Of a stretch of DNA of 64,000 nt, positions 1 to 64,000 are shown piece after piece. The stretch comes from Rhea pennata (taxonomy: Eukaryota > Chordata > Aves > Rheiformes > Rheidae), in contig NC_084663.1 of the NCBI RefSeq assembly GCF_028389875.1, forward strand, positions 93,315,765 to 93,379,764, in the 5' to 3' direction. The position numbers and the translations under genes were made by a program. The notes under the pieces are model-generated. The model did no database searches. It worked only from the letters and a program-made list of their open reading frames with translations, and had not been told where the DNA came from. Numbering within the stretch: position 1 is the first letter of the stretch; each line of letters starts with the position of its first letter.

Positions 1-3000
1 GGTGGCATGGGAGACAGACAAACCAGTCTGCAGCCTGGACTGGTTGGTGAGGCCCTGTCCTACGCCCGAGTAACTGTCCCTCGGGTGGGGGCACCCACAG
101 CAGAGACCAGAGCATCAGCTAATCCCATGAGACAAAGGAAGCCCTCACGGATGAGTGGAGGGGTCACAGGGCCACGGCAGGAGATGTAGAAGGAAATGCC
201 AAAGGCAGACCCCCGGCCATGCCTGCCAGAATGCCCTCGGAGCAGGCAGTGAGGCCCAAGGGGCAGACTGATGCTTACGGGGATGCGGGGTCTTTCTTCA
301 CCTGCTGCCCTGGGCCAGCTCAGACAGTATATGACTAACTCCCTGGCCTTGGGGTGTCATGCAGGGTGACAGCCTTGGGCATGTCACATGGGGCTGGTGG
401 CCTTGGGACTGGACGTGGTGGAGGTGGCGAGGACCAAGGGAGGCTGGCCTATGGAGCTGCCCCACCGTTTAGCCCAGGACACAGTCTGAGCTGGGCAGAG
501 CTAACGCGGGAGGAATAGAGGAGCTACAACCTACACCCTTCTTCATTCTTGCAGCTTATCCAGCTTTCAGGCTCTCTATAAATGCTCCCCCAGGACAGAT
601 AATTTGGCCCCCACAGCACACTGAATCTGCCAGAGAGAGAAGGTGCAGGGCGCAGGCAATTCAGGTGGCAGCAGCATTAGTTCAGAGTCCTCCTGGTGGC
701 TTGAAACCCTCCAAAGCACATTTTTCAATAGGCCACCAAAACAACCACTAGATGTTTAATGACTTTCGATCTCTCCTGCCCCCAGACTGCCTTTGAAACT
801 GTGACTCAGATGCCAAAGTCCCAGTAGCAAAGTGGCTTTTTAATGACATGATTCTAGCTCAAATTCCAGGCACAGGGGGAGGCTTTGACACTGCTGTTTG
901 TTTTCTTACTGGAGAAGTTCAAGAGAAGCTCAAGGCTTAAAAGCAAACCCTTGAAAGCAAAGCATTCCTAATCACATAAAAGTGTCTGTGCAGGCTGGGA
1001 CTGAAGAGGGGGCTTGTGACTTTAATCTTTGCATATCCCTTTCTTTCTTCAAGCATCTCTCCCTCTCACAGACAGACACACAGACACACATGCACATGCA
1101 CACAAAACTCTCCCCAACACCAATAGTATAATCCTCCAGGAGAGCAAAGCAGAGGAAGAGGAGGAGGAGGAAGCTGGCCCGCCTGCCTGCCCCCATGCTG
1201 AGCCCGAGCAGACTTTGTGAGAAAGCTTCTCTCCATCTGCAGCCCAGCCCGGTGGGAGTCAATTAATTCTGAATAACCTAAACTGACAGAGGTATTTGCA
1301 TTCACAACCTGACTGATGACCGTATAAAATTGATTTATGAATTGAAGTACTTTCCCTCCCCTTATCCCCGATTCAAGCCATAATTGATTATACGTGCTGC
1401 AGCGAAATTAAAGAAAAGAAAATTAAAAAAAAAGAAAAGAAAAAAGGGGGGCCCCACAGACACTGCTCTATATTCTCAAGGTTTCCCGGGATTAGCCGAT
1501 CTATTCATCACTTATTTTTTTTATTTAAAAAGTTGCTTCCTTTCTCCTCTCCATCAACTTTCCCCCCACCTTTATCCCTGCCCCTAGCCACCACCTCTCA
1601 GCCCAAGAGGCAGCACAGCGAGTTGTACCTCGGGAGAGAGAATGGGAGATACAGTACCCCGTGGCACACCAACAAGATTCCCACAACACGAGGGAGAACA
1701 AGACGATCTCAAACTTGACACCCTTATTCCCAGGGCAGAACAGACCCCTTTTAAAGGACAGCCTGAACTGGAAGTCCTCAACCCAACAGTGACAGAAGTT
1801 TACGCTTAACTTGCTGCCTTGCAATTGCCCCATTGCAGACCTTTATGGGGTGGAGACTTCACTTTGCCCTTCCATCCCATCATCTCTAATAAGACAGTGC
1901 TTTTTACCTATCCATGGAGAAAGGCTTTGCTAGTGGGCACTGTCAGGAATACAAGAAAAGCTTGACTAGATCAGATCCCAGGTTCATTTGCCCAATGTCA
2001 AAAGGAAGCGCAAGAAATCTTGCTGGAAGCAGTTATATGATACAGCTTCCCCTGCTGAAACTTAATATTTAAATACTGAGCTGAACCCATAAGAACTGAT
2101 AACCCTTTTAATTTTTTTCTTAGTATCCACTTACTCATCCCTATCTATTATCCTAACTTTCTTATCTACTTACCATATTTCTTCCCATTCTGCATATGGG
2201 AACACAGAGGAGTAGAGCAGTGGTGGGAACAGACGAAAACCATACAGCTAATCCAAAACAGAATCGCAGGCAGAATGTAGCTCACCTGATTACTAGTCCT
2301 GCTCTCTTTTCTCTCTGCCTGTTTCTAAACACTTCAAAATCATTTTAAAAAGAAGAAAATAATATATCCTCTCATTTTGTTTTCACTTGAGTGGAAAGAA
2401 ACAAATAAAAAAATCGATTAAACTCATATCATGTATGGTTTCATTAAAAAACATTTGCTTACTGTGCTCTGTAAGGCTCATGGAACCCTTGAGCACGTAG
2501 CTCCAACACTATATCACTATGTGCAGCTGCAGTGCTAAGGGTTCCTTTTGTGTTAAGGGAAACTAAGGTACAGGAAAATAACCAAAACAACTGTTTCAAA
2601 CAGTTGGATACAGAATCGCAACGTCATCTGGTGCCCCTCTGATGCAAGAAGAAAGGCCATGATCCAAGTGAATCAAAGCTGGGATTTTTAGTACGCGCAT
2701 CACTAGTGTCTACGGGTCCAAAGAGGAGAGCTCATTCATTTCAACCTCCATAAAGTTCCTCTCCTCAGTTTGGACAATGCTGAGCAAAGGAACAGAGCTC
2801 AATGAATAAACATCGAATGAGGCCACTTTCCTCAACTGTTTAGAGAGGCTTGCAGCAAGCAGCTCATGCAGGGACATTCACCTGGCAGAAATAGCACTGT
2901 CTGCAGCGTTCAAGGGGAAACTGCTTTGCTTGCTGCCAACAGGCCTTACGAGGACCACAATGGCTTTAGTCAAAGCTCTGCTGCCCTGATGCCTATGAAC

Positions 3001-6000
3001 AAGACATTAAGTGGAAGAGAAATGCAAGGTGCATGGATAGCTACAGGGATAGCCCTGGGCAGGGTCCCAACTGCGCCTCCACTGAGGCTGCCTCTTGCCT
3101 TCCAGCCATGTGCTCCCCACCTCACGCCTTTGTCCTTAACTAAACCTTAGTTTTCCAGGTGTCTAAACCCATTGTGTTGGGGACAAAGGAAAGCTGGGGC
3201 AGGGGGACTCTGTGTGTGTAATTAAAGCCAAAAGCCCTACATGGGTGCTAGGAAGCAAAAAGTGAACAGGTGCCTCAGATCCCTGCTGGAGGCTGAGGGT
3301 ACGCTGAAGCCTGCAGAAAAAAAAAATGGGAAATACTACGAAAATCCTTGTGACCTGGAAAGCAGAGTTCCACATTCCAGGAGTTAGACTGTATGTAGAA
3401 TAAAGCCCATATCTGGGCAAATGCCTTTCTGTTTTAGCCTGGGACCTTGCTTGGGAAAAAGCTGCATATCGCCTTCAGAAGTTTAGAAGCCCCTGCTCTT
3501 GGAAGATGGTACTATAGACCTATAGCCACCTCACCTGTTAGATCTGGTCTGAGATGCAAAATCAGGCTCTGTGGTAGCCTCTAGTCCCCCTCTTGGTTGT
3601 GAGTCTTGCCAAAGAGTTCCAGTGCAGCTAAGACCTATTTCACGTTGAGGTGATGTTAGGAGCAAATGTGTTGTGCTGGCTCTAGAGGGGTTCGTCAAAC
3701 CCCTCCACCTGCCTGCTAGGATGAACGAGCCTCCCATTTTGTGCAGCAGTGGCTCGGGTGTCCATTGAAGCATGCTGATGTGGGCTGGCACATGTTGAAG
3801 CATCTGCTTCCCCTGAGAGCCAACGCCAGTATATCGTAACAGTTCATAACAAGTCCCATGCCCTGTCAGAATCCCTTCTTTCCACCCTCAAAGTGACTCC
3901 CCAGGTGCTGTCTCAAAAGTACAATTTAGGTCCAAAGTTAATTTGTGAGAGTTTGGCCCCTAATTGTCCGAAGTGCCACCAAGATAGGCCAGCACAGCCT
4001 GTTAATACCTGTCCAAATTAATCTAATGAAGAAACACTGTCTAAAGCTTGAGGTGGTGGCAGCAGGCAGTCCAGAGGCATCTAGCAAGTCAGTATAAACC
4101 AGAGGTTGTAGGTACACCTACACCAACATGTTACCTAGTAGCTTGAGAATGTCATCTCTGGCTGCCTGCTGTTGGGCCTTTGTGCTGGAGTGAGTCACTG
4201 AGTTTTGAGCGGGCAGTGCCGAAGGTGGAGGTGGCCCACAGCCTTGGCGGAGAAGGGCACCGTCTGGCACCCACTTCTGCCCAGCTGCCTCCTGCCTCTG
4301 CTGCAAGGAGCACTGCAGGTGGCAGCCCCCCAGAAAGCATGTGAGCAGGAGGGATGCCGGCCTATATTTGCATCCAAAGGCCGCCATGTCCTGAGTGCTA
4401 AATTGATGGACAAAGAAGTTAATCAGGGAGTCAGAAAGGGCAACCTGAAGAGGAAAGGCAGCTGGGAGTGTGGAAGCAGAAATCAAGGCAATTGGTAGGA
4501 GAAAAGAGGAATAGTTTTGCATGCCTTTCCGCATGGAAAGAACAGCACAGTATTATCTGAAATTGAATTATTTTTTCTGCCAGTTGAGAGAGAGCAACTA
4601 CAAGGCTTGAGCAGATGTTTCCACCCGGAACCACAGTGCATCTTTCTTCCCACACCAACCAGTGACCCTTCTGTGAACAAAATGGCAGCTCACTGAAATT
4701 ACACAGCACACAAAATAAAAGCAGTGCTATCCCCACACATACCCTGACAGAAAGGGCTAGGGGCTTGTTATTATATATGTGATGCGGTAACATGTAGGAG
4801 CACCAGTCATAAATTAATACTGCATTGCATGAGGTGCTGCACAAACACAGATTTAAAGATGATCCATGCTCCAGTGAACTCGCAACACAACTATTACAGG
4901 CAGCAACAGGTCAGTACAGCCTGTGGCCACGCAGGCATTTTTGAACTGTTGTTCAGAGTACAGACTAAGGTCATGTTCCTTTGAAGCTGAGTCAATCTTT
5001 TTTCCTGAGCTCACTGGGAACTCAGGCCAAACCCTGGTGACTGTGAGATGAACCAAACCTCATCTTTTGAAGATGGAGTGAACTGAATTAGCAGTTGGTT
5101 CTTCCAGGCATAGAGAAGACAACAAGACAATCCATGTAACTAAAAGAAAAAAGAACAAAACAGAAAAATTTCAAAAAATATTAATAAATGAGTGTACATT
5201 TTTACTTCCTCTTTTCACTGCTCCTTTTTAAAAAATCCTTCTCTTAAGAACTGCTTTTCAGAGGACCTGTTAGACAACTCATTCTCCTTTAACAGTACAA
5301 ATTGATCAACTGCCTTCTAATGCCATTAAATCACAGCAGCAGAGGCACTAGTTACCTACTGGATCAGTACAAGAGGGTCTAGGGGCTCTGAGCTATGACC
5401 TCGGGTCCAACAGTATACCCAGGGCTGGCACTATTCTCTGCACATTCCTGTTCCTGATTCTTAAAGAAATTTTCAGAGTTAATCATCAGCTCAAGGACTG
5501 CAACAGCCAAATAGTGCCAGACAAAAATCTGCTTAGTGCAGAGAGATCTCCCTGCTTTGCAGGGAACCTCTGCACTAACCATTTGCCTGCTGCATCCAAG
5601 TAAGCAACTGAAGAGGAGTGGTGGGGCATCAGCAGCAGGCCTGCTAGGAGGGCAAGGGCTTCTCCTGAACCTAGGGGGGATGTACTGGCACTAGCCATGG
5701 AAAGAGTAGGCCAGATCTTAAGGGCCACAATTAACTTGTGTAATTTGCAGCAGCCCCTAGACTGCTCTCATGGTGCAAGAAAGCTGAAGTTATTTGTAAC
5801 CAGTGCTCTGCCTATCCCACCTCAGTGGATACCTTCTCCAGCACAAACCCAGTTCGGTCAGGGGTGGGCATTAACACACTTCCTTCCACATTTCTCCAGC
5901 CGGCCATTAGCCTTGCTCAGCAAGCAAACCTTTCCATATTTATTGTCACACATAGGAGGTAGCATGAATACAGCATCTGCTTAGGTGGGGTCAAAACAGA

Positions 6001-6150
6001 ATAATATATTTATTTCGCCAAGATGTCGAGGGGCCCGGGACTGGCTGAGCCCATCCTTTTTTGCATAGAGTCTACTTGAAATACAGAGACAAAAGGCTGT
6101 GTGTGACAAGAAAGTGGCTGTTGGTCAGATACAAGTCATTTAGCTCAATA
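1..6150. other. Noncoding region, no gene recognised
   Basis: No open frame has both family similarity and splice context. It contains CA-rich (1,070-1,110) and GAGGAA (1,150-1,175) simple repeats and an A-rich purine run (1,410-1,447). The 1,260-1,410 stretch is AT-rich with homeobox-like TAATTGATTA. Confidence 0.5.
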
Positions 6151-6184
6151 TAAGGGTAATTGGGTGTCATTCTAGGGTCTTTAT

Positions 6185-6245
6185 AACACAAAAGATCAGA
6201 CTAGATGGTCTAATGATCCCTTTTGGCCTTCAGATCTATGAACTG
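6185..6245 (+). mobile_element. Old CR1-family 3' end fragment
   Basis: The GATCAGACTAGATGGTCTAA and TGATCCCTTTTGGCCTTCAG blocks match the 3' end of ancient sauropsid CR1 LINEs. Only the tail is recognisable. Confidence 0.7.
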
Positions 6246-6899
6246 ATTCCCCATCTTTCAAGCACTCAGTTCCTTTCGAAAGCTGAGGTGCAGACTAGGT
6301 ATAAAATATCAATGATGTCCTGCAGCTCCAGTCCTGTTGTGCTTCTGCATGTTTGATAGCTACGCTGTTGCCCCACTGCCTCAGGAGCTTTTATTTTCTT
6401 CCCTACACTTGCCCATGTCGGGATGTTTCTGTTATTAAATTCCACAGTGACGACCCTGGATAAAAGCAGTAGGTTTTTATTTCTTTGCAGCTGCAAATGT
6501 GCGAGCACTTTTATCAACAGATTGTGTCTGCAAATGTCACAGCCAATGCGGCATTTTGACATGACTCAACCGAAGCATAAAAATGCCTCCTGGATCATAT
6601 TTTGTCTGCAATATTGGTATATCTTTGTGCAATTGGCTTTATAACAAAGAAAAAAAGATCCCGCCCTTCTTCAAGTAAGTATCTGAAAGTTGCCGGGAAG
6701 GAGAAAATACAAACATGAATATAGGGATAAAGATCCCAGGTTACACCTGGAAGGGGAGATTTTCTCTGCGGGTTTCTGAAGCCCAGAAAACACAGCAGGG
6801 GTTTGTTCCTAGGAGCTGCAACTCAGCGGCAGTGCCAGCAGGTCGTATTTTACAGGCAGCGCCAGGACAGGATGAAAAACAGAGAGCTGGTTTCTAGCT

Positions 6900-7680
6900 T
6901 TCCCCGTCTTTAAAGCGAAATTCCAGCCGGCTCCCTTCTGGCCGAGTTGGCCGCCACCGAGCGCGCGGGGACCTGGGGGAGCAGACAAGCGCGAGGCTCC
7001 ATTTACGGCTTTTTTTTTTTTTTTTTTTGCCTCTCTTCTCCTCTTTCCTCGAGGCGAAACTTCTCGCTGCGGCTCGCCTCCCGCCCCCCTCCGCGGGCCG
7101 CGCGGCATCCCCTCGCCCTCCCCCGTAACAAAACCAGCACACACACATGCGCTCGCACACACGCACGCACGCACAAAGGCTTTCAAAGGGCCCCTTTATT
7201 CGCCCGCAGCTGCCCGCGCAGCCCCTGCTCCAGCGCTCGCCGGGCAAGGCCGCGTATTCTTCGGCTCCCAAAGGCCCCCATTGCTGTCAATTAGTTACGG
7301 GACGCCACCGGGATTCAAGGCTGACAGCTCCGGCAAAGCAGGAGAAATGGGCTCAGTGGGGAGCGAGGGGCCTGCCCTCGTTTTTTCCCCCCTTCCTCCC
7401 CGCAAGAAATACCTTTCTCAGCAAGGCTTTTTTTGGAGGGCTCCCCAGCCCCCAGCCGCCCTGCTCGCCCGCGCATGCACACACATGCACACACGTACAC
7501 GTATATTGTGCTGAGGGATGAGAACGGGCTGCAAAAGCGACGCCGGGGAAAGGCTATCCGCAGAGATAGGGGGTCATCAATATCCCGGCGAGCTTCTGTC
7601 AGCACCTTCTCGCTCTGCCCTCGGCCCCAGGCTCCGGTTACAAATCCCTGTCTCCCGGCTCCCCGGGATGCCTGTAACAT
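6900..7680. promoter_or_regulatory. CpG island 1 (no gene assigned)
   Basis: Dense CpG at 6,940-7,270, with lower density to about 7,680. It contains a T20 run near 7,009, CA/CG repeats at 7,136-7,180 and TGCACACA repeats at 7,475-7,505. No open frame has convincing splice sites or family similarity. Probably a promoter or 5' noncoding exon of a neighbouring gene. Confidence 0.55.
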
Positions 7681-8319
7681 CTTATTCCTCCCCGCCTTTC
7701 CCACCCACGCTTGCTTTGCCGAAGGAGAGGCATGGGGCAAGATTAAAACATGATTCTGCAACAAGTGAGGCTTTCACGTAGCGACATTTTATCCGTGGCT
7801 GCTGCTGCTCGGTGTTAGCAGAGTGCAGCTCTCCTCTCTACATACCCACCTGCAATATTGTAACACACAAGCTTATGGATAAGGTGGAGAATAAGCACGG
7901 AGGGGGGAGCTGATCCAGTAATTTCACGGCAAACATCTGTGCTATGAGTTTTAGGAAAGAAACAAAGGCTGTAATGGTTTGGGAGTGAGAGACCTCTCCA
8001 GCCAGACCATGGAAATAAGATATATTTCAAGGCAAAGCATTCCCACGCTCTCAGCCGTAATATGGGGTGTAGAAGAACATCCACCCTGGGTGTCGTCACT
8101 GGTGATCTCAAAAGGGATATGTTTCACATGAACCCCAGCTTGGCCACCTGTTGTAATGCCATTTAGAAACCAGGCTTGTTCGCTCCTAACCTGATCTCTA
8201 TCTTCATAGCGTTCAAATTAGATTTTCATTTGGATAGCATTGAGGCTCTTACGCCAGCTGCGGATTTGGCCCACCCAGACTGGTCTCTGTGGATCAAAGA
8301 GGGATAACAAAATAGTATT

Positions 8320-8430
8320 TGGATTTTTTTTCTTGTCTCTGCTATTGACTGTTTGCGTGCCCTTTGTCGAGTCACTTCATCAACCTCCCACCCGAGCCAC
8401 AAGCAGCTTACTTACTTTGTCTTCAGCCTG
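8320..8430 (+). mobile_element. MIR-like ancient SINE fragment
   Basis: 'cttgtctctgctattgac', 'ccctttgtcgagtcacttc' and 'atcaacctcccacc' follow the MIR core-to-3' order. Short and weak. Confidence 0.35.
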
Positions 8431-8434
8431 AAGG

Positions 8435-11225
8435 CAAAACTAAGTCAGGGTGACTGCATTTTGCATGCCTTTGTAGACTAAAATTATTCTTTCATCTGAA
8501 ACACTTCCCACTTGTAGATAAGAACAGCTCAGATTCAATTTCTTGGACTGAAATCCTCCTTGGACTGAAATTTGGATCCTAACTGGACCAAACTCAGAAA
8601 AGAGAAATCTTTAGGTTTGGCCACATTTGAAGTTCTCAGCTAAAGTCCACATGACAGGATCTTGCACAAACAGCTCATCTCAAGAGACTTTGGCTTCCCA
8701 GAGAGATGAAATCTTTCAGAAACAGAGTAAGAGATTTCAAGTCCCTAGAAAAAAAAATCCTCCTTTCTGCTCCCACCCACAATTTGGCATCAATATGGAA
8801 CTATGAATCTCTCCCTAATTCAAAATCAGATTTAGACAACAGGCCCCGGGGATGTTACAATGAGAATGAGAAACTTTAAAGCATCTCTGCTTCATTCAGA
8901 ATGGAAAACTTCATGAACATCCATGAACATTTGGCCAGGCCCAAGTGGCTCATTTATAATGAACAAAGAATGCTGGGGGAGTTATGCAGAGCTTAAATTT
9001 GATGTATGCTATTATTTTCATGCTGTTGGTACTGAAGAGCAAACAAGGTAGTGAAAAGTCTAGGTATTACAAAGGACAGAGGTGGCAAATAGTTCTCAAG
9101 AGAGGCTGATAGCCTTCCAGGCCTCCAAAGGAATAAGCTGGCCAAAGAACGGCTTCTTAATGAAACAGCCCTCATGCATTTCTGCATCTGGACAAAGGAG
9201 AGGTTTATTTTGGATATGCTAGTAAAAGTGCTGTCTTTGAGCCATAAGGTCATATAGTTAAGACTAGGCTGATGTCTGGTTAGGAAAGATTCCTCTGGGC
9301 CTCATCTCTCAGTAAGCAATTGTAGGTCTTATGAAAAGGAGTAATATAGTCACCATGTCTCCATAGAACAGCACTGCTGAGTAAACTTTATGATGTGGGA
9401 AAGGTAGATTTAGTTCTTCTTAATAGTAAAATGCTCTGGAGCCTGAACAAGAGACTGGTGATGGTCAAGGTTTATTTGTCAGGTGATGGCCCATCTGAAA
9501 TGAGTTGATCATGCCTTACATTGTTTGCTAGCACTCCACAGTCCAGAGGGAAAAAAAAAAAAAAAAAAAAAAAAAAGAACAGTTATCATGATGGGTACCA
9601 ACTGGCTGCCTCACTAACAGACTATGAGAAAAGAGTACAAAAAACTGTGCCTGAAAATGTGAACTCTTTCCCTCTTTTGGACAGAATTCTGATCCATATT
9701 ATTGCTTCCTGTAAGTGATATATTTTACAGCTAAACTCAGAAGTCATTGGTCTCCAGGGCTGTTAATCCAGAACTTTTCACTATTGTTATGTTCATATAA
9801 CCATGTAAAATGAACATAATTTGCACTTTTAAAACTTCTCTGAAAATGAATGTTGTCAGAAAGGCAGATTGGACTGGAATCTGTATTGGGTACCTGAGTG
9901 CTGAACCATATTGACTTCTGGGCCATTTGACCTAAACATGCCAGGCAAAGGCTAAAAAGCAGTAAGAGAGAGAATGAGAAAGACTGAACTGGAAATGCTT
10001 TTTGCCAAGAGACATCTCATAAATAATGGAAATGCATTAGCAGCATCAAGGCAAGAAGGGGGTGGGAGACAATGACGAAGGGGGGATGGTGAAAAAACAG
10101 CCAACGAGGAGAGCTGATTTCACATAGCGCTCACTGGGAGGCCAGTCTGGTCACGTGCTTTCTAATCAGACTGAAGAAAAGTTGACAAAGAATGTCAGGG
10201 CATGAAAAGTCAAAATAGACACTTTAATTAACGCCTCTTCACCAGGCCAGAGGAGAAGTCACCTCCTCTCTCCACTCCTCCTTCACCCCCCATCCCCACC
10301 CTATAATGTACCTCGCACCTGAGTTGCTGAAAACAGCCTCCAGTGAGAAATACTTGTCACCATTTCTAAGTGTATCACTGACAGGGTCAAGAGATCCAGC
10401 TCATCACCTCTAGGAGTGAGCAGGTAACAAACGCACAGGGCTTTCCTGCTGCAGACAATGTCAGGAAAACAGTGAGGAAAAGGTAAAAGTGACCTCCACA
10501 AGAAAATCCTTCCAAAGTAGCCCTACCAAACTGCTGGCACTCTTCCACTTTGCATGCTAATGTAAAAACATGAGTTTCTTAGGCAGGGATGAAAGGAATG
10601 TATAAGTCTCATATCACATGCGACCCTGGGGATGGGGACATGGGCATGGAGGATTTGAGATGAGAAAGAAGATCTTTCTTCTCCTTTCTATTCCCACTAG
10701 CACTGAGTGCCACACAGGAAGAAAGAGGTTGGATGTTTGAAGAGCCAACTGCTCTCTCTGTTTTTTGCTAGTGGAGACACAGGTCTGTTGGAAAGATCCC
10801 ATCAGCCTGTGCTCCAGTGTGGATGGAGTACCTCACTCATCTTGCTTGGGTAAAGAGACTCTTACAATTAGCTCCAACTTGCACTGAGCAGAAGCAGTAT
10901 TAGACACTGCACAGAATCTGTGAAGAGATATGCTTTTTCAGAAAGGTGAATTTTACTCTAGATTTTGAAGAAAAGATTTTTATGATCTGTATTTGCAAGA
11001 GGTTGGACTGGACTGTTGTGGCACTCCCTTCTGGGACACCTTGTGCATTTACTTCTCAGGCTGAGGAGGTGGGGAAGAAAAGTCTACAGTGCTTTCAACA
11101 TGCCTTTTAGCTCTGCATTAAAACACACAACTGCTAGAGTTAAATCTCATGTTTTAAAGACGTGGTTTAGCAGGAAAGGCTGCCCATATAACTCTTCCCT
11201 CCTCCTAATCTGAAGCACTTAAGGC
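8435..11225. other. Noncoding region, no gene recognised
   Basis: Ordinary mixed DNA. The only clear structure is an A run of about 27 bases at 9,550-9,576. Short open frames look random. Confidence 0.45.
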
Positions 11226-11229
11226 TCCA

Positions 11230-11400
11230 GCTGGGAGATGGTTCAGTGGTGAGGATGCAGAGCTAGAAGAGTTGTATTCAAGTCCCTGTCCTGCTGTGGA
11301 CAACCTGGGTGACCTCTTGCAAAAGCAAAGAAAGCACCATGTTTTGCATTTCTCAGCTGTACAGTCAGGGTAGAGAAGGAATGCCTCACCTTGTTAGACT
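11230..11400 (+). mobile_element. MIR-like ancient SINE fragment
   Basis: A block resembling the MIR/CORE-SINE layout: 'atggttcagtggtgaggatg', 'ttcaagtccctgtcctgctg', 'cctgggtgacctcttgcaa', 'tttctcagctgtacagtc'. Heavily diverged. Confidence 0.5.
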
Positions 11401-12901
11401 ATGCACGTTACAGACTCCAGCAAGACAGCAGAGCTGCATGTGGCAGAGGAAAGATGTGAAAGTAGCTCAGTACAGACAGTGTTGAGAAAGAAGAATGCAG
11501 AGACTAGTAACCCTCCAACACTACCTTTCTTTTGGTGACACCTGATATCTTCGACCAGCTCCCAGATAGCTGCAACTGAATGGGTTCACCAGGCAAACTC
11601 CTTTGAGCCTGATGAAGTTTTTCTTGTTTACACCAGGATCAGGGAAGAGAGAATCAGACTGATAGGAATAGGACAGGGACATGAAGCAAGACCATGCACA
11701 TGAACATGAGAAGTATGGAAGTGTTTAAAATCTATGTGGGAACTCACATGCCCTTCTGCGAAAGTTTTGAGCTTAATAAGGGCAGAAGCAATATTAAGCT
11801 GCAGAGCTTACAAACAAACAAACAAAAAAAGCTATGCAATTTAACAGCATAGGGATATGACATGGCTCTCCTTTCTGTTTCAGTCAAGATGAACTTCTCC
11901 AGCATCCCATCTCTGAAATAGGCATTTATCTGTTGACTGTAGAGTTAAGCAGGAAAAAATCTTCACACTGTAAGTTTGAGACTTCATCAAGAAGTCCCCC
12001 CCCATTTATGCCACATTGTGATGAGAAAGTTAAAATCTTAAAGAATTTTATAAACCAGCAATCAGAAACAATCTTGACCTTAGAAATAAACCTTCTCCCA
12101 AGTATACGCTATTGTGGCCTAGCACAAAGCTAGGCCTTTGAACAAAGACATGAATCTGTGGCTCAAAGAAGGTTAGCACAAAAATGTTCATTTTATAGAT
12201 CCTTTTCCACCTCAGGATTTGCCCATCCTTGGCTAAACATGGCAGTCAGATGTCCCCAAAAGTCTTTGCTCCTGCTGTGGTCTGTGCATGACCAAAGTTG
12301 CCATTTTAAGTCTAAGGTATGTGTGCTCCTTCCAGCTCTTCTTCTGCCAACGTGTACCCCAGGATGGCAGGCACCCTTCATGTTACAGATGAACTACCCC
12401 GAACAGGTGCAAATGCCATGGTATATTTAACCCTGCATAGCTTCGTCTGGAAAGGTTTGAGGAAGAACTGCCAGGGGGATTTGAAGTCTGGACAACCTGC
12501 CCTATTGTAAGCAATTTAAAAAGCACAATCTCTTCAGTTTGCCCAAGAAGTGATTTGATCTACAAGCACTTCAAGGGAAGGAGAGACTCCTGATATCAAA
12601 GAGCTCTTTAATCTAGCAAAAAAGGGCATTATGAGAACCAGCTGCTGGGAGCCGCGGCTAGACAAATCCAGACTGAAAATCAAGGTGCACATTTTTAACT
12701 GTGAAAGTAATTAATTCACAGAGCCCATTACCTAGAAGCGTAGCAGCAGCTCTGTCGCTCACAGTCTTTAAATCAAGACCAGATGTTTCTCTAGAGGAGA
12801 TGATATCACCCAGCCAGAAACTGTGAGCTGGGGGCAGAAATGGTGAGAGTTACAGTGGTCTCCACTGTTGGCCCTAAAGTCTACAAGCTGCACAGGAATG
12901 T

Positions 12902-12903
12902 GT

Positions 12904-12946
<43 letters not shown>

Positions 12947-12990
12947 AAAATGTATGCATGTATGTACGTATATGTATGTAGGTAGTTTTA
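12902..12990. repeat. (TA)n, A-run and TGTA simple repeats
   Basis: An alternating TA tract of about 40 bases is followed by A9-10 and then ATGTATG/TACG tetranucleotide units to about 12,990. It is likely polymorphic. Confidence 0.95.
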
Positions 12991-13139
12991 CATGCATACC
13001 TATACAGTCTCGGCTGGTTTAATTCTGCGTTGCTCCAGCCAAAGGTCTGGCCAGCACTTTTCTGTTTATTCATTTCAGTTTTAGAGCATGGGATAAGCAC
13101 CCTGCCCATGCTCAGGGGCTTTTAGGCAAGTCAAAACTT

Positions 13140-14350
13140 CCACAATACACCACCGTTTCACAGGTTCCCCCCTCGCGGCAGACTCTCCCCTCCCTGTGCA
13201 AAAGGACCTGGGGCCAGGGCCAAGAAGGGGAAATAAAGCAGCTCGCTGTATGGGCTCCCGAATAGCGGCGGTGCGGGGAGCGCGTGGGACCGCTGAGAGG
13301 AGGGAGCTCTGCCATGCCTGCCCTCCCTCGCCGCCCAGGCCTGCCGCTGCTGCCTCCCCCTCCCCAGCCCCAGAAAGTCCCTTTCTTGGGGCCAGCGCTG
13401 CCTGGCAGCCCCTCACTTTCGCTTGAAGCCTCCATTGAGAATCACTGGTTTGGGCAAAATCCTGCATTCAGCCGGGGCCTCCCCGCCCCAGCCCCCTCAC
13501 CCGCCTCAGCCACTGCCGGCGCCGCAGCCCCGACTCCACAAAAAAAGAACCAGAAAACTCTCCGGGCCGCAACGACCAGACCCTTAGCCCCAAAACTGAT
13601 GGCCGCGGCAGCAGGGGGACTCTGCTCATCCACCTCCCTCCCTCGGCCCTGGCCCCCTTCCTCCCCCAGCCAGTCTCCTGCTATTCCCAGTCTCCCCCTC
13701 CTCCTCTTTTTTTTTTTTTTTTGGCTGACAAGTGTGCACTGTTATAGTCGCATTTATTCCCTTGCTCGTCGCTGCAAGAGGGTTTTTTTTGTTTGTTTGT
13801 TTTTGATTTGGGTTTTTTTTTTTAATAACATGCACGCAACTTCGCTTCGGGCGCACGAGCGCCTTTGCGTGCGGGGAGCAGGACGTGGCGAACAGCAGCA
13901 ACCTGTGCCTCGGCGCTGCGCCGCACAATGTTAATGAGCTGCAGAGAGGAGGGGGGAACGAGTCAAAAGGGCCTCCCGGATCGACAGGGAATAATATGAA
14001 AGGGAAACGCTGGCGCGCACGGGTTGACCCAGCTGGACAAAGTGCAGCGAGGCAGCTTAGTTAATAGGCTGCATTAAAATCAAACAGAGATGGTTTTCAT
14101 TTCTGAACGACGCGGGGACTGTAGAAAGCTTGCGGGGCCCCCACCGGAATGTGGCGCACATTGCAAAAGAAAACCACAGCGAGCCTTTCCCTCCCTCACC
14201 GCCCCCCAGCTCCTCCGCAGGTGTAAACCAGCACGGTGCCACCGGCTTCACCCCACTTAACACTAGCAATGCTGGCGGCATCGCCAATCTCCCCTCCTTT
14301 GCCGTCAGCTCGCGTTCGAGGAAAGCAGACGATGATCTTGTCACTACTGC
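13140..14350. promoter_or_regulatory. CpG island 2 (no gene assigned)
   Basis: About 1.2 kb of raised G+C and CpG, strongest 13,250-13,680 and 13,840-14,150, interrupted by T-rich runs at 13,707-13,722 and 13,780-13,823. The open frames (for example 216 codons at 13,284) are proline-rich and of the kind expected by chance in GC-rich DNA. Probably regulatory or first-exon DNA. Confidence 0.55.
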
Positions 14351-14559
14351 GGTAAATCTGGATTTACTACATGGTTGCACCTATTACAGAGGTGACAGCT
14401 ACTTAAGAGCTGGCCAACACAATGAGGAACCAGCCAGGTAGCCTTGGAGAACAATTCAGACTTTAAAGAGAGGGATGGTAATAACATATATCCTTCCCCC
14501 CTCCAGCCCCTGTCAGAAGGAGGATTTGTACTGCTTCTTTACAAAGGCGTTAAAGAGTC

Positions 14560-14730
14560 ATTTTGGCAAAGCACCTGCTTAATTGCTTGCTTTCCTTCAC
14601 TGGGGCTCAAGCACATGGTTAAGAACATTCTTAAAGGCTTTGCTGAGTGGGAATGAACTTAATCATATGCTTAAGCTTAAAGAGGTGTTTAAACGCCTTT
14701 GCTAAATTAGGGCCTTGCATCTGAGGAAAA
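14560..14730. repeat. Ancient repeat with 'tgcttaag' inverted units
   Basis: Contains GCAAAGCACCTGCTTAATTG, TCAAGCACATGGTTAAGAAC, ATATGCTTAAGCTTAAAGAG and GCTAAATTAGGGCC. This layout resembles an old palindromic interspersed repeat seen in turtles and crocodilians. The family name is uncertain. Confidence 0.4.
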
Positions 14731-14734
14731 GTGA

Positions 14735-17700
14735 ATGGAAAAAGTTACCAAATTGGAATAGCAGCTTTTTGAACATGGAACAATTTCAGTAAGTTATTAA
14801 TAATTCTGAGTTTAATGGAGATGAATGAAAATCCTCATTTCTTGGAGCAAGAAGCTAGAATAATCAACCTGATAGACTCTTAAATAGCTATCTGATGTAT
14901 GAAAAAGAGCTGAGTGGTGATACATTACATACCTTATTTTTAGAACTATGACTGAACACCCTTAACTAGCAAGAATATGTAAACTGATCTGCATTTTCTT
15001 GATTTTTCTCTATATTGAATAGAATGTGAAACATTCTTCTTCGTTTAAAAAGGCACAATAGCATTTGATATCCATTTTGCATGCTTCTAAATCATTAACC
15101 AAGCTGCCCGCGGATCTCATTTATATCTCTGTGAATACAAAGTAACCAGGCCATGCAGAAGATGTTCAACTAATAGCCCTGAAACATGATGTAATATTCT
15201 GTAGGGAGACTTCCAAAATAGCGTGAGTGCCTTGTTCAGCAGCACAAGGTGTGTGCATTTTCCCAGTCCCTTTTGGTGCTCTCATGAGCTACAGGACAGC
15301 AGCAAAAGGCAGTGCCCATAACGCTGCCTTACAATATGCACCAGCACCGAGGAGATAATTCTGGCTCCATCCCATGTTTGGCCTCTTCGTGATGATCATC
15401 ACCCAACCCGTGCTACTCATGTTGCTGTTCAAGTGATGCGGATGTTTGTCCCAAGCAGAGTTTGGAAGACATAAATAGGACTTCTCATCTCATGAATTTC
15501 CAAGGTCTAGACATGATTTAGGATATACACTAAACACCCACAGTAAGGGACTCATAGGAATTATCCATGCATAGAGCATAATTTTTTTGCTCATTTTCTA
15601 CCTTTAGTGTAAATAACTCTTTCTCTCAGCTCAGCTTCAAGGTTCTTTCTGTGAAAGAACTTATTTTATTATTTCTGGGCAAATAATTTTCAAAAATAAA
15701 ACAGGAAGGAATCCCAAATTTACATGGCATGCTGGTAGTTTTGTGATGAAAGCCAACAGTTTTCCTCAAACTCACTCTGCATATTTGGGAGGATTTTTAG
15801 GGCAGCCATTTCTGAAGACATCCATTTCATAACCAATACATTTCTGAAAACTGCAATTGCTTTGAAATTACAGTCTAGCAAACATAAAAGGCAAACTATA
15901 AACACTGCCCACAGCTCATGGACCAAGACTTCAAACATATCTTTCTCACAGACAGGCAAGTCCCCTGAGTGATCTGCTTCAACTGATGTATTGATGCATC
16001 AAAGAAATATCACACCTAAAAAAGTATTAAGTCATGGGAACGTTGTTGCACGTGTTGAAAATACCTCTCTTGCTCTCTCTCTGATGGTCAGACGGAGCCG
16101 TGTAACTGGGGTAAACACCAAGGTTCATGGTCCTTTACCTGCAGTAACAGCCTGATGTGGTCATATCTCGACTATATGTTGAGTCTCTGGCATATGAAGA
16201 CCAGTAAGAATTCCTGATTTAATGTACTCCAAATTTTTTATGGTGCAGCAGAGGCTAAAGAAGCGATTCACCAATGGAAACTGTGACCAAGTCTTTGGAA
16301 TTTGGCAAGACACCTGCCCACTTTCCCTAAAAGTATGGTACCTGCATCTTGGGGCTGCTCTAAGCTGAGTAAATCAAGGCTCCTGGAAGTCAGAGATATA
16401 TTTTCACTCTAAAGCCTTGGTTCACTCCTCAGCTGGAGAGATGACTTGGCGACAGAAATAACACAGGGTGTGCCAGAAGCCGGAAAGACTCAGGAGATTG
16501 TAGGTGATAATAATGTGGCAAGGGCTGCCTCCAGCCCCTTGCACTTTCACATGCAAACCCTGGAGAGCCTGGGCAGTGGATGAGATGAAGCTAAGCATGC
16601 AGCAGCGCAAACCCATTCAGTGATGGTGCTGGAAATGTCTATGTAGCTCTCTGTCATGCCACCAATTTCAAAGTCAGAGTAACAGTATCTACCTCTGGAA
16701 GACAGAGTACACATTTGTTGCTCTCCTTGCTTTTCTGTGCCCCGAGGCATGCTTTCTCTTTGCCCCCTCAGACCACCCCCAAATGTAGTCCTCCTCTTCA
16801 AATTTTCAAGGTGCTCATGTGTGCCATGAAGGGCCCCTGTTCACCCTGCATCCACATCCATGCCCCCCCATCCTGCCCATCACCCACATCCTGAGCATGA
16901 AAGCCTGCTGGGTTAATCCAGCGCGGAGCACATTGTGTGTGTGAGTCATGATGGGCTCAGTAAGGCGTGCAGAGCTGATAAAAGGCAGCTCTGATGGGCT
17001 CTGTCAGGGATCCCAGAGAAACAGCGTGGAAAAAATTTGCTAACCCACATCCCAGCCCTGGTGTCTGGGGCCTCGAGACAGTGAGGCACCGGGGGGGAGC
17101 ATGGGGAAGCACCCGCAGCACGGGCAGATCCCACTCTGGACTCAGCCTACAGGAGGGTCTCTGGCCCCAGGCATGAGCCCCCGGATGGCCAGTGTTTCAC
17201 AGAAAAGCAGCAGCAGAGCCCATGCCCAAGCCATATATGGGCCTTTCAGCATGCAGGAAAACTCCCTTCTATACAACCAGGAACCTGGGGTAGATACAAC
17301 CATCCTATGGGCCAGCGTACAATTCACTGCAGCTCTATCCTCAAATGTTAGTAACTGAGTTCACCATAAGCCTGAGGAGACCAGTCCAGGGTGCTGCCCT
17401 GGACCCTAGATGGTTCCACAGTTCTTTTGACTGCAGGAATAGAGATAAGAGGGACCACAGCATCATGGATATTATGGAGTCAGGATAACATTCACATATG
17501 CCACTGAGCTAGAAGGAGCTGCAGCCATGGGGTGTGTACAGGGAAGGCAGCAACAGGATTCAAAACAATCCAGATAAATCGGTGAATTGGTCTCAGATCA
17601 GCAGATGCAAATCACACAAGAGCAAGAGCAAAATACCACAGTGAGGTGTTGGAACTCAAATGCAAAATTGGAAAAAGAGCACTAATTGGAAAAAGAGCAC

Positions 17701-17930
17701 CACTGCAGGAAAAGCTCCTGGGAGTGCACACAAAAACTTAATCAATGTTGTCATGCCGTTTCAAAACATCCATTTCTCTTGACAGGACCCAATAATGAGA
17801 GATTCATAGGCCACGCATGGGAGAAAATGAGTGTGTTGCAGTTGGCCCCAAGGATGCCTCAGCTGGAGATGCTGGGCATAGTGCTTTCCAAACAGTGTAA
17901 ACAAGCTGGGGAGTACTCAGAGGTGCAATA
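14735..17930. other. Noncoding region, no gene recognised
   Basis: No exon or clear repeat found. AT-rich to about 16,000, then mixed composition. Confidence 0.4.
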
Positions 17931-17934
17931 GCAA

Positions 17935-18265
17935 GCATGATAAAAAGTTTAGAAAACATAGTCTGTGAGGGAAGATTGAAAGAACTGGGTTTGTTTAGTC
18001 TAGAGAACAGAAAACTAAGAGGGAACATAACAGTCTTCCAATGCATAATCCTAAAGATTAGAGTCCAAGAGAGAACTACAAGGAGAAATGGGGTTAGTTT
18101 GCAAGAAAGATTTAGGCCAAGTATGTAGTAAAAGGGAGGCTTTGGAGCTAATCAGGGATACTGTAGACTCTCCTCCGCTGGGGCATTTGAACTGCAGGCC
18201 AGAGAAGTCTGTCAGGGATGACTCAGATATAACCAGTCTTGCTTCAGACACAAAGACCATTACTT
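17935..18265 (+). mobile_element. Degraded CR1 LINE 3' fragment
   Basis: A diverged version of the CR1 3' region: GTTTAGTCTAGAGAACAGAA replaces the usual 'tttagcctggagaagag', followed by later CR1-like blocks. Sense on the plus strand and adjacent to a second fragment at 18,690, so two insertions or one broken element are possible. Confidence 0.55.
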
Positions 18266-18689
18266 AGCCCGCTGCTGAGCACCTGGTGATGTATCCCTTC
18301 CCTACCCTGCGCTCTGCTCCAGGTGAGCCTGCAGCTTTGTTCAGAGCTCCTCTCTGATTTTCAGTCAGGCAAGGGAATAAGGAGAGTCGTTGCGTGCAAT
18401 GATCTTTGCCCTTGCCTCACCATTCTAACCCATCACCTCTCCAGGTCCCTCTGTCCACCTCACATTTTCAGTGGTTTTCCAAAGTTGATTTGTGTTTTCT
18501 GTTATTTATATAGGTGCAAGAGGCTTGCAAGATCCCAAGGGAGAGATCCAGGAAGTCTCAGATTGCCACACATGTACTAAATAATAACACTGATCCCAAA
18601 GATTTTGCTGTCTAAATAGACAAGGCAGAGGAAAGTTAATTCCCACTAAGAGAACTAGGAAGCTAGAGAGAGCACATGAAGAGAAGCAG

Positions 18690-19055
18690 AGGGAAATGGA
18701 GCTGTTTAGCCTGGAGAAGAGAAGGCTTATAGTCCTCAATCATCTAATGGAGATTACAGAGTCAGGCTCCACTTCGGGGTGCACAGAGAAAGGAAGAGAA
18801 ACAATGGGCACAGATTGCCACAGGAGAAAATCTTATTGGACATAAAGCATAATTTCTTCTTCGTGAGGATGGGTCAGCATTGGAACAGGTTCCCCAGAAA
18901 AATCATGAAATCCCCTGGGGATTTTCAAAACCTGCCTTGACAAGGTCCTGGACAACCTCATCTAGCTTTGAAATCAGCATTGCACTGAGTGGGGACTGAG
19001 CTAGAGCCCTGCCAAGGTCCCTTCCCACCTGAGGTACTTTGTGACTGTGGGAGGC
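18690..19055 (+). mobile_element. CR1 LINE 3' fragment
   Basis: Contains TGTTTAGCCTGGAGAAGAGA, then CATTGGAACAGGTTCCCC and the closing CAAGGTCCCTTCCCACCTGA typical of CR1 3' ends, in order over about 365 bases. No intact reading frame remains. Confidence 0.8.
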
Positions 19056-19059
19056 AGCA

Positions 19060-22000
19060 GGTGAGCGAAGACAGTGTGGTGCCTTGCTAGTGATCACACA
19101 ACAGGGCTGGGGATAGATAAACCAGGTCATGATTCAGTCTCCTGAGCATAGACATTTTGTACCATTTGAGATCCCTGAAGTAACCAAAGCATCCACACAG
19201 GCTAGCAGATATGGCACAGGCCCTATCGAAAACCTACATTGTTTTTCAGCTGGCAGCTGGAAGCCAGGCAGAATACACTGGAGTATCCCCAGTGGCACCT
19301 TTGCATTGAGCTGTGCTGCTCGTGCTTCACATAGTATCCTCAACATCAGAGCAAACTGCCATCATCATAGGCACTTTTGTCCCTTTGCCCTAGGAGCCTT
19401 TGCTTGGTCTGTATGTTCTGCAAAGCTGGAACCCCACTGCTTGCATTGGGCCTCAACCCACTGTAAAGCATAATGTAATAACAACATTTCTTGATCGTGA
19501 TTCACAACAATAGCTACCACCCAAGTTCTTGGCTCACTGCAAAGACCAATATCTAACAGCACTCAGTTCAACTCAACATAATCTGCCTCCCCACCCCCTC
19601 TGATTCCAGCCTCAGAGCTTGGCCAGCAAGCTTGAACAGTCATGCTGTTCCTGCCTGCAAATCCCAGGCACCCTGACTGCTGCGTGGAGTGAAGAGGGAG
19701 CACTTGGAGATGAACTTTTAGCAGTGCAAGCTTTAGGGAAGACTGGAGCCCTTGCTTGTTTGTCACTGATTTATTGATGCCTCCCTAATTGTGGAATGCC
19801 AACCATACATGGAGATCTGCAGAAAGACAGAACTTGGCTTGAAGGAAAGAAGGGTCATCACAGGCAAATCAGACACAGGCAACAAGAAATGTTTTTGTTT
19901 GGTTTTGTTTTTGCTTTGCTGCTGCAGCGAATGTAATAAATGTGCATCTGCTGAGCTGCTTCCACTCACAGAGTTTTCCATTGTTCCAGATTTAGGCTTT
20001 AACTTTCCTTAGTAACCCTGATTAGCAGTGATCTGCCCACCATGGGTATCAAGCGTATGTGTGACAAGGAGAGATAGTATTCATTTGCAAAGCAGACCTT
20101 TTTTTTTCATTTCCTGCTAGTCATTTTTTTTCCTTTTCTTTTTTTTTTTTTTTTTTTTTTTTTGGGGGGGGGGGGGGGAAGGGGGAGGTCATAATGCAAG
20201 CATAAATTTGAAAATGATCTGTAGAAGTAAGATTTAATAAGCTCACTGACAAAGTAGCAGGCCAAGAAAAAAAGAAGAGAGCAAAAATCCCAGACCTTTT
20301 CTCTAGCTTTTCTTCTCCCCAAATGTTTTTTTTTCCTTTTTTTATACAAAGGTTAATCTACAGCAAATGCTAGAGAACATTTGTTCTTTTCAGAGACAAT
20401 ATTATGTGATAGCTCCTCACATACCACTCTAACACTTTCTTCTTTCTATGCTGTCTTTTTCTCTCAAGATGGAACAGAGTGTTGGTTTAGCAACAGACGC
20501 CTGTCACTGATCACAGTGGGCTGAGATTTCACCTCTGAGGAGCAGAGTGGAAGCAGACTGAGGTCTGTGTATCTGACACGCAGTCACTCATGTCTTCTCA
20601 GTTTGCTCTTCAAGACTCTCCTCAAGTCAGTCCCCTCCTCCATTAGCCCTCTTCCTACACCATGTCTGTGATATGGATCCCATTGTTTTATCCCGGTACC
20701 AGAGCTAAGGAGCATTGATTTGATGGCACATTGAGGAAAATGTGCAGTCTAAGTTTTATTTTGGGTTAATTATACTAATTGAGCATTTGGAAGTTAGCCT
20801 GCTGTGGCATGGCAGAACACAGCATCCAGATTAGGTGCCACAGCAGACAAGCTAGACTGAGGTTTCCGAGTCATGTTATTGAGGCAACACTCTTGGTAAA
20901 GCGTTTTACTAATAACTTTTGTTGCAGAACTTTATCCCAACAAATATTCTAAGAAAATGGTACTACTCGCACTAACATGTTGCTGTCCAGAGTTTTTTTT
21001 GGTTATTTATTTATGCCAAGCTGCTTTATTGGCTTTCTTAAGCCTTCTTCACTGTAACTTTAAGACTTACTTCTGCCTTGTTTGGGTTACTGTAACATAG
21101 CTCTGCTTACCAATGTAGGTCTTTCACCAGTGCAGACTTGATGGTTGAGGTCTAGGTTTTAGTTCAGATATATGGCAAGTTAGTTTTCAGAAGTCAAATT
21201 AGACAGAGACTAAAGGTCACAAACATGAATGACCAAAACAGAACTATTCCACAATTTAGGATGCTTTAGTCTGAGTAGTGCCTTTGTTTAGGAGGCGCTA
21301 AGGAGGGAATAGTCCCTTGCAGGGCAGAAGTGAGGAGCACCAGCAGGGCTGTGTGTGGCAAATCTATGCAAGCGCCTTCCCACACTAATCTTGGATCTGG
21401 TGTCTGGAATCTCTTGCATTCCCCTGGCAACAGATCCACTTTCCAAAACAAAAATGAATTAAAACAGAATCATTTCCTATGAATGAAGCTGGGATGGAAC
21501 ATAAAACACAGGCAGAGAAATATATATGTGACATACTAGAAACAGAAGAGGGAATGATTTCATCTAGCATCCATCTCACTTGTAAAGACAATCAGCAGCC
21601 CCTGAGGAGAAAGCCATTAACACACAAACACATTTTATGCTGGCCAAGGTGAGAAAGGAAGGGCTGTAGGTACTGAGATGACAGCTACTTTAAGATCAAA
21701 GGAGAAAATGAGAGGAAACTGTAAAACTAACTTCAGATCTGGATGTGCAAGGCTATATGAATGAAGGAGAAAACTTAATTAAATGTGGCAAACAATGATT
21801 ATATTTTCTGGGAAAGGGGCAGCGATGATCTCACTTCCATGATATCACACCTGAGCAAACATTATCTGAAGATGGTCTGGATTAGGACTTCACTGCCAGT
21901 ATGGTAATGCTGACCTAACTTGACTTCAAAGGCTAAGATGACTAATTAGGGGAAGCTAGTTTGCCAGTGGTGCTCAGTATCAATTTCCTCTCTTATCAAG

Positions 22001-22570
22001 TAGTTGAAACCAATGGCTGCTGAGCATTGCTGAAGATGTGACCATCTCATTCATGCTAATCATTTCTGGTAAGACATAAAGAGGAAATGAGTGTGGCACC
22101 AATGCTGAGGTGGCTGGCCTGAGTCAGAAGTGACCCTCACCCATGTCTGCCAGGTGAAGTTCTATTGTTAATAGCTTAGAGAGAAAACCTGGGCATCAAC
22201 AGCACAGGGTGGCCCACAGGTCACCAGATGTAGGTCTCATCATAACAGCAAGTCTCCTGCAAACTATTAAGCCAGGAAGGAATCAGCAAATTTCATCCAA
22301 AACCCAGGCTTTGGTGATAACGGGACATTTTTTTGCATCCAGCTTGTTGCTGGGACAGGAAGGCAGCTTGACACAGTTTGTCCAACCAAGTTCTACACCA
22401 GTGCAGGGAGAGGAAAAGAAGTGCAAGAAAAGATCAAATTGATTAGACTACTGCTGTTGACCTTGAACACAATTAAGTTTATGTACAAAGAATGAAATCT
22501 GGGCTGAATTACTAAGAATTACTATATAAGCATAGTGAAAGCAAGGAAAGTCAAGATCAGAGTGTCTTTC
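19060..22570. other. Noncoding region with a T25-G15 tract
   Basis: No exon recognised. A T run at 20,139-20,163 passes directly into a G run at 20,164-20,178. The rest is ordinary AT-leaning DNA. Confidence 0.45.
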
Positions 22571-22574
22571 AAAA

Positions 22575-23700
22575 AAGGAGCTGGGGAATTATAGACTAAT
22601 AAATTTAATTTCCATTACAGGAAAAATTCTAGAATGAATAATGCAAAAAGCTATTTGTAAGAAAAAGGAATGTAATGGGATGGGTAACAACCAGTATTAG
22701 CTTCACAGTATGGTCTTGACAAACCCATATGATTTCCTTTTAAAACAAGGAGACAAGCCTTGAAGGCCAGTAAGAAACAGCAGATGTCAATATCTTTACT
22801 TGAGTAAGTCCTTTGACACTGGCTTGCGTAAGATTCTCATAAACTGGGAAGGAATATGAGGTCTATCTACTGCAGAACAGGCACAGCATTGGTACTCAGA
22901 AGTTAGTGAACAGCACTTCAGTCTTCAAATAGAAGAACATATTGAATAGAAATCCACAGGTTTCTCTCTCAGATTGACTCCAGTCAGTATTTTCATTAGT
23001 GACTTGGATGGTGAACTAGAAAAAAGATGATGATTAAATTTGCAGGATGTCCAAAGCTGGAAGGAGCTGCAAGTACATCAGAGACAGGATGAGATTTAAA
23101 AAAAAGCAGCTTGACATATTAGAGAAATAGCTTGGTGTGGGGAGAGGAGGACACAGCAGGAATCCATGCAAGATTCTACACTGAGGAAAAACTGACTGCA
23201 CAAATACGGGTATGGAACTACTGGAGCTGAGGTTAGAGCATATTAAAATCTGAACTGTTTTTCATCAGTGCCATACTCTTGGAAAAGCCAAAGAAAGATG
23301 TGCACTAATTAGATACAGTCTAAAAGAAATCAAGAAGGATAATCAGAGGTCTAGAGAACATAATTTGGGAGGAAAACTTGAAAAAAATGTTGTTGTTTGG
23401 TGTTAAGAAGACAAAGGAAAAAGATAAGTCTTTTAAGTTCATAAAAGATTGCAGCAAGGGGAGAGGGGCACTAGTCGGCTCTAACTGCCTATAATGGAGC
23501 AGATAAAAAATAACAGACTTAAACTACAGCAAGAAAGATTCAGGCTTGGTGTTAGGAAATATTAGGGCAAATACAGGGAAGCAATGGCATGAAGTGTCTG
23601 AGTGTGGAGCCTGTATGAGTGGAGAGCTTGAAGAACAGATTGAATAGATGTCTGTCATGAATGACAAAGGTACCCTGCCACAGGGATCTGGAGCGGGAGA
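22575..23700 (+). mobile_element. Ancient CR1-like LINE fragment including the reverse-transcriptase C-terminal region
   Basis: Order of CR1 landmarks on the plus strand: 'gggaattatagactaat', 'gagtaagtcctttgacac' (the SKAFD-like block), 'attagtgacttggatg' (the INDLD-like block), 'aaatttgcaggatg' (the FADD-like region, decayed), then 3' UTR-like blocks to about 23,700. Many stops and indels; non-functional and old. A G14 tract follows at 23,734. Confidence 0.65.
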
Positions 23701-26700
23701 TAGAGATTTGCCAGTAATCAATGCCTCTTGGGAGGGGGGGGGGGGGGAGGTTGACTGAAGAAGAAGGCCAGGAGACCTCCCTCTAAGATGCTGGGAGCAG
23801 TTAGTAGGACAAGTAGGGAGGAAGGCAAGCATGTTTATCTGTCCCCTTTCTCAGTCTGTTTTCCTAAAACTTCCTCTCCCCTCCACACAGGGCCTTGTTT
23901 CCACTTGCCCACCTCTTGTTTATAGTCACTTCTCTGCAGCGACTGGTGCAGTGCCACCGCTCTTTTTGCACTTCCCAAGCTGCTGCTGCATTTTGGAAGA
24001 AGAGCCAGTTCAGACTGCTCCTATCACAGGGAGCTGAAGGAGGCAGGGTCAGACCACTGAGCTTTGAAATCCCTGGAAAGTAAGGTTTGCTGCTCCTGAT
24101 GCCATTATCAAGATGGGGTGGCAGAACAACTAGTGCAGCTGCAAAAACATGCTCCACTACAGCCAGAGCTGCCAACTCCTCTCCCAGTGGTGACAGGAAC
24201 AGAGAGACAACAGCAGAAGAAAACAGTGGTTTGCTCATACACTGCCCCAGCTGCCAATGCCTGTCTCCTCTGGCCTGTGAAAAGAGACTTGTGTGTTGCA
24301 CCTGAGGTGACTGCTTATGTTGCACATGCCTTAGGGCTGGATTTGCTGGTGTTACAGCTTTCATTGTGAGGGGTTTTTTTCACAATGGGCAGTATGCTGT
24401 GGGCCAAAGTCTGTCTGTCTCACTATTCTGATCTTAAATAAGGTTCTTAAACTGGTTACAGGGCAGCAATACACACAGAAGATGGTTGGTGCCCACAAGG
24501 ACAGACAGGCAGAGTGAACTGTAGATTAGAGAATTTAAAATTGTCCTGGGCCTGATTCACCATTGCATTGCTTCAGTGGCGTGAAAAAAAATGTGTTTCT
24601 GAATAGAATTGCACTATGGGGAACCATGCTTCTATCATCAAGGTGTACTATAAACCTAGGTATCCTTGGATGGCAGAGCAGGGATCGTAAAGTGCTAATT
24701 TGCACAGATAAGTTGCAGCCACATCACTGGATTCAGTCACCACTACCTTTTACTCTGTGTTCACATTCTGAATTCAAATTACAACCTATGCCCTGCCTTG
24801 ACAACTAAGTACTTCAGGATCTTTGAAGTGTCCTTAGTATTATTTGTGATCAGAACAGAACTGTTCCACGCTGACATGATGGTGTGGACTCAACAGCTGA
24901 GCTGATAAGTGGTAACAGAATCACTTTGACCTGTGTGTATAAGCTATACACCAAAAAAAAAAAAAAAAAAAAAACTTCTAACCCAAAACTGAACAAAAAG
25001 CTGGCCTTTAAATACATAACATTAATAATGACTCTGATAAGCAGTAGAAAACTTAGGACAAGATTTTCAGCTGGTGTAAACTGGCTGGTTTAATTTCCAA
25101 TTAAAGTAACAATACTAACCTGCCAACTAAGGAATCTAGTGCTTGACTTCAATCTAAACAATTAACATTCAAAGAAAGGTTGGTTCTAAGGGTTTCCCTG
25201 GCCTTTTGGATGATAACAGACCATTTCCTCAATGGGAGCCTCACATTCACTGCTAACTATTACTAATAATTAGTTTGTATTACATTAGCAGTGCAAGAAA
25301 GGAAGGGTCGGGGAAGGGCAGACCAGGTAGGGTGAGACACACTGCCTCACAAATCATCATACTCTTCTTGCAGTTTTCTGGAGAAAGCAGAAATGCACTT
25401 GGCAGACACTGTATAGTAGCTGGCCCTTTCATTCATTTCATGTTTTTACTAGCAAAAAGCATCTCTGAATATTTAATTTATTCAGTTGAATGCTGGTGAT
25501 ACAAACAGATCAGAGTGACCAAGTAACTTCATGACACACTGTGCAACAGACTACATTCATATGGATCAAATCCTCTTCTAGTGCAAATCAGAACTAAAAT
25601 TCAATTTCACATGCACAGGAGATAGCTCAAATAATTTTTGTCCCACACTCCTGCCCTACAGGCCATGTCCAGAGCACATGGCACAGTGCTGCCCTCCATG
25701 TTTCACCCCTGGCACAAACACAGCAAGCTTTGCTAGCGTGCAATTTGTTGTCCTTGAATTCACTTGGGCCCCTGTCTCGATGCTTTTCCTGCGTACAAAG
25801 TGCTGGGGTAAGCAAGTGTGTGCAGTCAAACTCCAGTGCAGCCAGGGGGAAATGACAAATGCTTTCTTAGTGGCAGAAGCAGCCCCATTGTCAGAAATCA
25901 GCAGAATCATTTCCTGGTTACAGTAGCCTTCAGATACCTTGATCCAGCCTCAACCCCCAAATAAAGACACTGTGAGTGATATATTGGCTATTCTGTTTCA
26001 GTGACTGACCACTCGAGAGCAAGAATGCAGCTCCCAGAGGCGCAACACAAGGGCTTGAAGAGCTTGGCTGTATTTTCTTCCACTTAAAACTGGGAGAGGT
26101 GAATAGCTGGTGAAAGTGGGGAGGAGATTGATGGCTTTGGAAACTGCAAGGCCCTCTCCCTATGGGGGACAGCTTTGGTACAGACAGTCAGCTTCAAGCC
26201 TGACCTTGCCCTGCCTGACCTGTCAGTAACCTCAGCCCTGACCTTGGTAGGACCACCCTTCTCCTAGGGGAAGAACAGTTTAGGGAACAGGGAAAAAAAT
26301 GAGTGGAGATCAGGTCAAGATTATTTTATTACATAAGAGAGGATAGACTGTGAGGCACATAGAAGTGGATGCCCTCCTCATGCTTCAGTGTTCACTGCAC
26401 AGCAATTTCATGGTGCTCACACATTCTCAGCCCCCAGAACATGGTCTGAGACTGACCAACTCATTACACTTCTGCATGGAGTTGCCTCCTCTGCCGAGTA
26501 CCTGTCTTCATTACACTTTGGATACCATGACAGTAGTCAGACCGCATCCCTGATGGAATTTGTTGAGTCCTTCCTGCTCCAAATGTCACCAAATTTCCAA
26601 ACTGTCTCTTTCCATACCCAAATATTTCAGCAGCATGAGTCCCAAATCCAGCTTGCAGCTCTCTGTGTCCCCCAGCAAGGAAATCGCCCTCTTCCCTAGG

Positions 26701-28935
26701 AGCTTCCCCTTTGCTTTCCCTTTCTTATAACCAGCACCGTTCTGTTTCTGTAAAACACTTAGCGCACACGGCAGCTGGGGGGGAGGGACTGCAGGGCTGG
26801 TGGAAGCCACTCAGATTTCACATTTATTTAATAGCTGTGGCTGTGCTTGTTTGATTTATCTTCACACATACGTTTGACAGATATGGTCTCATAAAAACTC
26901 CACAGAGTAAAAACACCAAAAAAGCCTGCAGCCATACTGTGTTAGCATGCAGTCTGGCTCCAGCACTGCCGCTAAGGAGAGATCAAGCTCTCTACAGCTG
27001 GCAATGTTATTTAGAGGGGAAACCTCTAAGTTTGCAACATGCAAAATGCAGGGTGCTCAAGTGTAGTTGGACCTAAGTTCCTCAGATGGTGATATCTGGG
27101 CAAAAGAAAAAAAAAAAAAAAAAGAAGAAGAAGAAAGAAAGAAAAAGAAAAAAAAAGCCACTATTATATAATTTGTGGTATAGGTACCACAAAAGTACTA
27201 CTGATTGTAAAATATACATATTTCACCCTACTTTTTTTTTTTTTTTTTTAAAAAAAAGGGAGCACATCTGAAACTCTCACTCTGAGTGTCAAGAGAGGTA
27301 AAGCGAAGTGGATGTAAATGAAGTCACTACAGTGTTAATGTGGCTCAAAGGCAGAATCCAGCTGCATTCAGGTGGTGTTTTATTATATATGTAAATAATA
27401 ACTCTCACGTTTCAGAGCTGGCAGCATGGTCTGGAAGAAGGCATTCAGTGCAGCATGAATCTAATCTGCTACTGTGGTGGCCACGTCATTTCTTTGTACA
27501 TTACTCCCACGTATAAAATGAAGTTCTTAATACTTTTCTGTCATATAGAGATAGAATAAATCTTTCTTTGTTTAAAGAAAAGCATATGAAGTTCTGTGTA
27601 TCTGGCCCATGACTATTTTGGCTGGTTAAAACCACTACGAAAATTAGTGGTAGAAATTGTGACTGCTTCTCTGTGGGCAGATAAGAAACTTGTGGTTTCT
27701 CCTCTCATAGAAACTTTTTTCCAGCTCTAGAAATGTCATCTTTTCTATTTTACGCAAATAACTAAGAAGGTTGCAACAAAAGTTTGGAAGCCTCAGATTT
27801 TCCTGACTTCAGATAGTCTGCTTTCATTTATGGATATATTCTCTATTGCTGATCTTCTAGCTGCAATATGGAGGCAATGATCCTCTTGGTGCCATTAACC
27901 AGTCAGTTTGGATGGTAATGCTGCACTAGGCAGGACGTTATTTTACAAAGGTAAAGACTTTCAAGAAATGGTTCCCCCCTCTCATTAGGGACAGTTTTTC
28001 TCAGCTTTGTCATCTTTTCTGGTTAAGGTAAGTAACTAAGAAGTTTGCAAACACTCCTGCCTTTAAGACACTCACTGGCTCTTCGGTTTTCTGAGGATTA
28101 GGAGTACTAGACAAAGATTGCAGATGATGCTCAGTGCATCCTGGCATTTTCTCCCCCGTTTCTCTGTATGGAAGATGAAAAATTTAGTTCACTTTCACTA
28201 GCAGTGTGAAAGAGTGGAAGGGCACACTCCCAGATTGAGGGCCAACTTCACAACAGACTCCTTCCTTCTGGGGTTTGTGTCATTTGAACGAGATCACTTG
28301 TGGACAATTTATTAATTACAACACCTATTGTTACACATTAGCATTGTTACGTACAAGTGCCCACACATGTTAGGCATGGTTTGGGCTGAGGCACTCAAGG
28401 CTTGACCCGTGACAAAACAACAGCAAAGACCCACAATCTGACACAACTTCTTTCAGAAATATGCCAACCTTTGTCATAGGAGGCTCCTTCCTTTCCAGTG
28501 CCACAGGAAGGGCAAGGGAAGCTGCCCCTAGAACTGCAGGCTATAGTGGGGGGAAGGGGGGTCCCTGGAGCCCCGGAAAGGCATAACTGCACAGGAGTTA
28601 ACGCTGTTGCAAGAAAGATGACAGTACCTCCCATGTATACAGGCAGAAAAGGAGGACACCCTCACACTGAAAATATATCCACCTATATTTAGCATTTCTA
28701 ACCTTTCTTTTTTCATTGTGGATAGCTAGAGACCCACAAGCAGGTCTCACAAACAAGCACTCAAGGAATTCAGCTGCTGGTTGGCTGTGCGGGACTTGGG
28801 AGTTGGAGGGTGAAAGTGATGCATAGAAATCAAGTTAATTTTAAACCGCAGGCAAGAGAGGAGACTTGCTAGCAGTTACTTAAGGGAAGCTGCTGACTGT
28901 TTAAATACCATTAAGAAGATTAATGTAAGCCTGCA
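23701..28935. other. Noncoding region, simple repeats only
   Basis: G14 at 23,734-23,747, an A run at 24,953-24,974, an A/GAA purine tract at 27,106-27,157 and a T run near 27,232-27,249. Open frames at 23,800-24,370 overlap on both strands without family similarity. Confidence 0.45.
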
Positions 28936-28939
28936 GAAC

Positions 28940-29400
28940 CACTGAAAAATTAGGGCTGAAAGGAACCTTGAAAGGTCAGACTAGTCCATCCCTCTAACCC
29001 AAAGCAGGATCACCTAAACCTCGGACATCCCTGACAGATGTTGCTTGACTTGATCTTAAAGCTCTCCACTCCCCAGGCAGTCTATTCTTCATTATCCTTG
29101 TTATTAGAAAGTTTTTCCTAACATCTAAATTGAGTCCTTCCTGCTGTGATTTAAGCCTTTTCTTTTTTTTTTATCTTCTCTATCACAGAGAAAGAGAAAA
29201 GATTATTTCCTTTTATGTGCTTAAAGACTTTAGTTCTCTCCTCATTTGGGTTAGAGAATTTTAGATCTTTCAAGCTTTCCTCACAGGTAACGGTTTCTAG
29301 ACTTCCAGTTGTTCTCTTTGCTCTCCTCTGGGCTGGATCCAATTACTCTGCATTTCTACTCAACTTATTTTTCCGTCACCTCTGCACCATGATATAGCTG
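28940..29400 (-). mobile_element. Degraded CR1 LINE 3' fragment, minus orientation
   Basis: The plus strand shows the reverse complement of a CR1 tail: GGAACCTTGAAAGGTCAGAC, then CTCCCCAGGCAGTCTATTC, AAGTTTTTCCTAACATCTAA and a decayed 'tctgggctggatcc' block. The element therefore reads on the minus strand. Decay increases beyond 29,300. Confidence 0.7.
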
Positions 29401-30014
29401 ACCCGCATTCAGCTTTTGATCCTTTTCTGAAGAATTGCTGCTTAATCTATCACTGCCTCCCTCATGTTTCTAGGGTTCATATTGCTGCTGAAGTGCAAAA
29501 TCTTCCAGCTGAAATGCATCCTGTTTTTCCTAAACTATTCTTCCCAGAATTTGCCCAGATATTTTTGAATTCAAATCTTTATTTCATGCATAAGTTGTCT
29601 TTATGTTTGTCCTCTGGTAATAAAAAATACTGAGCCTAACTAAATTGAACACAGGATGCCATTCTGCTCAGGTCATCCTTCCGTTTCAATAGTGAGTGGC
29701 TGGCAATGGCCTGCTGGCAGAGGTTATTCAAGCAAGTTTGTAGCTTCTTTCTACAAGAAACATTCAGAGCATGTTTTCCAGGTGGCTTTAAGTATAAAAC
29801 ACAAAAAAGGACTTCAAATACCACACAACTTTACCGCAGTGGGGCCTCTCTTGCTTCTCACCTACCCCTAAAGCATCTTTGTCGCTCTCTGTCCCCTCGC
29901 CCTGTGGCCCAAGCACCCTCACTTCCCCAGGCACCCTTGCCCTTCGCCAGCCTGCTGACAGGAGAAAAAAAAAGGGGGGGGGAGCAGCAAAAATATCCTT
30001 CCTTTCTCAGAAAT

Positions 30015-30445
30015 CGCTAAAGAGGGGGCCCGCGGGCAACTCCGCACCGCGAGGCTGCGGGGAGTCTCCGGCCACCAGGTAATCCCGCTGCTACACTTGG
30101 CGCCAGCTCCGCGAGCAATCCTCCCGCCCTCGCGGAGCCCGCCGCGGCTCCCGCGGGCCGCGTCGCCCTGGGGCCGCCCCGGCGGGTAGCGCGGCCCGCG
30201 GCTGCCCCCTGCCGGAGCGGCGAGGCGCTGGGGCGAGCCGGGCGCTGCCCGCCGCGCGGCATGCCGGGCCGTTAGCGCGCGGCGGCCGTTGGACCGCGGC
30301 GGCCGTTCGCGCGCGCCGCGGCCGTTGCTGTAGCTGCGCTGGCCCCGCCTGCGGGCCCCGCGAGGCGGCCGGGCGCTGGCAGCTGGTGCCGCGGCAGCGT
30401 TGGGAGCGCACTGTGGAGGCAGGCTGGGGAGCCAGTCGCATACCA
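30015..30445. promoter_or_regulatory. CpG island 3 (orphan), about 3 kb past the SPIRE-like 3' end
   Basis: The densest CpG island in the left half, with GCGCGC and GCCGCGGC clusters and abrupt edges. Reading frames on both strands are alanine/arginine/proline-rich and unrecognisable. A splice-donor-like CACCAG|GTAATC occurs on the plus strand near 30,079. It may start an unannotated transcript. Confidence 0.55.
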
Positions 30446-30449
30446 CGCT

Positions 30450-30882
30450 GAGGCAGAGGCCCCCTACAGAGGCTCCTAATTTAAGGGCTTGTGCTAGTTA
30501 CCCCTCGGGAGCTTCGATGTCCCTTAGCCCAGGCACGTAACCAGCATGAGCAGGCCATGCTCTTTAGGTCACTCCATAGCGGCCCCATGCTAACATAAAA
30601 AGTGACGCGACTCAGTCTTTCCTCCCCTGGCTGGCTTCAAGGATAAGTGATCTGAGCACGAAGGAAGGTGAAAGCGAGCTGGTGCAGACAGATGTTCCTT
30701 CTGCATCCCTAGTGCTCCAATCCAGGGTCTCCTGCCCAGCATGGCCATCCCTTTGGGGACACCTAGAGTTCGTGTAAAGACAAGATGAAATGCACACACA
30801 GAGGTTTCTCTCAGTGCCTTGGTAGTACAGCAAGAAGTTTCACTAGGTTGTTACATTCAATGCACGATCATACATTATCCCC

Positions 30883-30913
<31 letters not shown>

Positions 30914-33240
30914 CTTTCTGCCCTCACAAGTGGTTATGATTAGAATTCTTTTCCCATTTTTCAGTCATAATTCACTACTGGGAAAGGACTAAAGACTACA
31001 GCTGTGCCTTAAGGGAGTAGAGACTGTGTAAAGGGACCCTGCAGCAGAGCCTTGAGCTGGACCCTTTTCTACAGTAAGGTGAGGCTATCCAAAGGTCCCC
31101 ACATCCAAAGCTATGTTTCACCAGAATGTAACACTAATAACTAGAATCAGTTAACTCTCCAAAGAGGGAAAACCACAGTCTATAGTATGAGAGGAATCAG
31201 CTAGAGACTGGAAAACAAAATAAATCCTGCTGTGACATGGTAGAGAGAATGCTTTCGTCCAAACTACGAGTTTTCAGGGCCTCCTGAACAGAACAGATTT
31301 TGCATCTTCACAGCTGTAGAAAATGCTGCTACCTTTCAGGAGGCACTGGTCCTGGATTTGTTCTGTAGTCTCCTATTCGGCACTCTAGCTTCAGATTCCA
31401 CGTATGCTGCCTGCATCTGCTCCAGCCTGTACTTTGTGGCTCCCAGGCATGGCAGTCTCTCCTCCCTCCAAAGGGCTCCCCTTAGCCAGGGAAAAGCAGC
31501 TGCCAAGATGAGATGAATGGGCTCTTTTGGCATTGTTTAAGCAGATACACATTTCTACTAAACCTGCCCCCAGAAGCTGTCAAACTGGGGCTAATGGTTA
31601 CAAGCCAGAGTCCAAGGAAGAATATAGGTTACTCCTGTACAGGAGACAAGGGGTTTATTATAACCCGCTCAGGGGCCAATGCAACCAATGCAGAGCGAAG
31701 AGAAGTGATAGGAACATGGGTCTTGCAGGCATTTCACTACCTCAGATACATGCAGTGGGGATCAAGCTCTCCCTTAGCATCCACTGTCCCCCTTCTTTGC
31801 CTCTTTGTTCTGCAGTCGAGGCATTTTCTCACCCCTCAAGTATCACAAGGTAGCAAAAAGGGAAGCCAATAAAAAGAGCATATGTGGTACCATACCAGAC
31901 ACACAAGAGACAGAACTTAGGCAGGTGCCTTTGGTGTCCCAGCAAATTCATGTCTGCCTCAGTGCCATACAGATACCTGCTCTCTGCAGTGCTGTACCGT
32001 GGCTCCAAGAAGCTCTTTGGGCTTGCAGATTAATCAAAACAGGCTAATCTCAGCTTGTTCTTCTTCTGTCTATACACCCTCATTCTACATGAGTCTAAGA
32101 GTGCCTCATGCCCCTGGCCCCACTCAGTGTTCCCATCTTGCCAGCAAGCACAGATGCAGCTTGGCTGCCCTAGAACTCAGTTATTCCCTGCAGCCTGATG
32201 CAGATGTACCTCTCAGCAGCACGAGCTATTAACACATGCAGTGGAGGACCTGGGCGGGCAGGCTGCACTCTTAATTGACTAAAGGAACACTTGAATTTGT
32301 TCCAAAAGGAAGCACAGTTCCAGCTTCCCCACATTCATTTACTTGCAAAGCTTGCCTAAACCTGCACATAGGCTTCATCTTGCAGACAAGCAGTTTAGAG
32401 GCAGGTAGAGTTAGGCCAGCACAAGTCAGGTGGAGGTATGACCTTTCTGGCAAATCCCACTGGTAGCTGAGAGAGACCTTGAGCTCAGCTTAGCCACCTC
32501 TTTTCCACTAACTAGAGAAACTAGCCCTTCACTTCCCCTTCCCAGGCATTCTTTTGTTCAGTATGAACTATTCCAGCTACTAGTCCATTGTATCCTTCAA
32601 TACTGTCTATCCAGGCCCTGCAAACCACACGGTAAGAACGCAAGTAATCTTGTTTGTTTTCCCTTACACCCTTTCCATATAGGCAACTCCTGGGGGAAAA
32701 GAGCCTATCTTATTTCTAGTTTTAACCACACAAAGAATTTACCAAAATGCTCTTTATTTTCCAGTACATCGCACATGTTCAATAGTCTAATTGATCTTAG
32801 AGTAAAGCTTAAAGCCAGAACAAAACATAATCTTATCTAGAGAACAGCCATCCCTTCAGGTAATGGGGTTGAGATACGAGTTACTTAAGTGAGGTGGAGA
32901 GCTCTGCTGGCAAAGCATAGGTAGCGCACACACACAAAAATCAAAGTTAGCTTCCTAAGCAAGCAGACTGAGCAGAGTGTTCAGCAACCATCACTACAAT
33001 TTTACATGTGTCATATCAGTGAGTTCAAGTGACTTCTAGTGAGTTATCATGGAGGAAGAGGTACCTGCAAGAATGCAGGTACTTTCAAACCCTCCCAGGA
33101 ACAGAGTTTTTTGGTTAGAAGATTCCGTATACTCATGACATAGGGCAAAGTCTGCTTAGCAATGAATACAAAGAGTGCCACAAAACCATGACAACTGCAG
33201 GTACAAAAGAGGAAATGCTAGAGGCATGATAGTGCTTCAA
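30450..33240. other. Intergenic region before the SPIRE-like 3' end
   Basis: Contains an A run of about 29 bases at 30,883-30,911. No exon recognised. Plus-strand frames at 31,513-31,872 overlap each other and look random. Confidence 0.45.
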
Positions 33241-33242
33241 CA

Positions 33243-33248
33243 TTTATT
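33243..33248 (-). terminator. Candidate polyadenylation signal of the SPIRE-like gene
   Basis: AATAAA on the minus strand, about 200 bases past the SPIRE-like stop codon (33446-33448). Position and canonical hexamer fit a short 3' UTR. No transcript evidence is available. Confidence 0.5.
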
Positions 33249-33445
33249 TTCCCCCAAAACACATAAAAGAATTAAAACAGTTCTAAAAGCCACAATGCAT
33301 GTAATACTTTACAAATATTAACTGTGCTTCCTGCTTAGAAAAAAACAGCAGGGAGGTCTTTCATTCAGGCCTTTATGTCAGTATGTGCATAAAGCTGTTC
33401 CATTTACTTCAGGTACAGAACACAAGCGACAGGAGACAGAGTCAT

Positions 33446-36400
33446 TCATTCCAGTTTGGTCCAAGACCTGGAAATTCTCCCGAGAGAGATGTTCTGCTGT
33501 TGACTGGAAGCCACGTTCAACAGATACTGTTCGCATTGGGTACAGATGTCCACAGACAACCAGTTTGCCATAGTTCCTGTGTAACAGCACAGAGGCCGTG
33601 CTAGGCAATGGGGTTCCAACATGACAGGTACACTGAAACAGGAGGGGGGGAGGGGAAAGCAAAAAACTGAACCAGGGTTTAGTCAGAAGGTAGTGCTCTT
33701 CCACCTTTTCTCCAAGTTTGGTCCAACACCGCCAAGGGATTTAGTTAAAAGCACAAATTTAATGGAGCACTTGTTTCCATTTGGAGAAGCTACTAAGCAC
33801 CAAAAGTTTCATTGACTGACACCCTCTCCCTGTTGACCAACACTACCTCAGCTAACAGTGTGACAGATGTCTGTGGCTGTTCCAAGGTTGTGGGCAGAGT
33901 CCCTATAACCATACGAATGTTAGGCTTTTTGCCATCTTAAAGCATAGCAAACCAGTCAGACCTCTTCCACAGTATCTGCGTTTTAAGTCAGACCAAACCA
34001 CTGCCCACACAGTGGTGAACACTACCCCAATTTTTAGCAACTGGAGTCAGATACTTCAAACCAGAAGTTGCTGTGGCCTTATTTTGGTTACGTAAAAGAA
34101 TGGTGTCAGAGAGAAAAGATACCTGTTCTAGTACAACATGAAACTTTGATTTGAAGAGAACAGACGTGGGACAGTTTCCAGTCCCATATGTTATTTATAT
34201 TCACAAGGACTCTTTTCTACCCAAAATGAGCTGTTGACTGCTCTGGAATAGTTCCCCTTCTGGAAACAGAAAAGAAAACTTGCATCTGTTGTGTATGTAG
34301 GAGGATTGAGAAACCATTTGTGGATTACTGTTTGGTCAGTTATATCTGACACAATTAACATATTTTTAGTTCTAGGTATGAATAGGCTACCCTGGGCTGT
34401 AGTAAAAGATGCCCAGCTGTGGTAGATACAATATAATGGACTCTAGAAATTCTCACACAAATGAAGCTGTCACCAGGAACCTTACAAGTCCAGGCTACCA
34501 TGGGGAACTCTGAACCAGTGCTGGAAACTTGATAGCTAAGAGGCAAAATGGACTTCTGAGCATCTACCTAACTCCTTTTTTGGTCATCTAAAACCCATAA
34601 TACTTTCCAAGAACTATAGATCAGTTAGACTAGTGGCTAGATTGGTCATTCAGCATAACATTCAGTTCACAGCACAGGACCAGATGCTACAGTTGTCCGC
34701 AAGCTTGCTGACTGACACATACAAGTAACCAGTAACACCTTTCAAAGAAAAAGCAAAGCATCACTGTTCCGTTCCAACTTACCTAGAACACACCCAGTGT
34801 TCTAATTCATGCAGCAACTCTGAGCTCCTCTGCTCTTGAGTGGATGGATCCTCCTCTTTGGAGAGTCTCAGAAGTTTTAAGAAGCTAAGTGGAAGATGTA
34901 CACACATTCTGAAGGGCATGGACATCTAGAATCATAACAGAGGTCACCTGAGTTTTACTGGGAAAATGAAACCACCTTAGCAGGAAAATTTGTATGGCAT
35001 GCAATTGTCTTATTAGTGTACTTAGAAGATGGACATTATTGTAGTAAACTTTCTGACCCTTGTGTAAATAGAGCACAGACTAATCCCAACCACTTCATAC
35101 AGGCTGAAAGGAGGAGGAACCAGAGTTGTTGTGGCTGAATATGACAAGAGATGTCTGTGGTTTGGTTCCTTATCTAATTCTTCTAGCATTTGTGCATCCT
35201 GGCTGCTTTTGCAACTCAAAATTGTGTCTTCCATTTTTTCAGAAACAAGCTAGAGGGTAGATATGAGGTATCAGTGGGGTGAAGGATAGTTTATGACTAG
35301 GGGAGGTGCATGGAAAAAAAAATCCATATGTTCAACATGCTGTTGTAAAGACTAGACTTGCCTTGATGCAGCAGTCACAGCAGACGACACTAAGAGAAAG
35401 AAATTCCCAGCATTATCATTTGAGTAAAGCTCAGCAGATACAAATGCTGCAGCTAAGGGTGACTTTCCCAAATAAATCTTAATTTGGGATTATGGCACAA
35501 TCATTTAATAGCAAAGTAAACAGGAAAGTTCTGAACTTGCTCATTTTTCTATCACTATTTATGCTAATTTAAAACATCTGAAATGTCGGCATCCGTAAGT
35601 GGAAGGCTTTATCTGTACGTGCCCATTACTCTTCACCCAGCACTAACACCACTCAGTTACTAGTCTCCAGTGATTGTTTACTTGTTTCTAACCAATTCCG
35701 TGCCTCACTGCTGCTGTAAGTAGATTTAAGCAAGCCTGAACTAGCCTTAAGTTCCTCTTTTCCTCCCTGACAGAAACCCTCTCCTGAGTGGATACAAATA
35801 CAACCAACTCCTTTCCCAACCAGAGTCTGCAATTCACTTTTCTAGTCCTGAACAGGAAATTCTGGTGAAGACCCTCTCCCAGAATGTCCTCCAGCCCCTG
35901 ACTGAAGTTAAATCCAACCTTTATAGCAAAATGGCTTTCTGCATAAGAGAGTGATCTCCAAGCGGAACCGAGTATAGTACTTGCCTGGTAAATTTGGTTA
36001 CTGTTAGTTTAATCCTAACAGTTAAAACTAAGGTTCCACTTTAACGGCAAGTTTTTACATGTGATCTGTAGTTGCAGACACATCAGCCTCGCTTAGACAG
36101 TAAGGCAAGCAACCTGTTCCTATCTAAACCCTACAACTGTTTGAATACTCAGTATTTTCAGTACAGTTCTTTCATTCTTCCTTCCTCCTTATTCAGTCCT
36201 TTTGCATCATCTCACCTGCTGCAAAGGTAACAGCTATAAGGCCACTTGAGGAACATCTGCTTCTGGCAGCTGAAACAGATCTGTGGAAAGGACAGTTACT
36301 AGTGAATGCCAATGGGAAATATCTTTGTACCAACAGTATCTGCTGCCTGCCAAAGAGCTTTCCACATAAACCAATCCTCTAAATGCTTTAGATCCACATA

Positions 36401-39400
36401 CAAGAACAGAGAGCCAATAAAGAATGGCAGAGACACAGGTATTAAAAGCTAAAAAGGAAAAAGTCTTACTTGTAAGCCTATGTTTTTTTATGATGTAGGG
36501 GTTTGGAGCAGCTGCCAGACAACAGGAGTTTAAAGAAAGGCTCTTGAATAAACAAGGGTTGTATTGTGTAAGAGTGTAACAGTAGCTAGTTAAGAGAGGG
36601 AAGAAGAGAGACATTCTTTGAGGTAGACTGTAGTAATCTCAAAGAGATTAAATCAGGTCAAATTTGAATCCAATCCTGAAGCAAGAAGTGAGTCATAAGG
36701 AAGCTGATGAGGCACTTGAACTTTATAAAAAATATGTTCATACACAGTTGGCAGTCAGAAGTGATATTATCTTGAGGACTGGAGCTTGGGAAAGCTAAAG
36801 ACTTCAGCAATGAGAACACAAAAAGGGCAAAAGAGCCATTTTAGAAAAGGTAGAGAAAAGGCAAGTTAAAGCAAGGCTGGCAACTACAGTGAGAAGAAAG
36901 CAAGAATTCAGTCTCAAACACCAGCGCAATAGGCTGTGGGAGTAGTAGCATAGTGGCGTTAACATGAACCCTTTAGCTCTGTTACACTGCTAAGTAAATT
37001 AGGGTAAGAGGCTGAGCCCCAAAGTCAAGCAGCATGGACATCCTCACCTCTATGCTACACAGGGCTTGCACTCAAAACATTTGCTTTAGAGGGGTTGGTT
37101 GTAACAACATGGGGCAGATTTAGTGAATGAGCAAGCAGTTAAGTGGAGTAAACAGCTTGGTGTCCTGTGCTGCAAGTCTTTCTCTGCCCCTACCCCCCGC
37201 CCCAGACTTGTATCTATCACAGAGGAAGGAGGCTTTAGCTAGCACAAGTCAAATGTGGCAGTCTGAGCTAAGAGCCTTTGCTTCACTGTAAAGCAGTACC
37301 AAATCACAGGTAAGTACTTTATGATCTCAGAGCTGGCCAAGAGGAACGGCAGACTGTTCCGCTAGGTTGGAAACAGATAGGAAGCATCAAGCAAATGCTG
37401 AGGAAAAAAGGTGGCTGAGTAGTTTCCTAGGCAATTTACACAGCAACTTAAGCTAGATTAATAACCATCACAACACAAGTGTTAAGATTTTAAACAACCT
37501 AGGGTCAGATTCAGATCAGTTGCATGAACAAGTCAGAGAACATCTTCAACAATTGGACACTTGAGGGACATGAAGCCAGTCAGCTTTTGAAAAGGCCAGA
37601 ACAGCACAGACAAGGAGAGGACACATACCTTGGCTCTCAGTAAGACACCATCACCACCTCTTTGGTGAGATCCTTCTCCCTCCAGCACCATCATTGCATA
37701 TCTAGTTCCAATCAGCTCAGCAATGGTTGGTGATGACCATTTGGTAGGAAAGGGACAGTCCTAGGAAACAACAGAAGTTAAGCATCAGAGAAAGCTGAAG
37801 CAAGCAGATATTTGAGGTCATCTTCAAAACTCTGTCCCAAGAAGCTCAAAAGCATTTCTTCTCAAAGGTTAGTTCTGCTGGGGATGGGCAATATCAGCTG
37901 ACTCTTTCACAGTACTACCAGAAAAACTACTACAGGAATGCTGCTATAATATTCAAGCTTTTAGATAAGAATTCAAGCAGCTTCCTGAAGTCTCATTAAG
38001 GAAATAGAATTAGCCTTGGAGGGGACCAAGGGACTTATGTCTGATGGCCTCTCTCTGGGGAACCCTACTCTTTGGTACAGACCACAGCACAGGTAGCACA
38101 CAGACCTCTACAGGAGGTCTACACCATCCTGTGCCTGGTGTTTAGGCACAGGATCCTTTCCCATGGCACAGTGCTGTCTTGCCTTCTTTCCCCAGGACCC
38201 ACTAGCCCCACATGAATGGCAGAGAAGAAAACAGTGCTTTTATTCAGGTGGGAAGCCCAGCCCACACCTGCATCCCTTCTGCACCACTGAATAAAGAGGT
38301 CACACAGTTATGGTAAGTTTCAGAGGTTGCAGGGAGGGAAAAGGAGGTATACAGTAAGGAAGGAAGGAGGCAAGGGTACAACACATCCTTTAAGGGCAGA
38401 GCAGGGCTAGGCCATGATTCAGAAGATGTCACAGGGGTGCATAAACCCAGCACTGCTGCTACAACAGTAATGACTTCTGTATTGCATACACTTAGTCACC
38501 GATGCCATAGTATCTGCATTTTGTCTGTCATTTGTCCATTAGCACTTCATTGCATTTTAAAGGATGTTTATGAATATATCAGAGTCTAGACAGAATATGG
38601 GGAAATGGGGAAAGCAGGACAGTCTCATTGTACCAAGAGGCACTACAGCCTGAGCAAGCCGTGACAGAAACTTTCAAGTAACGCAGTTGGATTTTCCTCC
38701 TCATAGGAGGAAAAACTATTTAATGTAATTCAATCTGGAATAAAAGAAATCTCCACAAGGACACTACAGCATCCAACCTTGTCTAAATTGTCTCCAAAGA
38801 GACAATAATATCTCAGTTTAAGATCAACATACTGTATGGCCTAGACAATGTAGTCATTACCAACTGTATGAGACTAGGCTTGCCAGCTCACGTGCAGAAC
38901 TTACAGGTTCCTTGCTTTGAAGGGCACTCTCTAAAGACTTGGACCTTCCTCTGAAAGAAGGCAGTTCCTGTTGGCTAGAGTTCAGGAAACCGATAGGTTT
39001 AATCTCTCCTAGCATGGGTCCACTTATGGAAGCACGCGTGCAATCTGCAGGGAGACCTGGATAGGAAAAGAGAATTTTAGAGTGCAGAAAATGAACTAGC
39101 AACTTCTAAATTTCCACCCCAAATGCTGAATGCTCAAGAGCACTACAGTGTCTTCTGAATGAAGCTAGGCTTATACCTCCTTCACCCCATGAGCCTCAAT
39201 CACAAAAAGCAGAAGTTATAATAATTATGCTTGTCAGTAGACAGTGATGAGTCTTAATTAGCACCATGCAGTTTAATAAAAATCAAGTGGTTTCTTTCCT
39301 GCCTGAAAATTCAAAAGACTCATTTAGCTTGTGCAATGAATTCTAATTAGGCCTTTGGGGACATACTATCATCATTTTGAAGCTGCAGGAGCTACATAGT

Positions 39401-42400
39401 CTTCAATCAGCTGCAGAAGAATCACTTTCTAAGGGCATTTCTCCAAACTCATCACTCAGTGCTTAAGCTTCTCATGGCAAGTGTCTTTCAGTGATTAGCA
39501 AGAAGAGGTGCACAGTGAGTCCAGCCAAAGGCTGTGGGAGCCCAGCAGGGCACTGTGCTTTGTCACTACCTGATTTGGATGTACACCTAGAAGGATACTG
39601 ACCTGCGCTATTGCAGGTCATTACAGATGACTTGGCTAAGGCAAGCTGGGTGCTGGAAGGCAGCTTGGGAGTTGTTTCCTGTAGGCCAGAAGATAAGACA
39701 TTCTTAAGCTGTATACATGAGACACCAATGCCAAGTCAACTTCTCAGAACCACCACTGCTAAACAAGACCTGGGATATCCAGCACCGGAATGATCCAGGC
39801 TCAGCCAAAAGTGGAGGAGAGAGTAAAGTCTATGTGGTACATTTAGGTACTTTATATTCCAAAAGGCAACAGAAGTTGGTTCTCTCAACAAGGAAGACAT
39901 GCCAGTCCAAATTCATTTGTTATCTCTCTCACTTAAGTCCAATGCAGATACTAGCTCTGAAGTGTCAACTGCTCGGAACCAGCTACACTAGATTCTTCCT
40001 TTACAGCTCTCAGAGCACACTGGAAACATTTTCTTGGCTCGAGCTCACATGCAGCAACTCTAGAGAACAGTACAAGAGACAGTGCTCCACTAACCCATCT
40101 CAAACCCAGTGCTGTATCTGGATACCTTTGCTTTTAGTTTCTCTAGAAAACTGGAAATCCAGATATCCTATTACAGTCTCCACAAAAAAAAGGTCCCTCT
40201 AATTTAGCAGCAATACACCACATGGTTCTCAAATACTGAACATTCCTGCAATTAGCACCGACTTGTGCAAATATAGCTAAGATTTTCTGCTTTTAGAAAT
40301 TCATAACCATTTTCCTCAGTTAAGCAACTGCATTTCAGACAAAAATGTTTACAGAAAACAAAGATTCCTGTTTGCATGCCAGAGCATCTGTGCTAGACAT
40401 GATTTGTTAGGGCTTAGGCTGTTCCATAGAATTTCTGACTATGCTTAGATTGAATCCCAGACACCAAGCAGTCAAGCTTTTCATGATCAGTCCATGGAAT
40501 TAGAGAACCCAAACACTATCTATCCCAGTTTAGGGAAGAATAGTGCTCTCTCAGTTGTTCCACAGGCGGAAAAGTAGAAATACACTAGTAAAGGTGCTCC
40601 TTAAAAACAAGTCATTAAGTTCCATTTCACATAACACTCACATATCATGTGAAATGCAAATACATTTAGCATCAAATGCCTTGCTGCATAATACAGTGAG
40701 GTAAGAGCAGGAGTAGTTTGAGCCATATTGGCCAAACTCCTATGCACAAGAAAATCGCTGCAGGATCTAGTTTTAGACACCAGAGCAGTCCTTGGTTTTA
40801 TAGGCTCCAGTTACACCATGAAAATAGGTGTTTACGTATGGTTTGAGCTTCTGTAAAGGAAAGAACTTTAGTGAACACAATAGTACCATGTTTGTTCTTT
40901 GAGGGACAAGACTGCCTACGCTAAGATTTGAACTTGAGGTTCCAGGATGCATGTGTACACAGATCTAGTGCCTAGATTAACTGTGTCTCTCCAGAGCCAT
41001 TTCATTTAAAATCTTACCTGAACTCCTGGTCCTAGCTGCTGTCTTATACTGTTCATGCTTTTAAACACCGTACTGACGTTTTGAAGAGGTAAGATGCTAT
41101 TTCTTGGAGATTTCAAGGAAATATTTGGTGACACAGACATTCCTAAGGGGGCGAAAAAAAACCCACACATACACAAGAGTATTTTGTTGTGACAAGAAAC
41201 TGATGAACATTAAACCCCACACATCAGAATTTAAGATCTGGCTAGGTTTTGTCCTAGCAGTTATATCATCTTTCTGGTTTAGGTGATGGCTCAAATCCTG
41301 TTCTCTTACTTAGTGGACAGTTATGCTGGACACTCATTTGGCTTTTAAATCGTCCATTTCAGTAGGTTTGGGGCCATCCAGTGCAGCTAACAGACAAATT
41401 TGAACTTCTTAGAAAAATGGTAAGTTGAAACACCTTTGAGTCTTAATAAGCTACAAGCTTATTTTCTAGAAAAGTATTTTTATGCCATACCACCTGTGTC
41501 AACACAAAATCTGGATTCTCACCTCCCTTGCAGAATACATGCTAAGGAGGAAAGATGGGCTTTCATTTCCAAGTCAGTGCATTATTTTTAGTCAACATTT
41601 AGTCATGCATGACAAGTCACTTTGTAGCAGGTGGAGCCCAACAGGTACCTTTGGGCCTGCTCCCATTTTCCCTTGCTGTTGATGGCTGAAGCTTCTGTGG
41701 TTGTTTTATTTCTGCCATGAACTGTTCCTGCCAGCTGGGCTCCTGCAGCATGCACTCTTTCAGCTTCCTCTCCAGCACCTGCAGGCAAAGCATAGCACTG
41801 GGAAGAACCAGCGGACAGCGAGGAGACCAGCAGTGACTAAACCACACTTTTGGCAACAGTACTGTTTTACAAGTGCCTCATAGTTGGGAGGACATTGTCA
41901 CACACAATCTCTTCACTTCTGTTTTCCCTATCTCATTTCTAAGTTTCCGTGGCACACGAGAGAAACTTTAGACAACGTGTTTGTTGTGGAATAGTAGCCA
42001 CTGTTGGATTCTAAACTAAGTTAGATCAAGAAGCCTAGGAATGTTTCAGGACCACAAAGAATTCCAAATGAAAGAAGCAGCAGAGGAAGTAGGGAGACTG
42101 ATCATCTTTCTCCTCTGAAAATTTGTCATTTCCTATTTTCCTAGCCCCATGTCTTAGTAGACAACAGACTTAATCCAATCCAGTAGCTAGGACATTAGCT
42201 CCATATTCCTAGAAACCGTTCTGCTAGCTCTAGAATCATTTTGTTTTGCCACCAGTAGGTACAGCACCAGGTCACTTACTGGTTTTAGGTGAGGCTTGAA
42301 AGCAGTTGCATCAACTTTGGAGCTTTTGCTTTTTTGCCTGATGATCACCTGAAAGATTAGAAATGATGCTTAAGTTAAGTTCTTTCCATACTCCTCATCC

Positions 42401-45400
42401 ACTCTACCATTCAGTGACATAATGAATGGTAAGTCAGGATCTGGGAATGTGGGAGGTAGAAAAGACATGACAAAACCAAGAAGAGAAGCACAGAAAAATG
42501 AGGTTTGCTTACGTGTTTTTAAGTAGAGACAGCTTGCTTTGTGACAAACTAGAGGCAATCAGAAGCACTGGACAACCATTTGGGGCTTGCACAGGAAGCA
42601 TACAGCATTCCAGCCCCAGTAACTCATTAAGAGAGCTCAGAAGCTGCTGAAAAATATTGTACTTTGAGATTTCAATGCTAGGAGTGATCCTGACAAGCAT
42701 CATGGTCACATCACATTTATTAATGAGAAGTCAGCTCTAGGGAGGAGAGTTGGTGAGTAGGTTAACAGAAATTGTAGCAGCAGGCAGCTGTATACATAAG
42801 ATTGAGACCCAGAGCCTGACTTATGAGCCTACATAAGTTAGGAACAATAGCAAGATAGGCTTGCAGAGCAGATACTCACATGGAAGTGGACTGTCTTGCT
42901 CATCAAGACCTGCACTTGCTGCAGAGGGAAGCATTGACAAAAATAAGGCAGTTGTACATGCATGGGTTTAGCTGCCTTGATCACTTTTACTTTGAGGCTA
43001 TGCTGCTTGCTTTTCTTGTGTGTACAGCTTGAGAACATATGGAGTGCAGGTAGAACACACTACAGCTTCTGGCATGCTTTCATTCATTTGCAAATTAGTA
43101 GCTTTGCAGTTGGAGAAATCCTTGTTTAAGAACCTTCACAAACAGGGGCCTGATCAGTAGCGGTCCATTTCTTCTATTTCATACTTTCTTCTAGTATTTC
43201 TGACTATATCTCTTCGGACTTGCAGCTTGTTGACCAAAGCAGAAAAAAGTCAAAAGCCAGTTCATTCTGCCACCTTGAGTTACAGTTCTGTACTGCATGG
43301 TACAGTCATACTGTTGTACATTGCAAAGAGCACAGCTACTTATCATAGAATGGTAAGGTTGGAAGGGACCTCTGGAGATCATCTAGTCCAACCCTCAAAC
43401 AAGTAGCACGTACAGGGATTGAACCCGCAACCTTGGCATTAGCAACACCATGCTCTAACCAGCTGAGATGTAGTGTCTCCTTTCCACTGCTGTTAACTAA
43501 TATGTTGAACAAGATACCAGCCTCCAGAGAAATGTCAGTCTTATCTGAAGACTGGAACCACAATCAGGAAGAACAAGAGCTGGGGTTTTATAGGGGTACA
43601 TGGCTCAGTTGAAGCTATTAGTCCTCTGCATTCTATGAGTACTGACAACAGGCAGAAGAAAAGCTGATGTCTAACATGTTATGCAAAGCTTTCACTTTTT
43701 AAAATATAACTCTATTATAAGTAGAGTTGTCTCATCCTCCGCCAAGAAGCCTGTTTGCAAAGCACTCCAATGCCACAAAGCCTTATGCCAACGACTTAGA
43801 TCTGCTTATCATTCCCAGCTCAAGCTACAGCAAGTGAACAGCACAGCAGACCTTTAGAGCTCAGTTATCTCTGTACCTGGACATATTCACCAACTATCAG
43901 TGTTGGAAGCCCCTACTGCTTGAGTCAGCACAACAGCTGCCCCTGAAAGACATTCAGCTTTTCTTACCCTGTCTGAACTCCTGCAGTAGCCTCCACCTGA
44001 GGCTGAGCAGAGCACTCACTGAAAAGTGCTCTTACACTTGCACACATCCCACATCAGCTAAGAAAGCAGGGAGATGACAGAGATGGCACACCTCAAGAAG
44101 CCTGTGGAGATGGCATCTGAGGTAGAAAGCCTAAGCAGACAAGAGTCTGTTCCGTGGAGCTGTTTTGTGTAAGGCAGCTTAACTGAACCAAGGAAGGGAG
44201 TGACTGACCCCTGCAGGGGGATGAAATTTAGCATCCAGCTTCATAAAGATCTGGCTACCCCTGAATTAAAGTTACTGGAAATGAAGTGCTTGGGTAGACA
44301 AACATTGTGTTCTAACACTGTAGTTGAGGGAGAGTCCCAGACACTTCTGGACTTGTAAGTACCTTTGAGAAAGAGTTGTAAGACAGGCTCTTGGGAAAGA
44401 AATCTCAACCGACACTTTTTAGAAACCAGATAGTTAGAGCAAGTGGTTTCAAAGTTGTCCATTGACTCTAGTCACTCACCTTCCGAAGGGTGTACCTTTT
44501 GTGTTGAATATCATCCACCAGCAATTCATATGGGGAGCGAGTATATTCTTTTGGAGGAGTACGACGCTGAGGTCGCTCCGTGGCCTTGCGCAGCCTCACG
44601 CCATTCTGCAGTTCACGGATGACATCAGGCCACAGGGTTGCCTATAAGAAGCCAGCAAGGGCTGAGTAAACACCTGGCTAGATCACATGGAGTGGTATTC
44701 CTTCCTTTCATTTAATAGGGCAGATTTAGCAACCAAAGTCATTCAGAGATGCAGAAGTGTATACTTAGCACCCCCCTCAACTCATTTACAGATCAGATGG
44801 AAGTGCACAGTACCAGAACATAGAATTGCTTCTCTTTGTCAATTTACAGTGAGGGATCCGGGAGCTGGTTCCTCAGGTTCATTCCTGAACTCTGTCATTA
44901 ACTTAATGAATGTTCTTCAGCAAAATACACCTTCTGTTACCAAGTAGCTAAAGCTATACCTTTTCTTCAATAAGTACTTGAGTAAGTTCCTGTAAGTACT
45001 CCAGGTGCTAGAGTTTCAGGAAACATTGGGAATGAAATCTCAAATCTTACTGCTGAAATGCCCAAACTTTCAGAAACCAGAAGATGAAGGACCAACAGAT
45101 GAAAGGAGGCAAGAGGAAAGGATCTCATACTTTAATCTTCCCAGCAGCCTGTGTTAGAAGTTTCAGCCTGGAGACACAAGATGACAACTCTGACATTAGT
45201 TCATCTTCTTCCTCTATTAATCCCTGTTTCCACAGGATGCTCAGGCATGCAAGATAATCCAATAAGAGTTAAAGATTTGGGTGGGGGGAGAGGGAGGAAG
45301 GCAGAAATGACACTCATCAGCATGTTTAGACAACATTGTAATGAAAGTGCTAAGTCAACAGCTTACCTGGATCCTAAAGGCAAACTGAGTAAGAAGTAGT

Positions 45401-48400
45401 GACTGTATTATAAACAACATAAGGAAAACAAAACATTTTAGAAAACTGCCTCAGAACTAAACTTCTGACTTAGACTCTCCTCCCTTTTCCATTTACAGTA
45501 TCGAACATCATCTCTCCACTACTCCTTTCAGATATCTTGTCAAAAAAAGCCTTAGGCAAACTCTGACTTATGACTGCCTTCATGGAGAAGGATTGTTAGC
45601 TGGGTAGTTTTAGCCCAGCTTTGGGACAGTTGTATCTGAAGTCCAGAAAATTAGAACAGCCAGACAAGTGGCCAAATACTAGCCATATCTCCTGTACTAC
45701 TGTACTTATTCTGCAGGAGAACACAAACATCCTCCATAGCCATTGGAACAAATGGCTACGAAACAATTTATTCTGAGCCATCTGCACTTTCTAAAGTTTT
45801 GTTTCATATGGTGACAGAATTGTTCTGAAAGATATCGCCTGAAGAGAGACTTCTGTACTGTAATACTGCTACGTTATTTTAAGGACAAGAATGGCCTTCA
45901 GCTGGCCACTTCAAAGCCATTGCTACACCCAAACAATCTCTAGGCACAGGGGATGTCATTTTCGCTCATACTTTTCTTTCTCTCCTGACCAAATCACTGC
46001 AGTTACTCTACTTGGGCCATCTCATATACTACTAAGCTCAGTATAAACTTCTGACACCTGTGATACCACACAAGATGCTACTCTAGCACAGAAGAACAGA
46101 CAAGGAATAGACTCTGCCTCCTTTATAAACACTCCATGCCCATTGCTTGCAGTTCAACACGAGTGCTACGACAGCTGTGTTCCTAAGAGGTCTCAGTGCT
46201 TAGACTTCAAGGTGAAGATTGCTTTTCAGCACATATAGATAAACTCTGCTGAGATGATACAACACTACACAGTATCAGGCTGTGGCCTGTTTCATAGCAG
46301 TCAATATGAAAGTGGTCCACAGACATCACTATCTGCTTGGCACCACTCAAGGCATCAGCTCTAGTCTGCGAGATCCCAGTGAAGCAGGCATCCTGGTTGT
46401 TTTAAACTCAAGAGTTTGGCAGAACGATGCAGTCAACTGGTGCTTAGGGACTTGGAAACTAGAGGCAGATGATCTGCACCAGATATCCTGCCTTTGTAAT
46501 TCATGTCTCCTGAAGAAGCAGAAGCCAAATACGCTGGCCTTCAGGCCACACAGCAAAACCCATGTATTTATTCATGCATTCCCTGCAGAAAAGAGCTATA
46601 GCTCAGAGTTGATGAGTTTGTGGTTTGAGATAGCTTGCCAGTTTATTTTAATAGATCACAAAATTGAGAATATGCCCAAACACACATTTCACAAACATTT
46701 TCATATGAATAGTTTGAGCACGCTTCAAAGCGAGTGTTATTTAGACAAAAAGAGCGAGTCCACAAGTCTCTCGGGGCTTGCCATTTGTCTCCACAGACTC
46801 CAGACTAGAGTGCATTTGTTTATGCTGGGCAGAGCTCCAGCCAGAAGAGTTGTTTCTGATTGAGCCCTGACTGTGCAAGGCTATGGAGAGAATAGAATAA
46901 GTTGCTTTCTCTGCCCCAAACACATATTCTAAGAACTAGGAAAGGTCAGAATGAAAGGACAAGAAATGGCAGTGAGAGGAAGGTGGGAACCTTCCTCTCC
47001 TTCACCCCTTTGTTCAGACTGCTGGAGCTGCTCAGCCAAAGATGGTGGATCTACTGGTTTTTAGTCCCCTCCAGCAGTGAACTTGTGCAGAGCCTGCATG
47101 ATTAGCTTGAGCTAGTCCACCTCAACCCTACTAACAGAACTGTTTTCCAGGAGCTGTCAGTTCAACTACAGAAAAGAACAGACTGCTTTTAGCAGGTATC
47201 AATTCCTGCCAGGAGTTTGGAGCTCATTTAGCAGAGGAAACAGCCTGAATAACTACTTGTGGACACTTACTCTACAAAGAATGCCTCAAATTTCACTTTT
47301 AGAAGTGGTTTAAATTGAAGCACAAAGAAGCTTTTTGTGCAGAATAAGTGCCCACATGAGGTAAACACATTTAACAGTAGCTTAACTTCAAGCTCACTCC
47401 CCAGCTTGTTTTACAGACAAATCTTTAACTACTTAAGCTCTTAAACAACCTAATAAGTTTTGTTTGTGTGCTCTTAAGCTCTATTTTTCATAGAGGAGTC
47501 ATTGGAAAGCTTCAGAGAGCCAGGGTAGACAAAAAAAAAAAAAAAAAAAAAGACACAAACCCGAAGTCCTGCACATTGAAAGAATTAAATCCCTTACCAA
47601 GTATTTTTCCTTCTTCTGAAAGGGATTTTCCAGCAAGTGTTCCATCTCCATTTTTCTCAGACTCTAAGAAGTGAGCATACAAGGTAATCATTACCTTGTG
47701 CTTGTCCAGTACTTTCCCATCTACCCAGTTTATCAATGTTAATATGAAAATTTGAGAAGCCAAAAATCCCCGAAACACTCAAAAGCTATAATTAATCTGG
47801 TGCAGACAGAAGCCTTTCACATGATGGAAACAGACCTTCAGTTACATATTACATTTCTAGTGCAAAGCAAAGATTACTCTAAAACTAGATCATCATGTAG
47901 AAGGGATAGCTAAGGGTTGATCTCCAAATACCTCTTTTGAAGTCTGGATGATAGACACAAGCTTCTTAAGTTCCATATATTCAGTATAAAGGCTCCTGCA
48001 GGTCACCTTGTAATGGCTGGCGGCCTCAGAAGGCCTAGACAAGTGCTCCTCACAGACCTGAAAAAAGTGCAGCTGTTTAATAGAGAGAGATGTCCTTGAA
48101 ATGAGAAGTGTTGTAGGCTGGAAGAAAGCAAGGTTCAGTTTTCTCAGTCTGTGGTTAAAAATCATTTTCCTCATCCCTTTTGCCTTTTTTTGTTCTATTG
48201 TAGATGGAGAAAAACAAAGAAGAAACATGCCCAGTCCTGTATGTACAGTAGTAGAACTAGCTGTGTAGTTTATACATCTTGTTCTCTAAGGTCTGCTTTT
48301 AAATAAGTATGTGGAAGAGGAAGCCTCCAATACAAACAATGCATGACAAAACACATCAAGTGGAGACACTTATCCTGGTCTTCTCCCCCACCCCCCATCC

Positions 48401-50278
48401 TCTGCCCTGATAAGAGGCCCACTGAGGAATGGGGAATTTCTGGTATCCTGAAATTACAGCTGAGAGCAAACCAGTAGTTTGAGTTGTGACACTGATCTCC
48501 TAGTTCTTTCAGAAACCAAACATTTTGGACAAGCAACTTTTTTTTTTCATTACCTAGCACGTCCACAGGTAGGCTTTCATACCTATAAGATATACATTGC
48601 AGAGGTTATGCTGCCTAGAAAGTTGTATGTATCTTGATCTGTAGGTGAACTTGTAGTGTAGACACTAAGACTCAGGTAAGGACTGGGGCTATGAGAAGTC
48701 ATTTTCAAAACTAGGGCCTAGTGAAAGTTTCTCTGCCTACACCTCAAAAGCACAGCTACAGAAGGCTAGGTACAGAAGAACTTTGTAGACACAGCTGCAT
48801 GACAGCCATGCTCAGTCTTCCTTCTTAACCTTCTCTTTACCATAGAAATGTCAGTGCACTTAAGGTGTTTTTCTTTTGCCATCTGATAGGAAAGCTGCAC
48901 ATTCCCCTATACGTCTTCTAAGCTACCCAGCTCCTCCCTAGAAATTGTTGGACCTGTTAGCTGATGGAGTAATGCCACTAACACTTCAAAAGCTGCTACA
49001 TTAAGTGAGACACATGAAACCTTGATAACATCCTGCAGGGTCACTGCTAGTTTCATCGCTTCATCATCCAGTTTCAGCATGAGGGAGAGCAGTTTCTCCA
49101 AGGGCTCGCTCAGTTCTCGCTCTGCTTGGCTGTCAATTCCCCAGTCCAGTGCTTCATAGATCACCACTCCCAGGTGCTCCAGCAGCTGCAGATACAGGCC
49201 AAGGAATCAGAGCAGTGCAGCACAGTGCTGTGTAAAACATCGGAGTTCACCTCCCTGCCACATGTGACCCTTGTGACTGAGCACCTCTCGCAGGATGAGA
49301 GGAGCTCAAAAGGCAGCTATTTGCCCACCAGCTACCCTGAAATACTCCCCAAATAAGCTGTTTTAAAAAGCGTTAAATGGCCATACCTAGCACCTTTAGG
49401 TGATTCATTTTTAAGACACAGTCTGTGGGCTAATCCATAGTCAGCAGCATCTTCCGCGCACGCTATCTCCCAGTCCAATTGCCTTAGCTGAGTTTGAGTC
49501 TACAGTTCTATCTCATTTGCCACATTGCAGGGGACAGAGGCACTCCCACAAGCATCTGCTCACCCAGAGCACAACAAATATAAGCATCATGACAATTTTC
49601 AGCATCTAGAAACCTGCATCTCCTGAACTGGCCTTCTACCACAGCAGAATTGTATTTGCGTGTATATGAAGTTGAAGACACAGGCTTACCTTATCCTCTA
49701 ACTGTTGAGTGTTACCAACATCTGAAAGGGAAACAGGAGAGGAGATGTAGAAAGATAATTGCATTGGGATTAATAAACAGTTTTTAGAATATCTGAACCA
49801 AATGATTCACAGGAGGAGCACTGGAAAAATTAGTAGGCTGCACATACATATTACCACTCATCTAAGGGCCTCTGAAACAGGGTACAGACAGGAGAAGAGC
49901 CACATAAGAGCATGCAGGAGGAAGAAGAAAGAAAAGAAGCATTTCCCCCATTTTGTCCCCATATTTTAGCTAATGAAGAGCTAGTTATAGGAACAACCCC
50001 TAGCATCCACAGCTACCCATATTCTTACCAGACTTCTTTTGATACACCTTGAAGGAAGCAGTGCCATCTGCATGGATAAAGATACTCCCAGGACCTTTTA
50101 TGACTACAGCATGGAGCGATGAGTGCAGCCCCTGAGACAACTGCTTCATTTTACAGCAACACTGAAAGCAAATAGCCCAGGCTTGTTCCTCACTTATAGG
50201 ATGCTCAAAGCACCTCAGAATCTCTGCTAGAGACACCTTTGGGATCCTCCACTCACACTGCAGAACCTCCATTTCCAC
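33446..50278 (-). CDS. SPIRE-family actin nucleator (possible third SPIRE paralogue), about 14-15 coding exons
   Basis: Coding exons in transcript order, with continuous phase: 50278-50029, 49721-49690, 49185-49021, 48057-47932, 44641-44480, 42348-42280, 41778-41649, 41142-41018, then 39056-38905, 37760-37629, 36280-36216, 35389-35362, 34925-34783, 33632-33446. The 41018-to-39056 junction is out of phase by one base, so one small exon is missing from this model. Predicted length is about 590-610 aa; SPIRE1/2 are about 700-750. Exons 1-4 (residues 1-191) are the KIND domain, with [20 protein letters not shown] and [12 protein letters not shown]. Exon 5 holds two WH2 repeats ([36 protein letters not shown]). 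Exon 7 holds a WH2-like [12 protein letters not shown]. Exon 10 matches the Spir-box, exons 11-12 give FYVE-like cysteine pairs, and the last exon has [10 protein letters not shown], where SPIRE has a CVDCKKF-like motif. SPIRE proteins nucleate actin with formins at vesicle membranes. Family assignment is strong. The paralogue is uncertain: it looks too divergent for SPIRE1 or SPIRE2. Confidence 0.88.
35362..35389 (-). other. 28-nt micro-exon of the SPIRE-like gene with a GC-AG donor
   Basis: On the minus strand a pyrimidine tract ending CTTTCTCTTAG precedes an exon encoding VVCCDCCIK, followed by GCAAGT instead of GTAAGT. The exon restores phase between the previous exon (65 nt, two bases left over) and the next, which begins [15 protein letters not shown]. 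The protein matches the SPIRE segment around PVCSQCCKKM, supplying the paired cysteines of the FYVE-like zinc finger. The homology and AAG|GCAAGT context make a genuine GC-AG intron likely. A sequencing error (T to C) is the alternative. Confidence 0.75.
43343..43472 (-). mobile_element. tRNA-derived SINE with CR1 3' tail (TguSINE1-like), copy 1
   Basis: On the minus strand: an A-box-like CTCAGCTGGTTAGAGCATGG, then TTGCTAATGCCAAGG, a B box GGTTCAATCCC, then a CR1-type tail (GTTGGACTAGATGATCTCC, AGGTCCCTTCCAACCTTACC, ATTCTATGA). The head resembles tRNA-Ile. It lies in the intron between SPIRE-like exons at 44,480 and 42,348, in the gene's sense orientation. The tail implies mobilisation by a CR1 LINE. 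The body is about 130 bases with few differences from copy 2. Confidence 0.88.
47530..47551. repeat. Poly(A) run in a SPIRE-like intron
   Basis: About 21 A on the plus strand (T on the gene's sense strand), within the 3.3-kb intron between exons at 47,932 and 44,641. The rest of that intron carries only a 193-codon antisense open frame of unknown meaning. Confidence 0.9.
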
Positions 50279-50779
50279 CTTTACTCAGCATCACCTAGGC
50301 CTAGCTCTGGACCCAGGAAGCTTGGCACCCCCTTGCCAATGCAGATAGGTGCTCATAGCAGCCTTTTATCAGTTCTGCCTGCATGTTTGCTCTTTCACAC
50401 CCTCTCTTCCCTACAGGTGTGATCATTAAAGCTAATTTTGCTCTACCTTTTTAAAGGGACTCTATTAATACCATTCTTTAACCTGTATTTATATTAGCAT
50501 ATTTGAAAGAATACAGAAAATATATAACACAATAGAATCTAAAAAGATGACAGAGTAGGCTTTTAAAATTCATGTTCAGCTTAACTTCATTGACTCTATG
50601 TCATTAATGTCATCTGACATTAATGGGCACAGTGCTGTTTGCAGATTAAAAAAAAAGAGTAAGTTCAGCTTGAGGCAGGCAGGGAATAATGTCATACATT
50701 CAGGGAAGAACACCTGGGAAATCATAAAAATTGAAGCAATTCCATGGGGCACAGGGCTGGGAGCACTAATCCACTAGAG

Positions 50780-51430
50780 CGCTGCACGGCAGCTGCACCT
50801 GCCCTTCCCGCCCCCCCACTCCGGGGCCCAGCGAGTGGTTCCGCCCGCCCGTCGCCCGTTCCCCCCGCCCAGCGCGGCCACATGGGTCCGCCCCGTCGCC
50901 CGGCGCTCGGCAAGATGGCGGCGTCCGAGGCGGCGTGGAACCGGCTGGACGTGTCGTGGCCCGCGAGCAGCGCGACGGTGGCCGTGTCGGGCCAACACCC
51001 TGCAGGTCCCTGGCGGGCGCGCGGGGCGGCGGCGGGGCCGGGGCCGGGGGGAAGCGGGCGGCCGGGGCGGGCGGCGGCGGCGGGCGCTGAGGAGGTGTCT
51101 GCCGCCCCCGCAGTGCGTTGGCTGCCGGCGCTGCGGCGGCGGAGCGAGGCGGCCGTGGAGCGGCTGTCGGGGCGGGCACTGGGCGCCGAGGGACGCGTGC
51201 TGCGCGCCGTGCTCTACGTGTACCAGCACCGGCTGCTCCGGCACCGGCCCTTCCTGGCCCTGCGGCAGGTGAGCGGCGCGGCGCGGCGCGGGCGGGGCGG
51301 CGGCGGGCAGCGGAGAGGCTGCCGGTAACCGCGTGGCCGCTCCCGGCCTGGCGGGATCGCCCGCCGCCGGTGCACGGGCCCCGCAGGGATTCGCGTCCGG
51401 CGGGAAGAGCGGTGCCCCCATGCCCAGGGA
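50780..51430. promoter_or_regulatory. CpG island: shared bidirectional promoter of NEPRO and the SPIRE-like gene
   Basis: Sharp rise in G+C and CpG density against AT-rich flanks. It covers NEPRO exons 1-2 and lies upstream of the minus-strand SPIRE-like start codon at 50278. The two start codons are 636 bases apart, divergent. The island lies mostly on the NEPRO side, so the SPIRE-like 5' UTR may begin in it and run through the AT-rich 50,280-50,780 stretch. No TATA box is evident at the expected place. Confidence 0.75.
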
Positions 51431-54400
51431 GGGGCCTCACCTCGTAGCTGAACCGCTTGCCGGTGTCCCAGGAAAAGCTGGATAAGACCATCTGATCCAA
51501 AGGTAGCGGGTTAACCAAAAACCAGTAGCCTTGCCTCTCAGTTTGTGTTTTCCCGTTCTTGAGAGACCGGTTTTACACCAAAGTGCATTGTACGCTGTGG
51601 GGGAAACCACGCAGCACCAATCAGCAGTGTCTGCCCCAGCCCTGCGCTTAAACTCTGTGTCCCCAGCAGTGGCACGCAGGGAGATCCTTCCCCGTAACAT
51701 TACTGCGTGGCCAGAGCATCTGCCTCACCTTTCATGGTCTAGGCCGTTCAACTAACGCCAGGAAGGTGCTGCTTGGCTTTAATGATAGACTTTAGACCAA
51801 GGAGCTCTTATCAGCTAAAGGAGTTTTTCCTCTTCTCTAGGTGGAACAGTGCTTGAAGCGCCTATGGAAAATGAACTTGGTGGGCTGCATTGAAACTCTG
51901 GCAGGGCTGATTCCCAAGTACGTATTGTGACCCTGTGTGTTACACTATCCGTTAACTCTGTCTTCAGAGCTAAAGGAGAAAATGCTAGAAATGCCAGATC
52001 ATAACCATCTCCTCATCTGTGTATCAACCCAGGAAGAATAAACCCCAAGCCCAAGGAGAGCACTTAGTGCCCAGCCAGCCTATGATGGAAACAGTTGCTG
52101 TGAAGGTACTGGGAGGTTGCAAGCTGTCACTGAGGCTACTGGATTGTTGCTGTAAAGCATTTCTGTATCCTTTTTCATTATAAAAACATTCTTACAGTCC
52201 ACCAGAAGCACCTCATGAGACCAAAACAAGGTTGTGGTTTTGACTGTAGGCTGTGTATTGCTGAGGGACTCAACCATGCAGTTAATGTGTGCAACTTGGA
52301 GTTTCTTTGATAGCTAAACATCATCTTTTCAAGTTGTTATGGAAGAACCTTGAACTATTGGCTGGCTGCTGTTTTGGCCTTGAGCAACTCAAAGTTTGAA
52401 TGTTCATCTCTCAAATTATCCAGGATATTACTTTGTGAATTACCTCTAGTTGGTGTGTTCAGCAAGTCTCATTACATGCTGTTTGTTTTTTAACCTTAAC
52501 TGGTATAATCTTCAGCTTGTCGGTTAAGCATCTCTGCTCAGAAGAATTCATTCTTTTGAACACTGTGGCTTCTGGGCTGTTGAGCCGGCTGTGGTTTGTG
52601 TTTTCAAAAGTCTGTCTTGTTTGTTGTCTGTCTGTTTGACATGCCTGTCAGGTAGAAGAGCTTGTAATTAGACCTTGCTGCTGGGCAAGCTTTTTTTGCT
52701 TGGGAGGCAAGGAAAGCATCTGGGAAATCGGAGGTCCTTCCATCCCTTTGGACATTATTCTAGCATCTGAAGAATTGTACAACTGGAGACCTCTTGTATG
52801 CTCTTTTGGAAGGCTTTGTACTTGGTTCATTGCAAACTCTGTGTAGTGATAATAAAATCAGCACTAATGCCAGCCTGCCACAAACACTACCATCTGGTAC
52901 TCTGCATCAAGCAATAAGACTTGCCCCGTGATGAAATGGAAAGGCTGAGGTAAAGCTATTCTGTAATACTGCTGAGTTTTCCAGAGAAGTCATTGTTCTG
53001 CTCTCTTGTCAGTCCTGCAGAGCAGCACTGAGAAAGTAACTGCTGGCTGTAGCTGAGGAGGTAACAGTGCTGTGCACATGAACTCACTAAAATGGTGTTT
53101 GGCATAAGAAATCTGTCCTCCATTGATATGGAGAAGGAGACCACATGGGCATCAGTGCTAGCACAGTTGTCCTGAGTTGGTACACGCTGCTTTTTCTGGG
53201 AAGATCTGTTGAATGATTTGGGCGAGACCTGGGAACCTGCTGAGTTCCTAATGTGGCACTCCGTAAAGCTCTAGGGACGTGGAGGGGCTCCCAAACAGGG
53301 CTTATTAGTTAAGCGAGTCTTATGCTCTGAACTTGAACATTGCTTTAAAGATGGAAGGCAAGTTGACGTGAGGATTTTAAAGAAGACTGTTTGAAGAAGA
53401 TGTGCTGATGGAGTGTAAAAGGAAAAGATTGTATTTAGGGGAGGAATAAGGAGAGGGATACTTGGAATCAGTTCCAGTAGCTCTTTCTCTCAAGCTGAAG
53501 GTGGTTGTTCAGTGAGCACAAGCTATGATGGTTTTGCTAGAGATGACTCAATACCTTTTCTGTTTTACCTCCTCAGGATTCAGTACAGGTGTGTATTGCA
53601 GAGCCTCATTTCATTATATGAGGTGTTGTCAACATCACTGCAGCTTGTGTCGGAGACTCAACAGATGCCTTATATTAAGGGCTTTACCTTCCCTTCTGAC
53701 ATCAGTGACTTTCTTGGAGTTTCTTTCTCTTCTGAGGTGAAGAAGAAAAAGGCTAAAACACTGACAGCCACAAAAGCTGCCAGCTGGTTGAAAAAGTTCT
53801 TCCCAGCAGTGCCAGAGGCAGCATCAGAGGCTGAGAAAAAGAGAGATTTGGTGACCTGCACAACTGTTGCGGAAAGCAAGACCATCTCGTGCCCCACAGA
53901 CATCGGAAAGCCAGTTCTGGTTACTAGAGCTAGCACAGGTAAAGCATTGTGCCACAGTACTACTGGTTTCTGGCATCTCAGAAACTGCCATTAACCCCAA
54001 CTTCTGTCCAACAGAGCCAAGCTCTTCTGCCACCTGCAGAGGGTGGTCCCCGGATGAACTCCCTTTCTCTGTCCAAGGATAAGGAGGAGAATGCTGTTAT
54101 GTACCCATGTCTTCACAAAGCTGTAGACGATGTCAGTGTTGCTATAATGAGTTCAGTAACTAGATCCTGTGTATAGTCAGTAGTATTTTCCCTCCTCTTT
54201 ACAGATGGCACCTGAGGATAGTGAGGGAAGCTAAGAGAACTGTCTGCAGTTCTTACGTAGTTGTGTCTTATACCTGCTAGTTCTGGGCTTTCCCCAGGCT
54301 GTCATGGGTACAGCAGTGACCGCAGGCATCCAGGCTCTTGTATGAGGCTTTCACTGATGGAAGTCGCCCTTACAGCCGTGTGTAACTTACTAAATCCTCT

Positions 54401-56195
54401 TTATCCCCTGCTAGTGGCCACATGAGTGTAGTCCCCTTCCACTTCTTTGCTGTTTGGACCGAAAGTGTTGAGTGTGCAGGTGTGAGGCTGCTGCTAACGG
54501 CAAAACACATCAGTACCTCTGTGGGAAGGCTTAAGACTTTATTTCATAATGGAAATTCTCCCCCCTCTCTGTAGGGAGACATCTGGGGTTTGATGTGAAG
54601 AGCTTGCTTAGACCGTCCAAACGTCCAACCCAGGTTTGTGTGGCACCATTTAACACCAGTTTTTAGAACATTAAAATACTTTTAGACTCTGAATGTAGTA
54701 TCTGTGATTGAAGATGCCCCCTTCTCCCTCTCTGCCCTTGCCTTCTAGAATACCTACTGCTAAAACACAAGCTGTGCTTTTCTTAAGTCCTGCTTTTCTG
54801 ACCAGCCAGGTCAGCATGGAAGCTTTGCATTGAAAAAAACACTATTAATCTTTTTTATGAGTTTGAACATATATTGGTATCTTTCTTTATTTCACAGAGG
54901 GGGAGAAGTACAAGTGAAAACACAAGAGCAAGTCAATAGTAGACAGAAATACAAGTTCTAATTGTGTGCCTCTATGTATTCCAGTAAACAAGACTGCTCT
55001 TCTGCCTTCTCCTTATAAAGAATGTAGTCACGAATATGTCAATGCTCTGCTCCTCTCCAACAGAGTATCAGGTGTGTTGTGTTTTTAAAAGGCTAACTAC
55101 TTCCATTTTGCTGTTTCAGGATGTAAGCTTCACATCCACACCTTCTAAAGCACAGCCAGTGTCACTTTGCTCTCGTATGGCAAAACCGCAGCATACTCGA
55201 TCTCTTGTACAGATGTTTCAAAAAGCTACCTCTTTTGGGGAATTGTCAGAGGCACTCAGAAAAGCTATTCTGTGGTGCAAAGGCAACAAACTCAAATCAG
55301 AAGCTTATTTTCTGCGTAACAAGTTACTGAAAAGCAACCGTCTGCACCATGTGGAGGCTCAGGGATGCAGGTAATTTCTGTATGTATGTGGGTTTCTTGG
55401 TCTGACACTTTACATTTTAATAATGTGTATTTTGCTACAGTGTAGGGAAATGCAGTGGTGTAACACATTTTTTAATTTTAAACAGGGTCAACAGTTCTGG
55501 TCATTAGGCACTCCGATATGAATGTATTGTTTAGCATCATTAAAAGGTTAACAAATGCATGAATACATAATTAAGAGTCAGGATGAAAATGCAACTTAAA
55601 CTGTGTGCATGTCTAATGGGTAGCTATTATATAGTGTAAGGAGTGAATGCCCTGGCTACTACCATACAAGATACTGTATCTCCCAAGGTGTGATAAGGAA
55701 AATGCTAGAGAAGGCTAACACCAAATCTCTCAAAACCCCAAATAACCTATTTTTAACAGCTTCTAAAGTAACATTTTGTGCACCTTTCTCCCCTTAAGCC
55801 TGCAGAAAAAACTTTGCTGTGTCAAAACGTCTGTCTGCAAATACCTCCTCTCTGGCTCACAAAATGCACACCGGCCAAAGCAGTACCTCGGGGCACGGTT
55901 CTGTCAAAGAAAGATCAAATGGTCTAAGCAATCAAAGAAAACTCTGAAGACTGTTCAGCAAAAACCTTCTGAGCTTTCTGGAGTGTGTGAGAGAGGTGCT
56001 TCACTCTTCCTTCCAGTTTACCAAGCTGGGTCTTTGGGTCATGAAGGATGTGCCAATGCTGATACAGCCACTGGAGAACTAAGCAAAACAGGGATCCCTA
56101 TGAGGCTGCTGCTGGAAGAAAACCCTGGCTCTATGCTCAAAGAAGCTACTGAGAACATGGATATTGATTCTATTTTTGCAGCTATGGGTGTCTGA
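50915..56195 (+). CDS. NEPRO: Nucleolus and neural progenitor protein, nine coding exons, 535 aa
   Basis: Exons: 50915-51005, 51114-51268, 51841-51917, 52033-52164, 52516-52599, 53577-53938, 54575-54633, 55120-55370, 55799-56195; all phases join. The start is a Kozak-like AAGATGG giving MAASEAAWNRLDVSW. Recognisable NEPRO blocks are VEQCLKRLWKMNLVG (exon 3), VPSQPMMETVAVKVLGGCKL and LRLLDCCCKAFL (exon 4), QQMPYIKGFTFPSDISDFLG (exon 6), NKLLKSNRLHHVEAQG (exon 8) and the C-terminus MDIDSIFAAMGV. Human NEPRO is about 567 aa, so this copy is slightly shorter. The C-terminal third is basic (lysine/arginine-rich), fitting nucleolar localisation. Family knowledge: nucleolar protein, described downstream of Notch in neural progenitors and linked to a skeletal dysplasia of the RNase MRP type. 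The donors of introns 1 (GTCCCT) and 5 (GTGTTT) are weak, so those two boundaries are the least certain. Divergent from the SPIRE-like gene, convergent with TAF13. Confidence 0.95.
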
Positions 56196-56256
56196 TCCTG
56201 GGCTGGGACCAGGAAAGGCGTTAAGTCATTCTGATCTTGTTTACCTTTTTTTTCTA

Positions 56257-56262
56257 ATTAAA
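56257..56262 (+). terminator. NEPRO: Candidate polyadenylation signal of NEPRO
   Basis: ATTAAA about 60 bases past the NEPRO stop codon, following a T-rich stretch. This would give a very short 3' UTR, plausible for a compact bird gene. Confidence 0.5.
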
Positions 56263-56269
56263 ATCCTCA

Positions 56270-57730
56270 GAACCCTGACAGTGGCTTGGTTACTCACACC
56301 CTGAATTCTACTCAAGTAGGGTTGCACTGCTAAGAAAGTACTAATTATATTAAGCCAAGATTTTTTTGAGAATCCATTTGTTATGGAAGAGTGTCCAAAC
56401 AGAAGATTACTGTCATCTTTTGAGCTAGCCTTGTCCAGATAGCAGCTTTGAGTTACCTCAAACTCAGTGCCCTTTCTCTACTGTTGTACCACCTATTAAA
56501 TGCTGCTGTCAAAGCTGCAGTGCAAGCAATAACCATCCAGGGCAGAAGGCTGCAGCTGATCACCTACTGCTGTTTAGCATAAAGACTTGCTGCTTATTTT
56601 CCAAGGAAGTCTTCCTTCTGTTTAAACTGGGCAGAGCCTTGACTTGCAGTGTTATCACTGTGCAGCGTTTGTTATCCTTATTCTCAAATTGGGGGAGAAA
56701 GGGGAAGGCTATTTGAATCTACTATATGCCTTTGAACTGCTCCAGAAATGGTGAAAAGCTGACTGCAATAGTCAACTCCTTACCTGCAAGCATGTCTCCC
56801 ACTGTCTTGTGATCTTTTTAATGCAATGGCAGCTGCTACCTGCTTGGCAAAGTAAGGAGGAGCTACTCTAACATCCACTGGGGGAACAGTATCTGTTAGA
56901 AGAAGCAATGCAGTTGGTATTTTCTGTCTGGCTCCTGCTTGTAACTAAGGGTCAAGATCTGAATCACCAAGAAAGGCTATGGAAAAAACTTTCTCAGGAA
57001 TCAACTTTACTGTGGTGCATCTGCCTAACAAGGGCAGGAAGAGGGAAGTATCTAAGGGCAAGTAAAGCTCAGATAGGTGAACTCTCCTTTCCTAGGGAGA
57101 ACTGAGAACAAGAGCGCTGTGTCCAGTGAGGCAGAATTAAAAAAAAAAAAAAAAATCCTACCAGACTGAGAATCCTTGATCATTAGTGCTAAGAAATCTG
57201 TCTGATGTAACTTGTGTGAATTCATCAGTGTAATTTTAGTTATAAGGATTGGGTATGAGCTTAAGATGTTTTCTTCAAAGAGCATATATGGAGCAGGGAC
57301 AGGGAAGAGAGCAGAAGTTCTAGTGGTTTGTGCTTGAAGGCACAGTTTGTCCAGTCACCCAAGATCTAGATCTCCTTTCAAGGAAGTATCTAATAATGAC
57401 TGAAGTAGTTGTAAAGAATCAGTTCTCTTTAGCCATCCAGATACCTGATAGAACACAGTCCTACTTCAAACAGACTTCTCACCATTACAAGAACCTTTAA
57501 AACTCATGTTTGCACTTCTTGAATGTCAAAAAAAAAGATACAAAAATACCTAAATATACCACATACAATCAGATAATGTTCAGAGACTTGAATGCTTCTG
57601 AGTAAAGGCTGAGAGTCAAGGCAGATATCCCAGCGCTGATCCCCACCCAGAAACCGCCCCCCTTCCAACAATACACGTTAATTCCTCGCTTTTGGGCAGG
57701 AGGTGCCCAAGCTGTACAGCCTGTGCAGAG
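56270..57730. other. Intergenic spacer between the convergent NEPRO and TAF13 3' ends
   Basis: About 1.5 kb with no coding exon I can support, apart from possible 3' UTR of either gene. It contains an A17 run near 57,137. The open frames here are short and unrelated to known proteins. Confidence 0.5.
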
Positions 57731-57732
57731 AA

Positions 57733-59905
57733 TCAGGATCCATAATTTGCTTCATCAAAAGCCTTTCTGGCTCGTTTCAGTTCTTCATTCATAGTCAGAA
57801 GGTCCTTAACTCTGGCAAACTTCCGGGGGTCCTTGCGGATTAGAAAGACAATGTCCTCAACCTGTACGCGACCCTGCCGCCCGATTGACATTGCCTTGTG
57901 TGTCTGTTAGAGGAAGAAGAGAAAGTTAGTGCTGTGCTTTTGTGCCTTTGACTCTTAATTATTTCTTAAGCTCTCAATTCCATTTTATTTCTTGTCACTT
58001 TATAAGCAAAAGGTAAGCAATTTCAGGCTCTGGGCACCACCATCCTAGTCCCAGAAGCACTCTGGCGTACACTCCCATGACCTTTTTTCCAGGCTGTCAT
58101 TCCCAGGTCATTGATGCCCACACCTGGCATGTACCTCTATACATACATGACCATAATGACACCAAAACTAAGGCCTGAGTATATGCAAGGGAGACCAAAC
58201 ACGTAGAGTGCTTAAGGAAGAATGGCATTAAGAACTTGCATAAGATATGTAATACCAAATCTGAGGACAGTGGAGGGCATTTTGACAGAGAAGGCAAGGC
58301 CAACCTTTCAAGAGAAACAAGATTCACAAACAGCCGGAAAGACTTGCTAAAAGAAAAAAAGAAATCCTACCAGCATCCAAACATCTGGATCAATGATTGC
58401 TTAAGCCAGCAGAAGTTTGTATTCATTTTGTGACAGCGATGCATGCCCAGATTTGTTAAAAAAATGGGAAAACACAAAAGTAGATTAACTTTCAAAACTG
58501 ATCCTCTTCTGTCAGCTGTACATGCAGTGATGCCACAGTGGGCTATAAAGTCAGCTGCAGCTGTAAAGTATCAGTCTAACTGCCCCCAAAGGATGAAGGC
58601 ACTCTTCCAAATCCAAAAGGAGCAAAATGCATTAGTTTCCACTTACACTTGGAGGAGAAAAGCTAATCTGCAAATCTTCCTACTAGCTTTAGTGTTACTG
58701 GCCTGAGATAATGCAGGAGTTGAGTTAGAAGTATTAGCCTATAGAAAACGAAAATCTTAATGGGAGTCTTTGAACCTGCTTTTAATGCTTATAGAAAATG
58801 AATCCACCCCCTTTTGTTGAGATGTGTTCTGCAAGAAATATCCTATCCTCTGTTCAACTGAGATGTAATAATCAGTGCATTTGAAATAATAATATGAGCT
58901 AGATTTTGATCACAACATCTAAATTTGACTTACCATTTCTGTGATGAACTCTATTACCAGATCTTCCAGAATATCCACTGATTCTGTGTAAGGGTTCTGG
59001 TCATCCCCAAATCCATACATCATGCATCTTACTGCAAAAAGAAATATTCAGCATGATCCTCTTTTTTTTTCTGGTCATTCAGCACAGCCAGCAGCATGCA
59101 TCTAGTGCCAGGCAGGTTAAGCTCGGTTGGTTAGAGTGTGGTGCTGCTAATGCCAAGGTCGTGGGTTCAATCCCTGTACAGGGCTATGCTGAGGGTTGGA
59201 CTAGATGCTCTCCAGAGGTCCCTTCCAACCTTACCATTCTATGATTCTATGATTCATGCAACAGGATGGCATTCCTGACTGCTGGACAGGACAACTCTTT
59301 GGAGAACATATGGGAAATAAAACAGACCCCAGCCAGAGCATAGTATGTATGCATAAAAGTGCATCTGATGTCAGACACTTTAAAATGCATTTAAGCTACC
59401 AAATACTGAACATTGCACTGCCGCGTGATGCTTGCCAGGGTTAGGCTCAGATGATGATGTACTGGCCAAGATGTGCTGTTCCGTAGGACAGCTTTCTCTG
59501 CTTTCAGCGGGGGTAGGGAAGGTAAGCCGTTGCTTAATGAGCTGTAAAACTCTACAGCTGCCTAAGACGTGCAGCCGTCTCCGCAGGGAGCACACGTTGT
59601 TCGTAAAAGCCGCGGTGCGGTTCGCAAGGAGCGGCCAGGGCCAGGCGCTGCCGGGCACAGGCTGCTGCCTGCGGCTGGACTCACGTTCCTTGGAGAACAG
59701 CCTCTTCCTCCGGCCTTGTCCGCCGTCCAGGCCTCCTCCCGCCTCCTCGGCGTCTTCTTCGAACTAGGGAAAGGCACGGCACAGCCAGAAGGCGCTGTCA
59801 GCGCACAGGCGCTACCGTCCTCCCTCCTCTCTCCCCCCGGCCCCGGCCCCGGCCCCGGCCCCGGCCCACTCCGCTCACCGGCGCGTCCTCCTCCTCATCG
59901 GCCAT
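57733..59905 (-). CDS. TAF13: TFIID subunit 13 (TAF13), four coding exons, 124 aa
   Basis: Exons in transcript order: 59905-59879, 59763-59685, 59031-58934, 57903-57733. Phases join perfectly and the length equals human TAF13 (124 aa). The protein starts MADEEEDAPFEED, has a glycine-rich linker and GRRKRLFSKE, then the histone fold with RCMMYGFGDDQNPYTESVD, SIGRQGRVQVEDIVFLIRKD and C-terminus ARKAFDEANYGS. TAF13 pairs with TAF11 through histone folds in TFIID and acts in the nucleus at core promoters. The histone fold is nearly identical to human by recollection; the N-terminal linker differs slightly. Because it keeps introns, it is not a processed retrocopy. Its location between NEPRO and GTPBP8 differs from human, where TAF13 is on chromosome 1. 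Confidence 0.98.
59112..59255 (+). mobile_element. tRNA-derived SINE with CR1 3' tail (TguSINE1-like), copy 2
   Basis: Plus strand: GCTCGGTTGGTTAGAGTGTG (A box), GCTGCTAATGCCAAGG, B box GGTTCAATCCC, then the CR1 tail ending in a repeated ATGATTCT. It lies antisense in TAF13 intron 2 (59,032-59,684). The longer terminal microsatellite than copy 1 suggests a somewhat better preserved 3' end. Confidence 0.9.
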
Positions 59906-60140
59906 CGCTGCCTGCCTGCCCGCCCGCCCCACCCTCCTCTTTGCAGCCGCTCCCGCTTCCGCTCGGGCCAGCCGGACTTCCGGAGGCGCCGCCGCCGCCG
60001 CGCCTGGGGGCCACCATGTTGCCGTACGGCGGAGGCGCCGCCCGCCCGCCCCGGGGCGCGCGGGAGGCCGCAAGCGGGAGAGCTACCCCGAAGCGGCGCA
60101 CTGAGGGCGACGAGCGCTACACAGGCGCAAAGGGAACATT
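59560..60140. promoter_or_regulatory. CpG island: TAF13 promoter, possibly bidirectional
   Basis: Dense CpG spans TAF13 exons 1-2, intron 1 and the region upstream of its start codon. Moderate CpG continues to about 60,720. CpG-island promoters are often divergent, and a coding-like stretch on the plus strand begins about 250 bases upstream (see 60,160-60,366). Confidence 0.65.
59835..59867 (-). repeat. GGGGCC-type hexanucleotide repeat in TAF13 intron 1
   Basis: Five CCCCGG units plus a partial one on the plus strand. On the TAF13 sense strand this reads as GGGGCC units, a few bases inside the intron after exon 1. Runs of four G at regular spacing predict a G-quadruplex in DNA or nascent RNA. 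Confidence 0.9.
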
Positions 60141-60159
60141 AAACCACGAGGGGAAAAAG

Positions 60160-60366
60160 AATGAACTCCGGCAGTGCATCGGCAAGCTCACCAAGGAGCG
60201 AGGGATGGAGGCCCAGCGCTGTACGAGGAGGAGCTTTATGCTAAAGGCAGAGCGCTGGCGAGTGAAACTGCTGCAGCTTTGGAGAAGCAACCAGATGGTC
60301 TCGCCGCTCTTGACAGCGAGGACAGAGACGCAGAAGGAAAACAGGCACTTAACGACCCCGGGAGTT
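60160..60366 (+). other. Coding-like stretch upstream of TAF13, possibly frameshifted
   Basis: One frame reads ELRQCIGKLTKERGMEAQR. An overlapping frame then continues LYEEELYAKGRALASETAAA through to a TAG. Each half looks protein-like, but no single frame carries both. It could be an exon of a gene divergent from TAF13, a decayed gene copy, or chance in GC-rich DNA. I do not recognise a family. Confidence 0.2.
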
Positions 60367-60405
60367 AGGGAAATAACGGAATCGACGCTTGGTCTTTTTG
60401 GTTAA

Positions 60406-62100
60406 GTTTCTCCTCTTCCCAACACTCAGGACTCCGTAGATCGAAGCGGCATTGGCTGAGTATCACAGAACAGCACAGCAACTGCAGCTAATCCCCCGCA
60501 AGCACAGCCACAGCTCTTAAATTAAATTTAATCCAGAGGATGGGAGTTCGCTCTGCCATCGCAAGCAGGCCTCAGTCAGCGCAGTGTCTTCTGGCGACTC
60601 CCGCACACATGGGGCTGCTCCAACCGAGCGTCCGGCCAAGGAGCAGCCAGCGAGCGGCATCCGCAAGTCCCGGCCGTGGCAGTCCCTCCCGCTCCAGGTG
60701 CCGAGCGCAGCTCCGCACGACTTCCCCTGAGCCAAAGAACAAGCAGAACGTGAACCGTAGATCCTCTTTCACTTTCTCGGCAGCAATCCTTCACTTCTGT
60801 AGACACCTAAACAAAACAATGTTTTCTGTTCTTTTTTTTTGTTAAGATGTGTCGCATGCTGTTAGCCTAAACTGGGTCAAAAGATGTCAGAGAAAGGAGA
60901 GACCAAGGGGCCACAGATAAGTTGCTGAACCAATTTTAATGGAATACCATTTCTTGAAGATGAATACAAAGGTAGTAGAGAACAGACCTTCTCTAAAACT
61001 ATTGAAAGAAATCTGAAAGATGGATGAACTTCTCCCACAGAAGCTTAAGGTGTGATTTTTTTTTTTAATTACAGTGTTTGTGATAGGGAGGAACCCTCCT
61101 GAGTTGAAATCCTGCACCACCTCATCAAACAACCTTCTGTATGACTGTAAGAGGGGTCCCAACAGTCCAAGGCCCCACAGCGAAGGAGCTGCTGAGCCTG
61201 TTCGAGATGCCACGAGAAACCTGGGGCCGTAAGCCTCTGTTCAATACGGCAAGCATATTGTCGCTTAGCATCTATCGCATATGATAACCAGTTCTTGTTA
61301 ATAGATTTTTTTTTTTAACATACTGCTATCTTCCCAGTTCAAATGCACTTTTTCTGCAGTCGTATCTCATTAACACAGCAGTTAACAGTTTGAGAAATAA
61401 TACTGGCTGGCAGTTTGCATCAAAGGCTCTTGAATCAGAGCTGAGGCCTTTAAAATTAGAGGCTAGATTGATGCTAGGGTTATTTTGTTGTTATTGTTTA
61501 AGTAAAAGATTATGCCAGAAACGTTGATCTGCATCTCTTCCATCATCCTTATGCTACTGCACTTCCTCTTGTACAAGCACCATATGGGCTAGTTTGCTCT
61601 GGAGCATGTTGGGATTGGAGGTGAAGTATTCGAGAATTACAGGTGTGATCTCTGCTTAGATGTGGAAATTAAGAGATCCACCTCTTTTTAATGCATTCCT
61701 CACATCCTGCTGCTTCCTATACATATGCTGGAAGTAAACCTTATCTCATGTCTAATCTACGAGTTGCAAGAAATTCCATAATAAAGCAGAACGCTAGGAA
61801 TACCACCTTCTAATCCTCAGAGTGGTTTATGAAAAAATTACTCTTTCATGAGGTTTAAACAGTTAATATAAGTAACTGACAACCATATATATACACACTT
61901 GGCAATCCTAAAACTCAGCAAGACTGAGTGCAGTTTGACATCTGCACTTAATAGTTTTGATCTTTTTTTTTGTATATGATCACTGCTATTAAGACAGTCT
62001 CCCTTTCTGATATTTTAACTACCCAGCTTCTGACTCCCTGGGACAGGTGCAGTTAGCCAGATACAGCTGCAGTGGGATAAAGTTTTGCCAGCTGTTACAG
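60406..62100. other. Intergenic region TAF13-GTPBP8, no confident feature
   Basis: Mixed-composition DNA with short T-rich runs near 60,832, 61,058 and 61,308. A minus-strand open frame at 60,887-61,213 contains the protein-like stretch LLQSYRRLFDEVVQDFNSGG but has no clear splice context. No other feature seen. Confidence 0.4.
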
Positions 62101-62233
62101 TGCCTCTGAAGAATACAGGGCCTCGCTACTGTGCTTCAGCTCCTCGTATAGTAAAATGGCTAAAACAAACATGTCTCATCTCTGGCAGTTCAGAGTGCAG
62201 CTGCAGAACTTCATGCTGGATTTAAAACAGAAG
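62101..62233 (+). other. Possible exon of an unidentified plus-strand gene
   Basis: A 133-nt stretch lies between an acceptor-like GCTGTTACAG and a donor-like AAG|GTAGGTG. One frame stays open throughout (44 codons), including MAKTNMSHLWQFRVQLQNF. The internal ATG has a good Kozak context (AAAATGG). I do not recognise the protein. It lies between TAF13 and GTPBP8. It could be chance; no partner exon has been established. Confidence 0.2.
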
Positions 62234-62895
62234 GTAGGTGCAGCACTGACTGACAATAAAGTGCAGAAGGACACAGCTCCCTTAGGTGTTAGTCATTTAT
62301 CTCACTCTCTTCCAAGCCCACAGCAATTGAAAGGCAGATCCCATTAAAGATGTGTCCGTTCCTTCATCCACCTGGAACAGGGACAACTTGGTGTACACAT
62401 GTAAGGCATGCTATCACACTGTACCTACTGAATGCATGAGGCAGAGGAGTTGCACAATGCAGCTTCCTAGCCAGATCTCTCTAAAAACACTTTCACAAAT
62501 AAAGTGTTGGCCATTTCTACTCTAGGCAGTCTCACAGCAGGCTGCTAAATAAGCTGAGACCGCTGAACTTCTTAATAGCATCAATTCAAGTTGGCAAGCA
62601 TGGCTTGTTTAATGTTACAGCTACAGTTTTTCTTTTCTAAACTAAATGCCTTTTTATTTATCAGATTACTGGACTGTCTCTAGTATCCTAAATACAGCAG
62701 AGTTTAGGTATGCAGTAGTAGCTTTTTGAATACTTAGCGCGCACAAGAGAGAGAGAGAGGAAATGCTGTATTAAAGCCTAGCTCCTCTGTAGAGTTACCT
62801 TTGTTTTTCCTTTCTTGGCACAATCACGTAGGTTTTATAAAACAATTGGATAATAAAGTGCATTAATTTGCACTGCAAATTTCCTGAATGATGAG

Positions 62896-62901
62896 TTTAT
62901 T
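62896..62901 (-). terminator. GTPBP8: Candidate polyadenylation signal of GTPBP8
   Basis: AATAAA on the minus strand about 200 bases past the GTPBP8 stop codon (63103-63105), beyond a purine-rich simple repeat. Plausible but unproven. Confidence 0.4.
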
Positions 62902-62984
62902 AAAAAGCTTATCCCTATAAATATTAATCAAATATTTAGACAAGTTTATCCAAAAAATAAATTCTAGTATTTCAGGTTATTTAC

Positions 62985-63042
62985 AAAAAGAAAAAAAAAG
63001 AAAGAAAAGAAAAGAAAGGAAAAAGGAAAGAAAAGAAAGACA
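62985..63042. repeat. (GAAA)n-type purine simple repeat
   Basis: About 58 bases of A-rich GAAA/GGAAA units on the plus strand, lying in the probable 3' UTR of GTPBP8. Confidence 0.85.
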
Positions 63043-63102
63043 GAGCTCTAGATTTGGTACCTTTTGTTCTAGTCGTGCCGAGTAGAGCAGGAACAGGTCT
63101 TT

Positions 63103-63920
<818 letters not shown>

Positions 63921-64000
63921 CTAAGCACTTCTACAGCCTGTGTAAGGACCAGATCCTTTCCAGACCCTCGTAAAAAAAAAAAAAATCCATTTTAATTAAT

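Follow-up and report, generated by a model that had tools for sequence, protein, structure and literature searches.

Does the gene beside NEPRO in the 64,000-nucleotide stretch of the Rhea pennata genome analysed here (the window) represent a third member of the SPIRE family, and which of the functional elements of that family has it kept? The gene, which we refer to as SPIRE3, lies on the minus strand, with its start codon at position 50272 of the window and its stop codon ending at 33446. The exon model, assembled by eye from reading frames and splice sites without RNA, joins 16 exons into an open reading frame of 1929 nt (642 amino acids) with consistent phases and free of stops and frame breaks (Table 1), and agrees with the preliminary description in coordinates, strand, exon chain and splice phases. 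Fourteen of the 15 introns are GT-AG, while the one between exons 14 and 15 is GC-AG. An AATAAA sequence is found at 33248, 197 nt past the stop codon.

Table 1 SPIRE3 exons and the NEPRO locus in the window. Comparisons are with SPIRE1 and then SPIRE2 of the same genome; shuffles are those scoring equal or better, out of 300.
Feature	Positions	Strand	Content	Comparison with SPIRE1; SPIRE2
Exon 1	50029..50272	-	Start codon; KIND N-terminal part from residue 13 (Pfam KIND); donor gtaaga	Identities 28/79 (exon 1); 24/66 (exon 1); shuffles 0/300
Exon 2	49690..49721	-	KIND; 32 nt, phase 1 to 0	38-nt exon with identical phases in SPIRE2
Exon 3	49021..49185	-	KIND helices including ERELS...LE acidic segment	Identities 26/55; 23/55; shuffles 0/300
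Exon 4	47932..48057	-	KIND C-terminal; 126 nt, as in SPIRE1	Identities 18/42; 16/42; shuffles 0/300
Exon 5	45131..45223	-	Linker	Phases match SPIRE1/2 exon; shuffles 90/300; 171/300
Exon 6	44480..44641	-	WH2-A and WH2-B	Identities 30/53; 24/53; shuffles 0/300
Exon 7	42280..42348	-	WH2-C exon by place and phase; motif unrecognisable	z 2.2; 0.9; shuffles 11/300; 58/300
Exon 8	41649..41778	-	WH2-D; 130 nt, as in SPIRE1	Identities 15/42; 15/41; shuffles 0/300
Exon 9	41018..41142	-	GTBM exon by place and phase (1 to 0); lacks LLKAPTLAE	z -1.2; -0.1; shuffles 273/300; 149/300
Exon 10	39603..39678	-	Linker; from exon chain	Counterpart found in neither
Exon 11	38905..39056	-	Linker	SPIRE1 phases; shuffles 65/300
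Exon 12	37629..37760	-	Spir-box position, strongly altered	Identities 10/43; 9/36; shuffles 0/300; 1/300
Exon 13	36216..36280	-	FYVE-type finger, cysteine pairs CFSC and CYLC	Identities 8/21; 8/21; shuffles 0/300
Exon 14	35362..35389	-	Cysteine pair CCDC; 28 nt, as in SPIRE1 and SPIRE2; followed by GC-AG intron	Shuffles 0/300; 1/300
Exon 15	34783..34925	-	FYVE loop	Identities 13/33 (SPIRE1); shuffles 1/300
Exon 16	33446..33632	-	Final cysteine pair CTQC and stop codon; from exon chain and alignment	
NEPRO	50915..53810	+	Head to head with SPIRE3; start codon at 50915; end is that of the matched pieces	

The adjacency to NEPRO was borne out. Its exon 1 alone gave a weak match (E=0.0092, below the cut-off), and the four exon pieces joined together matched NEPRO_N with E=3.3e-26; the start codons of the two genes are 642 bases apart. 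Across the whole genome two NEPRO_N matches were found, both inside the window. Three further single open reading frames on the NEPRO side had no Pfam match, and frames up to 56195 resemble further NEPRO exons by eye only. In positions 1-33000 of the window, exon scoring gave no convincing exon.

A genome-wide search for KIND domains identified two other loci, which we read as SPIRE1 (contig C2, about 108.465-108.591 Mb) and SPIRE2 (C13, about 22.988-22.999 Mb), and found no fourth SPIRE locus. Fourteen of the 16 SPIRE1 exons could be located, all with the phases of the corresponding SPIRE3 exons; a search of the intron for SPIRE1 exon 2 was negative, and exon 10 gave no tblastn match. SPIRE2 has the same architecture, and its phases agree in the exons read except where its exons 3 and 4 are fused. 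Identity to SPIRE3 is 28-41% by block for SPIRE1 and 19-40% for SPIRE2. We compared each SPIRE3 exon with both paralogues of the same genome, using 300 shuffles as the null. For exons 1, 3, 4, 6, 8, 13 and 14, at most one shuffle was equal or better, while the similarity of exons 5, 7, 9 and 11 did not clearly exceed that of shuffles.

The KIND domain of SPIRE3 is recognised by Pfam with E=7.1e-42 (143.9 bits; cut-off, 26.7) and matches the human SPIRE1 KIND domain in the PDB with E=1.8e-26. By eye, three of the seven acidic residues that bird SPIRE1 and SPIRE2 have in common in one KIND segment are gone in SPIRE3, so its formin binding may also be weaker. Pfam detected neither WH2 nor FYVE in SPIRE3, which is uninformative since SPIRE1 itself stays below threshold for both, with a sub-threshold WH2 match and E=1.4 for FYVE. 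We therefore turned to the motifs of SPIRE1 and SPIRE2 from the same genome as queries and scanned the gene between its start and stop codons in the three sense frames, exons and introns alike, against 100 shuffled genes. WH2-A and WH2-B scored 115 and 129 (best shuffle 63 and 57), and WH2-D scored 73 (best shuffle 58). As an intron stretch at 47044, evidently a false positive, reached a WH2-A score of 69 and so exceeded the best shuffle (63), the assignment of WH2-D also leans on its exon position and on the exon shuffle comparison. All eight zinc cysteines of the FYVE-type finger align with those of SPIRE1 and SPIRE2. SPIRE3 thus combines an N-terminal KIND domain, WH2 motifs following it (two to four in the family), an eight-cysteine FYVE-type finger and the exon-phase plan of SPIRE genes.

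The full SPIRE domain order of the preliminary description stands for these elements and not for WH2-C and the Spir-box, which are not recognisable by sequence. In the same scan, neither WH2-C nor the canonical Spir-box nor the GTBM, an element that the preliminary description does not name, rose above shuffle level at any place in the SPIRE3 gene, although the corresponding exons remain and both SPIRE1 and SPIRE2 retain all three motifs. For the GTBM, which mediates MYO5 binding, the best score was 33 against a mean best-shuffle score of 33.6, while the same query gave 124 in SPIRE1 and 127 in SPIRE2. The motif was thus found neither in exon 9 nor elsewhere in the gene, and the pair of leucines that is required for binding in human SPIRE2 (PMC5021521) is without a counterpart in exon 9. 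Exon 12 still aligns to the Spir-box exon, and the Spir-box motif scored 33 gene-wide against a mean best-shuffle score of 33.5. Folded alone and without a control, exon 12 is predicted to form a short helix (residues 13-27 of 44, mean pLDDT 65.6). It also contains the sequence SPTIAEL, reminiscent of the APTLAEL of the GTBM; we took this as a chance resemblance, as the exon is in the Spir-box position and the stretch is not among the four best GTBM matches listed. SPIRE3 in this genome thus appears, as judged from sequence, to have lost the recognisable myosin-5 docking motif and one actin-binding repeat; for the GTBM and the Spir-box, the loss is an observation from one genome. Counting against a loss of the GTBM, the SPIRE of choanoflagellates uses a motif with little similarity to bind MYO5, and choanoflagellate SPIREs lacking a recognisable GTBM are still counted as SPIRE, so that the motif may be functional yet unrecognisable.

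The motif losses would be artefactual if a wrong exon model had missed exons carrying the GTBM, WH2-C or the Spir-box, a concern that a model drawn by eye invites. The scan covered the introns, however, and recovered WH2-A, -B and -D while the three missing motifs stayed at shuffle level, and the phases match in every SPIRE1 exon found. Missed exons are therefore unsupported as the source of the losses, and we regard this explanation as unlikely.

Still less probable is a decaying pseudogene in which the motif losses are the first signs of relaxation. The unrecognisable motifs, the four exons without clear similarity over shuffles and the single GC-AG intron would all fit such decay. A stop codon would arise from 285 of the 5778 possible single changes in the reading frame, corresponding to approximately 9.5 expected stops at 0.1 neutral substitutions per site, and yet the 1929 nt contain neither stop nor frameshift. 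The splice sites are intact, and the KIND core and zinc cysteines are all retained. A scan of the genome contigs with a 54-residue piece, aimed at a second SPIRE3 for dN/dS, found no relative.

In a tree of five sequences, two of them human, SPIRE3 is placed outside the SPIRE1 and SPIRE2 clades (two splits with support of 97 and 100) on a very long branch of 1.78 substitutions per site. Together with the two further loci in the genome, both of which the preliminary description had proposed to look for, this placement upholds its suggestion of a third paralogue; neither part of the outcome that it named as refuting, a position within the SPIRE1 or SPIRE2 clade and the lack of another copy, was observed. 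The long branch would also suit its other suggestion, a fast-evolving lineage-specific duplicate, here taken as a recent copy of SPIRE1 or SPIRE2, but this is the least probable reading of all, since SPIRE3 is only 19-41% identical by block to either bird paralogue, has introns and so is not a retrocopy, sits on a different large contig from the other SPIRE loci, does not share the fused exon 3/4 of SPIRE2, and has been published from both birds and reptiles (PMC11231147). The bird thus has a third SPIRE gene for actin assembly, which is intact and evolves fast.

This third paralogue is not new, as SPIRE3 is already in print: Kollmar et al. 2024 named it in birds and reptiles and described its loss in mammals and euteleosts (PMC11231147), which accords with the suggestion of a paralogue that birds have retained and mammals lack. 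According to the part of that article considered here, SPIRE3 is a third gene beside SPIRE1 and SPIRE2, and its third WH2 is missing or unrecognisable in birds; a loss of the GTBM or Spir-box is not reported in that part, and the comparison with the window gene is by description. We consider it highly probable that the window gene corresponds, as its orthologue in this bird, to the SPIRE3 of that publication and is paralogous to SPIRE1 and SPIRE2; it likely encodes a formin-recruiting nucleator. The orthology is inferred from the number of loci and the common loss of WH2-C.

The retained and altered elements suggest how such a protein could work. The KIND domain would recruit FMN-type formins, WH2-A, -B and -D would collect actin monomers so that a filament can start, and the FYVE-type finger would keep SPIRE3 at a membrane. 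The missing GTBM of exon 9 and the altered Spir-box make it probable that SPIRE3 no longer docks directly to myosin-5 and that its Rab binding has changed. SPIRE3 may in that case assemble actin at membranes without bringing the motor itself, or act beside SPIRE1 and SPIRE2, which keep the myosin-binding motif. It is likely to act as an actin nucleator that recruits formins and is held at a membrane, and whose direct coupling to myosin-5 is slight or absent. More tentatively, and with rather less than even confidence, we propose that SPIRE3 has shed its direct links to the motor and to Rab proteins, keeps formin recruitment and the membrane zinc finger, and probably has a narrow, tissue-restricted expression, the latter because its start codon, unlike those of SPIRE1 and SPIRE2 in the same genome, has no CpG island around it.

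Beyond the work of Kollmar et al. 2024, our analysis provides the exon structure of the gene as modelled in a single bird genome, the head-to-head position with NEPRO, and a testable claim, namely that the WH2-C and GTBM exons persist while their motifs have been erased. If the tentative proposal above is true, SPIRE3 would be a naturally occurring separation-of-function version of the SPIRE-formin-myosin unit and, should the losses be general, it would allow actin nucleation and myosin-5 coupling to be studied apart in a protein found in nature.

The minus-strand neighbor of NEPRO, SPIRE3, is a real gene. Its 16 exons join into a stop-free reading frame of 1929 nt, encoding 642 residues. All 15 introns carry an AG acceptor, with a GT donor in 14 and a GC donor in one. 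An in-frame stop lies four codons upstream of the start codon, and a polyadenylation signal follows 197 nt past the stop.

The encoded protein matched KIND in Pfam (7.1e-42) and the KIND of human SPIRE1 in the PDB (1.8e-26). Genome-wide searches covered the 1.27-Gb assembly of 180 contigs. The KIND search returned seven matches, which fall in the window and at two further loci, C2 and C13. Reading these two exon by exon, with human SPIRE1 sequence as the probe, identified them as SPIRE1 (C2) and SPIRE2 (C13). A search with the whole SPIRE3 protein (E up to 10) gave 24 matches, of which the 22 with E ≤ 0.445 all fell at these loci and the two weakest at C5 and C7 (E 0.454 and 1.64). Because the search scores its best candidates only, we state the result as no fourth SPIRE locus found genome-wide among the best-scoring candidates.

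Identity by block was 28–41% between SPIRE3 and bird SPIRE1 and 19–40% between SPIRE3 and bird SPIRE2, compared with 74–98% (SPIRE1) and 64–87% (SPIRE2) between bird and human. In a five-sequence tree that includes the two human sequences, SPIRE3 fell outside the SPIRE1 and SPIRE2 clades (splits 97 and 100) on a terminal branch of 1.78; having no outgroup, this tree does not order the duplications. With both other loci present in the genome, the preliminary description was right to read the gene as a third paralogue, and its suggestion of a gene kept in birds and absent from mammals agrees with PMC11231147, but the gene is already published. Passages of PMC11231147 describe three SPIRE genes in birds and reptiles, and SPIRE3 as apparently lost in mammals and euteleosts. 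Our literature search found the name SPIRE3 in that paper only, and other names gave none.

The exon plan was also compared. Entry phases were taken from frame and acceptor, and exit phases calculated from exon length. Phases agreed with SPIRE1 in 14/14 exons with a counterpart found, of the 16 in SPIRE3; for exons 2 and 10 no counterpart turned up at C2. Exons 4, 8 and 14 are equal in length in both genes (126, 130 and 28 nt). In SPIRE2, exons 3 and 4 are fused, and exons 1, 2, 5–9 and 12–14 match in phase, the exon 9 donor being unsure (non-GT); exons 10 and 11, which were not delimited, were left out. Over 300 shuffles, a comparison valid for all exons but 2, 10 and 16, similarity to SPIRE1 and SPIRE2 was clear for exons 1, 3, 4, 6, 8, 13 and 14, weaker yet present for exon 12 and for exon 15 against SPIRE1 (1/300), and not clear for exons 5, 7, 9 and 11 (exon 7, 11/300 and 58/300 for SPIRE1 and SPIRE2).

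The start codons of NEPRO and SPIRE3 are separated by 642 bases. On its own, NEPRO exon 1 matched weakly (0.0092), and three ORFs further along, searched singly, gave no match. Four exon pieces, once joined, matched NEPRO_N at 3.3e-26; both NEPRO_N matches found genome-wide lie in the window. A CpG island covers the NEPRO start. None surrounds the SPIRE3 start codon (observed/expected 0.03), whereas the SPIRE1 and SPIRE2 starts lie in islands (1.03 each). The CpG-poor start may reflect a restricted expression pattern; alternatively, a first exon that is not translated may lie within the NEPRO island. Elsewhere in the window, the two tRNA-headed elements resemble a songbird SINE; ARAGORN found no tRNA genes in the window. 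The GC-rich stretch of the left flank is perhaps the non-coding start of an adjoining gene.

Positions of the features described (window positions unless a locus is named)
Feature	Position	Strand	Remark
SPIRE3	50272–33446	minus	16 exons
SPIRE3 intron 14 (after exon 14)	34926–35361	minus	GC-AG; GT-AG at the same intron of this genome's SPIRE1 and SPIRE2
NEPRO	start 50915	plus	head to head with SPIRE3
Intron stretch	47044		WH2-A score 69
Short element	43350–43500		tRNA-like head, CR1-like tail
Short element	about 59150–59244		tRNA-like head, CR1-like tail
GC-rich left flank	30100–30500		no convincing coding exon
GC-rich open frame, right of NEPRO	59560–60400	plus	279 aa; no Pfam match at 0.1
SPIRE2 intron before Spir-box exon	about C13:22995800–22997130		long short-repeat array, seen in translations

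Motifs were scanned in the three sense frames from the SPIRE3 start to stop codon, using queries from the same genome's SPIRE1 and SPIRE2 and 100 shuffled genes as control; on their own loci these queries scored 124–221. WH2-A (115 against a best shuffle of 63), WH2-B (129 against 57) and WH2-D (73 against 58) are present. However, the cut is not entirely clean, as one intron stretch exceeds the best shuffle for WH2-A. Gene-wide, the scan did not find WH2-C (45 against a mean best shuffle of 42.2), the MYO5-binding motif GTBM (33 against 33.6; facts on this motif are from passages of PMC5021521) or the Spir-box (36, and 33 in exon 12 itself, against 33.5). Since exons 7 and 9 occupy the positions of the WH2-C and GTBM exons, the exons were retained and the motifs erased. 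WH2-C is thus altered in place, which sharpens the description of the third WH2 of sauropsid SPIRE3, in passages of PMC11231147, as missing or changed beyond recognition. For exon 12, which sits at the Spir-box position and has 44 residues, an uncontrolled structure prediction gave a helix at residues 13–27, at modest confidence. All eight zinc cysteines align, and by eye 4/7 acidic residues common to bird SPIRE1 and SPIRE2 are kept (first 36 columns, second KIND block). Of the full SPIRE domain order proposed earlier, KIND, WH2-A, -B and -D and the eight cysteines therefore stand, while the Spir-box is unrecognizable in the gene-wide scan.

These motif losses, seen in one species, are a modest addition to a published gene. 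The missing GTBM suggests that direct myosin-5 docking has been lost; this is the least secure step of the proposed mechanism, because MYO5 binding by choanoflagellate SPIRE relies on a low-similarity motif. By analogy with functions established for SPIRE1 and SPIRE2, the KIND of SPIRE3 would recruit formin, its WH2 motifs would nucleate actin, and its zinc finger would hold the protein at the membrane.
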